From a virus, in IMG/VR virus record IMGVR_UViG_3300017527_000265, positions 1 through 51,102 of that record: DNA of 51,102 bases, one strand, 5' to 3'. The notes beneath the pieces were generated by a model. The model was not told the DNA's origin, did no database searches, and saw only the letters and a list, made by a program, of their open reading frames with translations. Of this stretch, positions 1-51,102 are shown piece after piece (position 1 is the stretch's first letter; every line of letters begins with the position of its first letter). Position numbers and translations under genes: made by a program.

Positions 1-1401
1 GACACGGGGGGGCAGAGTAAGGAAATCAACAACCCTGTGTATCCTGAGTTCAAGAAGTGGTTGCCGGATTTTCTCATTAAACGAGATAATAGTGGCAAGA
101 AGATGGACATCACGATTCGAAAGCCTTCGATTACAATATTAGACCCGAACAACGGTCTTGTGTTTTTTGAAAAAGATTCGGGGTTAAAGATAGATTATGT
201 GGGAAATGATATTGTGGTGGAATTTGTTTCTTACAACCAGCAGACCCAGACTACCGCCGGGGTGCAAAGAGCGTCTATATGGTTGGACGAGCACGGGCCA
301 TTTGATTTTTTCGATGAGCAGCAGTCCAGAGGATTTGCCGACGACTCAGACACTATTCTTACCCTCACGCCTGCAATGGGGTTTGGTTGGGAGTATGATT
401 ACATCTTCGAAGAAGCCGACACCTTTATAAGAACTGAGGCTGTTGCGAATTATCTAAGTTCGATTTCTGGAAAATCAGTTGCTAAGGTTGAAAGAACCGA
501 TTCGCCAAAAGATATTGCGGTTTTACAGGCGGCAACTGACGACAACCCGACATTTTCAAAAGAAGTGGTCGATAAAAAGTACAGGGACCGTCCTGACCCT
601 GATGGGACGGTAATCCCTATGAGAAGGTACGGGATATTCAAACAAGCCTCTGGGCGGGTCTTTAAGGACATGAATTACAAAGTCCATGTCATAGACCCTA
701 AAAAGTACGATCTAACTGCCAAGTACCTGTCCACGTGTGTTTTAGGTCGAGCAATGGACTACCATGAGAGAACCCCTCATCATATTCTATGGGCGGCTAT
801 TTCTGCGAGTGACGAATGTTTTGTGTTTCGTCAGCTTGTGGCTTCTGTTGATAAATACGTGATTAAGAAATTATGTGCCACGATTTCCGATTTAAGTTCT
901 GACGATAAATTTTCTCTGAGTTTGGTTGACGCCCTGGCGAATAAGATTAATACAGAGACAGGTCGTACAACGATTGAAGAAATGAACAAGTATTTTCATC
1001 AATTGAAAAAAGAGGGCGGCACCGGGGGGTACTGGCAGGCGTGGAATACTAAAGGTGATGTTGGCAGGGACGAGATTAAAACTAGATTAGCGAACTCTTT
1101 AAAGGTCGGTCATCCTTTTAATAATTTTGTGGTGGAAGACGGGTTGAAGAAAAGATTACCGACTATCTGGTTCTTCAAAGATGTGGTCGAGGTTGCCCGT
1201 CACATTAAACACTGGCGCTTTGAGGAATGGAAGGATAATCGTCAATTAGTGGCAAAAGAGCGAAAAGAATCTTTTGAGCAAAAACATTCACATTTCTGCA
1301 TGTGTCTGGATGCTCTTTTTACAGATCGTCGCTTCAGATCAAGACGGGCGAAAAGGCCGAGCCAAAATGATGCGCCTTTTTATTTCAAGGGGACGGGTTG
1401 A
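1..1401 (+). CDS. terL: Terminase large subunit, 5'-truncated by window edge
   Basis: Motor subunit that hydrolyses ATP to pump DNA into the prohead and cuts the concatemer. The frame is open from base 1, so the GTG at 37 is internal and the gene starts outside the window; the Walker A region is missing. A Walker B-like motif (WLDEHG, nt 280-297) is followed by a coupling-motif-like LTLTPA. The C-terminal half carries an aspartate motif (RAMDYHER, near nt 750) consistent with the RNase H-like nuclease domain. The stop overlaps the next start (TGATG), and a portal gene follows, as expected of a packaging operon. The assignment rests on these motifs plus gene order. The very C-terminus (Arg/Lys-rich, from about nt 1300) looks less conserved. 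Confidence 0.85.
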   Translation, partial: DTGGQSKEINNPVYPEFKKWLPDFLIKRDNSGKKMDITIRKPSITILDPNNGLVFFEKDSGLKIDYVGNDIVVEFVSYNQQTQTTAGVQRASIWLDEHGPFDFFDEQQSRGFADDSDTILTLTPAMGFGWEYDYIFEEADTFIRTEAVANYLSSISGKSVAKVERTDSPKDIAVLQAATDDNPTFSKEVVDKKYRDRPDPDGTVIPMRRYGIFKQASGRVFKDMNYKVHVIDPKKYDLTAKYLSTCVLGRAMDYHERTPHHILWAAISASDECFVFRQLVASVDKYVIKKLCATISDLSSDDKFSLSLVDALANKINTETGRTTIEEMNKYFHQLKKEGGTGGYWQAWNTKGDVGRDEIKTRLANSLKVGHPFNNFVVEDGLKKRLPTIWFFKDVVEVARHIKHWRFEEWKDNRQLVAKERKESFEQKHSHFCMCLDALFTDRRFRSRRAKRPSQNDAPFYFKGTG

Positions 1402-1571
1402 TGCCGCTTTATCAATTTTTCTGTACTCCATGCTTTGAGTATTACGAGATCCAGATAGATTTAAAGACTAAGGAAAAGCTGGACAGGGGTAAAAAAAACC
1501 CAAATTGCCCAAAATGCGAAAAGGAACTAACTTATTTAATTGCACCACCTAAGACGATAAAGATAAATTAA
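1401..1571 (+). CDS. Small FmdB-like zinc-ribbon protein (56 aa)
   Basis: Begins inside the terminase stop codon and ends one base before the portal start, so it is translationally coupled to both. It opens with MPLYQFFCTPC, typical of the FmdB-type zinc ribbon, and has two Cys pairs, C8-C11 and C36-C39, that could bind one zinc ion. Proteins of this kind occur beside phage packaging genes, but their role is not settled. A packaging or DNA-binding accessory role is inference from position only. Confidence 0.7.
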   Translation: MPLYQFFCTPCFEYYEIQIDLKTKEKLDRGKKNPNCPKCEKELTYLIAPPKTIKIN

Positions 1572-3401
1572 ATGGAAGAACATAAATTCGACAAAAAAAT
1601 AGAGGATTGGGTCGGTAATATCGTAGTGACAAACGAATATTCCACGGCCAAGAGAAATTCCCAGGGTGCATTTGAGGATTTCGAGTCTTACGTGGATCTT
1701 TTCGATGCCGAGCGAAGCGAAAAAGACTACGATTGGATGAGTGATATATTCATCCCTGAATTTCCCACTCACATGCTTGTCCAGAGTGCCGAAGACGTTG
1801 CACAGTATTTTAGAACCAGAGATTTTGTCGAAACCTACGTTACTGATAAGTCCCCAAGAGCGATAAAAGCCGCAGAATCCGCAGAGGAACTGTTAAATAC
1901 CTCATTAAACCGCAGAGAACTGTATCATTACCAGAAATACGTCCGGGCGAAGACGATAAATAGGTTAGCCGGTGAGGTTTGGGCGCATTGCTGGTGGGAG
2001 CAGAAAGTTTCACGTGAAACAGTAGGAGAAGATGAGCAAGGAAAAAAGGTATATGACGAGAAAATCCTAAAGGATTACTTTAACTATGAGATTTTAGACC
2101 CCAGGAATGTTTTTATCGTTGATGGAACGTATTCTTACAGCGCCCAGCAGAAAAAAGCGGTTATAATACGATGTGAGAGAACGTATGAAGACCTTCTTGG
2201 AGAAAAAAAGTCTCATAAATATTTTAATCTGGACATTGTTAAGGATTTAAAACGAACAGGTGAGACTGAAACCAAGACCGAAATTGAAGATGAGAACAAA
2301 CAACGACCTGGAAACAAGATAGACGAGCCGTTTGACAAACTTATAAGGTATGGTCTTTTCTGGTTTAAAGGAACTGAGCCGGGATTAGACGAAAACGGAA
2401 ATGTTTTAGAAGATGCTGTCTTAAAAGAAGCGGTTTTAACCTTTATCAAGTCCGGTTCAGATACCGTTCTTATAGGATTTCGAGCACAGCCTTACAAGGA
2501 CGCCAACGGAAACGCCTATAAACCTCTTATCCGAGGATTGTGCTACGTTCATCCGACAAGAGACTCAGGGGTGGGAGATGCCAAGTACTCAAGTGAGCTT
2601 CAAATTGCGATAAACGACACCTTTAATTTAAATAATGACCGGACACGGTTAGCGACCATGCCGACTATGAAGGGCAAAAAATACGTCACTGAAGACGCTG
2701 ACGAGATTTATTTTGAACCCGGTCATGTAATGGACTTGGAAGACCCAAATGATTTAGTGGAGTTTCAAATCTCAGACAACATCCAAGGCGGTCTTGCCCA
2801 ATTAGGAATTTTAACCGAGAAAATGCGTGAAGCAAGCTCTACCTATCCCCCCCAGATGGGAAATGTCCCTGAAGTTGCGTCAACAACCGCTACGGCCATA
2901 GCGTCTGCTACTTCAGGGTCTTCCCGTCGATCTAACATGCAGTCGATGACATTTGAAAACACCTTCTTAGCCGAATTATACTGGATGGATCTTCAGATGA
3001 CATGGCAGTTTGCCAAACCTGAAACCGGCTTTAAATTAATGGGCGCAAAAGTCTATGATTTCGAACCGAACTTTGAGTATTATTTCAGACCTTTATCGCA
3101 ATCAATTGAAACCGATCAGGCCAAACAGGCGAAGATTCAAAAATGGCAGGGCATACTTCAAGTTGTGGTTCAACTACAACATCCTGACACGGTGAAGATG
3201 GTTAATTATATCTTAAAACAAATCGCAACTTTAATGGGCGATGAGTTTGAGAGTTTTGCCGATAAATTATTAGATGAAGGCCAGCCCATAGAGTCGGGTG
3301 GAAATCAGGCACCGCAAGCCGGTGGGCCTCCGGTTAGTAACCAAAATGTAATTGAGATGAGTTCGCCTGAAATCTCATCAAGAGAATCTGCAAATGGATA
3401 A
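1572..3401 (+). CDS. Portal protein (609 aa)
   Basis: Dodecameric ring at the capsid vertex through which DNA enters and leaves. Evidence is position straight after the terminase, length (about 600 aa is usual for P22-type portals), and portal-like sequence: an acidic N-terminal helical region, a DPRNVF motif near residue 177, and a long helical segment near residues 400-470 rich in Ser, Thr and Ala (ASATSGSSRRSNMQ). The C-terminal tail is Gln, Gly and Pro rich and likely disordered. The start codon abuts the previous stop, suggesting coupled translation rather than an independent ribosome site. The next gene overlaps its end by 8 bases. Confidence 0.8.
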   Translation: MEEHKFDKKIEDWVGNIVVTNEYSTAKRNSQGAFEDFESYVDLFDAERSEKDYDWMSDIFIPEFPTHMLVQSAEDVAQYFRTRDFVETYVTDKSPRAIKAAESAEELLNTSLNRRELYHYQKYVRAKTINRLAGEVWAHCWWEQKVSRETVGEDEQGKKVYDEKILKDYFNYEILDPRNVFIVDGTYSYSAQQKKAVIIRCERTYEDLLGEKKSHKYFNLDIVKDLKRTGETETKTEIEDENKQRPGNKIDEPFDKLIRYGLFWFKGTEPGLDENGNVLEDAVLKEAVLTFIKSGSDTVLIGFRAQPYKDANGNAYKPLIRGLCYVHPTRDSGVGDAKYSSELQIAINDTFNLNNDRTRLATMPTMKGKKYVTEDADEIYFEPGHVMDLEDPNDLVEFQISDNIQGGLAQLGILTEKMREASSTYPPQMGNVPEVASTTATAIASATSGSSRRSNMQSMTFENTFLAELYWMDLQMTWQFAKPETGFKLMGAKVYDFEPNFEYYFRPLSQSIETDQAKQAKIQKWQGILQVVVQLQHPDTVKMVNYILKQIATLMGDEFESFADKLLDEGQPIESGGNQAPQAGGPPVSNQNVIEMSSPEISSRESANG

Positions 3402-3696
3402 TTTTGACTTAGCTGATCTTGAATCTTACGTTGCTCGTCATGGGTCGAGAAACGCTGCCAGGGTAATGTCGATGTTGGGTAAGAAATTACCCTTTGTCGA
3501 AGCGATAAAATCTGAAATCGGTCAGGAATTACTAAAAGATGCCATCGCTAAATTAGAAATTTTGCTTGAAAAAGGATTTGAAAACACCGCAACTGATGAT
3601 GAGAAAGCGGAATACAGAGTTTTAAAATCAATTGTCGAAACATGGTCTAAGCGCATTGCGCTTTACACTAAAGGAGTGAATAAACTAAAATCATAG
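3394..3696 (+). CDS. Hypothetical helical protein (100 aa) after portal
   Basis: Starts 8 bases inside the portal gene, so it is coupled to it. The sequence is almost entirely predicted helix (LKDAIAKLEILLEKGF, then a charged Glu/Lys stretch) with no cysteines or membrane segments. I do not recognise a family. It is the last gene before a strong hairpin-terminator pair, so it closes the terminase-portal transcription block. Confidence 0.6.
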   Translation: MDNFDLADLESYVARHGSRNAARVMSMLGKKLPFVEAIKSEIGQELLKDAIAKLEILLEKGFENTATDDEKAEYRVLKSIVETWSKRIALYTKGVNKLKS

Positions 3697-3737
3697 GGCT
3701 ACCTTCCCGGCCAGGAAGGGACCGTCATTGGGACATT

Positions 3738-3781
3738 AAAAGAGCCATGCAGGGCTGCATACCTGTATTGGCTCTTTTTTT
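3738..3781 (+). terminator. Strong intrinsic terminator between portal and scaffold genes
   Basis: A long inverted repeat: AAAAGAGCCA at 3738-3747 pairs with TGGCTCTTTT at 3769-3778, and the stem continues inward (ATGCAGG with CCTGTAT, one G-T pair, one bulged base). The 3' arm runs into a T tract to 3781. A second, smaller hairpin (CCTTCC/GGAAGG, 3702-3719) lies just after the stop of the preceding gene. The whole 108-bp gap between genes is used by these two structures. Confidence 0.85.
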
Positions 3782-3804
3782 GTTGCCCCAACGAAAGGAA
3801 AATC

Positions 3805-4575
3805 ATGCCAGAAGAAAAAGTCAGCCACGACGATCTGGACGCTGCCATTGAGGAAGCCGCCCCAGAGGTTGCCGCTGCGGAAGAATCTGAAGAAAAACCT
3901 GCCGCTGCGGAAGTAGCCACAGAAGAAGTCGAAGAAAAACCCGCCTTTGTTCCCGCCGAGCCGGATGACAATGACGAACGCTCGATGCTCGGAAGAAAGG
4001 TCAAGGCTATCGGAGATCAGCTAGACACTTTCTCAAGTCAGTTAGCCCCGCTTCTAGCCAGGTTGGAAAATCCGGTAGAAGGTGAGGAAGAAGACGACAT
4101 TGTTACAACGAAAGCCGATGTGATTAAGGTCTTACGGGCTGAAAATGAACAGGTAACTGCGAAAAAAGCTGTCTACGCAAAAAATGTTGAGTCTGCTCTT
4201 ATTGATATGGGTTTAGCCGAAGGATTGGACGAAGCCACTCATATCGCAGTTTTTAAAGACGCACAAGCTAACTGGAACGGGCGCACGGGCGATGCTGCCA
4301 TAGATGCGGAGCTAAATTTCAAGGACGCTTTAATAAGACACAATCGTAAGGAAATGAAAAAAGCGTCCCAACCTGTGAACCCCTTGGATAAAAATAAGGA
4401 CAAGGAAGAAGCTCTTGGTGGTGGAGCCGAGACAAAGGTTAAACCTAAGAAAGTGGCGGTTCCTGAAATGGACGATTACGCCAAAGAGTTTGTGGCAAAA
4501 ACAGGTATGACACCCGAAAGCGTTGCCGAAGCATTAACAGGTGACGCACCAACATATTTACTTGGTAAAGGATAA
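3805..4575 (+). CDS. Putative scaffolding protein (256 aa)
   Basis: Scaffolding proteins guide capsid assembly and leave or are degraded. This protein sits between portal and capsid genes and has the expected composition: a very acidic Glu/Ala-rich N-terminus (residues 1-60), a charged helical middle (DQLDTFSSQLAPLLARLEN) and a basic Lys-rich stretch near residue 215. It has no cysteines, membrane segment or protease motif. AAAGGAAAATC precedes the ATG. The gene follows the terminator directly, so it needs read-through or an unseen promoter. The function is inferred from position and composition; I see no diagnostic motif. Confidence 0.6.
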   Translation: MPEEKVSHDDLDAAIEEAAPEVAAAEESEEKPAAAEVATEEVEEKPAFVPAEPDDNDERSMLGRKVKAIGDQLDTFSSQLAPLLARLENPVEGEEEDDIVTTKADVIKVLRAENEQVTAKKAVYAKNVESALIDMGLAEGLDEATHIAVFKDAQANWNGRTGDAAIDAELNFKDALIRHNRKEMKKASQPVNPLDKNKDKEEALGGGAETKVKPKKVAVPEMDDYAKEFVAKTGMTPESVAEALTGDAPTYLLGKG

Positions 4576-5003
4576 TGAGTCGATTCCGTCACAGGGTAAG
4601 AAAAACCAGGATTGCAAAGCAATCGCGCACTATTCCCGTCAGGGGCCATAAAGATTACGGTAATGGCGAAGATGACGGCAAATACTGGCGATGCTGGAAT
4701 TGCGGGTTCATCTGTGACGTTGAACGCGACGAGTTGGGCGATTCAGAGAGTACGGATGGCGTTTCGCACACCATCTATGACGCCCTTTATACAGGTGGCG
4801 AGGATATGAACGAAACAGACGCGATGATACACGGTGATAACAATGGTATCGCCCTGCTAACAATGGCCTCTGCCCGTTCGGGTCACGTGCTTCTTGAAAA
4901 TGACGCAGCCGGAGAACCGATGGGAGTTAGAATTAACTGGACACCTGATGTGACAAGCGGATGCCCCTTTTGCGGGACGAAAAATTGGAGGGGCGATTAT
5001 TAA
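4575..5003 (+). CDS. Zinc-ribbon protein in head module (142 aa)
   Basis: Starts in a TAATG overlap with the scaffold gene. A basic Arg/Lys N-terminus leads into CWNCG (C40, C43), and a second pair, CPFCG (C130, C133), lies at the C-terminus; together they could close one zinc site around a middle domain of about 85 residues. No catalytic motif is visible. A structural or DNA-contacting role in head assembly is possible but only inferred from position. Confidence 0.65.
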   Translation: MSRFRHRVRKTRIAKQSRTIPVRGHKDYGNGEDDGKYWRCWNCGFICDVERDELGDSESTDGVSHTIYDALYTGGEDMNETDAMIHGDNNGIALLTMASARSGHVLLENDAAGEPMGVRINWTPDVTSGCPFCGTKNWRGDY

Positions 5004-5028
5004 ACAGTTAATTAAATAGGAGGCTATT

Positions 5029-5898
5029 ATGTCGAGATCAGCCATAGGAGGGATTACCATTGTTGATCGTGGTAATGCTCCCCCGCCTCAATGGGTTCCC
5101 GTAGCGCCTGCCCAGACGATCTATAACGGTTGTATCGTCGGGGGTATGCGTGTTGACGCGGGATATTCAGAGGGTGTGGAGATTATGCTTGAAGCAGATG
5201 GGGTAGCTGATGTTACCAACTTGGACACCCCATATGGGGTTGTTGTGGGTAACAACAACTACACCGCAGCATATAATTCCACATATAAATGCGAATACAT
5301 TACAGCAGCGGCAGCAGCCGGTCCCCATACCAACACCACCGACTTTCGAAATGTTGAAGGTCCGTGGAGCAAGGGGGATTCGGGCAGTCGGGCGTTTGTG
5401 AAAATTGAGAGGATTTTTCCTCACACGGTTTTACGAGCGCCGTTGTTTAATGATGCAGTCGGAACTGCACCGACTGAACTAACTGTTTCCACCGGCAGCG
5501 CAAGTGGGCTTGGCTGCACCACGGATTCAACCGATGTGGCAGGTGTTGCAGACCTTGGGACGATTTATTACAGGGCAGGAGCCAACGCCGGTGTTTATCG
5601 TGTGACTGACGATTCAAGTGCGACTGTTCACACCCACGATGTTGCGACACCTTATGACATCGCAGTGGGTGATACAGCGGTAAAAGTCCCGTTACGTCCG
5701 TTCGGCATGTGTTTTTGTCGGTTTGGAACCGACGATGCCTATAACGGTTACATCAACGTAGCGGCTACGGCGGCAAGTAATTACGCTGTTATCTGGGTTT
5801 TACGCCTGGATTTAAGTGAAGCTGGCAACGAATACTGCGACTTCACTTTTGACGGTGTGATGTTTAACAGCATCGTGCGTCAAAACACGACAGCATAA
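5029..5898 (+). CDS. Putative capsid decoration/structural protein (289 aa)
   Basis: Preceded by a good ribosome site (AGGAGG, 6-base spacing). The sequence is beta-rich with many Gly, Ala, Thr and Asp residues, no membrane segment and no enzyme motif. It lies immediately before the major capsid gene and is separated from it by only 12 bases, the place where many phages encode head decoration proteins. That role is inference. It shows no obvious repeat. Confidence 0.55.
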   Translation: MSRSAIGGITIVDRGNAPPPQWVPVAPAQTIYNGCIVGGMRVDAGYSEGVEIMLEADGVADVTNLDTPYGVVVGNNNYTAAYNSTYKCEYITAAAAAGPHTNTTDFRNVEGPWSKGDSGSRAFVKIERIFPHTVLRAPLFNDAVGTAPTELTVSTGSASGLGCTTDSTDVAGVADLGTIYYRAGANAGVYRVTDDSSATVHTHDVATPYDIAVGDTAVKVPLRPFGMCFCRFGTDDAYNGYINVAATAASNYAVIWVLRLDLSEAGNEYCDFTFDGVMFNSIVRQNTTA

Positions 5899-5910
5899 AG
5901 GAGGTAGATT

Positions 5911-6834
5911 ATGGGTAGCCCATTAGATAGTGCGCAATTCGTAAGGCTGCTTGACAAGCGCCTCCGCGAAGTTGCCGAGGATAAATACTCACAACTTCCC
6001 ACCATGATTCCGAAGTTTTTTAACATTATGAGTTCGGAATCGGCCTGGGAAGAATTTTACGCAGTTGGCGGGGTTGGTGACATCCCTGAGTTCAACGGCA
6101 AGCTGACTTATTTGCCAATCATTCCCGGTTGGCACAAAAAAGTCGAGCACAAGGAATTTGCCGCTGGACTCGTAGCCGAGCGTAAGCTCATTGATGACAA
6201 AAAATACGGTGTTTTGGACAACCGGGCTGAAAAGCTGATGGTTGCCGCCCGTAGAACCCAGGAGAAACAGGCGGTTCGTGCGTTCGCATATTGCGACTCG
6301 GTTGCATTTGATTACCAGACAAGCGAGGAAGGCGTGGCTTTAGTTTCGTCTTCGCACACCACCAAATCGTCTGTGTCCACTACATCCGGCTTTGACAACT
6401 CAGGTACGGCTGCGTTGTCAAAAACCTCAGTGGCGTCTACCAGAATTGCCATGAGGGGCTTTAAAAACGATGACGGTGAGAGAATCGAAGTTGGTGATGA
6501 TCTCGCCCTTGTCGTCCCTGATAACCTTGCAGACACGGCAATGGAGATCGTCGGGACTCAAAAGAGCCTGGACACCGCAGAGGGTAACATCAACCCGCAG
6601 TATGGAAGATATGAGGTTATTCCGTATCTGAGATTAGACGACTACGACACCAATAATTGGGGAATGGTCTGGAAGTCTCAGATGAAAGAAGACCTTGCGT
6701 GGTGGAACCGGATTAACCCGGAAACCAAAAACACGGTGGACTTTGAAACCTACCAGTTGAAACAGGCCGTGTATTTCCGCAATTCGTATATGTGGAAAGA
6801 TTGGAGATGGATCTACTGGAACTTAGTATCCTGA
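5911..6834 (+). CDS. Major capsid protein, Mu gpT-like HK97 fold (307 aa)
   Basis: Forms the icosahedral shell. Length near 300 aa and the C-terminal half (YEVIPYLRLDDYD, then WWNRINPETKNTVDF near residues 230-290) resemble the Mu gpT/HK97-fold head protein family. The N-terminal segment is helical and charged, compatible with an N-arm, and no long delta domain is evident, consistent with a separate scaffold gene upstream. An ideal ribosome site (AAAGGAGG) precedes the ATG, as expected for the most abundant virion protein. A perfect GC hairpin follows the gene. Confidence 0.8.
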   Translation: MGSPLDSAQFVRLLDKRLREVAEDKYSQLPTMIPKFFNIMSSESAWEEFYAVGGVGDIPEFNGKLTYLPIIPGWHKKVEHKEFAAGLVAERKLIDDKKYGVLDNRAEKLMVAARRTQEKQAVRAFAYCDSVAFDYQTSEEGVALVSSSHTTKSSVSTTSGFDNSGTAALSKTSVASTRIAMRGFKNDDGERIEVGDDLALVVPDNLADTAMEIVGTQKSLDTAEGNINPQYGRYEVIPYLRLDDYDTNNWGMVWKSQMKEDLAWWNRINPETKNTVDFETYQLKQAVYFRNSYMWKDWRWIYWNLVS

Positions 6835-6874
6835 ATAATATCAGGTACTTAAACAATGTTTAACCTTAAACCTC

Positions 6875-6903
6875 ACGGGGGGGAATGTCAGAAGCCCCCC
6901 CGT
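6875..6903 (+). promoter_or_regulatory. 9-bp perfect GC hairpin after capsid gene
   Basis: ACGGGGGGG at 6875-6883 pairs exactly with CCCCCCCGT at 6895-6903 around an 11-base loop. No T tract follows, so it is not a standard intrinsic terminator. A 3' mRNA-stabilising or attenuating structure that keeps capsid mRNA above its neighbours is the simplest reading, but this is inference. Confidence 0.7.
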
Positions 6904-6925
6904 ATCCTAAATAGGAGAATGACAC

Positions 6926-7828
6926 ATGGCAGTAAAAGGAGCATATAAAATTAACGGTATCCCCATGCAAGGGGATGAAATGACGACAGGAGAGATTTAT
7001 TTCGTTGATAGCGTTACGGGCCTGTCTGGTAATACCGGCGAAGACCCGAAGCATCCGTTGGCAACAATCGACCAGGCAATTAACAAGTGTACGGCCAACA
7101 AGGGTGATAAGATTTATTGTATGCCGAATCACGCTGAGACTTTAGGTGACAACGCAACTTCTTTGGTGCCTGACATCGCCGGTATTTCCATCATCAGCCT
7201 TGGTCATGGCGCAGACGCCGCAGAGTTGACGTTTTCTGGTACTTCCAGTTCAATCAACGTCCAGGCCGCGAATATCACATTTAAAGGTATCCGTTTTATC
7301 GCCGGGGTTTCCGCTGTGGCAGTCGGCCTTGATGTGAGTGCGGATCATTGCAAAATCAAAGACTGTACGTTTGATTTTAGTTCTACTGGATACGATTTTG
7401 TAATTCATATCAATGTCGATGCGGTGGATTACTGTCACATACATAACAATCGTTTGATCGCTCAAAACGCAACTGCCGGGTCAAATGATGGGGTTCGTCT
7501 TGATGACACCCATCACACAGAGATCATCGGGAATTACATTTCAGGTGATTTTGCCCGTGCTGCAATCATCGGAGAGGGTGCTGCGGGAGTGAGCTTGATG
7601 ATCAAGAAGAACTACATCTACAATGACGACGCAGCAGCGGCCTCAAATGGAATTGACTTGAACGTGGCGTTTACTGGTATGATTGCAGACAACACGATTT
7701 TCAGTCTTTACAACACTGCTTGTGCTGCAATTATTGATCCGGGGTCATGTGGGATGAGCCAGAATTACATCTCCAATGCCATTGACCAGTACACGATTGC
7801 AACCGCAGTTGGAGCAGCTTCAACCTAA
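6926..7828 (+). CDS. Parallel beta-helix structural protein (300 aa)
   Basis: From residue 60 on it shows repeated short strands with N-rich turns (ITFKGIRF, HCKIKDCTF, YCHIHNNRL, HTEIIGNYI, LMIKKNYIYN), the signature of a right-handed pectate-lyase-type beta-helix. The N-terminal GEIYFVDSVTG and HPLATIDQAIN resemble the start of other phage beta-helix proteins. It has no signal peptide, unlike the later beta-helix protein at 35256. Position after the capsid gene suggests a head fibre or decoration rather than the tailspike. Ribosome site AGGAG at 6913-6917. Confidence 0.65.
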   Translation: MAVKGAYKINGIPMQGDEMTTGEIYFVDSVTGLSGNTGEDPKHPLATIDQAINKCTANKGDKIYCMPNHAETLGDNATSLVPDIAGISIISLGHGADAAELTFSGTSSSINVQAANITFKGIRFIAGVSAVAVGLDVSADHCKIKDCTFDFSSTGYDFVIHINVDAVDYCHIHNNRLIAQNATAGSNDGVRLDDTHHTEIIGNYISGDFARAAIIGEGAAGVSLMIKKNYIYNDDAAAASNGIDLNVAFTGMIADNTIFSLYNTACAAIIDPGSCGMSQNYISNAIDQYTIATAVGAAST

Positions 7829-8445
7829 TGAAACTGTATATTGGAGTTTGTAACAGTCAGGAGTTTGTACCGGCAGATTTTTTCTGGAGCTGGGAGAACA
7901 TGGTCAAGCCGTATGATTATGTCATGGTGCGGTTTGACCATTCTGACGATGTGATTAGAAACAACCAGATGATTAACCGGTTTTTAAAAAGCGGCTGCGA
8001 TATTTTAGTCAAAATGGATATAGATCAGGTATATCCACCGCATTATCTTGAATTTTTAGTGCCTCACGTTGAAAAGTACAAGGTAATAGGCCCGAAGATC
8101 CATAATAAATGGCGTAGCCGTGGGTATGTGCCGCTTTTATTCGATACAAACGATTTTCCGTACATGGCGACTGCAAATCTCACATTAAGCGGTATTTCAG
8201 AAGTGGCGTATCCTCATACGAATCTTTTTTACGCAAGAGAGGTTTTGGAAAAAGTGGCCCCCCCGTGGTACGAGGCGCACCATGACGAAAAGGGGCTTAA
8301 AAGAACCGCAGATGTTGATTGCACGTTTTTAGATAAGGTCAAGGATCAGGGGTATAAGCTGTATATCGACACGACAGTTGAAGTGGCGCATTTGGTAATG
8401 GAAGGTGTGGACACCAAGTTACACAACCGCTGGCACAGGTTATGA
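7828..8445 (+). CDS. Glycosyltransferase-like (GT-A) protein 1 (205 aa)
   Basis: Starts in the stop codon of the beta-helix gene (TAATG). It has a nucleotide-sugar-transferase outline: an N-terminal strand YIGVCNSQEFVP, an RNNQMINRF helix and a DxD-type motif in KMDIDQ (D64-D66) expected to bind metal and nucleotide-sugar, followed by YKVIGP. At about 205 aa it is a minimal GT-A catalytic domain without a membrane anchor. The next gene is a clear paralogue. A likely role is sugar addition to a virion or host component; substrate unknown. Confidence 0.6.
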   Translation: MKLYIGVCNSQEFVPADFFWSWENMVKPYDYVMVRFDHSDDVIRNNQMINRFLKSGCDILVKMDIDQVYPPHYLEFLVPHVEKYKVIGPKIHNKWRSRGYVPLLFDTNDFPYMATANLTLSGISEVAYPHTNLFYAREVLEKVAPPWYEAHHDEKGLKRTADVDCTFLDKVKDQGYKLYIDTTVEVAHLVMEGVDTKLHNRWHRL

Positions 8446-9074
8446 CATACGATCCGAAACTTTTTATAGGGGTTTCAAACAGCCAGGAATTTGTACCTGC
8501 GAAGTTTCATTGGACTTGGGAAAAGATGTTAAAGCCGTATAAATTCAAGAAAGTACGGTTTACCCATTCGCATTGTTTTGTCAGAGAGAATCGCATGGTC
8601 GAGCAGTTTCTTGAAAGTAACTGCGATGTGTTTCTTAAAATGGACATAGATCAGAAATACCCCAAAAATTATCTTGAGGTTATGGTTCCGCTTGTCGAGA
8701 AATACAAGGTTATCGGCCCTCTTATTTACAGCAAGTGGAGAAGAAAGAAATATCACCCGTTGATGTTTAGCAAAACAAACGGACCCCAGACGGGAACGCC
8801 TATACACGGAGCAATTGGTATTGTTGAAGTTCCCTATGCACACACTAACTTATTTATAGCAAGGGAAGTTCTTGAAAAAATAGAGCCGCCCTGGTTTATG
8901 TCCGACTTTAACAAGGATGGGACCGCACAAACAAATAGTACGGATGCCGAGTTTAACGACAAGATCAAAGAGGTTGGGTATCCGATTTTTATAAATATGG
9001 ACGTACAGGCGAAACACTTGGTTTTAGAATTTATAGACACGGAGATGCACAATCGCTGGAACAAAAAAATATGA
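8442..9074 (+). CDS. Glycosyltransferase-like (GT-A) protein 2 (210 aa), tandem paralogue
   Basis: Overlaps the previous stop by 4 bases (ATGA). It aligns along its whole length with the preceding protein: NSQEFVPA near the start, KMDIDQ (DxD at 68-70), VEKYKVIGP and an equivalent ending LHNRW/MHNRW. The pair arose by tandem duplication and has diverged enough to suggest different substrates. The stop TGA at 9072-9074 lies in ATATGAG, beside the uncertain start of the next gene. Confidence 0.6.
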   Translation: MTYDPKLFIGVSNSQEFVPAKFHWTWEKMLKPYKFKKVRFTHSHCFVRENRMVEQFLESNCDVFLKMDIDQKYPKNYLEVMVPLVEKYKVIGPLIYSKWRRKKYHPLMFSKTNGPQTGTPIHGAIGIVEVPYAHTNLFIAREVLEKIEPPWFMSDFNKDGTAQTNSTDAEFNDKIKEVGYPIFINMDVQAKHLVLEFIDTEMHNRWNKKI

Positions 9075-9132
9075 GACTTGGTGGGAAACTGACGTTGTTA
9101 ATGGTAAGCGTTATACGATAGAGCAGTTTAAA

Positions 9133-9660
9133 GTGGTTTTAAACGGCCATGCCGTGTCGAGAAAAGGTTGCTTGCAGCTTTTAAAATGGGTGAAAACCGT
9201 GTTGGATGTGGGTTGCGGTCTGGGCCTTGATTACGCGCTTTACCTTGAGCATGAAATCAATGTGGATTATGTCGGAATAGACGCCTGCAAGGGGTTTGTT
9301 GAGTATAACAAGAAATTGTATCCGGAAGCCAAGTTTATACACGGTAAGTCCTATGATTTACCATTTGACGACAAATCCTTTGACTTGGTGACTTGTCGGC
9401 ACGTTTTAGAGCATTTAAAGGAAGCCGAGCCTACTATAAGGCAAATGTGCCGGGTTGGAAATCAGGTGGGCATTGTCTGGTTCAACCCGCCGGGGGTGGA
9501 AAAAATTAAACTGACTAAAAAAGGATTTTACAAAAACACTTACTGCAAACAGAAACTAAAAAAACTTGTGGATGACTTAGGGTTTGCGCTTACTGTAAAG
9601 GATTTTAAACATTCGGGTAAAAGAATCCATCAATTATGGCACCTGACACCATCAACATAG
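9133..9660 (+). CDS. Class I SAM-dependent methyltransferase (start uncertain, likely 9071)
   Basis: Motif I VLDVGCGLG (residues 23-31 from the GTG at 9133), an acidic loop YVGID, and FDLVTCRHVLEHL are classic small-molecule/protein methyltransferase motifs. The GTG at 9133 has no ribosome site. The same frame stays open upstream to 9037 and reads like coding sequence (TWWETDVVNGKRYTIEQFK, then VVLNGHAVSRKG). An ATG at 9071 overlaps the previous stop but is in a different frame; one extra base after it would join the frames. The annotated start may therefore be an artefact of a one-base loss. Substrate unknown; neighbours suggest glycan or virion modification. Confidence 0.7.
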   Translation: MVLNGHAVSRKGCLQLLKWVKTVLDVGCGLGLDYALYLEHEINVDYVGIDACKGFVEYNKKLYPEAKFIHGKSYDLPFDDKSFDLVTCRHVLEHLKEAEPTIRQMCRVGNQVGIVWFNPPGVEKIKLTKKGFYKNTYCKQKLKKLVDDLGFALTVKDFKHSGKRIHQLWHLTPST

Positions 9661-10223
9661 TGGGTCGTGGAACCGGCATGGAATTGGCCCCTAAAGAAAA
9701 TTGCTGGGGCATAAACATGGTTATCTTTGAACGGGGCATTGACGTTCATTTTGATATGCATCAAGAAGGCAAGATGGCTCCCCACCAGATTGCAAGGCGC
9801 AAGGAAGTTATTAAAGTCGCCAATGAAAAGCACATCCCCGTTTATGCCTGTGATGCGATTGAGGACACAACTTATGTCCGGTATCCGATAGAAGATGTTA
9901 TTTCTGAATTTCCAACTGGTTATTTTTCAAATGGTGTGTGTTACATGATTGCTTTGGCACTTTTAAACGGGGTGAAAGAACTAAACTTTTATGGCGTAAA
10001 CCATTCTAAAAAGAACAATATTTTCGATGAATACACCATACAGAAACCGGGTGTTGATTATTGGTTGGGGGCGGCTATGAGCAGAGGGGTTGAGTATAAT
10101 GTGCATGGTGCGTTATCGGAGATAGGCAAGACATTATACAACCGGGCTTACGGGTATGACATATCTCAGGAAGCGATGATTAAAAAGTATCGGAAGGAAC
10201 AATCATGGAAGAAGACAGGATAG
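9636..10223 (+). CDS. MAF/DUF115-like hypothetical protein (195 aa)
   Basis: Overlaps the methyltransferase by 25 bases. The N-terminus has a Rossmann-like start (INIVGRGTGME) and the middle has a helical GVCYMIALALLNGVKELNFYG segment. This faintly recalls the MAF/DUF115 domain linked to sugar handling in motility-associated loci, and the glycosyltransferase and methyltransferase neighbours fit such a role. I am not sure of the family; no catalytic residues are certain. Confidence 0.45.
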   Translation: MAPDTINIVGRGTGMELAPKENCWGINMVIFERGIDVHFDMHQEGKMAPHQIARRKEVIKVANEKHIPVYACDAIEDTTYVRYPIEDVISEFPTGYFSNGVCYMIALALLNGVKELNFYGVNHSKKNNIFDEYTIQKPGVDYWLGAAMSRGVEYNVHGALSEIGKTLYNRAYGYDISQEAMIKKYRKEQSWKKTG

Positions 10224-10387
10224 ACGAATTGTATTCTCGTCTTGATTTAATGCAATCGTATATGGAGCATTTAGGGGACCGGATTAATTTTCTAATCGGT
10301 ATGCAGCGCAATGCGAAATTAAGTTCAGTACCGCCGCCTTCATTGTCAGATCGTAAGGCGAAGATTATGTTGGCAATGGACGAATAA
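10205..10387 (+). CDS. Small hypothetical helical protein (60 aa)
   Basis: Overlaps the preceding gene by 19 bases and the next by one. The first 40 residues (RIDELYSRLDLMQSYMEHLG) form a short amphipathic, coiled-coil-like helix. No family recognised. The tight overlaps on both sides support it as a real gene in the operon. Confidence 0.55.
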   Translation: MEEDRIDELYSRLDLMQSYMEHLGDRINFLIGMQRNAKLSSVPPPSLSDRKAKIMLAMDE

Positions 10388-10686
10388 TGTCACAGTATAT
10401 TTACAAACCGTCTGTTACGACTTCATCCGGCACATGGACAGGGGACACAATGAAAATTGTTCCCGGTATTTGCTTTCAGGTATATGTGAAAGCAGCCACG
10501 GGATCTACTGTTTTTGATATAAAAATCGAAGACGCCTATGATGTTGAGGTACAGAAAATCACTGACATTACAGGGGTTGTCAACGATCTTACGAAGTTCC
10601 CGGTGGAAGGTGTTCTAACCGTTACAATCGAAAACGCAACGGCTGACGAGGCCTTTACCTTAAAAATAGTGGTTGAGGAATTTTAA
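10387..10686 (+). CDS. Small beta-rich structural protein (99 aa)
   Basis: Overlaps both neighbours by one base (TAATG arrangement). The composition is alternating Thr/Val/Ile strands (FDIKIEDAYDVEV, VLTVTIENATADEAF), typical of a small beta-sandwich in virions. No cysteines, membrane segment or known motif. Specific role unknown. Confidence 0.55.
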   Translation: MSQYIYKPSVTTSSGTWTGDTMKIVPGICFQVYVKAATGSTVFDIKIEDAYDVEVQKITDITGVVNDLTKFPVEGVLTVTIENATADEAFTLKIVVEEF

Positions 10687-11378
10687 TGGACCCTCAAGGA
10701 CGTATAACCACCAGAAATGGACTGTGGGTTTGGAACTCGTCTACTTCAGATTGGGAGAAGATGCTCCAGCCCAAGACAACTGACAACGCTGAAGTTTACG
10801 GATATAACGGTACAAACTGGCAGCCGGTTAGGCTTGACCTGACCACAAGAACGGTATCCACGACATCGTATCCCCACAGCGAAATACACGGCGGCTCTGG
10901 CTGGGATTTAACAGATGTGGTGACGATTCCAGCAGATGATGTTTATGATATTCAGATCACAACCGCTGATGTAAGCCCAAAACACGCTCATCTTACAATT
11001 GACTTTTATTCTGAACAAGCAATTGAGTGGTGGCTTTGGGAGAATGTGGCAATCGGCTTGGCTGGCTCTGGCTTAACCCAGCGCAATCATAGACGGCCAT
11101 CGGGTGATGCGGGTTCCATACTTGCGATTGCTGGTATTGCAAACGAATCAATTGCCAATGCCAACACGGACACAGCTATTGGAAGCGCAACTCAGGTAGC
11201 ACACGGCAAGGTAGGGTCGGGTGAAAAAAAGACAAAGAGTGGTGGTGGTGGTGACAGTCGAGAAGAATGGATTCTCAAACCAGATGAGGACTACAGTTTG
11301 AGGTTTTTTAACTTAGGCACAGAGGGTTATGTGTCATATCACCTGGATTGGTACGAACACACAGATAAAGCAGCATGA
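10686..11378 (+). CDS. Beta-rich structural protein (230 aa)
   Basis: Starts in the TAATG overlap with the previous gene. The N-terminus has a phage-structural pattern of short Trp-containing strands (GLWVWNSSTSDWEKM, VYGYNGTNWQPV), and the middle is beta-rich. A flexible stretch with four Gly (KTKSGGGGDS) lies near residue 188. Likely a virion protein by context; no enzymatic motif seen. Confidence 0.5.
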   Translation: MDPQGRITTRNGLWVWNSSTSDWEKMLQPKTTDNAEVYGYNGTNWQPVRLDLTTRTVSTTSYPHSEIHGGSGWDLTDVVTIPADDVYDIQITTADVSPKHAHLTIDFYSEQAIEWWLWENVAIGLAGSGLTQRNHRRPSGDAGSILAIAGIANESIANANTDTAIGSATQVAHGKVGSGEKKTKSGGGGDSREEWILKPDEDYSLRFFNLGTEGYVSYHLDWYEHTDKAA

Positions 11379-11420
11379 TGAAATTTGCGATATTCAGAGA
11401 AATTATAAAAAGGAGGAAAC

Positions 11421-12023
11421 ATGATTAAATTTTTTGGAGAAGCAGACAGACAAGGCAAGAAAAAAACCGGGGCAATTCGATCAGAATACCCCACTTGGTA
11501 TCATCCGGTAAGAGTGGATATGTTGCAAGAAGAAGTTAACAGGGCCGAGCATCAATTAGCATCCGGTGCGATTGATAAACTGCCGAACACCGCAGAGTTT
11601 AGAAACGAACTGGAAAGAAAAAAAGTCCTTTTAGCGCAAATCCAAGAAGATAAGCCCATTCTAAACGGCAAGGACAAAGACCGAGTGGCGAATATTTATC
11701 AAAGTCTAAGCGGTCAGATCAGGGATTTAATGCCGACTTACACGGATATGAACAAGGGTCTTGCCAACGCCCACGACGAGAACCGCAAAGAGCAAAAACC
11801 GTGTGTGGATATTTCCGGGTTTAAAGATGTCGTTAGGGAATGTGGTGTACCGCTTGAAAAAGGGGCCAATAAAATCACCAGAAAGCAGGCAACAAGGGTT
11901 TGGAAGATTGCCGGTGCTGCTTTAGGTGAAGTTTCGAATGTCGAGTATCTAAGACGTGACGAGAAGACCGGCACGTTTAAACCAGAAAGAACCATTGAAC
12001 AAATGATGATGGAAGACAGCTAA
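11421..12023 (+). CDS. Hypothetical protein in connector region (200 aa)
   Basis: Good ribosome site (AAGGAGGAAAC). The protein is helical and highly charged with no Gly-rich beta pattern, unlike its neighbours. The C-terminal ITRKQATRVWKIAGAALGE could be a small folded domain. It sits just before the adaptor gene. I do not recognise the family. Confidence 0.5.
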   Translation: MIKFFGEADRQGKKKTGAIRSEYPTWYHPVRVDMLQEEVNRAEHQLASGAIDKLPNTAEFRNELERKKVLLAQIQEDKPILNGKDKDRVANIYQSLSGQIRDLMPTYTDMNKGLANAHDENRKEQKPCVDISGFKDVVRECGVPLEKGANKITRKQATRVWKIAGAALGEVSNVEYLRRDEKTGTFKPERTIEQMMMEDS

Positions 12024-12940
12024 TGGACGGTAAAACCGCATTATATAGTTTACGGCAGTTGCTTGAAGAAGACGCTTCATCCGGGTTTATAGATGATTTG
12101 ACATCTTACCAGTTTATAAACGAAGCAGCGGTGGATCTTCAGCAGCGCACGAAATACTTAAAAGGTGAGGACTCTATCACGACGGTTGCAGACACCGCTT
12201 CTTACGACCTTGCGGCAGATTACATGGGTCTTTATCTTAAAAATCGTTCTAAAAGATATTTCATCAAATATAATGACGGTACGAACAACACTTACGTCAC
12301 CTGGATTGCGTATGAATCGTTGTTATTGGGTGATAACAGCGAGAACGACGCGTCAGTACCGGGCAGTTTTTCGATTAAGGATAAGTCCTCTCTGGCATCT
12401 CAGGTGGCGGGAGCTACAACGGCGGCGGGAGCAGCTACAGGTGGGAAATCCACATTGACTGATACATCAGAAGATTTTTCAGATGTTGAGGCCGGTGATT
12501 GGGTGCATAACACCACTGACGGTTCACATGGGATTGTTGTATCAAAAACCAGTACCACAGTTCTTACCACAGCTTTATTTAACGGAACAGACGATGATTG
12601 GACTTCGGCAGATTCATATGTGATTCAACCTCAGGGAAGATTGCAAATCGTGTTTGATCCACCGTGTTCGACGGGTTCTCACACGGCAACTGTGTATTAT
12701 TTACAACGCCCTGCTCCGGTATATTCCGATTATGACGTATTCAGGTTCCCAAGAGAGTTCACCCCTGCTTTGGTTAAATACGCTGCATGGTTATATAAAT
12801 ATCGGGACAGAGAGCCTAATTATGGAGATAAATGGTATTTATATTACGATAGTCAGGCTAGAAAAATGGCAGATCAGACAAATCACATGCTCAGACGAAA
12901 AAACTTCACAGTTAATCTAAAGGCGCGAAATGGCAGATAA
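12023..12940 (+). CDS. Head-tail adaptor protein with inserted beta domain (305 aa)
   Basis: Resembles P22 gp4/SU10-type adaptors that attach below the portal: an N-terminal helical part (ALYSLRQLLEED, FINEAAVDLQQRTKYL), then a beta part (TASYDLAADY), and a C-terminal helix (PALVKYAAWLYKYRD). Residues about 143-202 (STLTDTSEDFSDVEAGDWV to SYVIQ) form a self-contained TDGS-type beta insertion seen in several phage structural proteins. The gene overlaps the preceding one by one base and the following nozzle-like gene by 11 bases. Confidence 0.6.
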   Translation: MDGKTALYSLRQLLEEDASSGFIDDLTSYQFINEAAVDLQQRTKYLKGEDSITTVADTASYDLAADYMGLYLKNRSKRYFIKYNDGTNNTYVTWIAYESLLLGDNSENDASVPGSFSIKDKSSLASQVAGATTAAGAATGGKSTLTDTSEDFSDVEAGDWVHNTTDGSHGIVVSKTSTTVLTTALFNGTDDDWTSADSYVIQPQGRLQIVFDPPCSTGSHTATVYYLQRPAPVYSDYDVFRFPREFTPALVKYAAWLYKYRDREPNYGDKWYLYYDSQARKMADQTNHMLRRKNFTVNLKARNGR

Positions 12941-15900
12941 GGAGCTAAAAGCCAAACAGATTTTACTAAAGGGTAAATTAAGAAGTTCAGATGATTCTGT
13001 GGCTATTGGTGAGGACTTTCAGCAATTAACGAACTTAAGATATACCGATACCCACCCGCAAGGTGTGTCTGGTATGACAAAGATTAACACTACCGCGCTT
13101 TCTTCATACCCAACGATTAAAAGCGGGTTTCATCTTAGAAAAGACCTTCCCGCAGAATCAAACGTAGTTGTTCAGGCATTTAACTCCGGTGGCACCGAGG
13201 CTAAGTATTACAAAAATTCCACAGCTATTCCAAGTGCCGGAGATTTTACGGCAACCGCCCTTTTAACTCAAAGTGGTACACCAGGCACAGCTAACTGGTC
13301 AAAAGCGCCTAACGGTAATCTGGTGATGTGTGATGGAAAGGGAACTTATATCTGGGGTGGGTCTGAGATAAGAGTGGGGTCATTTATCAATTATTCACCG
13401 GATAATTCTTTTTGGTATAATTACACAGACAGGGTTCAAAACGATCTGTCAACCGGGGCTGCGAATCTAGCCACGATGTATCGTGTGACTGAAAGTGTGG
13501 ATTCTGATGTCATGTTGTTGCTGCATTTAAACAATAACGTCACCGACACTAGCCCAGCGACGATACATACGGTTGCAAATTATACTCGCTCAAATGGTTC
13601 TATTTCTAATGAGCACATGACGACTCTAACCGGCTGGGCAGACGGTGACGGGGCGGGGGCGGCAGCAGCAAGTACGCAAGGGCCGTATGGTGGGTATGAA
13701 ACCTTTAAATTCGACGGGGGAACTGCTCAAGACGGAACGGCTCACGCTACCAGGACAAAAGATGTCGGTACTATTGGCGACACGGCTCACGTTATATCTA
13801 TCAGAATGTATAATGATTTAGTCGGTGCTTTAGCTGCTGATGACGAGTTTCGCTTGACAGTAGACGGGGCGACCTATCAGTTGATTGTAAAATGGTGCAG
13901 CGATGGCCTTTTTGTGTATGATGGGGCGTCTTACAACGAGGTAGGAACGAATATCGTTAATGCAGATGCGTGGAACGAATGGACGTTTGACGTAGACGCG
14001 ACGACTCCTGGTTCAGCGACTTGCACGGTTTATAAAAACGGTGTGTCACAGGCCACAGGAGTTGATTGCAGCAATGTTCCGACCGGAACTGATGGAACCA
14101 TAGAACTAAAGCAGAACTCCCAAACAACGGCTTCTCAGATAAGCTACGTTGATTGGGTAAAAGTTGGGCTGGCAACCACAGCGGTTACGTTTTCCACCAC
14201 AAAGGTTTTCGGAACCCACTCGGCTGTGTTTTCAGGTGCGGATTGGTTGGAAATTCCAGACGACGCTGATTTTGATTTTTCAGCCGGTATATTTACAATA
14301 GACGGAAGGTTCAGAGTAGATAACCTGACAACTAATCATCCTATATGGTATCAGCAAATAGACAGGGTGGGGGCCGCAGAAGACACGTTTTTAGTGCATA
14401 TTGATACTAACGGTGCAGTTAGTTTATCAATCTATGATGATGGTGCTCAGACTATTGCATTGGCAACCCCGAACAGCACTATTGCGGCAGATACTTGGTA
14501 TCACATTGCGATTGTCGAAAATGGAGATGATTGGTATATATTTGTTGATGGAATTTTAAAGGGTTATTTAGACGATTCAAGCCGTGCTGAAAATTACACA
14601 TCTGCTGTTTTAATCGGAAGAAGTGACGGTGCGGCTCCTGTTTATTATGATGGGTTCGTAGATGAATTAAGGGTGTCTGATTCTGCCAGATGGACGACAA
14701 ACTTTGAAGTGCCGCTGGCAGCATACGCAAGTAACACCTATACAACTTATTTATACGTGGGAAGCCCACGGCCTTTGCAGGGGATTAAGTTTTATATCGG
14801 GACTGCAAACGCGACGGCTGGCACATCAACAGTTGAATATTGGGCGGGGTCTTCATTCACTGAGGTAGGATCTTTATCAGACGGGACGACTGCAAGTTCC
14901 AGTAAACCATTGGCTGTAACCGGCACTATGAGCTTTGACAGTACTGAGGCTGTAGCAGAGCCTTCTATCATAGATGGTATTGTCCTATACTGGTATCGTA
15001 TTTCTATCTCTGAATTAGACGCCACTACGACAGTTTATTCAGTGTCTTTAGATGCTCCTATGCAGACGATAAAAGACACCTGGGACGGGATTGAAGTTCC
15101 AGAGCTTTCTTTTAAACATTGGGACGATGATTTAGATAAATATATAGATTTTACAACAAATGTTTATGAAGACAGTTACGTAACAGATTACACAAATACT
15201 TATGCTGAATTGGATTCGGCAACCACATCTGATCATTTAATCGCAGGATTTGCGACAGAACAAATGGGTCTTGTGTTTAGACTCATACCAAGTATGGAAA
15301 ATTCCACTGCCAACACGATAGCCACTATATATTACTGGAATGGGACGGCCTGGGCAACGGTGGGAACCTTAACTGACGGTACGAGTGAAAACAGTATATC
15401 TTTTGCAAAAAGTGGTACAATTTCATGGAACCCTGTCACCGCAGGGACAGAATTAAAAAAAGAAATCTCAAACGAAGTTCCGTTATATTATTATAAAATA
15501 TCATTTTCGCAAGCCCTAGATTCAGAAGTTGAGTTGTATTACGTTGCTGGGATAACCGCACCTATCACGATAAACGCATTCAAGTACCCATTTTACGCAG
15601 GCGATTCTGTTTGGCTTTTAAACGAATTAAATAAAGACCGAAACAGGGTTTTAAGATCAGTTCCCGGTCATGCCGACACTTGGAACGGAGATTTGGCACT
15701 TTCTTTTACCGTGGGAGATGACAAGGATCTTATAGCCGGTGAAGCGATTTATATGCAGATTGGAACTAATTTGTATGAAGTTTTGGTATTATGTAAGAAG
15801 TCAGAGACTTGGATGGTTATACCTGGAGTGGATTCTTTGGAAAAATTCTTGGTGGACGCTACCAAAGGATGTACGGCGGCAGGAACGATGAGAACCGCAT

Positions 15901-16676
15901 CTTTAGGCGCGAAAGACGCTTTAGGAACAAAAAGAAATGTTGTTATATGGCAGGGTACAAACGCAATTCATTTATACGATGGACGGGCGGTTTTAGATAT
16001 TGATGACGATATTGCTGATTATTTTGACAGGCGCAAAAGCTATGCCATAAACACATCCTACGTGAGTGCGTCGCAGAGTTTTTTTGATGAAAATAACCAT
16101 TACCATTGGAAGTTTGCGTCAGGGACTTCAACCACTTTAAATAAGGAACTAGTTTACGATACAGACAGAAGCCGATGGTACGAGATTGACCGGGGAACTG
16201 CCAAGTATCTACAGTGTGGAATAGAAGTTGAAGACACCAACGGTAATAAATATTCCTATGGTGCTATCAGCCAATACATGGAAAGGCTCGAAAACGGAAC
16301 TGATTTTGACGGAACTGATATTACGCACACGCTTCATACTGGCGATATTCCGGTTGCAGAGTCAATAGCTCATTTAAGCAAGGTTGATGCGTTGGGTTTA
16401 ACGTGTTTGGCGACCAACACGACCACCAATACGATTTCAGGTTCTTACTATCGAGATGGGGCGACCACCGCTGATGAAACTTTTACATTAGCGCCGCAAA
16501 AGACAGGTAAAAGAATAGCGACCCCGACCACCCAGGACATTAAGCAGCAAGGAAGTGGCATCTATCATTCCTTTAAACTGGTGATGATAACCGATGACGA
16601 GACTATCGGATTTGAGCCGATGTATTTATACGCATATTACAAAGTTGTACGTTCTAAATTACTTGGAGGGTCATAG
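12930..16676 (+). CDS. Tail nozzle/hub-like protein with LamG-type insertions (1248 aa)
   Basis: The N-terminal 170 residues (DFQQLTNLRYTDTHPQGVSGM, followed by short Trp/Gly strands) and the C-terminal 400 residues look like the beta-propeller tail hub of P22-like podoviruses. Inserted between are jelly-roll regions: residues about 195-420 (KFDGG, VYKNGVSQATG) and a clear LamG/concanavalin-like domain at about 430-600 (DTWYHIAIVENGDDWYIFVD, FVDELRVSD). Such domains usually bind glycans. Length is well above the P22 gp10 type because of these insertions. Role: closing the tail and probably touching surface polysaccharide (inference). Confidence 0.6.
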   Translation: MADKELKAKQILLKGKLRSSDDSVAIGEDFQQLTNLRYTDTHPQGVSGMTKINTTALSSYPTIKSGFHLRKDLPAESNVVVQAFNSGGTEAKYYKNSTAIPSAGDFTATALLTQSGTPGTANWSKAPNGNLVMCDGKGTYIWGGSEIRVGSFINYSPDNSFWYNYTDRVQNDLSTGAANLATMYRVTESVDSDVMLLLHLNNNVTDTSPATIHTVANYTRSNGSISNEHMTTLTGWADGDGAGAAAASTQGPYGGYETFKFDGGTAQDGTAHATRTKDVGTIGDTAHVISIRMYNDLVGALAADDEFRLTVDGATYQLIVKWCSDGLFVYDGASYNEVGTNIVNADAWNEWTFDVDATTPGSATCTVYKNGVSQATGVDCSNVPTGTDGTIELKQNSQTTASQISYVDWVKVGLATTAVTFSTTKVFGTHSAVFSGADWLEIPDDADFDFSAGIFTIDGRFRVDNLTTNHPIWYQQIDRVGAAEDTFLVHIDTNGAVSLSIYDDGAQTIALATPNSTIAADTWYHIAIVENGDDWYIFVDGILKGYLDDSSRAENYTSAVLIGRSDGAAPVYYDGFVDELRVSDSARWTTNFEVPLAAYASNTYTTYLYVGSPRPLQGIKFYIGTANATAGTSTVEYWAGSSFTEVGSLSDGTTASSSKPLAVTGTMSFDSTEAVAEPSIIDGIVLYWYRISISELDATTTVYSVSLDAPMQTIKDTWDGIEVPELSFKHWDDDLDKYIDFTTNVYEDSYVTDYTNTYAELDSATTSDHLIAGFATEQMGLVFRLIPSMENSTANTIATIYYWNGTAWATVGTLTDGTSENSISFAKSGTISWNPVTAGTELKKEISNEVPLYYYKISFSQALDSEVELYYVAGITAPITINAFKYPFYAGDSVWLLNELNKDRNRVLRSVPGHADTWNGDLALSFTVGDDKDLIAGEAIYMQIGTNLYEVLVLCKKSETWMVIPGVDSLEKFLVDATKGCTAAGTMRTASLGAKDALGTKRNVVIWQGTNAIHLYDGRAVLDIDDDIADYFDRRKSYAINTSYVSASQSFFDENNHYHWKFASGTSTTLNKELVYDTDRSRWYEIDRGTAKYLQCGIEVEDTNGNKYSYGAISQYMERLENGTDFDGTDITHTLHTGDIPVAESIAHLSKVDALGLTCLATNTTTNTISGSYYRDGATTADETFTLAPQKTGKRIATPTTQDIKQQGSGIYHSFKLVMITDDETIGFEPMYLYAYYKVVRSKLLGGS

Positions 16677-18127
16677 TGGGCCGTGCGGATAGATACTCAG
16701 CTATTCAAGGTTCTATGGGTGAAGAAGTCGATGCCGAAAAACTGATGTTTTTTGAACGGTTGGACGACCATGAAATGAGAAACGAAAGGGCGGCGGTGCT
16801 AAAACGGTTAAGCATTTCAAGTCTGCCGAGTACGGGAACACCACTTGACGCAAGCCCAAGGGAAATAGAAGGTCATATGGGCAAAGCTGTGTTGGATTAT
16901 TTCAAGGGCAATTTAATGGGCGAACCTCCCGAGGGAAAGTGGTTTGAGCGAACCGGTAAAGAGGGGCCTTCATTATATGCCGAGCCAAAGATAAATTGGG
17001 AAATGGGCGAGGTAGACGGATTTCACGGAGGGGGCGTGTTTAGAAAATTTAGCGATAAATACATGAAGTCTGGTACAGGCGGTCACGTTTTTGGCTGGGG
17101 TCATTATGTGAGTGAAGAGAAGGGTGTTGGCAAGTATTATGCTGAGTTGTATCAAAAAGAAAAAGGCGCACCCGATATGTTTAGAACATCAGTTCGGGGT
17201 AAAACGGATTGGCTTGGAAAACAACCAGAATGGTTGCGAAACGAAGTTGCTGATTTATACAGAAATAATGTTCCAGTTTCTGAGTGGGCTGATTTTTTAA
17301 AGGGGCGTAAGGAAGCATTTTCCCGTTCAATAAAGGTCAACCAGGAAAGGTTAAAAACATCTACGCAACCGTGGATTGAAGAAGCCAATATTGAAAATGC
17401 CAAGCAAGCACTGAAGCCGATGGATGATTTAATTGGTGATTTGAAGAAGGGTGTGGTTAAAAAGGCTGAAGGTTCTAATGTTGCCGGACAATACAAAGTA
17501 AAGCTATTCAAGGGCAAGTCCCCTGACGAGTACACTTTCTTGGATTGGGATAAGCCTATGCCCAAAGCTGATATTGCAAAAATTAAAGCACAGGCTCAAA
17601 AAGAGGGCATCTTAGACGAAATAGAAAACATGGGCGGTCTTAATATACAGGCAGAGCATAGTGGCGAAGCGTTGTATAAGACACTTACCTTGGCTCTTGA
17701 CGAAAAAGAAGCCGCCTCAAAATTCTTAGACCGAGCAGGCATAAGCGGCATACGGTATCCGGTTGGGTCGTTGAGCGGTCCACAAAGAAGGACATACCTT
17801 TTAAGTGGTGAGAAGTTGCCACAGCAAGCGGGAGTTATAGCAAGATGGGCGAGGGATAAGACGCTGTCCGATGACACTTTCAAAGAAATACTGGATAGAG
17901 AAATTGGCAGGATAGAAAACATTCATAAATATGGTGTATATTCAGATCTTGAAGAAGGTGTCAGGAAAAGCCTTGTCAAAAAATTAAGGTCTGCAAAAAG
18001 ATCAGATTTCGGCGTTGAGGAACTAAAGAAAAACTACGTAATATTCGACCCCAAGAACATAGAGATCATGGAAGGGCCGGGGTATCATCATTTGCTCAAG
18101 CCGGGGTATCCGAAAGGAAATAAATAA
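16676..18127 (+). CDS. ADP-ribosyltransferase-like (ART-PolyVal type) protein (483 aa)
   Basis: GTG start with GGAGGG ribosome site, overlapping the nozzle stop. The core has ART-like elements in order: FHGGG (H117), GHVFGWGHYVSE (139-147, a Tyr motif), YKVKLF, LDWDKPM (289-295), GEALY (330-334), ASKFLDRAGISGIRY (347-361), and NYVIFDPKNIEI (453-464). This matches the phage polyvalent-protein ART family, which transfers ADP-ribose from NAD+ to a target. Long insertions (about 165-270 and 362-450) separate the parts. It heads the ejection-protein cluster, so delivery into the host with DNA is plausible (inference); the catalytic Glu is not assigned. Confidence 0.65.
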   Translation: MGRADRYSAIQGSMGEEVDAEKLMFFERLDDHEMRNERAAVLKRLSISSLPSTGTPLDASPREIEGHMGKAVLDYFKGNLMGEPPEGKWFERTGKEGPSLYAEPKINWEMGEVDGFHGGGVFRKFSDKYMKSGTGGHVFGWGHYVSEEKGVGKYYAELYQKEKGAPDMFRTSVRGKTDWLGKQPEWLRNEVADLYRNNVPVSEWADFLKGRKEAFSRSIKVNQERLKTSTQPWIEEANIENAKQALKPMDDLIGDLKKGVVKKAEGSNVAGQYKVKLFKGKSPDEYTFLDWDKPMPKADIAKIKAQAQKEGILDEIENMGGLNIQAEHSGEALYKTLTLALDEKEAASKFLDRAGISGIRYPVGSLSGPQRRTYLLSGEKLPQQAGVIARWARDKTLSDDTFKEILDREIGRIENIHKYGVYSDLEEGVRKSLVKKLRSAKRSDFGVEELKKNYVIFDPKNIEIMEGPGYHHLLKPGYPKGNK

Positions 18128-19041
18128 TGGCATCACAAAGAGTCAGCCGATACATAGCAGTACAGCAGGCAAAGGGATTAGACCCTGACCCGCAACAGGT
18201 AGCGCGAATGATTCAGCAAGACACTGAATCAAGAATTGCGTCGGTTCCAAGCACAGAAAATAGGGCTGCGGCTATTCAGGAATCAATCGCACCTTCAGGC
18301 GCATCTTCCGGTGATACGAAATCGTTTTCACCTACTTTAGACTTTGAAGGAGGTGGGGGAAGTATAGCTCCGGGGGTTCCTGATCTTGGGGGAGCACTTT
18401 CAGCCAAAGGCAATCTATCAACTATTGGTAAGGGGGCGGTAAAAGGTACGGTAAGTGGATTTTTATCAGCGTTAACAGTCCCGTCAAAATTTATGTCACC
18501 TGTGACAGCCTTTGTGAAGGGGTTTGCCACATCAACTACGGCCCCTGTTAGTCTGGCATTAGCTCTTAATGCGATAATAGGAAATTCTGTAGCCAGCGCA
18601 CAGATAGGCCATAGTATAGAAAGCGCATTTGGGAAGGAAGCTGCACAAGAAGCGGCAGATGCAATAACGGGAACGTCTTCATTAGATTCTATTAGTATCG
18701 CAGGGCAACACGCCCATGCTAACGCAATGGTGGCACAAGCCTATACGCCTACGACTTTAACCGGGCTTTTATCGCAAGCTGTAACTGGGCTTCCACCTAA
18801 TGCTATAAGTGTAACAGGCCCACCAATAGGAGAAAGTAACCTGACAGGAAAAAGTGGATTTACACCAATGGGTCTTGGGCCGGTCGGTGGGTTTTCTCCA
18901 ATGGGTATCCAAGGCGTTGAAGGATTGGGTTTATCGCAAGGGGATGACTCTGGGTTTTCTCCAATGGGACTCGGAGATGTAGGAGAAGGTCCAGGAGTTG
19001 CAGGGGGGCCAACACCAGGCACAGGAATGGGAGGTAGATAA
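18127..19041 (+). CDS. Putative ejection protein with GFSPMG repeats (304 aa)
   Basis: Starts in the preceding stop codon. Residues 1-35 (RVSRYIAVQQAKGLDPDPQQ) share a module with the start of the next gene. The middle has a Gly/Ala/Ser-rich weakly hydrophobic region (residues 100-165), and the C-terminus has three GF(S/T)PMG(L/I) repeats and ends in flexible Gly/Pro. Composition and position between the hub and tailspike genes fit the internal, DNA-ejection proteins of podoviruses. No enzymatic motif. Confidence 0.5.
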   Translation: MASQRVSRYIAVQQAKGLDPDPQQVARMIQQDTESRIASVPSTENRAAAIQESIAPSGASSGDTKSFSPTLDFEGGGGSIAPGVPDLGGALSAKGNLSTIGKGAVKGTVSGFLSALTVPSKFMSPVTAFVKGFATSTTAPVSLALALNAIIGNSVASAQIGHSIESAFGKEAAQEAADAITGTSSLDSISIAGQHAHANAMVAQAYTPTTLTGLLSQAVTGLPPNAISVTGPPIGESNLTGKSGFTPMGLGPVGGFSPMGIQGVEGLGLSQGDDSGFSPMGLGDVGEGPGVAGGPTPGTGMGGR

Positions 19042-19569
19042 ATGCCGACAAGTTCATTAACACCAGACGGATTAAAAAGATACAGCCGATGGTTGGCGGT
19101 TCAAAAAGCCAAGGGGCGTGTGCCGTCTTCAACTGAGGTTTCAGCTTTTTTGCAAGGTGAGATTGAGGCTAATATTTCGCAAGATACCCAAAGAGAGAAG
19201 TTGAGTTTAAGCCGTGAAGAAGTTACAAATCAGAGAGATTTTTATGATCGCCGGTTAGACCTTTTAGAAGACGAACAGGATTATACGAAAAGGGCAAATA
19301 CGATTAGAGGAATATCTGAAATTGCGAAATTAGGTCTTGCTGCAAATACCGCCACGGACGGTGCTCTTTGGGAAGGTGCAAAAGGTCTTGGTGGTGCCGT
19401 ATGGGATTATGGGTCTGATTTATTAAGTGGCGGTGCTGACGCTGGGACTTCTTTTTTAGATACTATGAGTTCTACTTCTGAACTTTCGGAATTTTCAGGT
19501 GCGTTTGATGTTACCGAGATAATAGATGATATTTTTCCTGATATGTCATCAATTTGGGATATTTTTTAG
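19042..19569 (+). CDS. Putative ejection protein (175 aa)
   Basis: Adjacent to the previous stop, with GGAGG upstream. The N-terminus (RYSRWLAVQKAKGRVPSS) repeats the AVQxAKG module of the previous protein. A charged coiled-coil-like region (residues 50-90) follows, then an acidic, Ser/Asp-rich C-terminus. Likely partner of its neighbours in the ejection complex (inference). Confidence 0.5.
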   Translation: MPTSSLTPDGLKRYSRWLAVQKAKGRVPSSTEVSAFLQGEIEANISQDTQREKLSLSREEVTNQRDFYDRRLDLLEDEQDYTKRANTIRGISEIAKLGLAANTATDGALWEGAKGLGGAVWDYGSDLLSGGADAGTSFLDTMSSTSELSEFSGAFDVTEIIDDIFPDMSSIWDIF

Positions 19570-19578
19570 GAGGCATAA

Positions 19579-20985
19579 ATGGGTACTTTAGCAGATATTG
19601 GTAGGTCAAGGGCAGGGAGTGACTTGGCAAACTTCATAGTTTCTGAGCGTCAACGCAAGGTTTCGAATTTACGGGAGCAAGAACGTACCGCTGCCTACAC
19701 CCAGAATTTAAAAACCCGTTCGGATATAAATGAAAATGCGCTTCGACAGATGCGAGAAAAACGTATTGTAGAGAACAAACGTGGCAGTATAAAAGTGCTT
19801 ACAGACCAATTCGAGGTTAAAGCGGTGCGCGATTATGCCAGGAAATTGGCGCAGGCATATAATTATGTCGATGAAAACGGCACTATCAGAAGAAAAGATT
19901 GGGACGAAATTATAGCATCTTTAAAAAGCCCTATGCACATGCCTAATATAAGTGACATGAGATTGCAAGACGCAACAAAAAAATACGATGTGCTCTTGAA
20001 AGCATCTAAAGACCCAACAGGAAAAGCTGCTAAAGAATTAGGAATAAAACAAGAGGAAATACAAAAACATTTAAAAATAGCGGCAACCAAGCTCAACGCG
20101 GTTCAGGGTAGCCATGCCGGATATATGGAATCAATAAAAGGTCAAGCTGATCTTCTTGCAAAACAGGCGCAACTTGCAAAGGCAAATCAAGAGAAAACAC
20201 CGACAACCGCAATGGCGGCGTTTTTAAAGAATAATCCTAACGCTACTAATGAAGAAATTGCAGCATATCAACAGACATTATTCAAACCTTCTAGCGGAAC
20301 CTCTCTAGAAGTAACCCCAGAGGGTGCGGTAACATTCAATCAGGGCAATGTTCCAGCTACAAAAACAATGCAGACAACGATACAAAAAGATTTGAAAGTT
20401 ATAGACAATAGTATTGGAAGGGTAAAAAACATTATCGGCTCATACAGAACAGACTTTCAAACACTTGGGACTCGTTGGCAAAATATGTGGACGGCTGGAA
20501 AGGAAAAGTTTGGCCTTGGCAAAAAACCGACAGGAGCAGAAAAAAAGGAGCTTGCGGATATAACAAAATTCAGAACTGAATCCATTAACAACATTAATGA
20601 AGAAATCCATCGTCTAACAGGGGCGCAGATGTCAAGATGGGAAGCAAGACGTATTACGAAAGGACTTCCGAATCCCGGCACAGGTTTTTTTGACGGTGAC
20701 AGCCCGACAGAGTTTGAAACAAAACTGTCACTTGCCTACCAGAATCTTTTAAAAGTCAAGGCACGTTTGTTATATTATCAACGTGAAGGAACCGCACCTA
20801 ACAAAGTTAAAAAGTTAATTAATTCAGGCAAAGCGATTACTCTTGATGAGGTAATGAAAAGGATAGACGAGCGTGGTGCAGAATTAGAAGCAGCATTAAA
20901 GACCAAAGATCCTGATATGAAACCAAATGACGTTCGTAAAACGGTTGAGGGTATTTTAGCGAAAGAATTTGGGTGGGAGTTTTAA
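19579..20985 (+). CDS. Putative internal virion/ejection protein, coiled-coil (468 aa)
   Basis: Strong AGGAGG ribosome site. The sequence is almost wholly helical and charged (SERQRKVSNLREQERTAAY, KAARQ-type Lys/Gln stretches), with a Gln/Ala-rich segment near 200-230. No signal peptide or membrane segment. Ordering (hub, small protein, coiled-coil, large protein, tailspike) parallels the gp7-gp20-gp16 ejection genes of P22-like phages; the match is of layout, not of recognised sequence. Confidence 0.5.
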   Translation: MGTLADIGRSRAGSDLANFIVSERQRKVSNLREQERTAAYTQNLKTRSDINENALRQMREKRIVENKRGSIKVLTDQFEVKAVRDYARKLAQAYNYVDENGTIRRKDWDEIIASLKSPMHMPNISDMRLQDATKKYDVLLKASKDPTGKAAKELGIKQEEIQKHLKIAATKLNAVQGSHAGYMESIKGQADLLAKQAQLAKANQEKTPTTAMAAFLKNNPNATNEEIAAYQQTLFKPSSGTSLEVTPEGAVTFNQGNVPATKTMQTTIQKDLKVIDNSIGRVKNIIGSYRTDFQTLGTRWQNMWTAGKEKFGLGKKPTGAEKKELADITKFRTESINNINEEIHRLTGAQMSRWEARRITKGLPNPGTGFFDGDSPTEFETKLSLAYQNLLKVKARLLYYQREGTAPNKVKKLINSGKAITLDEVMKRIDERGAELEAALKTKDPDMKPNDVRKTVEGILAKEFGWEF

Positions 20986-23400
20986 ATGACGTATTCTCAA
21001 AGACTTTTAGACAAAGCTGTATCGGCGCACACACCAATAGATGAACAGGGTGGGTATGCTGATTCTTTGCTTCAAGAGACAGTCCAGCGCCACTTTGAAC
21101 CTACAGAAGAAAGAACCGCTGTCGTAAGGCCCGGTGCAAGTCCAGGTGATCCGATACCTAAATTTACAGGAAAGGGTGGCAGAGGGGCGAGCTATTGGAC
21201 TCATACAAAACAGGGGTTTGTTGATAAACCTTTTAATAAAGTCAGGATATACGCAGCAGACAGATTTCCAGAGCTTGATGAATCCGAAAGATTATCACGT
21301 TATAAAATACAAGATGGCGAAGTAATTTACAAAGCTGATGATAATAAATGGTACAGCGAATCACCTGATTTATTTCCCTATAAACTTAAAAAGTTTTTAG
21401 GTGAAACAACAGCACATTCACCGTCTATTGTATTAGGTACTCTTGGTGAATTTACAGGTGGTGCTCCCGGTGCTGTTGCTGGTGCTGCGGCTGGTGAATC
21501 AATCAGGCAGAACATAGGTGCCTACGCTTTTGGTGAGCAAGAAGAAATACCAAGTTATTTAAAAGAGGTTGGCAAGGAAGGGGTGTTAGGCGGTATTGGT
21601 TCACTTCCTGGCAGGGGTAGCGTGAGAATCCTGAGAAAAGCTGGTGGAATATCTGGTGGGGGGACAGGCAGAAGGATTGTAAAAGCCGTAGGCCCAGAAC
21701 TGCCGACAATTAATTTTAAAAAGGCTGCTAAACTACAAAAGTCTGTAAAAAAAGAATTTGGCGTTGATCTTTTTGATGCACAAACAACCGAAAGTCGGAG
21801 GCTTTTAAATCGCTTAAATCTTTACGGGGATCTGCCGGAAACTTCGGATCTTGTTCAAATTGCAAAGAAAATACAGGATGATAAAGCGTTTAAGGCAACC
21901 GATGACTATTTTGATGCACTCTATGATGTTGAGCCTGAACATATAAAATCAGCAGCAGTTAAAATGGATGATGGTAGTATTATACCAAAAACCGATGAAA
22001 TTCCAGTTGAAGGTGTCCTTGACGGCGAAGGGTATGTGACAAACCGTGGTCGGTGGTTGACGAAGCGTGAAGCGCAAGATGTTGCTGGAGATCCGAATGC
22101 AACGGATATTGTCGGCAGGGTTCTACCAGGAACAGACCCATTGTATGCGGGACAAAAGGTGACAGATGCGGCTAAAAAAGCGATAGATAGAGAAATCAAT
22201 GCACGGATTGCCAAAGCTCGTCCATATTATAAAAAAGCGTTTGCCAAAAAAACAAAGGTGGACATTCAGCCACACATTAATGAATTAGATGAAATGATAA
22301 GATTAACACCTGAAACTTCGCCAAGAAGGAAAGCGTTAAGCAGATACAAAAGGATGTTACACCGAACTACCAAAGTTGAAGGCAAGGATTATCTTATCCC
22401 TGAAAGCAGAATAGAACATCTTGATGAGATAAAAAAATCAACAGATGAATTGATAAATTCGTTTAAAGATGCACCGATTAGCAACCGCACGAAAAAAGAC
22501 ATTAGAACTATTAAAAACAACATACTTGACGATTTAGATGATGCCAACCCTGATTATAAAAAGGCACGGAGACTATGGGCAGATGATTCAGAAGCAATTG
22601 ATAGATTAACAAACAAGACAAAATTACAAGGCATCGCAAAATTAGAAGGGGATCAGGTTGAAAATGCAGGTCGCATGTTGTTTACCAATCTAAGAAACAG
22701 TCCAGAACTTGTAAAACGAGCAAGAGCAAGAATTATGCGAGAAGACCCTGCTGCCTGGGATGCTGCGGTAAGGATTCATATTGAAGATATTTTTAACGCA
22801 ACTGAACAAAGTGCCGAGGGGGGTGCTGCGAATACGGCTAAAATATTCAATTCATTTTACCGTAAAACTGTTGGCAAGAAAAAACAAAGGGACATTATAG
22901 CAGCGGCAATGGGTGGCGAGAATACTGAAAAATTCAAGCATTTTGAACGATTTACAGATATGCTAAGACGTACAGCCTTGGTGGTGAAAAAAGAATCAAT
23001 GACAGCGCCAAGACAGGCCATGATGAAAGAAGATGAAGCTGGAAGTGGTTTTATTGCTAAACAACTCTTAGCGTCAACAAAACCGTTGGTGACACACAGA
23101 TTGGTTACATTAAGAAAACTTTTAGAATTTCAAACAACCCGTGGCAGAAAATTAATGGCAGAGGCGATGCTTGATCCGAAAGCAAGTCGGAATTTGTTAA
23201 AAATTAGACGAATGGGCGTGAATACTGAGGCTGGGATTCGCGCTGCTTCTACTTTTTTTAGTCTTATACTGGGTGGTGAATTTAGACGACATGGGACTGA
23301 ACTTTACGAATCTTTTGAAGATTTCAAAAAAATGAATAAATTACAAAAGTCACAATTGATGGGGTTAGGGGAACTATTCCTTAAAGGAGTTTACAAGTGA
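20986..23400 (+). CDS. Large putative ejection protein (804 aa)
   Basis: Begins directly after the previous stop. The N-terminal 140 residues are charged and Pro/Gly containing. Residues about 155-190 form a Gly/Ala-rich patch (GGAPGAVAGAAAGESIR) that could insert into a membrane, and the rest is helical and basic with many Lys/Arg. This combination suits a DNA-ejection protein that forms a channel across the envelope. No lytic transglycosylase or protease motif was found. Its end overlaps the tailspike start by 4 bases. Confidence 0.5.
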   Translation: MTYSQRLLDKAVSAHTPIDEQGGYADSLLQETVQRHFEPTEERTAVVRPGASPGDPIPKFTGKGGRGASYWTHTKQGFVDKPFNKVRIYAADRFPELDESERLSRYKIQDGEVIYKADDNKWYSESPDLFPYKLKKFLGETTAHSPSIVLGTLGEFTGGAPGAVAGAAAGESIRQNIGAYAFGEQEEIPSYLKEVGKEGVLGGIGSLPGRGSVRILRKAGGISGGGTGRRIVKAVGPELPTINFKKAAKLQKSVKKEFGVDLFDAQTTESRRLLNRLNLYGDLPETSDLVQIAKKIQDDKAFKATDDYFDALYDVEPEHIKSAAVKMDDGSIIPKTDEIPVEGVLDGEGYVTNRGRWLTKREAQDVAGDPNATDIVGRVLPGTDPLYAGQKVTDAAKKAIDREINARIAKARPYYKKAFAKKTKVDIQPHINELDEMIRLTPETSPRRKALSRYKRMLHRTTKVEGKDYLIPESRIEHLDEIKKSTDELINSFKDAPISNRTKKDIRTIKNNILDDLDDANPDYKKARRLWADDSEAIDRLTNKTKLQGIAKLEGDQVENAGRMLFTNLRNSPELVKRARARIMREDPAAWDAAVRIHIEDIFNATEQSAEGGAANTAKIFNSFYRKTVGKKKQRDIIAAAMGGENTEKFKHFERFTDMLRRTALVVKKESMTAPRQAMMKEDEAGSGFIAKQLLASTKPLVTHRLVTLRKLLEFQTTRGRKLMAEAMLDPKASRNLLKIRRMGVNTEAGIRAASTFFSLILGGEFRRHGTELYESFEDFKKMNKLQKSQLMGLGELFLKGVYK

Positions 23401-25514
23401 GCAGATACAAATACCAATCCACAGCGCAAGACGGCACAGGACGCTTCATACCAAGTGCCACCATCACAGTTTATTTAGCCAATTCCACGACTTTAGCCAC
23501 GGTCTATGCTGCGGCAAGCGGCGGGTCTGCGGTGACAAATAGTGCTGTCACATCTGATTCCACTACAGGATGGTTTGAATTTTACGTGGATGACTCCGAA
23601 TATACACCCAATCAGAGGTTTAAGATCATACTTTCAAAGACCGGGTACACTTCTCAGACATGGGATTATTTAAAGATTATTCCAGATGAGACTTATGAAT
23701 ATTACGCTGACGCTACAGCGACCGACCAAGGAGCAGCGACAACAAGAGCCGATAGGAGTCTGAAAGATTTAATTGATACCATTAGCACGGCAACCGCAAC
23801 CGTTGTCATGCCACATAGCGGCACCGGAAACACTACGACACACACCTTAACGACATCTGAAACAGTTCCGGCAAATGTTAAATTGTCAATACAGTTTGGG
23901 GCTATAATAGACGGTGCGGGGACTCTAACAATTAACAGCGATTTTGACCATCCAAGAACGCAATGTTTTGGTTCTTCGATTACAGTAGAGGGACTGTCTT
24001 TTGCCTATCCTGAATGGTTTGGTGCTGCTGCTGACCCATCGACTCCAACTGATGATTTAACCGAATTTGCATCTGCTTTTACGGCTCTTGGGGCCGAGGG
24101 GGGGAGTGTCGTAATAGACGAAGGCTCTCAATATTATCTTGCCACAACCCTTACGGTTCCCGTTGGGTGCTCTCTTGTCGGAAAAAGAACCCTTTCGACA
24201 ATGGTTAGGGAAGCGTCTGATATGGAGACTTATGGGAGTTTGATATATCTAAATTCTGCTGCAAAGATAACTTTGAGTTTGGGAAGTTCAATCAGTGGTA
24301 TTAATCTTTTAAGATACGGAATAACCCTACCGACAGACAAAGCAGAAGTTGATAACTATGCTGGAACTGGTGTTTATCTTGGTGCAAACGCACACGGCGC
24401 ATACATCAGCAATATGACGATAGTAGGATTTGCAACTGGAATTGACAATTACATTTCGGGTGACGTAACCGATCCTGCAAGTTTTAGATATGCTGAAAAC
24501 GTAAAGATAGAACGCGTATTGCTTGACAACACAACTGGAATTAGGATTGGGAACTCTCTTGCAACCTTGTGGATTAATGACGTTGAGTCTCGCCCGTATT
24601 CAGGGCTTGGTGGGGATGAAAACGCTGATGACCTTGAAAGAACGGGGTATGGTATTTGGGTAGCTGGTGAAAGTGATAGCGTACACATCACAAATGCTTA
24701 CTCCTACGGATGGGCAGAAGGAATTAGGGTTGACAGCGCACACGATGTTACACTCTTAGCTTGTGGTGCAGATCATGGAACAGTAGACGCGAATACCCCT
24801 ATAGGATTCAACATCATTTCAGATGAATCAACTTTTATAAAATTGATAGGTTGTCACACTTGGGGTGCTATAAGTGTTGGTATTGTAGTAAATAATGTTG
24901 CTGCTGCCAATTCAGATACAGTGGTAATCACTGGTGGAACTTTCTCATCAACAGCCCATGTTATTCAGATTGTAGACGGTAATGCAATTATAACTGGAAA
25001 CGTAATTCGTGGCGCGACCAATGCAATAAGAATATCTGCTGATGCAGACCAAGTAATTATAAGCAATAATATTATTTCAGATGTCACTACAGCAATTTCA
25101 AGTGATGCTGGCATAGCTGATACACTTGTGCAAATTTCTAACAATTTCGTTGAAACTTTCACAAACTACACTGATAACTTAGAACTCCCTCAATTCACGG
25201 ACTCAGATGCAACACCTAGTGTCGCAAACCATAATCAGTGGAGGACTAATACTACAGGAGTAACAATAACTCGTTTTGATTATGGTTATGCAGGACAAGA
25301 AATTACAATAGTTTCAAAAGGTGCAATCGTCTACGATACGTCTTCAGCGGATAGAATTATAGGAAGTTCAGTGGATATAACTACTGCTGCTGGAGATACA
25401 ACTACTTGGGTTTGTGAAACAGGAGGTACAACCACATCAGTTTGGAGACTCAAGAGTTGGGTGGATGTTAGCCAGGATAACAAGAGTGCTGCTGAAGGAA
25501 TTTACGGCGAATAG
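23397..25514 (+). CDS. Pectin-lyase-fold tailspike protein (705 aa)
   Basis: GTG start with AAAGGAG, 7-base spacing, overlapping the previous stop. The N-terminal 110 residues (GRFIPSATITVYLANS, GYTSQTWDYLKI) look like a virion-attachment domain. SFAYPEWFGAAADPSTPTDD (residues about 200-220) is the typical entry to a parallel beta-helix, which runs to about 590 (GTFSSTAHVIQIVDG, NIISDVTTAISS); a beta C-terminal domain follows. Trimeric spikes of this type bind and often cleave surface polysaccharide. No signal peptide, so it is cytoplasmically assembled, in contrast to the next large gene. Catalytic residues not assigned. Confidence 0.7.
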   Translation: MSRYKYQSTAQDGTGRFIPSATITVYLANSTTLATVYAAASGGSAVTNSAVTSDSTTGWFEFYVDDSEYTPNQRFKIILSKTGYTSQTWDYLKIIPDETYEYYADATATDQGAATTRADRSLKDLIDTISTATATVVMPHSGTGNTTTHTLTTSETVPANVKLSIQFGAIIDGAGTLTINSDFDHPRTQCFGSSITVEGLSFAYPEWFGAAADPSTPTDDLTEFASAFTALGAEGGSVVIDEGSQYYLATTLTVPVGCSLVGKRTLSTMVREASDMETYGSLIYLNSAAKITLSLGSSISGINLLRYGITLPTDKAEVDNYAGTGVYLGANAHGAYISNMTIVGFATGIDNYISGDVTDPASFRYAENVKIERVLLDNTTGIRIGNSLATLWINDVESRPYSGLGGDENADDLERTGYGIWVAGESDSVHITNAYSYGWAEGIRVDSAHDVTLLACGADHGTVDANTPIGFNIISDESTFIKLIGCHTWGAISVGIVVNNVAAANSDTVVITGGTFSSTAHVIQIVDGNAIITGNVIRGATNAIRISADADQVIISNNIISDVTTAISSDAGIADTLVQISNNFVETFTNYTDNLELPQFTDSDATPSVANHNQWRTNTTGVTITRFDYGYAGQEITIVSKGAIVYDTSSADRIIGSSVDITTAAGDTTTWVCETGGTTTSVWRLKSWVDVSQDNKSAAEGIYGE

Positions 25515-25550
25515 GAAAATAATCACAGCAATATATAAGGGAGAATAACA

Positions 25551-25850
25551 ATGGCAGTATCAATGAACACAACTTCGGGCAATGTTTGGAAAATAACCGG
25601 CACCACCACTGCCGCACAAACCCTTCACACCGGGCCTGTGTGGATTAAAAAAATCCAGTGGAGAGCGCCTGCAACTTCAAATGACGATTTGGAAATTTCC
25701 GATAGTTTAGGAGCGACTATTATTGACTACGATGCAGTTGCTACAGGAGATGCCGGGGATATGTCCTGGGAAGATTTCAGCGAAAGCCCATATACCGGCT
25801 TGGTGGTGAATATAATGGACAGCGGAACGGTTTATATTCATATCGCTTAA
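25551..25850 (+). CDS. Small beta-rich hypothetical protein (99 aa)
   Basis: GGGAG ribosome site. The sequence has short beta strands (NVWKITGTTTAAQTLHTG, VWIKKIQWRAP) and ends in TVYIHIA. It is typical of small phage structural proteins that follow tailspike genes. No family recognised; the last protein before the signal-peptide cassette. Confidence 0.5.
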   Translation: MAVSMNTTSGNVWKITGTTTAAQTLHTGPVWIKKIQWRAPATSNDDLEISDSLGATIIDYDAVATGDAGDMSWEDFSESPYTGLVVNIMDSGTVYIHIA

Positions 25851-25861
25851 AGGAGAGAATA

Positions 25862-28800
25862 ATGAAACGATTTATTGTATTTTTTATTTTGTTAATGGCG
25901 TCTGTCAGCTACGGTCTTGAACCGGGTTTAATTGGAGTTGAAGAAGGGGATGGTTCCCCATCGGCGCATGTCTGGAAACTCATAGTGGACAATAACACAC
26001 TATCGGTGTCTGATTCTATCGCCACTATTGATATATCCGGTGCGGCTGGTGGCTCACCTATTACACTCGACATAGAAGACGACGGTGGTGACGATTCTAC
26101 TGATGTTGACGAAATCGCCACTAAAAACGATACGAATGATATTTTTACAGAACCATCCCCCGATAAGCTATACATAGACCTATCAAAAAATTGGCCTGCT
26201 GCCGATAGCGCCGATGCAGTTGCCGCTGATGCCGTAACTGATTTAGGAATAGATTGGGGAACGGGAGCTAATCAAGTCAGTCCGGCAGATTTTGCCAATG
26301 AAGATATTGGGGACATTACAATAACTGGTGGATCATGGGCAATAGATACGGTTTCTGGCGCAAATTCTGTTGATTCAGATGTTTATGTAGATGGTTCAAT
26401 AGACGCTGCTCATTTAGCCGCTGATGTTATAGATGAAGGTAAAATCGCAGATAATGGGATTGATTCCGAGCACTACAACGATGGATCAATTGATGCCGTT
26501 CACTTAGCAGCCGACATTATAGATGAAACAAAGATTGCTGATAACGGTATTGACTCCGAGCATTATAATGATGGAAGTATAGATAAGGTTCACCTAGCTG
26601 CTGATGTCATAGACGAAACCAAACTTGAAGATGAGAGTATAGACTCAGAACATTACAATGATGGTTCAATAGACCCAGCTCATTTAAATCAGACCTTTGC
26701 GGTAGCAGACGGGTTTTTGCTAGACTTTAACAGTATCACCATGACCGATACGGTGGCAGAGGGTCTAACGGTTCCTGATTGCCCTGTTTCTGGCGACCCG
26801 AATGTAGATAAAAACTTTATATGCTATGACGCTTCCGGGGACAGATTTTTGGCATGGGAGCAAGGAGAAGGATGGGTTGATACTTCTTCCGGTTCCGGGG
26901 CAGGCGCAGATGATAGTTTTATAACATATGAAACTGATGGCGACCTTTCAAATGACTTGGTTCTTACCGGTGGGGCGGGTGTTGACATAACACTGAGCGC
27001 ACCTACCGCTACACTGTCCTTTAACGCTACCGAGATAGACGCTGTCACATGGTCAGACCAAGTCAATGCTTCAAATATCTGGACGTTTGCCGTGTCGGGT
27101 ACAGACCACACCATGACGGCTGGAAATGGGCTTATGACATTCGGGGATGCTGTGACCGTGACCGACCTGTTGACCGCTTCTAATGGCGTTACAATAGGCA
27201 CTGGGACAGCTTTGACGCTCGGTGTTGTGCAGTGGGACAACGGTTCTGATGCCATTGACGGGGATGTGATTGCTAATGATACGATAGACGATGACTCTAT
27301 TGATTTCGGAGATGTCACGGGTGTAGACCTTACCCTAACAGACGCCACGGCTGTAACGGCGACAGGAACCGTACAGGGTGAACAACTTACCTCAACTGAC
27401 GATGCAGACATAAACGATGCGCTAACAGTTGGAAACATAATTATAGACGAAGCGGCTGGAACCCTTGATTTCACGGGTGTAACTTCAGCTACAATTACGT
27501 CAAGCGGATTTGGAACAATTTCGTTTGGTAATGAACACCTAATCACCACGGGTAACGCTACCGCTGCGGCCATTACCGCCACCACATCTATGTCTTTAGG
27601 TGACGGTGACAATCTTAACTTTGGAACCGGAAATTATTGGGTAGGTGAGTGGAACAATACCAATTTAGCTCTTGAATTTACGACGGCCTTAGTCGCTGCG
27701 ACTGCTACGGATGACCCGATGTTTTTTATTCAGGTTGACAGCGGTGCTGCAACAATGACCGCAGACCAAGACGTGTTCGGGGTATATAAAGGAACTACTA
27801 GATTATTCGACATTGACGAGGACGGGGATGTGTATATCCTTGGAAAATTAACCATTGTCGGAACCACAGACGATCATTTCATGGATTTGACTTCTAACGC
27901 AGGAACACCATCTAGTGCAGGCACAAATTCGATGTACGTCATTTCAAGCAGGTTTAAAATAGCAGAAGGTGGAACCGAAAAAGACATAATAACCCCGGAT
28001 GATACCGTAACGTGGACGGGCAGCACACACAGCTTTGTGGGCGTAACGAGCATGGTATTACCCGACACCGCTGATGCTGCCGGTGAGATTAGCCTTGTTG
28101 ACAGCACGGATATTCTATGGCTTGGCCTTCAAGACGGGGCAGGGGCATGGATGTCATTTGATTTTACCGGAATAGACGGTCACAACACTTATGTAATGGC
28201 ATGGGACGAAGCAAGCAATAAGTTTACAGCACAGGCACAGGCAGGTGGTTCGCCAAAATGGGACACCGTTGCAGACCCAACTGCCGATGTGAATATAATT
28301 CATCCTATTAATGTAGAAACCCAATTTACATATACAGGGAATTTCACAACAGGATCACAGTTTAATATCGAACAACTTACAGGAAACCCGACAGGTGGTG
28401 TGCTCTTTGAAGTTACAGCAGCCGATGCGAACGTCACTGTGGCTCGATTAGGTGATGGCACAAACTACACCCAAATTGGACAAACGGGAAACTTAACACA
28501 AACTGGCACAGCGGCAGCGACCTTTGCGAACGTCACAACCTTTAACGAAAATGTTGACATAAATCTCGATGCGGCTGATGAAGAAGTTACAATTAGCCAA
28601 TCTAACGCAGCCGGAACAGAAGATGATCCCCTTATTTTTATTGATGACGATAGAGAAGGAGCGACCGCTACAGAATTAGGTGAGGCAACAATAGAAATTG
28701 ATGCAGAGGGTGTGTACGCAATAAACATCCTTGACGGTTCACTTGCCGTAGAGGGCGACATTGTTCCTACTGCTACTAGCGGAGCTTCATTAGGAACTGA

Positions 28801-30814
28801 TGCTCTTGACTTTTCGGATCTATTCTTGGCTGATGGTGGTGTAATAAATATGGACAGTGGTGACGCGACCATTACACACGCTACCGCAAATCTCACCATT
28901 GCTCACACAACGGGTGATGTTGTTTTGTCTGCTGCCGACACCGATCAGGACATTACCTTCACAGTTGATGACGGTGACACCGATTGGGACGTTATGTTAG
29001 ATGGCTCTGCGGGTCAGGTTGTTATCGGCAAAGATGCTGTAGCGTTTGACTATTCAATTAAGTTTGACGCTGCCACCGCTGATGGAACAATCACATGGGA
29101 CCAAGACCCCGGAGAGTGGGATTTTGCGGCTGATATTAAAACTACTGAAGATATTGTCGTGGGCGATGGCAAGTACATAGGATCTGCTACCGACCCACTG
29201 GCGATTCAAATAGAAAATGACGGTGACGTTGTTTTCACAGATGACATTTACCTTTCTGGCAACGACCTTGTATTTGCTGCTGCTGGAACAATTAAAAACG
29301 CTGCTGCTGGTGGCTTGACTATTGACATGACCGACCCATCTGCGGGTGCAGGACAGGACTATGTGACGGTTTCGGGTACACTCCCGATAGCTGACGGTTC
29401 TGACACTTACAGGGGTGTTTATCTGAATTTCGATACCTCTGCCAACCATACAGGAACAAGCAATGCGACGGTCTTGGTAGATATAGCAGCACCGACAGGC
29501 GACCCAAACGCCAATCTTTACGGCATTAGATTGGGTAATTTAACTGGCTCTACGGGTGCTGCCGGGGAAGTTGAATATGGACTTCAGATAGGTACGGGTT
29601 GGGATTCTGACATTCATTTTGCTGACACCACGGCTGTTATAACTACGGGTGGTACACTGACGCTTGAAGGTTTGACGGTTGATGCCGGTGCAGTTTCAGG
29701 TGCGTCCACGCTTGCCATGACTTCAACATTAACGGGAGCAACTGGGATTACCCTGGGTTCAGCGACTACGGATGCTGCAAGCGATTTCACAATGATTATG
29801 GGAGCACGGGACGATGACCCACAATTTGTAATTGCCATGAGCGATGATACAAACGGTGACGTTACTATGACCACTACAAACGGTGACGATGCTGATATTT
29901 CAATTGTCTCCACCGACGATATTATGCTTGACCCAGGTGGAGATGTCATAAATTTTGTCAGCACGACAGAAACCATGTCCCTAACCAACGGGTCTAATTT
30001 ATGGACGTTTGATTCGGCTGGTGACACGTTTGTATTTAATGATGCTACGGATGTGGCAGCTACGCTATCCGCAAACGCACTAACGCTTGACAATGGTGCT
30101 ACAATCACCTTCACCGATGGCGCAAGTGATACTATCACCCATACCGACGACACCGGAATTGCAATGGTTAGTACGTCTGGTACGGTAACTATAGAAAGCG
30201 TGGTATTCACAGGCGGGGCAATGACATCTGTTGCTTCGATTGGGATGAGTGGAGCAATTACTCTTGGAAACGGCGAAATTATAACCAACGCTACGGTAGA
30301 TGATGAAATTGAACTTACAACCGATGACAAGGAAGGAATTATTTTTGACCTTGACACGGGGACTGCGAACGAGGTTGCTATCTTGAGCGGAACCGGCAAG
30401 GGCGTAACCGAGATAAACACCGCACTTAATTTTGTAACTACTGGTATAATTCACGGTGCAATTAAAATTTCAGCTAAATCTGGTGGCTATACTGTTGGGT
30501 CTGATGATCCACATGAATCCTACGGAACAATGTTTGTAAACACAGGTGCAAATAAATACCAACTCCCAACGCCGGCAGCAGGGATGAATTTCTGTATTAT
30601 GTCTGCACAGGGAGACACGAATATTATAACAATTGCGATAGCTGATGCTGACTACATCGTTATTGATGGGGTTAGGGGAACTATCGAAAACAATGATGAT
30701 GCGGCAGAGATTGCTTCCTTGGGGGCAGCGGGTGATCAGATATGTCTAATCGCATACGACGCAACCGACTGGTATGTAATTTCAGATAAAGGAACGTGGG
30801 CCGAAACACCATAA
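25862..30814 (+). CDS. Giant fibre-like protein with Sec signal peptide (1650 aa)
   Basis: AAAGGAGAGAAT precedes the ATG. Residues 1-18 (MKRFIVFFILLMASVSYG) are a good Sec signal peptide, odd for a virion protein. Residues 177-275 contain three 30-residue repeats (start DGSIDAAHLAADVIDE) plus a partial one, as in tail fibres. The rest is Thr/Asp/Ala-rich beta-strand repeats (ADTADAAGEISLVDS type), and the end (YDATDWYVISDKGTW) resembles fibre C-termini. Either an exported fibre-like protein or a virion fibre with a signal-like N-terminus. It contains long antisense open frames, which I treat as shadows of its biased composition. Function beyond this is unknown. Confidence 0.6.
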   Translation: MKRFIVFFILLMASVSYGLEPGLIGVEEGDGSPSAHVWKLIVDNNTLSVSDSIATIDISGAAGGSPITLDIEDDGGDDSTDVDEIATKNDTNDIFTEPSPDKLYIDLSKNWPAADSADAVAADAVTDLGIDWGTGANQVSPADFANEDIGDITITGGSWAIDTVSGANSVDSDVYVDGSIDAAHLAADVIDEGKIADNGIDSEHYNDGSIDAVHLAADIIDETKIADNGIDSEHYNDGSIDKVHLAADVIDETKLEDESIDSEHYNDGSIDPAHLNQTFAVADGFLLDFNSITMTDTVAEGLTVPDCPVSGDPNVDKNFICYDASGDRFLAWEQGEGWVDTSSGSGAGADDSFITYETDGDLSNDLVLTGGAGVDITLSAPTATLSFNATEIDAVTWSDQVNASNIWTFAVSGTDHTMTAGNGLMTFGDAVTVTDLLTASNGVTIGTGTALTLGVVQWDNGSDAIDGDVIANDTIDDDSIDFGDVTGVDLTLTDATAVTATGTVQGEQLTSTDDADINDALTVGNIIIDEAAGTLDFTGVTSATITSSGFGTISFGNEHLITTGNATAAAITATTSMSLGDGDNLNFGTGNYWVGEWNNTNLALEFTTALVAATATDDPMFFIQVDSGAATMTADQDVFGVYKGTTRLFDIDEDGDVYILGKLTIVGTTDDHFMDLTSNAGTPSSAGTNSMYVISSRFKIAEGGTEKDIITPDDTVTWTGSTHSFVGVTSMVLPDTADAAGEISLVDSTDILWLGLQDGAGAWMSFDFTGIDGHNTYVMAWDEASNKFTAQAQAGGSPKWDTVADPTADVNIIHPINVETQFTYTGNFTTGSQFNIEQLTGNPTGGVLFEVTAADANVTVARLGDGTNYTQIGQTGNLTQTGTAAATFANVTTFNENVDINLDAADEEVTISQSNAAGTEDDPLIFIDDDREGATATELGEATIEIDAEGVYAINILDGSLAVEGDIVPTATSGASLGTDALDFSDLFLADGGVINMDSGDATITHATANLTIAHTTGDVVLSAADTDQDITFTVDDGDTDWDVMLDGSAGQVVIGKDAVAFDYSIKFDAATADGTITWDQDPGEWDFAADIKTTEDIVVGDGKYIGSATDPLAIQIENDGDVVFTDDIYLSGNDLVFAAAGTIKNAAAGGLTIDMTDPSAGAGQDYVTVSGTLPIADGSDTYRGVYLNFDTSANHTGTSNATVLVDIAAPTGDPNANLYGIRLGNLTGSTGAAGEVEYGLQIGTGWDSDIHFADTTAVITTGGTLTLEGLTVDAGAVSGASTLAMTSTLTGATGITLGSATTDAASDFTMIMGARDDDPQFVIAMSDDTNGDVTMTTTNGDDADISIVSTDDIMLDPGGDVINFVSTTETMSLTNGSNLWTFDSAGDTFVFNDATDVAATLSANALTLDNGATITFTDGASDTITHTDDTGIAMVSTSGTVTIESVVFTGGAMTSVASIGMSGAITLGNGEIITNATVDDEIELTTDDKEGIIFDLDTGTANEVAILSGTGKGVTEINTALNFVTTGIIHGAIKISAKSGGYTVGSDDPHESYGTMFVNTGANKYQLPTPAAGMNFCIMSAQGDTNIITIAIADADYIVIDGVRGTIENNDDAAEIASLGAAGDQICLIAYDATDWYVISDKGTWAETP
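26390..26686 (+). repeat. Three tandem 90-bp coding repeats plus partial copy
   Basis: Copies start at 26390, 26480 and 26570, with a partial fourth at 26660-26686. Each encodes 30 residues beginning DGSID and ending SEHYN. Third codon positions differ between copies, so they are old and selected at the protein level. Confidence 0.85.
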
Positions 30815-30822
30815 GGAGAATT

Positions 30823-31161
30823 ATGAAAAAACTAATATTAGTATTACTGGCAATCATGTTTGCGACAACCGCAAACGCATGGACACTTAAATGGGACGCT
30901 GTGACAGGGGTAGACGGGTATAAGCTATTCCACAAGGACTTATCCGCAACGTCCTTTACGGAAATTGACGTTGGGACTTCCGCTTCCTACGACCTAACGC
31001 CACTTAACTTATCGGTCGGTACGAGGTATGAGTTTTACGTTATCGCTCACTCACAGGGGTCTACGAGTGCCGAATCTGATCATATCAGGTGGACAGTTCC
31101 AGTTGACCCAATTGTAATTGAACTACCTGACTCACCACAGAGATTGGTGATCGAATTTTAG
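30823..31161 (+). CDS. Exported fibronectin-III-like protein (112 aa)
   Basis: ATG at 30823 is chosen because AAGGAGAA lies 3-8 bases upstream; the GTG at 30796 lacks this. Residues 1-19 (MKKLILVLLAIMFATTANA) are a textbook Sec signal peptide with an AxA cleavage site. The mature part is a single small beta-sandwich (WDAVTGVDGYKLFHKD, then TRYEFYVIAHSQGSTSAESD), matching the fibronectin type III pattern. Probably a binding module outside the cytoplasm. Confidence 0.65.
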   Translation: MKKLILVLLAIMFATTANAWTLKWDAVTGVDGYKLFHKDLSATSFTEIDVGTSASYDLTPLNLSVGTRYEFYVIAHSQGSTSAESDHIRWTVPVDPIVIELPDSPQRLVIEF

Positions 31162-31169
31162 GAGTGGTT

Positions 31170-31985
31170 ATGAAAAAACTAAACGCTTTATTATGTTTTT
31201 GTTTACTGACATTTGTATCATCTCAAGCGGCAATAATTGAGGTTGCTCCGGCTGATGCCAGAATGACCACTATGATTGTGGGTGGGCAGACGGTGGATGG
31301 TGACTCCGCTCTTTACACCGCAGCTACGGTAATTTTTGATTTTGAGCAAAGTGCAGTTGCCACTAAAGGCGGGCATACTTTAACCCCTGCTGTTAATGCT
31401 CCGACATATAGTAACGCCTCTGCCCATGCTGGTACTCAGTATGGCAGTTATTATGCTGTATTTGATGATGCTGATGACGAGCATTTTACATTAGCCGATC
31501 ATGCTAATTTTGACTTTGACGATACTGATTATGCTATAGCCTTTTGGTATTACCCAGAAGCGACTTATGCAACACATATTACGTCAAAATATGATGGGAG
31601 CAATGGCTGGAGGCTCCAAAGTAACTATTCCGACACTAATAAATTAGTAATGCTGCACACCAGTGAGTATTGTTACAGTGGTTTTACGCCAGATATAAAC
31701 ACTTGGTATCATGTTGTTTTATCATACGATCAATCAGATAATGAAATTACGTGGTGGATCACAAAAGCAGGGGAGGCACATGGTAGTGAGGTAGATAATC
31801 AGGCTGTTGCACAGACGACAACGCCCACTTCCAACTCAACCACACTTTATGTAGGAAGTTATTCGACCACTGCAACATTAAATGGTAATTTGGACGAACT
31901 TGTGTTCTTCAAGGGTCGAGAAGTAAATGACGCAGAAGCCCAGTCTATCTATATCGGGGCCGGATCAGGGGGATGGCGTGAATAA
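31170..31985 (+). CDS. Exported LamG/concanavalin-like protein (271 aa)
   Basis: ATG at 31170 follows AGGAG by 5 bases; the GTG at 31164 overlaps that site. Residues 1-20 are a Sec signal peptide (MKKLNALLCFCLLTFVSSQA). The mature protein carries one LamG-type jelly roll: FTLADHANFDFDDTDYAIAF, DINTWYHVVLSYDQSDNEIT, LYVGSYSTTATLNGNLDELV. It is similar to the LamG insert of the nozzle protein at 12930. Likely carbohydrate-binding outside the cell (inference). Confidence 0.65.
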   Translation: MKKLNALLCFCLLTFVSSQAAIIEVAPADARMTTMIVGGQTVDGDSALYTAATVIFDFEQSAVATKGGHTLTPAVNAPTYSNASAHAGTQYGSYYAVFDDADDEHFTLADHANFDFDDTDYAIAFWYYPEATYATHITSKYDGSNGWRLQSNYSDTNKLVMLHTSEYCYSGFTPDINTWYHVVLSYDQSDNEITWWITKAGEAHGSEVDNQAVAQTTTPTSNSTTLYVGSYSTTATLNGNLDELVFFKGREVNDAEAQSIYIGAGSGGWRE

Positions 31986-34900
31986 GAAATTACTTTATTT
32001 TATATTTTTCATCTTGTGGTCTACCCTTGCTTTTGCTGCTGACAAGACATTTGATGCGGGAGAAACTCTTGCCCTCACAGAACACACAACCTGGGACAAT
32101 CTGTATTCTGACGCAACTTCTGGTGATTGGGCTACTGTTACTGGCGCATATAACATAACAGTAACTGGTGATACAGATATTTCCTATGTTTCGTTTCAAA
32201 ACACAGGTAGTATTGTGTTTGAAGACAGTTCTGCAATTCGTCGTTGCGTATTTGAGGGTCAATCGTCTGTAACTCTCGGCACTTCCTCCTCTGCGCTTTC
32301 AGAAAACATTATTCTGGAAAATTCAGATTTCAGAGGGCAAACAGGAACTATTGTTTTTACTGTTACAGGCAGCGACGGCGCGGCAACTGGGGATTTCTGG
32401 ATTACTAATAATACTTTTTATTACACAAGTGAAAAAACAATATACCTGACCAGACGGGACGGGTGTTTATTCAAGGGCAATGTGCTCTATAATACGCAAT
32501 TAGGAGATTGGTCGGGTGCAAGCCTGGTTTCAGGAGGTCATGATTATAGAGAAAACTTCTCAGCATTTGATGATGCCGCATCGGATTCACAGACTCGCAC
32601 TGTAATTATCGCAGGCAACCAGCCCGCTGTCACTTTCGATAAAAATTATCTTTTCTATGATTGGGATAATCCTCATCCGATTTCATTTTCGGGAACTGGA
32701 ACCGGAGGTATTGATTATTTTAGATATAATGTGTTTCAAGTTGTGTGGAACACAGATGGAGCGAATATTGTATCTGCCAACTCTGCCAGGGATATTAATA
32801 TATCATATAATTTAAATATAGGTTCAGGCTCACTAATAAACCTTGTCAACGGTGGATCAACAACGGTTACTGGTAAAAACAACACTTCTTATGGCACAAA
32901 AGAAGGTAATGGTAATGATGGTTTACTATTCCTATCTGAAAGTGGCCCCCATTCTTACACAGTGAATTTGTCGAATAACATTGTATCAGGATCGGTTGAT
33001 ATTGGTGATGCGATTAACTCGATTACTGGAACCCAAACCATTGCATCCTCTGGTTATAACTGGTTTTATAATACTACAAATGATTATGACGATATAACTG
33101 TAACCAGTGGGCCGACAAATGACACAACGGGGACTGACCCTAATTTTGTTGACGCTACCCGTAATTTAACTGATTGGTATGAGGAGCGATATTCGGACGC
33201 TTCTCCAACTAAAGCGAAAGCTGTGGCAAAACTGATTGTGAAAAACGGCTACAACTCAGGCACCAAAAAACAATCTGATGCCGAGATTACTTATGATCAG
33301 CTTGACTTAATAGAGTACGTCAGGGCGGGGTTTGTTCCAGAGGCGGCAGGGATTAATCAAGGCGGGCAGAATTATGAGGACATCGGAGCCTTGGATGACG
33401 AAGGGTGGAACCAATGGGCTGACCACTCTATTGTTAAAAACAGGCGCGACGGAGAAGATGATACAAGTGGGTCGGCATCCGTATCTATTTCTATGGCTAG
33501 AAATGAATTGGAATCTTTTCAGGTTTTTGTCTACGCCGATGGAGCAGCATTAGAAAATGTTGATGTTAGTGTCGGCACTATTTCAAAAGGAGCAAATACG
33601 ATAGATCATGTTTACATCTATAAGGAGCATTACGTTAATTGTGACACAAAGTCAAGAGTAGAATATGAGGCGGGTTATTGGCCTGATGCTCTGCTACCAA
33701 AGGTAGACAGGTATTATAATGAGGTGCGTACAGGTGTGTTTCCAGTTGATGTCACCGCATCTGATGTTCAGGGGTTCTGGATTGATTTAGGAACGACAAG
33801 TTCAACAGACCCAGGGACTTATACTGGAATTGTAACAATCACAGCAGACGGGAAAAAGGACGAGGAAATTACTATTGCGGTCGAGGTGTATGATTTCGCA
33901 CTCGATGCCACATCTAACTTTCCAGGGAATTACATTGTGCGAGCAACTGCGCTTTCTTATGGGCATGGATACGAGCAAAATTTTAATACTGCCACAAGCA
34001 TTGAAATTATCCAACAGTACATGAAACTGTATTTATACGCACGATTAACTCCGGTAATCCGTGGAGATGGCACATCTATGGCGTTCACATGGGATAGCGG
34101 CCCAAAAACTTTAACCATTACAGATTACACACCCTGGCTTGAATATATCTCTGATGCTATGGATGGCACAGCTATCACATCTGGGCCACTGAGCGGAGCA
34201 ACATTCGCAGTACAGCACATGCACAATTACGGAAACGTGGATTGGACTGGTAGTATAGCCGCTGAAGATAAAGAAACGGCAACACGGCAATACTTTCAGC
34301 AAGTTTACGATAAGTTTGAAACTGAGGGATGGGACCCGTTTAATAGATTGTATGGTTCTGTATATGATGAGCCTCCTTGCGGAGCGTCTACTACTTTTCG
34401 AGGGGAAACAAAAAACTATTGTCAGATTGTGAAAATTCAGGCAGACGACTACAATGCGATTAACACTGGTGGTCAAGGTGAATTTAAGAATGTGTATGTC
34501 CACTCAAGCATTAAAGAAGGACTAAGTGATTTTGAGGATGATGGTTTTTACGCACCAAACCAAGCAACTCTTGCATGTCGTAATTGGGATAGAGACTGTG
34601 TTCCAAATGATCCAACTGGTGGCGAACGAAGTGATTACCAAAGTGGCGGTGCTCCCTATTGGACTTACTTAGGGTGTTCTTCTCACGGTTGCCGGGAGAT
34701 GGGTGATAGTACTACTAGTAATCAAATAGACTCTTCGGCTGATGCAGTCGCAATGTATAACCGCGCAGCGTCATTTTGGAGATACTACACCGCAGCGAGT
34801 GGATCTTTTTACTGGGCAATATCGGATTTAAACTATGAGAACGATACCTATGACGATATTTTCAGCGAAGAGTTTGAGGGTAACGGAGAAGGGCATTTAG

Positions 34901-35259
34901 TTTATCCGGGCATTGTGGATAAAGCAGATAGAACATGGGTAGATGGATCGTACTCCGGCAATGGAGATAGCACCCCTGAACTCGGAGGTATAAACGATAT
35001 TCCGATAGCTTCAATGCGCTGGAAGTACCTCAGAGACCAACAGGAAGATTTAGAATATTTCAAACTGGCCGAAGAATCAACCGATAGAGCTACTGTTTTA
35101 GCGACAATCAAATCTGTTTTTAATGACGAGACTGACATTAGATTCGCTTATTGGGATCTTAATATGAGTCCTACTGTTTTGCTTACAGCAAGAGCAGGTG
35201 TTGCGAATTTGATCGACAGCGGTGCAACAATCTCCGGCATGACCATAGGTAAAAAATGA
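31978..35259 (+). CDS. Exported beta-helix/GH123-like glycosidase (1093 aa)
   Basis: GTG at 31978 overlaps the preceding gene by 8 bases and follows GGGGGA; it puts a signal peptide at the very start (MNKKLLYFIFFILWSTLAFA). Residues about 30-430 form a parallel beta-helix (NITVTGDTDISYVSFQNTG, ILENSDFRG). Residues about 478-1030 match the GH123/DUF4091 pattern: ARNELESFQVFVY, YDEP at Y796-P799 with the adjacent Asp-Glu pair described as catalytic in GH123, and WKYLRDQQEDLEYF at the end. GH123 enzymes release N-acetylgalactosamine; substrate here is inference. C-terminus GATISGMTIGKK recurs in the next protein. Confidence 0.65.
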   Translation: MNKKLLYFIFFILWSTLAFAADKTFDAGETLALTEHTTWDNLYSDATSGDWATVTGAYNITVTGDTDISYVSFQNTGSIVFEDSSAIRRCVFEGQSSVTLGTSSSALSENIILENSDFRGQTGTIVFTVTGSDGAATGDFWITNNTFYYTSEKTIYLTRRDGCLFKGNVLYNTQLGDWSGASLVSGGHDYRENFSAFDDAASDSQTRTVIIAGNQPAVTFDKNYLFYDWDNPHPISFSGTGTGGIDYFRYNVFQVVWNTDGANIVSANSARDINISYNLNIGSGSLINLVNGGSTTVTGKNNTSYGTKEGNGNDGLLFLSESGPHSYTVNLSNNIVSGSVDIGDAINSITGTQTIASSGYNWFYNTTNDYDDITVTSGPTNDTTGTDPNFVDATRNLTDWYEERYSDASPTKAKAVAKLIVKNGYNSGTKKQSDAEITYDQLDLIEYVRAGFVPEAAGINQGGQNYEDIGALDDEGWNQWADHSIVKNRRDGEDDTSGSASVSISMARNELESFQVFVYADGAALENVDVSVGTISKGANTIDHVYIYKEHYVNCDTKSRVEYEAGYWPDALLPKVDRYYNEVRTGVFPVDVTASDVQGFWIDLGTTSSTDPGTYTGIVTITADGKKDEEITIAVEVYDFALDATSNFPGNYIVRATALSYGHGYEQNFNTATSIEIIQQYMKLYLYARLTPVIRGDGTSMAFTWDSGPKTLTITDYTPWLEYISDAMDGTAITSGPLSGATFAVQHMHNYGNVDWTGSIAAEDKETATRQYFQQVYDKFETEGWDPFNRLYGSVYDEPPCGASTTFRGETKNYCQIVKIQADDYNAINTGGQGEFKNVYVHSSIKEGLSDFEDDGFYAPNQATLACRNWDRDCVPNDPTGGERSDYQSGGAPYWTYLGCSSHGCREMGDSTTSNQIDSSADAVAMYNRAASFWRYYTAASGSFYWAISDLNYENDTYDDIFSEEFEGNGEGHLVYPGIVDKADRTWVDGSYSGNGDSTPELGGINDIPIASMRWKYLRDQQEDLEYFKLAEESTDRATVLATIKSVFNDETDIRFAYWDLNMSPTVLLTARAGVANLIDSGATISGMTIGKK

Positions 35260-36842
35260 AAAAGCTACCATTCTTAATAGCTGCTTTAATATGCTGGATC
35301 TTGGCATTGTTTTGCATCCTGGGGATTGCTGATGCTGCGACATACTACTACGGTGAGAGTGCAGCCGGTGACGAGGGTGCGAGTAGTTGCGCTAACCGTG
35401 ATGATATAGCTGGACTTAACGCTGATGCACAGTCTATGGTGGCTGATGATACTATCTATCTTTGTGATGACGAAGTGATTAGGACAATGATAACCGTGCC
35501 TGTGTCTGGTTCAGTGGATAGTCCTATAACTTATACTTCGGCACCGGGAGATAGCACCGTGATTAGTGGGGCTGATGTAATAACAGGATGGTCGTCTGGT
35601 GGGAATGGGTATGTAAAAGAAAACATCGGTCAAGCGGGATATGATAATTGTACTGTTGTTTTAGTTGATGGAAGCACTTTATTAACATTTAATGCCGATG
35701 GTGATGAAACAGATATGGCAGAAGGGGAATTCTATCATACTGGTGTGGATGATGATCTTTACATACGACTTTCTGGCGATGCTAATCCATCAGGTTATAC
35801 GATAGAGGCTCAAATTAGGATAGCTTCAATAAGGGCAACTGGTAAGGACTATATTGATATAGAAAATTTACAATTACAGGGTGGCGTATACGGTATTTGG
35901 CTTTTTAAGAATGATGATTACTGGAACATAACAGGCAATACTGTCAAATACACTGGTTCAAAAGGCATAAAATTAGAAGGTGAAAGTGGGCCAGTCACAA
36001 ATAATACAGTGACAAAAAACACTCTTCAATACATCGGTGGCGCAGGTGTTACAGACATTAGCCCTTTTGCAATGCATATAGATGCTGATGCTGGATTTCC
36101 TAGTATCAATAACGTTATTTCAGAAAATTTAATTGAGTATCCCCAACTTGGTTTTATCTACATATCCAACTCTGACTCAAACACCATTACAGGAAATAAG
36201 GTGCTTGGGGTAACTGCAAGTAATACTATTCATCTTACTGGCAGCGATAGCAATATAGTTGGATATAACATTATTGAAACCTCTGGTGATTGGGGTATCG
36301 GGATAGCTGACGGTTCACAGGACAATAAAATTTACAATAACACTATTGACGGAACTGGGACAAATGGTGGTTGCATAAGAGCTTATAGTACCGCAGGTAG
36401 CGCCAATTTGATAAAAAATAACATCGTATATGGTGCTTTAGGTTTACGTGTTGATAGCGGTGGAGAAACCGATTTAGAGTCTGATTATAATTGCTTTTAT
36501 AGAAGTGCGGGAGACATTGTGACATGGGCGGGAACGGGTTATAATGATTCTGAATTTACAGACTACAAAACTGCGTCGGAGCAAGATGCGGAGTCTATTA
36601 CATCAGACCCACTCCTAACCGACCCCGGCAACGATAACTTCACCCTGCAATCCACAAGCCCCGCAAAAAATACAGGCGTAGATTTAGGTGATACATATAC
36701 CAACGGTTTAAATCACAACTCGTCATGGCCGGATTCTGTTTCAACGTTAAACCAGGATAACTATGGATCGGGATGGGAAATCGGGGCTTTTGTATTTACT
36801 GGCGCAACAATGTCAGGCATAACGATAGGCAAGATAGAATGA
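35256..36842 (+). CDS. Exported parallel beta-helix protein (528 aa)
   Basis: Overlaps the previous stop by 4 bases (ATGA). Signal peptide at residues 1-27 ends ADA. From about residue 150 to 440 the repeating asparagine ladder (YWNITGNTVKYTG, NNTVTKNTLQYIG, SNTITGNKVLG, DNKIYNNTIDG) is a right-handed beta-helix of pectate-lyase type, as in many polysaccharide-active proteins. TDPGNDNFTLQSTSPAKNTG is the usual end-cap. C-terminus GATMSGITIGK nearly repeats that of the previous protein. Likely acts on or binds glycans outside the cytoplasm. Confidence 0.65.
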   Translation: MKKLPFLIAALICWILALFCILGIADAATYYYGESAAGDEGASSCANRDDIAGLNADAQSMVADDTIYLCDDEVIRTMITVPVSGSVDSPITYTSAPGDSTVISGADVITGWSSGGNGYVKENIGQAGYDNCTVVLVDGSTLLTFNADGDETDMAEGEFYHTGVDDDLYIRLSGDANPSGYTIEAQIRIASIRATGKDYIDIENLQLQGGVYGIWLFKNDDYWNITGNTVKYTGSKGIKLEGESGPVTNNTVTKNTLQYIGGAGVTDISPFAMHIDADAGFPSINNVISENLIEYPQLGFIYISNSDSNTITGNKVLGVTASNTIHLTGSDSNIVGYNIIETSGDWGIGIADGSQDNKIYNNTIDGTGTNGGCIRAYSTAGSANLIKNNIVYGALGLRVDSGGETDLESDYNCFYRSAGDIVTWAGTGYNDSEFTDYKTASEQDAESITSDPLLTDPGNDNFTLQSTSPAKNTGVDLGDTYTNGLNHNSSWPDSVSTLNQDNYGSGWEIGAFVFTGATMSGITIGKIE

Positions 36843-37045
36843 ATGGAATAGACAAAGAATCCTTAAAAGAAATGTCCCTAAATGATATGGTCAGGGGACT
36901 AATAGATATGGTCTACCACATGCAGGAGTCAGCCGAAAAGTACAGGGAGGAACAGCCACCGAAATGCGCCAAACGATTTGTCCAGATACGCCATGTTAAA
37001 ATAGCCGGGATTGCGTTGGGACCGACGCAACTATTTCTGGAGTAA
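36839..37045 (+). CDS. Small hypothetical protein (68 aa)
   Basis: ATG at 36839 overlaps the previous stop (ATGA); a longer frame upstream is only shadow. Helical N-terminal half (LNDMVRGLIDMVYHMQES), basic middle. No known family. Confidence 0.5.
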   Translation: MNGIDKESLKEMSLNDMVRGLIDMVYHMQESAEKYREEQPPKCAKRFVQIRHVKIAGIALGPTQLFLE

Positions 37046-37065
37046 GCATCGAGTAAGGAGACACA

Positions 37066-37527
37066 ATGACACAATCTGATGATTGTAAACATTGCTTAAC
37101 TGGGATAGGTGAATTAAAAGGCCAACTTATGATTTTAAACGGCTCCATAATGAAGATTTTCTATGCGCTTATAGCCTTGGCCGGAGCATCTGTAGGTACG
37201 AAGTTTATAGGGACGCCGTGGTACATTGATATTGCGATGCACGCGACCATGTTTTCTGCGATTTTCGTAGGGCTTATCACAGTCGCTAAACGTAAGTGTT
37301 TGTCGAGATGGGAGAAATTTATCAGGGTTACGTTTGTCACGTATTGCGCGTATATCACGACATTGCGAATCTTTCATTACCAGACTGGAACAGCTTTGAC
37401 GCAAAATGAAGGCGCGATTGCAAATCTATTGATAACCACATTGGCAATTGGATTTATCGGACTCGCATGGAGGCGGGACTCACAACGACGAGATGGAAAA
37501 CGGAGATATGATGACAGCAAGGTGTGA
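37066..37527 (+). CDS. Four-segment membrane protein, possible holin (153 aa)
   Basis: AAGGAG ribosome site. Four hydrophobic segments, at about residues 29-47, 55-75, 85-103 and 119-134. Both ends are hydrophilic; the C-terminus is basic (RRDSQRRDGKRRYDDSK). The N-terminus has a CKHC pair. Position at the end of the late gene run is where holins occur, but no endolysin is nearby, so holin is a guess. Confidence 0.5.
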   Translation: MTQSDDCKHCLTGIGELKGQLMILNGSIMKIFYALIALAGASVGTKFIGTPWYIDIAMHATMFSAIFVGLITVAKRKCLSRWEKFIRVTFVTYCAYITTLRIFHYQTGTALTQNEGAIANLLITTLAIGFIGLAWRRDSQRRDGKRRYDDSKV

Positions 37528-37744
37528 TGCGGAAAAAGCAGCCGAGAGAATCCGAGAGAATCAAACTATCACCGAAATGGAAATCTTGCAAATAGAGATT
37601 TTCTTGCGGCAGTGTTGTAAAAATTGCCAGGTGTTGAATCGGACCCTCAACAAATTTTTAGCCGATAAAAAGCGCCGGTCTAACGAAGCTAATTGCCCGA
37701 CGACATCTGAGGAAACCAAAAAAGCTAAATGGTGGCAGTTTTAG
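37511..37744 (+). CDS. Small coiled-coil protein with CCxxC (77 aa)
   Basis: Overlaps the membrane protein gene in another frame; GGAG 5 bases upstream of 37511 decides the start (37508 is also possible). Helical, charged, with QCCKNCQ in the middle. Last gene of the forward late block. A weak AT-rich inverted repeat (TAGTTAC/GTAACTA) follows at 37742-37764. Confidence 0.45.
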   Translation: MTARCDAEKAAERIRENQTITEMEILQIEIFLRQCCKNCQVLNRTLNKFLADKKRRSNEANCPTTSEETKKAKWWQF

Positions 37745-37761
37745 TTACGAAGTTACTGTAA

Positions 37762-38001
37762 CTACGAACCATATCTTTCTGATTCGTTAATGAGAAATTC
37801 TTTAATAATTTTTCGCTGACCATCTGACAGTTCATTGATTATATCTGATGGAATGCCTTTTAAAAAACTGGCGACACTATTGAGATTACTGAGAACAATA
37901 GACAGGCACGCCGAATCTTCTTGCAAAATTAAGTTTATATCATCCGAAGATAGTTCAATCTCAACTTCTTGTGAAAAGTCGATAAATTTATCAATTCTCA
38001 T
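37762..38001 (-). CDS. Hypothetical protein, end of early left operon (79 aa)
   Basis: AAAGGAG precedes the ATG on this strand. Helical, acidic N-terminus (SQEVEIELSSDDINLILQ). No known family. It is the last gene of the leftward operon and converges with the late block, 17 bases apart. Confidence 0.5.
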   Translation of the reverse strand: MRIDKFIDFSQEVEIELSSDDINLILQEDSACLSIVLSNLNSVASFLKGIPSDIINELSDGQRKIIKEFLINESERYGS

Positions 38002-38020
38002 AGGTACTCCTTTGCTATAT

Positions 38021-38215
38021 TTACGTTGCTATTGGTTTGATTCGTCTTTTATTAACTTTTGCTGTTTCAATGATGTTTTCATAAGCCATTTCCAACGCTT
38101 CTTGATAGCTCAATCCGTAATCATTCCGCCTTAATTTGGCAGGGGTGTCAAAGCGACTAATTGCTTCTAAGGCAGATAGCATTCGGTTGAATTGTTTAAT
38201 TTGCGTTTTCGTCAT
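38021..38215 (-). CDS. Small helical protein (64 aa)
   Basis: AAGGA ribosome site. Basic, helical (QIKQFNRMLSALEAISRF). No known family. Lies 19 bases before the next gene of the operon. Confidence 0.5.
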   Translation of the reverse strand: MTKTQIKQFNRMLSALEAISRFDTPAKLRRNDYGLSYQEALEMAYENIIETAKVNKRRIKPIAT

Positions 38216-38234
38216 GGTTATGTCCTTGCGACAA

Positions 38235-38336
38235 CTACGTTGCTATCGCCCACATTATCAGAGCGCCCAGGCACCCACCGATAACCAGAGCGCCCACGAT
38301 TGCCCATGTGTCTAAATTAATTGGTAAGTTGTTCAT
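38235..38336 (-). CDS. Tiny one-segment membrane peptide (33 aa)
   Basis: Starts in the TAATG overlap with the HNH gene stop. Residues 10-31 (TWAIVGALVIGGCLGALIMW) form one membrane helix. Position in a tight operon and coupled start support it; too short for a family. Confidence 0.5.
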   Translation of the reverse strand: MNNLPINLDTWAIVGALVIGGCLGALIMWAIAT

Positions 38337-38614
38337 TATTTCTTCCTTTTGGATTCGATGTATTCCATTAAATAATGAATAATTACACGCTCAAATTCTA
38401 TGTGCTTTTCGTATTTCGGTTCGTGGTGTTCTCGGCATAAAGGAATACAGACATACGAGTGAGATTTCTTTGAGGTGCCTGACCCCCAATACGACCTGCG
38501 TACATGATGTGGTTCACCCGGTAAACGGCATAATGGATATGAGCATGGTTTTTTACGAATGAATTTCAGGTAGTCTTCATTCTTATAGGTCTTAAATTTC
38601 GGATTGGAGATCAT
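38336..38614 (-). CDS. HNH-type zinc-binding nuclease-like protein (92 aa)
   Basis: Has the core of a phage HNH/Ref-DUF968-like protein: CSYPLC, GEPHHVRRS and CIPLCREHHEPKY, giving paired Cys and His residues for zinc and an HH catalytic candidate. These small nucleases are common in recombination operons of P22/lambda-like phages. It overlaps the DUF1367-like gene and ends in the start of the tiny membrane gene. Nuclease activity is inferred from the motif. Confidence 0.65.
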   Translation of the reverse strand: MISNPKFKTYKNEDYLKFIRKKPCSYPLCRLPGEPHHVRRSYWGSGTSKKSHSYVCIPLCREHHEPKYEKHIEFERVIIHYLMEYIESKRKK

Positions 38615-39072
38615 TGAAACCTCAGATAGCTTTCCACAATTTCGTCTAATTTGTCAGCGTCAATTTTAGATTTGTAAACGTGCTTTATAAGTACGTCTAT
38701 TGATTTGGAATACAGGTCTGTAAATGTTTCCTGATTCATTTTCGCAAATGATATAGAATCGGCTTCTGGTCTTGCTGTACCGTCTATCCTGATAACAAGG
38801 TGAAAGTGTCCACACATAATGGCAATGTCCTGACGGAAACGCTCAAAATTCTTTTCAGGCACACCGTACTTTGAATTGATCTCACCGGGAATCCAATTGT
38901 CAAACCCGACGTTTAGCAAAGCAAAATACTTACGGTGGAAAAGAACATTTCGCATTTGCTTAAAATTTCCATGCACAGAGTTGCCAATCTTTATTTTATC
39001 AACCCAATCCTGAGTTGGTGGATCTCCGGGTGCAAGTCAGTCACGCCTTATTTTAGTTAGAACTGAGTTCAT
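38611..39072 (-). pseudogene. DUF1367-family gene broken by an in-frame TGA at codon 12
   Basis: The body (FHRKYFALLNVGFDNW, FRQDIAIMCGHF, DSISFAKMNQETFTDLYS) is a good DUF1367 match, a family of phage recombination-operon proteins. Family N-terminal features (LAPGDPP, DWVDKIKIGNSVHGNFKQ) lie upstream in the same frame, after a TGA at 39037-39039. The ATG at 39070-39072 starts in an ATGA overlap with the zinc-ribbon gene, the normal spacing of this operon. A short product could start at GTG 38976, but without the conserved front. Either a recent nonsense mutation or a sequence error. Confidence 0.7.
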
Positions 39073-39263
39073 TTATGAATCCCCGGCTCTCTTTCCCGTG
39101 GGTCAACCCACCCGCACCACCGACATTTCTGGCCGGGAAATAAAATCGGCGGGCTGCGGTCTGGATGGTTCTGGACACATCCCCCGCAGGGCTGACCGTA
39201 GAGTTCATTTTGCTCTTTTATGTATTCACTATGCGCTCTCCAAGTATCTCCGACATCACCCAT
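39069..39263 (-). CDS. Small zinc-ribbon protein (64 aa)
   Basis: Starts in a TAATG overlap with the exonuclease stop. Two Cys pairs, CGGC and CRWC, could hold one zinc ion. No known partner; located between YqaJ exonuclease and the DUF1367-like gene. Confidence 0.6.
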   Translation of the reverse strand: MGDVGDTWRAHSEYIKEQNELYGQPCGGCVQNHPDRSPPILFPGQKCRWCGWVDPREREPGIHK

Positions 39264-39865
39264 TATGCCCCCTTGATTTTTTCAAGCAGTTCTAACATTT
39301 CAGCGATAAACTTATCCGCACCTTCATCTAATTCCTTAATAATCTTTTCATCTCGATAGACTCTTTTAACAAATAGTGGTTTGCAGGCAACCGCTGGGGA
39401 ATATGAAATAAAATCGCACCATTCACACTCACAAATATGCAGACCCCAAAATACCTGTTTGCGGTATGCCGCTGGCACACTGTCTGCCAAAATCGTTTCC
39501 ACCTGTACGGAAGGAATCACGCTTTTTATTTCAATTAAAGCATCATTTCCGATACATCCATCGGGGGAATAGTGCTTGTGGCCTGTCTTTTTAACAAGCC
39601 CAATCTGCTCAACCTCTGTGTCTGTCACAAATTCGTACATATTACGGGCATCAGGCTCCATTTCCTGACCTCTTATCATGTGGGCGTTCTGATACCCGTC
39701 ATAGCTTTCATCGCTCAGTATTTCACCGATAAGGCGATACATGAGCGTTTTTCTGGTCTTGCCCTGCCCTTTTGCCATGACCGATTGGATAGAAGAACCA
39801 CCTATGCTCCCCCTGCGTTTTCTAAACCACGTTTCATCTAATTGGTTGCATTCTATGATTTGCAT
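39263..39865 (-). CDS. YqaJ-type lambda-exonuclease-family nuclease (200 aa)
   Basis: 5'-3' exonuclease that resects double-stranded ends for recombination with the annealing protein next to it. RKRRGSIGGSSIQSV is the usual front, RGQEMEPDARNMYE contains the Glu, and SPDGCIGNDALIEIKS holds the Asp-...-Glu-x-Lys catalytic set of the PD-(D/E)XK fold. Length is normal for YqaJ. Starts in a TAATG overlap with the ERF gene, so the pair is made together. Confidence 0.85.
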   Translation of the reverse strand: MQIIECNQLDETWFRKRRGSIGGSSIQSVMAKGQGKTRKTLMYRLIGEILSDESYDGYQNAHMIRGQEMEPDARNMYEFVTDTEVEQIGLVKKTGHKHYSPDGCIGNDALIEIKSVIPSVQVETILADSVPAAYRKQVFWGLHICECEWCDFISYSPAVACKPLFVKRVYRDEKIIKELDEGADKFIAEMLELLEKIKGA

Positions 39866-40560
39866 TATTCCCCCGGTTGACGCATCTTAGCTTGTTTTTT
39901 TTCAAGCAGACCCTTTAGCATAGGATACGACCCTTTTAGAATCCCAGCAACGTCCTTTGCTTTTGCAGTTACTAAAAACTTTGCCATATCGGTGTCCGTT
40001 TCGTTTATTAGGTCGTTAAGCTCAATGCCCTGATCGTCTGAAATGTATTCCGGTTTCTGGTCGTGGCGGGATTCCTCAGACTCACCAGTTTCGATATTAA
40101 ACACCTTCAAGCAAGCATATTTGACGGCGTAACTGAGGCATTTTCCGGGATTTTTATCGGCTGTATCCTCTGCGGTTGCTGTGATAGTCACGGTGACGAA
40201 ATCATTCGGGGGATCTTCATTGACGAAATCTATATCATAGGTGCCGACGAAAACCGTGAAAGGGGTATCTTTTGAGGTGGTTTTGCCTGTGTCTCTTAAT
40301 TCCCACGATTTTTGACGCGGAATTGTCAGCACTCCGTTGTCTATTAGGTGCTGTCGGATAGCAGAGGTCACAAAATCGTGCGTGATAGCCCTGTATCCAC
40401 TCACACTGGCGTCTTTTTGAAGGTACTGTACCTCACGCCTTATATTATTTAAGCGTTGGTATATGTTCGGTTTAAGGCACTCAGCGTCCGATAGCTCCGG
40501 CACCGGGCCATCGGACACTACGATGTCCTTGCGCTCAAATTCCTTCTGTGTCTCTGTCAT
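39865..40560 (-). CDS. erf: ERF-family single-strand annealing protein (231 aa)
   Basis: Anneals complementary single strands in phage homologous recombination and genome circularisation. The core from about residue 35 (IYQRLNNIRREVQYLQKD) through AITHDFVTSAIRQHLIDNGV and NPGKCLSYAVKYACLKVF matches the ERF fold, and ETGESEE follows in the usual place. GGAGAAAAACC is upstream. Paired with YqaJ to form a Red-like system. Confidence 0.85.
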   Translation of the reverse strand: MTETQKEFERKDIVVSDGPVPELSDAECLKPNIYQRLNNIRREVQYLQKDASVSGYRAITHDFVTSAIRQHLIDNGVLTIPRQKSWELRDTGKTTSKDTPFTVFVGTYDIDFVNEDPPNDFVTVTITATAEDTADKNPGKCLSYAVKYACLKVFNIETGESEESRHDQKPEYISDDQGIELNDLINETDTDMAKFLVTAKAKDVAGILKGSYPMLKGLLEKKQAKMRQPGE

Positions 40561-40690
40561 GGTTTTTCTCCTCAGTTTTTATGTTGTTGCAAGAGCAATC
40601 AGTGCATCTATATTTTCCGTCCATTGCCCAAACCGTAGCATCGCATCCAGGGCAGTATCCTATGATTTCCCACTGTTCTTCGCTATTCAT
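40535..40690 (-). CDS. Tiny zinc-ribbon protein (51 aa)
   Basis: Overlaps the ERF gene by 26 bases and the upstream gene by 8. CPGC and CTDCSC form a candidate zinc ribbon in MDGKYRCTDC context. Too short for family assignment, but codon phase and coupled overlaps support it. Confidence 0.5.
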   Translation of the reverse strand: MNSEEQWEIIGYCPGCDATVWAMDGKYRCTDCSCNNIKTEEKNHDRDTEGI

Positions 40691-41159
40691 CGCCTTTCAC
40701 ATCCTTCCATTCGGCCTTAACCTCATCCAACTCAGTTTTCGCTGGTCTGTAAATGAGATGAAAGAACCCCCGAACTAATGTGCGCCAATTAATCTTAGGA
40801 ACGATCCATTTTGAAACGATAATTGTGATAAGGACAGTTGCCAAAACGCTTGAAATAGTTAATGTGTTCAATTGAACCTCCTTTATGGGTGAGGGTAAAT
40901 CCTCACATTTAATAGTACCGTTCGAATAAGTTAGAATTTGGCCGTCTTTGCTGCAATTCGTGAAATCGAGGGTAATTCCATCAACAGCTATGTCTGTCCA
41001 TTCCACTGAGCCACCTCCACCAGTGGGCAGAATGTAATCTGCTGAGTCTCCATCAGTGGCCAGAACGTAATCTACTGAGTCAGCATCAGAGTAGACTAAC
41101 TGAAGAGTGTCATCGTCAGTTGCGTCAGACGTAATAGTCACGCTATCAGAATTATCCAA
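40683..41159 (-). CDS. Membrane-anchored beta-repeat protein (158 aa)
   Basis: TTG start after GAGGAATTT. The N-terminal 90 residues are fibre-like and acidic (DSVDYVLATDGDSADYILP, GGGGSVEWTDIAVDG), followed by a single membrane helix at about 100-120 and a basic C-terminus. Such a domain mix in an early operon is odd. No family recognised. Confidence 0.5.
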   Translation of the reverse strand: MDNSDSVTITSDATDDDTLQLVYSDADSVDYVLATDGDSADYILPTGGGGSVEWTDIAVDGITLDFTNCSKDGQILTYSNGTIKCEDLPSPIKEVQLNTLTISSVLATVLITIIVSKWIVPKINWRTLVRGFFHLIYRPAKTELDEVKAEWKDVKGDE

Positions 41160-41231
41160 AATTCCTCACAATGTATCCACTACAGGTGTAAGCGCAGATT
41201 AAAAATGATATTATTAAAAGGATATTGAGTC

Positions 41232-41384
41232 TCAAAATATCCTGTCTCTCAGGGTTTTATCCTGTTTCCGATGATACGCCCACCAGCGCAACTTATTGAT
41301 TGCCCTGGCTGTCAGGATGTTCAATATGCGAAACATAAAATACAAGACTGCGATACTTATAACCCATATTGTTATTTCAATCAT
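41232..41384 (-). CDS. One-segment membrane protein (50 aa)
   Basis: ATG at 41384 is chosen over an in-frame ATG at 41420, because GAGGGG lies upstream of it. IEITIWVISIAVLYFMFRIL is a membrane helix; basic tail. Overlaps the previous gene's end by 8 bases. Confidence 0.5.
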   Translation of the reverse strand: MIEITIWVISIAVLYFMFRILNILTARAINKLRWWAYHRKQDKTLRDRIF

Positions 41385-41529
41385 CCCATTCACCCCTCTC
41401 GATCTCAATTTTACGATCATTTAAACATGCAATAATATGCTCAGCAGAGCCTTCTGAAAATTGCCACCTTGCCCAGCTAATCGTGACATTGATATTTTTA
41501 ATTATCGTTTCTTTTTCTTTTGGTGTCAT
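41377..41529 (-). CDS. Small hypothetical protein (50 aa)
   Basis: AAGGTGAGCT precedes the ATG. Helical, charged; ISWARWQFSEGSAEHIIACL. Both ends overlap or nearly touch neighbours, as expected of a phage operon. No family. Confidence 0.5.
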   Translation of the reverse strand: MTPKEKETIIKNINVTISWARWQFSEGSAEHIIACLNDRKIEIERGEWDD

Positions 41530-41537
41530 AGCTCACC

Positions 41538-41798
41538 TTAAATTCGGCGCTGTTTCCACAAAGTATATCTTGTGACATATCTTTCTTGTTTTGTTTTATT
41601 GTCGATGTACCTGTCATTTTCTTTACAGATAGCGTAAGGTACTGAAATACTATCAAAATGAGCCTTCCAAACATCCATTGTCGGAAATTCTCTCTCATAA
41701 ATTTGCGGCAAAAAGTCCATCAAGGCAGCGTGTGGAATATCTGAAAAACCTTCTGTTTCCTCAATTACCGACTCTGGATTGAATATTTTGTTTTGCAT
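41538..41798 (-). CDS. Hypothetical early protein (86 aa)
   Basis: ATG at 41798 follows AGGGGGAAAAAT; a longer frame from 41828 is unlikely. Mixed alpha/beta, Pro/Phe-rich (DIPHAALMDFLPQIYEREFP). No family seen. It is the second candidate in the leftward operon, after the short frame at 41809. Confidence 0.5.
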   Translation of the reverse strand: MQNKIFNPESVIEETEGFSDIPHAALMDFLPQIYEREFPTMDVWKAHFDSISVPYAICKENDRYIDNKTKQERYVTRYTLWKQRRI

Positions 41799-41808
41799 AT
41801 TTTTCCCC

Positions 41809-41940
41809 CTAACCGGCCAACCCGTCACATTCTCCGGGCTGGCCGTCTTTGAGTGTAATCACCCGCCGACTGTCCGGTTGCGGGTATGTGTGAAATGGGG
41901 TGCCGCCGAGAAAATCTAAGAGGCGGGGTGAAATCCCCAT
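41809..41940 (-). CDS. Candidate leader ORF (43 aa) in structured early-left leader
   Basis: An open frame from ATG at 41940 to TAG at 41809, starting about 12 bases after the predicted start of transcription and lacking a ribosome site. It encodes a Pro/Gly-rich peptide (MGISPRLLDFLGG, then SRRVITLKDGQPG). The same DNA folds into three hairpins, so it may be a structured leader and not a gene. Equal support for each reading. Confidence 0.4.
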   Translation of the reverse strand: MGISPRLLDFLGGTPFHTYPQPDSRRVITLKDGQPGECDGLAG

Positions 41941-41958
41941 TTGTTGGTTGTTAAATCA

Positions 41959-41987
41959 TTTATAAATCATTAAAAACCCTTTGTCAA
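41959..41987 (-). promoter_or_regulatory. Early-left promoter
   Basis: On the reverse strand, TTGACA (41987-41982) is followed after 17 bases by TATAAA (41964-41959). It reads into the recombination operon and diverges from the repressor promoter about 30 bases away. Confidence 0.8.
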
Positions 41988-42018
41988 TAAAAATATTCCA
42001 AATTCGTAAAAATAAATC

Positions 42019-42047
42019 TTGACATAACGAAAATCGTTTGATATTAG
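42019..42047 (+). promoter_or_regulatory. Repressor promoter with operator palindrome in spacer
   Basis: TTGACA (42019-42024) and TATTAG (42042-42047) are 17 bases apart. A perfect palindrome AACGA-AAA-TCGTT (42026-42038) fills the spacer, so a bound repressor would block RNA polymerase. Initiation about 7 bases downstream falls at the ATG of the repressor gene, suggesting a leaderless message. Confidence 0.75.
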
Positions 42048-42054
42048 TAGAATT

Positions 42055-42252
42055 ATGCAACTAAATAGAGAAAAAATTAACCGTGAATTAACACGGTTAG
42101 GTTGGAAACAAACCGATCTTGCTCGGCAAATGGGCTTGCACCGACAACAAATAAATCGGTTATTGATTCCTGGGCAAAATGCGATAACCTTGAAAACGAT
42201 TGACAAACTTGCCGATGCGCTGGGGTTGGACCCGAAGGATTTGATTAAATGA
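42055..42252 (+). CDS. XRE/Cro-C1-type repressor (65 aa)
   Basis: Small DNA-binding switch protein. A helix-turn-helix (WKQTDLARQMGLHRQQINRL) and a second helical half (DKLADALGLDPKDLIK) make one Cro/C1-type domain without a dimerisation or RecA-cleavage domain. No ribosome site is visible. Overlaps the next gene by 4 bases (ATGA). It likely binds the palindrome in its own promoter. Confidence 0.85.
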   Translation: MQLNREKINRELTRLGWKQTDLARQMGLHRQQINRLLIPGQNAITLKTIDKLADALGLDPKDLIK

Positions 42253-42623
42253 CGGAATGTAAGCTCAACTTAGAAAAGTGCGAGTCGTATTGTAATGAAA
42301 AACAAGTATTTCCTGCAATGCGTTATTTTGTAGAACAAATGAAACTACCAGTAAAAGCCGCCGCTAAAGAAGTTTACAATCTTACATCCGGCCTTGTTAC
42401 ATCAGGTAGGGCAGAACAGGTCTGGATTAGAAGAATGGGTCCTGCTACGAACGTAGCACAAAGCGAGGCAAGCGCAATAGAAACAGAAGAAAATCAAGAG
42501 GTTGCTGCTGAATCGGATTCAGTCGAAATTAATAAAGAGATAGCTCAAGAAGCCGCTAAGGGAACGGCAAAATTTATTACAACATCAATTGCGACCAGCA
42601 TCCATAACAGGGCTTTTTTTTGA
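42249..42623 (+). CDS. Hypothetical early protein (124 aa)
   Basis: Coupled to the repressor by ATGA. N-terminus has CKLNLEKCESYC; the middle is a basic helical part (VKAAAKEVYNLTSG), and the C-terminus is Glu/Ala/Ser-rich. Possible partner of the switch or replication gene; no family seen. Confidence 0.5.
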   Translation: MTECKLNLEKCESYCNEKQVFPAMRYFVEQMKLPVKAAAKEVYNLTSGLVTSGRAEQVWIRRMGPATNVAQSEASAIETEENQEVAAESDSVEINKEIAQEAAKGTAKFITTSIATSIHNRAFF

Positions 42624-42633
42624 GGATTCGGAA

Positions 42634-43323
42634 ATGGGTAAAGCGCCTGCGTTTCAATTCTATGTGAAAGATTGGCTATCAGATCCACAATTAAGGATGG
42701 CATCGTTGTCAACAAGGGGAATTTGGATAGATTTATTATGTTATATGTGGAGCGCACCAGAGAGGGGAAAACTCGAAATAATGCAGCAAAAATTTGCCAG
42801 ATTAATAGGGGCTGATAATGGTGAAGTTGAGCTATTTATAGACGAAGCCCAAGCATTTGACTTTTGTGACATTTCCGTTACGGGTAACGGGACGTTACAA
42901 ATTTATAACAGAAGGATGTACCGTGAATCTAAAGACCGTGAAAACAATAGGTTAAGACAACAGAAATACCGTGATAAGAAGCAAGATAACGCTAAAATAA
43001 CGCCCCCTTCTCCATCTCCTACTCCATCTCCTACTCCACATACAAAGAAAAAAGAGTGTGCGTGGCCTAAAGATTTTACCTTAACAGAAAAAATGAGATC
43101 CTACGCAAAAACCAAGGGTATCGTAAAGGTCGATGCCTTTTTTGATGATTTTAAAGATTGGGCTGCTGCGAAGGGTGCAACCTACAAAGATTGGCAAGCG
43201 GCATTTCGTACCAGGGTTGGTAAGGCACCGGAATACGGCAAGCAGTTCATGGGCGAAAATTCAGAAGAACGGGAAAAGACTAATGCAAAGTTAGCGGAAT
43301 ATCGCAGGCAGGAGGCTTTATGA
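42634..43323 (+). CDS. DnaT-like replication initiation protein (229 aa)
   Basis: ATG at 42634 follows GAGG at 8-base spacing; the frame's earlier ATG at 42589 lies inside the previous gene. The N-terminal FYVKDWLSDPQLRMASLSTR with YMWSAPERG is the common front of phage DUF1376/DnaT-type replication proteins. A Pro/Ser/Thr linker follows (residues about 125-140), then a DWQAAFRTRVG-containing C-terminal DNA- or helicase-loading part. Expected to load the replicative helicase at the phage origin. No helicase gene is nearby, so it may recruit the host's. Confidence 0.65.
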   Translation: MGKAPAFQFYVKDWLSDPQLRMASLSTRGIWIDLLCYMWSAPERGKLEIMQQKFARLIGADNGEVELFIDEAQAFDFCDISVTGNGTLQIYNRRMYRESKDRENNRLRQQKYRDKKQDNAKITPPSPSPTPSPTPHTKKKECAWPKDFTLTEKMRSYAKTKGIVKVDAFFDDFKDWAAAKGATYKDWQAAFRTRVGKAPEYGKQFMGENSEEREKTNAKLAEYRRQEAL

Positions 43324-43667
43324 GATACGAGAATTTTGAAGTCGAGGCTTATAAATTACAAATCGGTGTCAGTAAATTAATGAAATACGGCATGGATATA
43401 TTCGAATTGTATGCTGATGAAGTTGGTATGAGCTACTGTGACCGGAATCGTGTGATTGGTAAATGTAAAATATCTCACGGTAAGACAGAGTTAAAAGAAA
43501 TGCCTTGCCCGAAACAGTTGGTTGGTGAAAGGTGGGAATTTTACACAAAAGTTATGGGATATTCAAACGAAAAAACCAGAGAAACAATAAAGAGGGTTGA
43601 CGCTTCTTTTTTAAATGAATTTTCGGGCAAATACGATGTAACGAGTCTGGCTCGGGGGATTGGTTAG
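43320..43667 (+). CDS. Hypothetical protein (115 aa)
   Basis: Starts in an ATGA overlap with the replication gene. Mixed alpha-helical, contains CDRNRVIGKCKISHG. No family seen. Position suggests a replication accessory role. Confidence 0.45.
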   Translation: MRYENFEVEAYKLQIGVSKLMKYGMDIFELYADEVGMSYCDRNRVIGKCKISHGKTELKEMPCPKQLVGERWEFYTKVMGYSNEKTRETIKRVDASFLNEFSGKYDVTSLARGIG

Positions 43668-43832
43668 ATGAAAAAGAAAAAAAAAGATGTAATTGAATTG
43701 TTACTTGAGCTTCTTGAGAGAGTTGAGGCTGTAAGATGTCACGCAATCGAACTGGATATGCAAGCCGAAGACGAAAAACAGTTCAGCACGATTACAAATA
43801 AGGGTGGACTATACCGATATGAGCCTAACTGA
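43668..43832 (+). CDS. Small coiled-coil protein (54 aa)
   Basis: ATG directly after the previous stop. MKKKKKDVIELLLELLERVE is a basic start then a leucine-rich amphipathic helix. Overlaps the nuclease start by 14 bases. No family. Confidence 0.5.
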   Translation: MKKKKKDVIELLLELLERVEAVRCHAIELDMQAEDEKQFSTITNKGGLYRYEPN

Positions 43833-44184
43833 ATACGAGCATCAATGTAAGATATTCGCCTGGGCCGATATAAAATCAGTTGAAATTCCAGAGTTGAAAC
43901 TAATAAATGCGTCGCTTTCAGGGGTGAGATTATCAATCGGGCAGGCGAAAAAAGCAAAACGGGCGGGAATGGTGAAAGGATTTCCAGATATTTTTCTACC
44001 TGTGCCAAGAGGTAAATTTCACGGGCTTTTTATAGAGTTGAAAAGATTAAAACCAAGAGGTTATCCATCACAAGATCAAGATAAATGGCTGAAAGCATTA
44101 GCGGCACAGGGATATGCCTGCTCATGCTGCCGAGGGCATGATGCTGCGATTAGTGTGGTTGTGGACTACTTAAATATAAGTTGA
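43819..44184 (+). CDS. VRR-NUC-family nuclease (121 aa)
   Basis: ATG at 43819 follows AAGGGTGG. The PD-(D/E)XK core is GFPDIFLPVPRGKFHGLFIE followed by LKR, with the Asp and the Glu-x-Lys pair. QDKWLKALAAQGYACSCCRG is the usual continuation. Small stand-alone VRR-NUC proteins are typical of phages and cleave branched or end-structured DNA. Coupled by overlap to its neighbour upstream. Confidence 0.8.
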   Translation: MSLTEYEHQCKIFAWADIKSVEIPELKLINASLSGVRLSIGQAKKAKRAGMVKGFPDIFLPVPRGKFHGLFIELKRLKPRGYPSQDQDKWLKALAAQGYACSCCRGHDAAISVVVDYLNIS

Positions 44185-44190
44185 GCGATT

Positions 44191-44343
44191 ATGCAAGAGT
44201 GTGAGTGGGACGGAGCAGAAACAAACGAGTGTGATGATTATAAGTATTCAAAAGTAAAAAGAAGCTGTCTTTTTTTCGTCAAAGGTTGGCTCAATGGCGG
44301 GATCTGCACACTGCCGCCGCCAAAAAAGGAGGCCGAAGAATGA
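44191..44343 (+). CDS. Small Cys-containing protein (50 aa)
   Basis: Overlaps the next gene by 4 bases (ATGA). Four single Cys residues spaced over the chain (C4, C14, C26, C39) could be a zinc site. No family. Confidence 0.4.
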   Translation: MQECEWDGAETNECDDYKYSKVKRSCLFFVKGWLNGGICTLPPPKKEAEE

Positions 44344-44501
44344 CATTTGAGAAGTGGTGGCAAGATAACAGCAAGAAAATTTGGGTGCAAATCGCGCTTT
44401 TCCATCCAACAGCAGCTATAAAAAAATTATTCAAGGACTGCTGGCACGATGGGTACGTCTCAAGTGCTGAGAACCACAAAAAAAAGGAGGTTAAAAAATG
44501 A
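44340..44501 (+). CDS. Small hypothetical protein (53 aa)
   Basis: ATG in the ATGA overlap and GGAGG upstream. WWQDNSKKIWVQIALF near the front and a Lys-rich tail. The start of the lipoprotein gene lies inside its stop. No family. Confidence 0.45.
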   Translation: MTFEKWWQDNSKKIWVQIALFHPTAAIKKLFKDCWHDGYVSSAENHKKKEVKK

Positions 44502-44977
44502 AAACACTAAGTATCTGTATTATTTTCGTATTGTTGATTGTTGGATGCGCCACAATCGAAAACGCAAAGTATATGGCAACTGAAACCGCTGATTCAAAAC
44601 AGATCAATGATCGGTATACATTTGTAGTCGTCAAAACCAGAGACATACTGAGCCCTGCAACCACAACTGTAATGGTGTACGACAAACAATCAGGCACATT
44701 CGACAAGGTTGAAGGTGGATCCGGGGCCTCTGCTTTAAGTTCATTAGCCGGTCCTGCAGCTACGGCCTATGCGGGTTATCAGATTGGACGAGGTATCAGA
44801 AAGCAAAAGCCTGATACGACAACAGTAAATAACAATAGCGCCACTAAATCTGCTGCTGGCGCTGCTGCTGCGAGCAAAGCCGTTCAGGGGCAGGGTATGA
44901 TCCAGGGACAAGGCCAATCCCAAGGTCAAACACAGGGGCAAAATCAGCTTCAAGGACAGGCTCAAGAACTTTTTTAA
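44498..44977 (+). CDS. Lipoprotein with Gln-Gly-rich tail (159 aa)
   Basis: AGGAGGTTAAAAA precedes the ATG. The signal peptide ends in a lipobox IVGC, so Cys17 would be lipid-anchored in a Gram-negative envelope. The mature part has a small glycine-containing segment (GPAATAYAGYQIGRG, a possible membrane-active helix), and the tail is a run of Gln-Gly repeats. Possibly a lysis or superinfection-related envelope protein; function not proven. Confidence 0.6.
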   Translation: MKTLSICIIFVLLIVGCATIENAKYMATETADSKQINDRYTFVVVKTRDILSPATTTVMVYDKQSGTFDKVEGGSGASALSSLAGPAATAYAGYQIGRGIRKQKPDTTTVNNNSATKSAAGAAAASKAVQGQGMIQGQGQSQGQTQGQNQLQGQAQELF

Positions 44978-44985
44978 GGTGAATT

Positions 44986-45186
44986 ATGGAAACACCAAAA
45001 GACATTAACGGCGTGAGAACTGAACTGATTATGCAAAACATCCATAAAGAGGTATTTGATGGTGTTTTAACAGCATCGGAATACAATCAAATATATATGA
45101 TTATTTATAAATCATTAAGAAAAATCAGCAAGAGAAACCTTCTTCGGTGTATGAAAGAATTGGATTATGGTCTTTTTGAAAGATAA
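44986..45186 (+). CDS. Hypothetical protein (66 aa)
   Basis: AAGGTGAATT precedes the ATG. Alpha-helical, basic; no cysteine pairs. No family. Lies between envelope-protein genes. Confidence 0.4.
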   Translation: METPKDINGVRTELIMQNIHKEVFDGVLTASEYNQIYMIIYKSLRKISKRNLLRCMKELDYGLFER

Positions 45187-45197
45187 GGGAGATTAAA

Positions 45198-45380
45198 ATG
45201 AATGACAAATTAGCAGGAATTTTATGCGTAACTGTGATGTTTTTGTCAGTGATAGGCGCGTGGTGTTATTTGCAAAAACCGCTTGACCCCGCAATTAAGG
45301 AACTGGGTCAAATGATTATTTCAGGTATTATGGGAACGATGATAGGATTGAGATTAACCAATAAAAAGGAGGTAAAATGA
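45198..45380 (+). CDS. Small two-segment membrane protein (60 aa)
   Basis: AAGGGAGATTAAA is upstream. Two hydrophobic segments (LAGILCVTVMFLSVIGAW, MIISGIMGTMIGLRL) with a positively charged tail; the size and arrangement fit a class II holin-like protein, but this is guesswork without a neighbouring lysin. Confidence 0.5.
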   Translation: MNDKLAGILCVTVMFLSVIGAWCYLQKPLDPAIKELGQMIISGIMGTMIGLRLTNKKEVK

Positions 45381-45652
45381 GAATATTAATTATCTGTATC
45401 GTTTTAGCTTTTTGTATTCCGGCAATGGCCCAGGATCTTGAAACTTTAACTCAACAGCAAGCACAGATCACACGTGCAATGTTCCAGACATCCGGCCAGG
45501 TGCAGCTTAACAACTCGATCATAGTTGAGGCGGGCAGGCGAAGTGCAGCACTTCAGGATGAATTGGCAAGGCTTAACAATCAGTTAGGGGAGGTTCAAAA
45601 GGCAATTCGGAAGCTTACTGCGGTTACTACGGAAAAACCGAAGGTTGAATAA
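45377..45652 (+). CDS. Exported coiled-coil protein, spanin-like (91 aa)
   Basis: Overlaps the previous stop by 4 bases (ATGA), GGAGG upstream. Signal peptide (MRILIICIVLAFCIPAMA), then a single long coiled coil (LQDELARLNNQLGEVQKAIR). The combination of an exported coiled coil after a small membrane protein resembles lysis accessory genes. No lipobox. Confidence 0.5.
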   Translation: MRILIICIVLAFCIPAMAQDLETLTQQQAQITRAMFQTSGQVQLNNSIIVEAGRRSAALQDELARLNNQLGEVQKAIRKLTAVTTEKPKVE

Positions 45653-45674
45653 TGAACGTATATCTAAAATAAAA

Positions 45675-45698
45675 CTGCCCAGCCGTGAAGCTGGGCAG
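45675..45698. terminator. Bidirectional terminator hairpin
   Basis: CTGCCCAGC (45675-45683) and GCTGGGCAG (45690-45698) make a perfect 9-bp stem with a 6-base loop. T-rich sequence follows on the reverse side (TTTTATTTT) and a weaker TTTAATTTTT on the forward side. It ends the rightward operon and would also end the leftward one whose last gene starts at 45773. Confidence 0.8.
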
Positions 45699-45701
45699 GG
45701 T

Positions 45702-45773
45702 TTAATTTTTCTGGTCATTACGAGCGACCAGCCAGGTTAATATAAATAATACGATCCAGAATAGAATTATTTT
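45702..45773 (-). pseudogene. 3' fragment of a small membrane gene, cut by the insertion
   Basis: On the reverse strand a 23-codon open frame starts 3 bases from the element's left end and ends at TAA. It encodes a membrane helix (ILFWIVLFILTWLVARNDQ). It pairs with the 5' fragment at 48477-48506. See the finding on the reconstructed gene. Confidence 0.65.
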
Positions 45774-45775
45774 AC

Positions 45776-45798
45776 GGAATGTCCCACTTTAAGGTTGA
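45776..45798 (+). repeat. Left terminal inverted repeat
   Basis: Begins GGAATGTCCC and matches the complement of the right end over 23 bases with mismatches at positions 12 and 17. Confidence 0.75.
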
Positions 45799-45808
45799 CT
45801 AATTAATT

Positions 45809-46693
45809 ATGTGTACTAAATTTAAGCCATACTACAATCACAAAGGAATAACAATATATCATGGTAACTGTAAAGATATTTTACGTAGTATGGACCAAGA
45901 ATCGGTTGACCTCATTCTTACTTCTCCACCTTACGACAGTATCCGTGATTATACTGGATATGAATTTGATTTTTATAATATCGCTATTGAACTTAGGAAT
46001 TTGATCAAACCGGGTGGCTTGATAGTTTGGGTGGTATCAGACCAAACATTGAACGGTTCAGAAACAGGCACAAGTTTTGAACAGGCTATTTTTTTTAAAA
46101 AAATTGGGCTGAAACTACATGACACAATGATCTTTCAAAAAAATGCTTATGACCCAAATATTCACCATGCAAGGTATATGGGTGTTTTTGAATATATGTT
46201 TGTATTCTTAAAAGGTGAAAAGCCGAAAGCATTTAATCCTATTCTAAAGAAAAATTCTTGTTACGGTAACAAGTCTGGTGTTCATAAATCTATGCAAGCA
46301 AGCGGAAAACGATATGTTTATGACGTTGATAGAAAAATAGCTAAAGAATCAAAGAGGGGAAACATTTGGACTTATAATGTCGGCAATGCTACTGGAGATG
46401 ATAAATTGGCATTTAAACATCCTGCGCCATTTCCTGAAAATTTAGCGAGGGAACATATATTATCTTGGAGTAATGAAGGTGATGTTGTGCTTGACCCATT
46501 TTTGGGGAGCGGAACGGTATTGAAATCGGCCAAGCACACTAATCGGAGTGGCATCGGAATAGAGATAGAAGAAGAGTATTGTAAGATATCTATTAGACGG
46601 CTTTCTCAAGAAACTTTGCCCTTTGGTTCTTCCATATCCTCAACAAAATTAAACTCGGTCTGTTCAGGTAAATCAGGCCGGAATGCTCTTTGA
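45809..46693 (+). CDS. Beta-class DNA methyltransferase, TSPPY type (294 aa)
   Basis: Modifies an exocyclic amine of cytosine (or adenine) in DNA. LILTSPPYDSIRD holds the TSPPY motif IV, typical of N4-cytosine enzymes though also found in some N6-adenine ones. The SAM-binding DPFLGSGTV comes at the C-terminus, the beta-class order. The last about 25 residues (after RLSQETLPF) are an odd read-through that overlaps the P63C gene by 88 bases on the other strand. There is no clear ribosome site. No partner endonuclease is seen, so it is probably an orphan enzyme carried by the element. Confidence 0.8.
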   Translation: MCTKFKPYYNHKGITIYHGNCKDILRSMDQESVDLILTSPPYDSIRDYTGYEFDFYNIAIELRNLIKPGGLIVWVVSDQTLNGSETGTSFEQAIFFKKIGLKLHDTMIFQKNAYDPNIHHARYMGVFEYMFVFLKGEKPKAFNPILKKNSCYGNKSGVHKSMQASGKRYVYDVDRKIAKESKRGNIWTYNVGNATGDDKLAFKHPAPFPENLAREHILSWSNEGDVVLDPFLGSGTVLKSAKHTNRSGIGIEIEEEYCKISIRRLSQETLPFGSSISSTKLNSVCSGKSGRNAL

Positions 46694-47505
46694 AAAAGTC
46701 GCTCAAAGTTTCGCCAATTGGCGGCGGCTCTCATTAATGTAGTAACTGAAGCAATATGCCTTTCAAGATGTGGATTGCCAATATCTTCAGTCAAAAATTG
46801 GTGGTGTCGGTGCCTCCGGTATCCTGGCTTGAGCGTAGGGTTCTTTTTGCGGAGTTCAGTCAATACACCTTGTGGCAATTTTTGGTAAATAAGTTGATTG
46901 GTGAGCTTGCCGACATATTTGGGTTTTTTTACTGACAGTGGGCTATACTGCCAACCACGAAGGCGAAACAATTGCTTATAAAATTCATCAGGAAACCTTT
47001 TCGTCCAGGGCAATAGCTCTTTGGCAATATACGCTTCTAAAATGGTTTCAAGTTCTTTGCGGTCCCGGTCATACTGATATCCGGTGGCTTCGTCAACAAG
47101 GGCAATGATACCAACTTTGGCAAACGATCTGACAAGAGCCTCACAATATTTGGCGTATCGCTTTTCTTGATCGGTTTTCAAAGCATCGGCGTCACGGGCG
47201 TCGAGAACGGCTTGACATAAATCATGAAGTATTGTGGCTTCATAACCGGCAGTTGGGTTTTTCTTGCGAGAACCAACGCCAATAAATTCAATCGGTTTTC
47301 GGATGGCCAAATCTAAGTCATTGTTAATAAAGGGTTTTAGTGTTGGGTGTGTGACAATTCGGCTAACTCCTTGTCCACGGCCTTTCATGCCAATTGCTTT
47401 GGTCATTCCACGGCCTGAAATAACTCTTTTACCGTCTTTAAGATTGAAGCATGGCATTTCAATGTCCCCAATTTTGAGGACGCCTTGATGTGTGGCTTTG
47501 ATCAT
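46606..47505 (-). CDS. P63C-domain protein (299 aa)
   Basis: The middle KVGIIALVDEATGYQYDRD and ELLPWTKRFPDEFYKQLFRL match the P63C domain, known from phages and mobile elements, function unknown. The N-terminal part (KDGKRVISGRGMTKAIGMKG) resembles phage antirepressor-like proteins. It starts in an ATGA overlap with the transposase stop and has GGAGG upstream, so it is co-translated with the transposase. Confidence 0.7.
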   Translation of the reverse strand: MIKATHQGVLKIGDIEMPCFNLKDGKRVISGRGMTKAIGMKGRGQGVSRIVTHPTLKPFINNDLDLAIRKPIEFIGVGSRKKNPTAGYEATILHDLCQAVLDARDADALKTDQEKRYAKYCEALVRSFAKVGIIALVDEATGYQYDRDRKELETILEAYIAKELLPWTKRFPDEFYKQLFRLRGWQYSPLSVKKPKYVGKLTNQLIYQKLPQGVLTELRKKNPTLKPGYRRHRHHQFLTEDIGNPHLERHIASVTTLMRAAANWRNFERLFQRAFRPDLPEQTEFNFVEDMEEPKGKVS

Positions 47506-48374
47506 ATAGCACCTCCTACGGCTTTGAATAATGTTGCATCGAAAAGGTTTTCGGTTTTACGATTGTTCCAACGATATGAAAATTCATCAATATAGCGGTT
47601 TAAATAGAAGTGGCTTACTTTATGGTACTGGCCGACAATGCCACGTTTCAGCAAAGCCCAAAATGATTCAATTGTGTTCGTGTGCTTGTCACCGTCAACA
47701 TACCAAACTGTGTGATCAACAACTTGGTGGGGCATGAATTTCTTGATTCCGATATATCCCTTATACTCATCAGTCATTAAAACGGCATTGCCGATGTCAA
47801 CATTTTCACGAACCAAAGCATTGAGATTCTTTTTATTGACTTTTTTAAGGTGGAAAGATTGCGCTCTTACCTTGCCCTGGTCTCGCTCAACCATGCCGAC
47901 AACCGGAATTTTTTTTGTGCCACGGCCCCGCTTATGCGGTCCTGTACCCTTGCGAGGCTTGCCGCCGATATATGTTTCATCGGTTTCAACAATTCCGGTC
48001 AATAGGTTGCGCTGCCACCTTTCGCTCATGGCTTCACGGATCTTCATTGCCATGCGCCAAGCAGTATCTTTATTAACCATCAAATCACGGCCAAGCTGCC
48101 TTGCTGATAAACCCTTTTTGGCATTCAAGATGATAGCGATTGCAAGAAACCACTTTTGCAACGGTAAGTGGGTATGGTGGAAGATCGTTCTAACTGTGAC
48201 GCTGAAACTGGTTTTACATTTACGGCATTGGTATCGATGGGTGTTTGGGAGTGGTCTTGCGTCCCTGGCTTCACAGTATGGGCATTGTGGGAGTGTTCCC
48301 CATCTAACTTGCTCAAGATGTGCTATGCAATCGTCGTTAGTGGGGAACTTTGAGTAAATGGATACGATGTTCAT
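47502..48374 (-). CDS. IS1595-family (ISXO2-like) transposase (290 aa)
   Basis: ATG at 48374 follows CGGAGGACATT and gives the usual front MNIVSIYSKFPTNDDCIAHL; the longer TTG frame from 48401 is disfavoured. A zinc ribbon (CPYC 31-34, CRKC 50-53) precedes the RNase H-like core with D132 (ETDETYIGG), D202 (MTDEYKGY) and a third-acid region HTNTIESFWALLKRG (E236). It is full length and shows no frameshift, so may be active. A consensus promoter lies upstream at 48416-48443. Confidence 0.9.
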   Translation of the reverse strand: MNIVSIYSKFPTNDDCIAHLEQVRWGTLPQCPYCEARDARPLPNTHRYQCRKCKTSFSVTVRTIFHHTHLPLQKWFLAIAIILNAKKGLSARQLGRDLMVNKDTAWRMAMKIREAMSERWQRNLLTGIVETDETYIGGKPRKGTGPHKRGRGTKKIPVVGMVERDQGKVRAQSFHLKKVNKKNLNALVRENVDIGNAVLMTDEYKGYIGIKKFMPHQVVDHTVWYVDGDKHTNTIESFWALLKRGIVGQYHKVSHFYLNRYIDEFSYRWNNRKTENLFDATLFKAVGGAI

Positions 48375-48415
48375 AATGTCCTCCGTGGTTAAAGTTTTCA
48401 ACCTTTATATAGGAC

Positions 48416-48443
48416 ATTATAAACCTTAAAACTAATTTGTCAA
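48416..48443 (-). promoter_or_regulatory. Consensus promoter for transposase operon
   Basis: On the reverse strand TTGACA (48443-48438), 16 bases, then TATAAT (48421-48416). Both boxes are perfect. It is inside the element and drives the transposase and P63C gene. Confidence 0.85.
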
Positions 48444-48453
48444 GAACTTTCTT

Positions 48454-48476
48454 TCAACCGTAAAATGGGACATTCC
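48454..48476 (-). repeat. Right terminal inverted repeat
   Basis: Complement of the left repeat over 23 bases with two mismatches; ends CATTCC at 48476 on the forward strand. Confidence 0.75.
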
Positions 48477-48506
48477 GTTTTCTTTTTGTAGTTGTTTTTT
48501 ATTCAT
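48477..48506 (-). pseudogene. 5' fragment of interrupted small membrane gene
   Basis: ATG at 48506 after AAAGGGGTGATATT, ten codons (MNKKQLQKEN) up to the element's edge. Continuing into the element gives only a short tail to a TAG, so the gene is broken. Confidence 0.65.
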
Positions 48507-48510
48507 AATA

Positions 48511-48645
48511 TCACCCCTTTATAAGTTTAAAAGTAAACCCGCTAAGATAGAGATACCGCAAAACTCCGGTTATCTCCGCGATTTCCAGCCCGGATACATT
48601 CCATATACAATGTACCCGGCCTTGTTTTGATATTATAATTTGCAT
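48511..48645 (-). CDS. Small hypothetical protein (44 aa)
   Basis: ATG two bases after the stop of the 241-residue protein gene, and stop just before the interrupted gene, so it fits the operon. MQIIISKQGRVHCIWNVSG then a short helix. No family. Confidence 0.45.
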   Translation of the reverse strand: MQIIISKQGRVHCIWNVSGLEIAEITGVLRYLYLSGFTFKLIKG

Positions 48646-48647
48646 GG

Positions 48648-49373
48648 TTAATAGGCCCAAGCGCAGTTGAAAAAGTTGTTCATTTCAGATTTACGGGTTC
48701 TTTCAGCTTTCACGGCTGCAACGGTGTCTTTTTTGTATTCTTTGATAGCATAGTCGATATTGGATTTTGCCTCTGACACCATGTAATCAGTTTCACCATA
48801 ATAGCCCCAACATGAATCGTCACATTCAACCTGATTGCCGTTAATAGGTTCAACCGTGTATCCGTAAACTTGGCCAGTTAAAAAGTTGTCATAAGTCTCG
48901 ACTTCTCCCTGTAAATATGATATGACTTTAGCAAGATTGTTTTTTGTCAATCGGCCATATTCTTTCCTGGCATTGCTCTTTGACAAATAGATAAAACCGA
49001 TTTGGCCGCTATCCCAGGGACACGAAAAAGCAGAGGTCGACATGGTAATACCTGAGTGATCGTAAAGAAATAAAGGTAATACGATTGCAAGTTTTTCAAG
49101 TTTATCCCAGTATTTATTAATAAACTCTTGTTCGTCCATATTCTGATAATCAATATCCATTGTTTCTGTATAAGCGTCTAATCCGTGCCACAAAATTTCA
49201 AAAATGGCTTCAGCAGGGTTTCTGTATCCGTGCTTATCACCTAAGATATAATTAGGGTGAAAGCATACCATTGTTCCAAGTCCATCAAACATTTGTCTTG
49301 GATCTTGTGCATCTTCATCTTGGTGCAAATTGATATTAAATCCTCTGTATTCAATCGTTTTAAATGCTTCCAT
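48648..49373 (-). CDS. Conserved phage/plasmid protein of unknown function (241 aa)
   Basis: Upstream AAGGGAGGGATTTATT. VLPLFLYDHSGITMSTSAFS, CPWDSGQIGFIYLSKSNARK and CDDSCWGYYG are distinctive motifs that I associate with a family of mobile-element proteins of no known role. Mixed alpha/beta, no membrane segments. Shares an operon with a J-domain protein. Confidence 0.55.
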   Translation of the reverse strand: MEAFKTIEYRGFNINLHQDEDAQDPRQMFDGLGTMVCFHPNYILGDKHGYRNPAEAIFEILWHGLDAYTETMDIDYQNMDEQEFINKYWDKLEKLAIVLPLFLYDHSGITMSTSAFSCPWDSGQIGFIYLSKSNARKEYGRLTKNNLAKVISYLQGEVETYDNFLTGQVYGYTVEPINGNQVECDDSCWGYYGETDYMVSEAKSNIDYAIKEYKKDTVAAVKAERTRKSEMNNFFNCAWAY

Positions 49374-49391
49374 AATAAATCCCTCCCTTTG

Positions 49392-49547
49392 TTAGTGGTT
49401 TATACCAAGTGCGTGCCAGTTAGATTTGACAACATTAATGTTATGGGTTTTTTTCCAACATATTGAACAGATCCACTTTTTTAAATCATGGTCTAAAAAT
49501 AGCCTGTGCTCTTTACGATTGCATTTTTCGCATTTTTTAGGTTTCAT
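49392..49547 (-). CDS. Small zinc-ribbon protein (51 aa)
   Basis: AAAGGAATTAATAAA precedes the ATG. CEKC and CSIC pairs (KKWICSICWKKTH) form a zinc ribbon. Eighteen bases separate it from the next gene. No family. Confidence 0.55.
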   Translation of the reverse strand: MKPKKCEKCNRKEHRLFLDHDLKKWICSICWKKTHNINVVKSNWHALGINH

Positions 49548-49623
49548 TTTATTAATTCCTTTTAAGTGGTTAATGGTTACATCTGCTCTTGACTTCGGAT
49601 GTCAAGAGCAGGATAATCATTAA

Positions 49624-50112
49624 TCAATTTACGGCGGATAATGGTTCTTGTTCGAGATCCACAGAACCATAACGTGCGCGGATTTCGTTCATATCAAATA
49701 CACGCTTTGTTCTTTTACGATACGTTCCGTCGTTCCAATACCACATTTGTTTTTTACTGGCCCACTTCAAACCAAGTGTTTTTAGTTCCTTTTTATAGCG
49801 CCAAGTCTCACCTGATAACCATAACCAGGAACCGCAAACCTCTGTTTTGACATTAACAAAATGCTTAATATCATTAAAAACGGCTTGCATTTTATCAGTT
49901 AATGAAGTATCATCTGTTTGCTGGTCACAAGACCACTTGCCAAAATGTTCTTTCAAGAACTCATAGGCAATATTGACAACTTTCATTAATTCAAGTCCAT
50001 GCGGGTTGAGATCCGGATGATACTTTTTGCACGCTTGCCGGTATGCATTTTTTAAATCGTCCAGGGTCTCACCTGTGGGCCTGATAACATTTAATGCCTG
50101 TTCTCTTGTCAT
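49624..50112 (-). CDS. J-domain protein (162 aa)
   Basis: TAGGAGGTGTAAAT upstream. The J-domain has the HPD tripeptide (KKYHPDLNP, residues 32-34) that stimulates Hsp70 ATPase. After the linker, a second domain (GSWLWLSGETWRYKKELKTL, KKQMWYWNDG) may bind DNA or a partner; it recurs in mobile-element J-proteins by memory. Phage use of host Hsp70 is expected for replication or assembly. First gene of this operon. Confidence 0.75.
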   Translation of the reverse strand: MTREQALNVIRPTGETLDDLKNAYRQACKKYHPDLNPHGLELMKVVNIAYEFLKEHFGKWSCDQQTDDTSLTDKMQAVFNDIKHFVNVKTEVCGSWLWLSGETWRYKKELKTLGLKWASKKQMWYWNDGTYRKRTKRVFDMNEIRARYGSVDLEQEPLSAVN

Positions 50113-50289
50113 ATTTACACCTCCTAGTTTAATGGTTAATGATTAATCTTAACTATCTATAACAGCATAAGTTATGCCAACTTTAACAATATCAATAAAA
50201 TAGCCTAAAATATCATGTAACATACTTAAACCAATGAGTTTAAACGATTTTATAGTAACTATGACAGTTTGTAATGGTTTAAGAATATT

Positions 50290-50416
50290 TGCAAAATGCA
50301 ATGGAATATCAAGAAAACAGCCAAAACGTATGCAAAATGCAAATAAAATATGCATAATGCAAATCGAAAGTAAGAATATCCAATAAAATCAGCAAACGTA
50401 AAGTTGCAAATTGCAA
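50290..50416. repeat. Four iteron-like repeats TGCAAAATGCAA
   Basis: Copies at 50290-50301, 50331-50342, 50351-50362 (one mismatch) and 50405-50416 (one mismatch). Spacings are 41, 20 and 54 bases, near whole helical turns. Each is two TGCAA half-sites. AT-rich surroundings fit an origin or regulator site. The rest of 50113-50289 holds no feature I can name. Confidence 0.65.
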
Positions 50417-50473
50417 ATGTATGTAATACAGGTAACAATTCAGGTGATATGATATAACTTAAGGTTATTTATC

Positions 50474-50502
50474 TTGACAAATGATATGAAATTTGGTATG
50501 GA
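50474..50502 (+). promoter_or_regulatory. Forward promoter upstream of short unit
   Basis: TTGACA (50474-50479), 17 bases, TATGGA (50497-50502). The -35 box is perfect and the -10 is poor. Confidence 0.55.
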
Positions 50503-50530
50503 TAATAAATCAACTATAGCAGGATAGACT

Positions 50531-50605
50531 ATGATAACATCAACCAATCAAATTAATTTACACGGCGCTCCGCAACTTTCAGCGGTCTATCCAGCGCCAC
50601 TTTAG
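50531..50605 (+). CDS. Possible 24-residue leader peptide
   Basis: ATG after AGGATAGACT, ending in TAG before a terminator. Sequence MITSTNQINLHGAPQLSAVY resembles no family. It may be a peptide or only part of a small RNA. Confidence 0.3.
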   Translation: MITSTNQINLHGAPQLSAVYPAPL

Positions 50606-50611
50606 CAATAC

Positions 50612-50643
50612 AGGCCCGTCTATTAATTTAGTCGGGCCTTTTG
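50612..50643 (+). terminator. Intrinsic terminator of short unit
   Basis: AGGCCCG (50612-50618) pairs with CGGGCCT (50633-50639) around a 14-base AT loop and runs into TTTT. It ends a unit of roughly 130-140 bases starting near 50508. Confidence 0.75.
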
Positions 50644-50648
50644 CATTA

Positions 50649-50730
50649 GGTTGCAGCCGGATAGAGGCATGATCCGGCGACTAGCCAAACTGTGAACAAG
50701 ATAGAATCATCATTCTACCTGGCTGCATCC
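50649..50730. ncRNA. Strongly folded 82-base segment (possible structured RNA)
   Basis: An outer stem of 10 bases with one mismatch (GGTTGCAGCC with GGCTGCATCC) encloses a perfect 7-bp hairpin (GCCGGAT/ATCCGGC, 50656-50678), which shares three bases with the outer stem, and another hairpin (TAGAAT-CATC-ATTCTA, 50702-50717). It is the size of a tRNA but lacks a T arm. Confidence 0.45.
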
Positions 50731-50743
50731 TGTAAAGTTTACA
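50731..50743. promoter_or_regulatory. 13-base perfect palindrome TGTAAAGTTTACA
   Basis: Symmetrical about a central G and next to the folded segment; possible operator or recombination core. No consensus seen for a promoter in the 50 bases after it. Confidence 0.35.
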
Positions 50744-50800
50744 TAATCAACCGCCTAAGAGCCATTTTAAGCAATCTTTAATTAAATCAGATACCAGACT

Positions 50801-50893
50801 ATGCCTATCTTATCATACATTTCAGCCTTGTTACTCCCAGTCGCTGTAATCATTGCGGCATTAATTATTGCTAACTCTATTAAAGCAAGGTGA
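50801..50893 (+). CDS. Tiny membrane peptide (30 aa)
   Basis: LLLPVAVIIAALIIANS is one membrane segment; ends 4 bases before the terminase start. Weak ribosome signal. Length leaves doubt. Confidence 0.35.
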   Translation: MPILSYISALLLPVAVIIAALIIANSIKAR

Positions 50894-50897
50894 CTAT

Positions 50898-51102
50898 TTG
50901 AATGTACCAGCTAGAAACGAAAGAAACCGAGCCATTATCCAAGAGTATGCAGACGGTAAAACATACACCCAACTTGCCAAGAAATATAATCTTGCTACCT
51001 CAACCCTTGCACCTATCCTAACATCTGAACAGTCTAAAGCTATTCAACTGGCATCATACAACCGCAGAGTTGCCTTATTACCCAAAGCTATTGATAAGGA
51101 AA
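50898..51102 (+). CDS. terS: Probable small terminase subunit, 3'-truncated
   Basis: TTG start after AAGGTGA (spacing about 4). Frame runs off the window. Sequence ERNRAIIQEYADGKTYTQLA, KKYNLATSTL, then LPKAIDKE is a helix-turn-helix with a linker, as in small terminase DNA-recognition domains. An ATG at 50902 in another frame gives an unconvincing 39-residue peptide. Position opposite the large subunit at the other window end supports it. Confidence 0.55.
   Translation, partial: MNVPARNERNRAIIQEYADGKTYTQLAKKYNLATSTLAPILTSEQSKAIQLASYNRRVALLPKAIDKE

Follow-up and report, generated by a model that had tools for sequence, protein, structure and literature searches.

Five consecutive genes with predicted Sec signal peptides close the structural block of an uncultured tailed phage

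The five-gene cassette and its genomic setting

The window analysed here, 51,102 bases long, covers an entire IMG/VR virus record and represents a tailed phage that is probably podovirus-like. Its head end encodes a Mu-gpT-like capsid protein and a relative of portal/head-tail-adaptor proteins, and the far end holds genes for recombination, an IS1595 transposase and an N6/N4 methyltransferase. Between positions 25862 and 36842, five consecutive open reading frames on the plus strand encode proteins of 1650, 112, 271, 1093 and 528 residues (ORF1 to ORF5), each starting with a predicted Sec signal peptide (SP).

ORF1 (25862-30814) has its predicted SP at residues 1-18 (25862-25915), reading MKRFIVFFILLMASVSYG with the cut before LEPG. 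Fibre stem repeats at about residues 140-300 are followed by a long shaft. The repeats match fibre-like proteins from cyanophages and from a Pelagibacter phage, the C-terminal domain is common to the fibres of contigs G004 and G003, and a scan with the shaft region returned G003 as the sole match. ORF2 (30823-31161; predicted SP 30823-30879, MKKLILVLLAIMFATTANA, cut before WTLK) showed a fibronectin type III (FnIII) match just under the cutoff (E 3e-5). ORF3 (31170-31985; predicted SP 31170-31229, MKKLNALLCFCLLTFVSSQA, cut before AIIE) contains a Laminin_G_3/ConA-like domain (Laminin_G_3, E 2e-9).

ORF4 (31978-35259; predicted SP 31978-32037, MNKKLLYFIFFILWSTLAFA, cut before ADKT) matches GH123_N from Pfam in its C-terminal half (E 3e-7, 29.2 bits against a cut-off of 22), as well as PDB entries 8k2f (E 1e-10) and 5l7r. 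A VYDEPP motif offers a candidate acid pair, located outside the 8k2f and 5l7r alignments and in a predicted structure of pLDDT 32. The N-terminal half appears beta-helix-like, with a weak DUF5123 match. ORF5 (35256-36842; predicted SP 35256-35336, MKKLPFLIAALICWILALFCILGIADA, cut before ATYY) is a right-handed beta-helix protein (Beta_helix, E 1e-14), and its homologue in G004 (E 2e-17) is SP-bearing as well. Homology to fibre or spike modules is carried by the repeats in ORF1 and only by generic domains in ORF4 and ORF5.

Clear Shine-Dalgarno sequences precede ORF1, ORF2 and ORF3. The GTG start of ORF4 is preceded by AGGGGG, and an alternative in-frame ATG upstream (31927), lacking a good Shine-Dalgarno sequence, would add 17 residues to the N-terminus; the ORF5 start overlaps the ORF4 stop. 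AxA-type residues occupy -3/-1 in the SPs of all five proteins. A lipobox was found in none of the five, and the family search returned no Lom-type match for them.

The cassette is the last part of the late structural block and precedes the lysis genes; a similar position was noted in the related contigs designated G and in Cellulophaga phages phi10:1 and phi18:3. Immediately before ORF1 on the plus strand is a small protein of 99 residues (25551-25850), and directly upstream of the cassette is a tailspike-like protein of 705 residues (23397-25514, plus strand), so read from its sequence with no family match; both are without an SP. This tailspike-like protein may already serve as the receptor binder, an observation that runs counter to a spike role for the cassette. 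After the cassette comes a membrane (holin-like) protein of 153 residues (37066-37527, plus strand), at which the lysis region would begin. The protein at 12930-16676 is nozzle-like, contains a LamG domain insertion and has a homologue in the same region of G003.

SPs were called with a rule-based scorer written for this analysis, which considers the charge of the n-region, an uncharged 10-residue h-region with a mean Kyte-Doolittle value >= 2, and small residues at -3/-1. It was calibrated on ten reference phages: lambda, T7, P22, Mu, phiEco32, SU10, one metagenomic podovirus and three marine phages. Within the window, the scorer passed all five cassette genes, which served as the SignalP-type check of the five starts (5/5), along with a lipoprotein at 44498-44977 and the gene at 45377-45652. 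A comparable hydrophobic h-region was found in 0/23 upstream genes with a called start (1572-25850), a set that leaves out the first ORF of the window (1-1401), which runs off the record. Among the reference phages, 10 of 435 genes were flagged and none of these encodes a virion protein; they comprise membrane or exported proteins (Lom, Bor, RexB, Rz-type spanins, a SAR endolysin and a holin), with the exception of one 61-residue ORF. False positives amounted to 4/1563 internal methionines. Given these low rates, five SPs in a row are well beyond chance. The original prediction, in which five consecutive Sec signals were regarded as unusual, was confirmed in its coordinates, protein sizes and signals.

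Signal peptides in related uncultured phages

Direct relatives of ORF4 and ORF5 were absent from the IMG/VR search, and 50,697 phage records yielded none for ORFs 2-5. The ORF1 fibre repeat retrieved 47 viral loci in IMG/VR; in about 13 of them the fibre gene encodes an SP, which in two cases depends on taking an alternative start. Most non-SP fibres start with MALTxIKAxGLTADLIDETK or similar, and none of the three cyanophage and Pelagibacter phage fibre-like proteins examined has an SP. It was noted that SP genes made up 36/118 of the genes where the locus has an SP fibre, 0/215 where the fibre lacks one, and 0/30 for three cultured cyanophage and Pelagibacter phage regions, counts that illustrate rather than test the association because loci within a group are partly non-independent. 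On whole contigs, SP genes were located within the structural blocks of podovirus-like and siphovirus-like phages alike, and the example contigs were confirmed as tailed phages by their terminase, portal and capsid genes. The cassette of G004 follows the order of the window: a giant SP fibre, an SP lectin-like protein and two SP beta-helix proteins, the last being the ORF5 homologue.

The SP carriers in these phages comprise more than glycan enzymes. While a SASA (sialic-acid-esterase-type) SP protein was found in G009, the SP protein at 1071-2519 of L023 matches many PHROG tail-spike families, and a 243-residue SP tail adaptor in G007, which matches PHROG tail proteins, is encoded between a nozzle-like gene and a fibre gene. 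Homologues with and without an SP were encountered at the same locus in related phages. The G006 homologue of the tail adaptor occupies the same position without an SP, and the gene just before the fibre encodes an SP protein in G004 (150 residues) and a homologous protein without an SP in G003 (140 residues). Similarly, the phrog_5335 members of G005 and L008 are SP-bearing and lie between the capsid and connector genes, whereas the member in the window, a head-region protein of 230 residues (10686-11378, plus strand), has no SP. A 300-residue protein without an SP that adjoins the major capsid gene of the window (6926-7828, plus strand) possesses a domain homologous to part of the SP-bearing G010 protein at 14048-17518. 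The SP protein of G001 (10281-12776) was considered as a nozzle, an assignment unconfirmed by family, neighbour-contig or PDB search.

Where homologous SP proteins could be aligned, the SP diverges yet remains an SP and the mature N-terminus is conserved. The predicted residues at -3/-1 follow an AxA-like pattern, and 43/53 SP genes have A at -1, a count that is indicative only as the choice of cleavage site favours A.

Several routes to relatives and hosts were also followed. The portal relatives in L002-L005 (~50% identity) lie on contigs too short to include tail genes, no prophage was found in bacterial genomes, and the genome-bin matches to the fibre repeat were fibre genes without an SP and gave no trustworthy host. 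The IS1595 transposase was rejected as a host clue because it is too promiscuous.

Signal peptides on structural proteins of Cellulophaga phages

Cultured Cellulophaga phages were examined with virion status by MS/MS taken from the GenBank annotation of their records. In phi10:1 (KC821618), four consecutive tail-end genes (gp091-gp094) are annotated as 'structural protein' from MS/MS, and all four possess an SP followed by Q; the next gene, gp095, encodes a pectate lyase whose start is SP-like. In phi18:3 (KC821620), gp085-gp087 carry the same MS/MS annotation and all three have an SP, which is absent from gp099, gp104, gp112, gp113 and gp114. The two phages thus hold seven SP proteins annotated as virion components, whereas their other MS/MS proteins, including the portal, capsid and connector, have none. 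Five consecutive SP genes (gp079-gp083) were also found in phi46:3 (KC821622), four of them annotated as structural by similarity. SPs were found on 0/18 scanned MS/MS proteins of phi14:2 and on none of those scanned from phi13:1 and phi18:1.

Like the window, phi10:1, phi18:3 and phi46:3 possess a run of tail-end fibre or spike SP genes of beta-helix/pectate-lyase and repeat-bearing types. The SP proteins of phi10:1 and phi18:3 resemble those of the window in position, domain type and SP, with no detectable sequence homology. These phages are analogues and include no close relative of the window phage, and their MS/MS annotation is compatible with adherent secreted proteins; both observations count against transferring a virion role to the window.

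Modular exchange of the SPs was noted as well. The spike body of phi10:1 gp093 shares 95% identity with phi46:3 gp081, where a different SP module precedes it, and phi46:3 gp080 has an almost unchanged copy of the gp093 SP plus about 80 residues. SP modules are thus swapped as units. A nearly identical module of the SP and ~80 residues is found across families, in phi10:1 (Assiduviridae) and in phi46:3 and phi18:3 (Pachyviridae), which would be odd for a particle-specific docking domain and is a further observation on the opposing side.

The Cellulophaga phage SPs end before Q, whereas the cut sites in the window are followed by L, W or A. Bacteroidota signal peptidase prefers Q at +1, as stated in the relevant passage of PMC10367356, so the Cellulophaga phage SPs look adapted to the host enzyme. 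With L, W or A at +1 and strong Shine-Dalgarno sequences, a Bacteroidota host for the window phage is unlikely.

Possible routes and roles of the exported proteins

Textbook tailed-phage assembly is cytoplasmic. Our results suggest that the outer parts of some phages may pass through the host secretion machinery before incorporation. We favour, with a probability of roughly 60%, the reading that the five proteins are synthesised as Sec preproteins and, once exported, join the virion as its spikes and fibres. Their products would be the outermost virion proteins: a long fibre, small FnIII and lectin proteins, and beta-helix spikes, one with a GH123-like module. In the host of the window phage, the translocon would carry the preproteins across the inner membrane and signal peptidase I would cut off the N-terminus; the proteins would then fold and oligomerise outside the cytoplasm, meet the cytoplasmically assembled particles at lysis and attach. 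In P22, assembly ends with the attachment of the tailspike, which also occurs in vitro. This reading is based on the SPs, the domains, the recurrence, the pairs of homologues with and without an SP, and the MS/MS annotation of analogues in two cultured phages. Exported copies may also bind or cut the surface glycans of the infected cell, for example through receptor cutting by ORF4, so that the five proteins could function both at that cell and in the virion.

An unlikely but substantial alternative is that the five proteins form a secreted, non-virion set that binds or cuts glycans on or around the infected cell, serving in receptor removal, superinfection exclusion, exopolysaccharide digestion or debris release. 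All five proteins carry Sec SPs, the GH123-like module is related to beta-N-acetylgalactosaminidases (8k2f), and LamG and beta-helix domains are present; G009 adds its SASA protein, the window genome encodes a weakly Cor-like lipoprotein outside the cassette, and lambda Lom is a known SP protein among tail-fibre genes. However, SPs were also found on spike, adaptor and head-region (phrog_5335) virion families, analogous SP cassettes in the same genomic place are annotated as virion components from MS/MS, and a position in the late structural block just before the lysis genes is late for exclusion. An exported cassette for glycan binding and cutting had originally been proposed; its export signals and domains hold up, but on this evidence a cassette that acts exclusively at the infected cell or in its surroundings is not the preferred explanation.

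Virion fibres with an unusual hydrophobic N-terminus had been named as the alternative. The SPs on virion-type families and the MS/MS annotation of analogues favour virion fibres, with a cleavable SP rather than merely an odd start. It is improbable that the N-terminus is an uncleaved anchor or assembly element of cytoplasmic fibres or is removed by a phage protease. The virion-type domains would fit this explanation, and a passage of PMC10367356 describes phage major capsid proteins whose SP-like starts the prohead protease is thought to remove; against it stand the clear c-regions with A at -1 in most SP genes, the cut sites of the Bacteroidota phages that expose the Q which the same source gives as the preference of host signal peptidase, and the SP-less homologues at the same locus, which are otherwise complete. 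A start-codon or gene-calling error, or chance hydrophobic N-termini, could draw on the GTG start and possible upstream ATG of ORF4, but is very improbable given the strong Shine-Dalgarno sequences before ORF1-3, the rarity of passing internal methionines, the lack of flagged reference virion proteins and the five signals in a row, and is largely refuted by the recurrence in other phages.

Among known systems, P22-type tailspikes and T7/cyanophage-type fibres share with the cassette the position at the end of the late block and the beta-helix and repeat-rich fibre architecture, but lack an SP; both their folding and their attachment are cytoplasmic. Lambda Lom and Bor are, like the cassette products, phage-encoded SP proteins; unlike them, they are single, small envelope proteins exported for lysogenic conversion, with no run of fibre, lectin and spike genes. 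Glycoside hydrolase family 123 is matched by the C-terminal half of ORF4; unlike the known family, the module here belongs to a phage protein and is fused to a preceding SP and a further domain. We found no description of SP-bearing fibres and spikes as a class in the open-access literature; the nearest system, as far as the available passage of PMC10367356 goes, is that of Porphyromonas gingivalis phages, which likewise possess multiple Sec SP genes, in their case following the host cleavage rule. That passage describes the genes as function-unknown and possibly modifying the outer membrane, with no link to fibres or virions.

More tentatively, and somewhat short of even odds, a guild of tailed phages spanning several morphotypes and host phyla may complete virion assembly outside the cytoplasm. 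Spikes, fibres and some head-surface proteins would leave through Sec, be cut by host signal peptidase and dock onto particles either in the periplasm or when lysis occurs, and exported copies would also remodel the surface of the infected cell. If so, receptor-binding proteins would meet the oxidising, sugar-rich envelope ahead of the virion, infected cells could have their receptors masked or stripped by fibres, and lysis would time fibre attachment. An SP on a phage gene is no evidence against a virion role, which bears on how 'secreted' viral carbohydrate enzymes are annotated in metagenomic data. The export model is directly testable in a cultured marine system, Cellulophaga baltica infected by phi18:3 or phi10:1.

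Shared terminal motifs were also noted. ORF4 ends with GATISGMTIGKK (35221-35256) and ORF5 with GATMSGITIGKIE (36801-36839), and the rest of the two proteins differ. Their 11 shared C-terminal codons show DNA differences at third positions only, which indicates that the peptide is conserved; it is perhaps a docking tag. Another ending, ..GQVI(F/Y)..IN, is common to SP proteins with different bodies in G006, G007 and G008. Since a search with the pattern GQVIFV(E/N)IN gave already known phages and one chance match, the C-terminal motif was dropped as a searchable tag and the tag idea stays an observation. In all five proteins the SP occupies the N-terminus, where a virion-docking domain would be expected. 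After the cleavage site of ORF3 lies the motif IIEVAPADARMTTMIVGG, which is similar in the 270-residue lectin-like protein of G004 and which, along with the ORF4/ORF5 ending, is a candidate only for virion docking.

N-terminal module and C-terminal ending shared among some signal-peptide proteins

We found that three cultured Cellulophaga phages with runs of tail-end genes bearing Sec signal peptides have in common a nearly identical N-terminal module, comprising the signal peptide and approximately 80 residues. It was noted in phi10:1 gp093 (L097, the phi10:1 region, 44100-46433), phi46:3 gp080 (L100, the phi46:3 region, 11980-14511) and phi18:3 gp086 (L103, the phi18:3 region, 2545-4902), phages of different families, and the spike bodies behind the module differ. 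A C-terminal ending, GQVI(F/Y)..IN, was encountered in signal-peptide proteins with differing bodies from three related phages (retrieved loci L023, 7910-9238; L028, 8412-9065; L024, 9637-10452).

Signal peptide on a nozzle-like protein

The viral contig G001 encodes an 831-residue protein with a signal peptide at its start (L062, 10281-12776). Judged by its sequence, this protein reads like a podovirus nozzle; a family search of it returned no match. If it is a nozzle, a core tail protein would pass through Sec.

Other features of the window

Downstream of the capsid gene, tandem duplicated genes (7828-8445 and 8442-9074; E 4e-75) have two relatives in the viral contig G002, with glycosyltransferase-like genes nearby; a virion-glycosylation island is possible. 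A nozzle-like tail protein (12930-16676) carries an inserted LamG_3 lectin domain.

Beyond the five-gene run (25862-36842), two more exported proteins were noted: a lipoprotein weakly matching the Cor superinfection-exclusion family (44498-44977) and a 91-residue signal-peptide protein (45377-45652). An IS1595-family transposase gene (47502-48401) lies within the phage genome, adjoining a P63C-domain gene. The perfect 23-nt repeat ATTGATGGGGTTAGGGGAACTAT, with a chance expectation of 0, occurs twice (23355-23377 and 30662-30684), close to the ends of two different genes and in differing reading frames.
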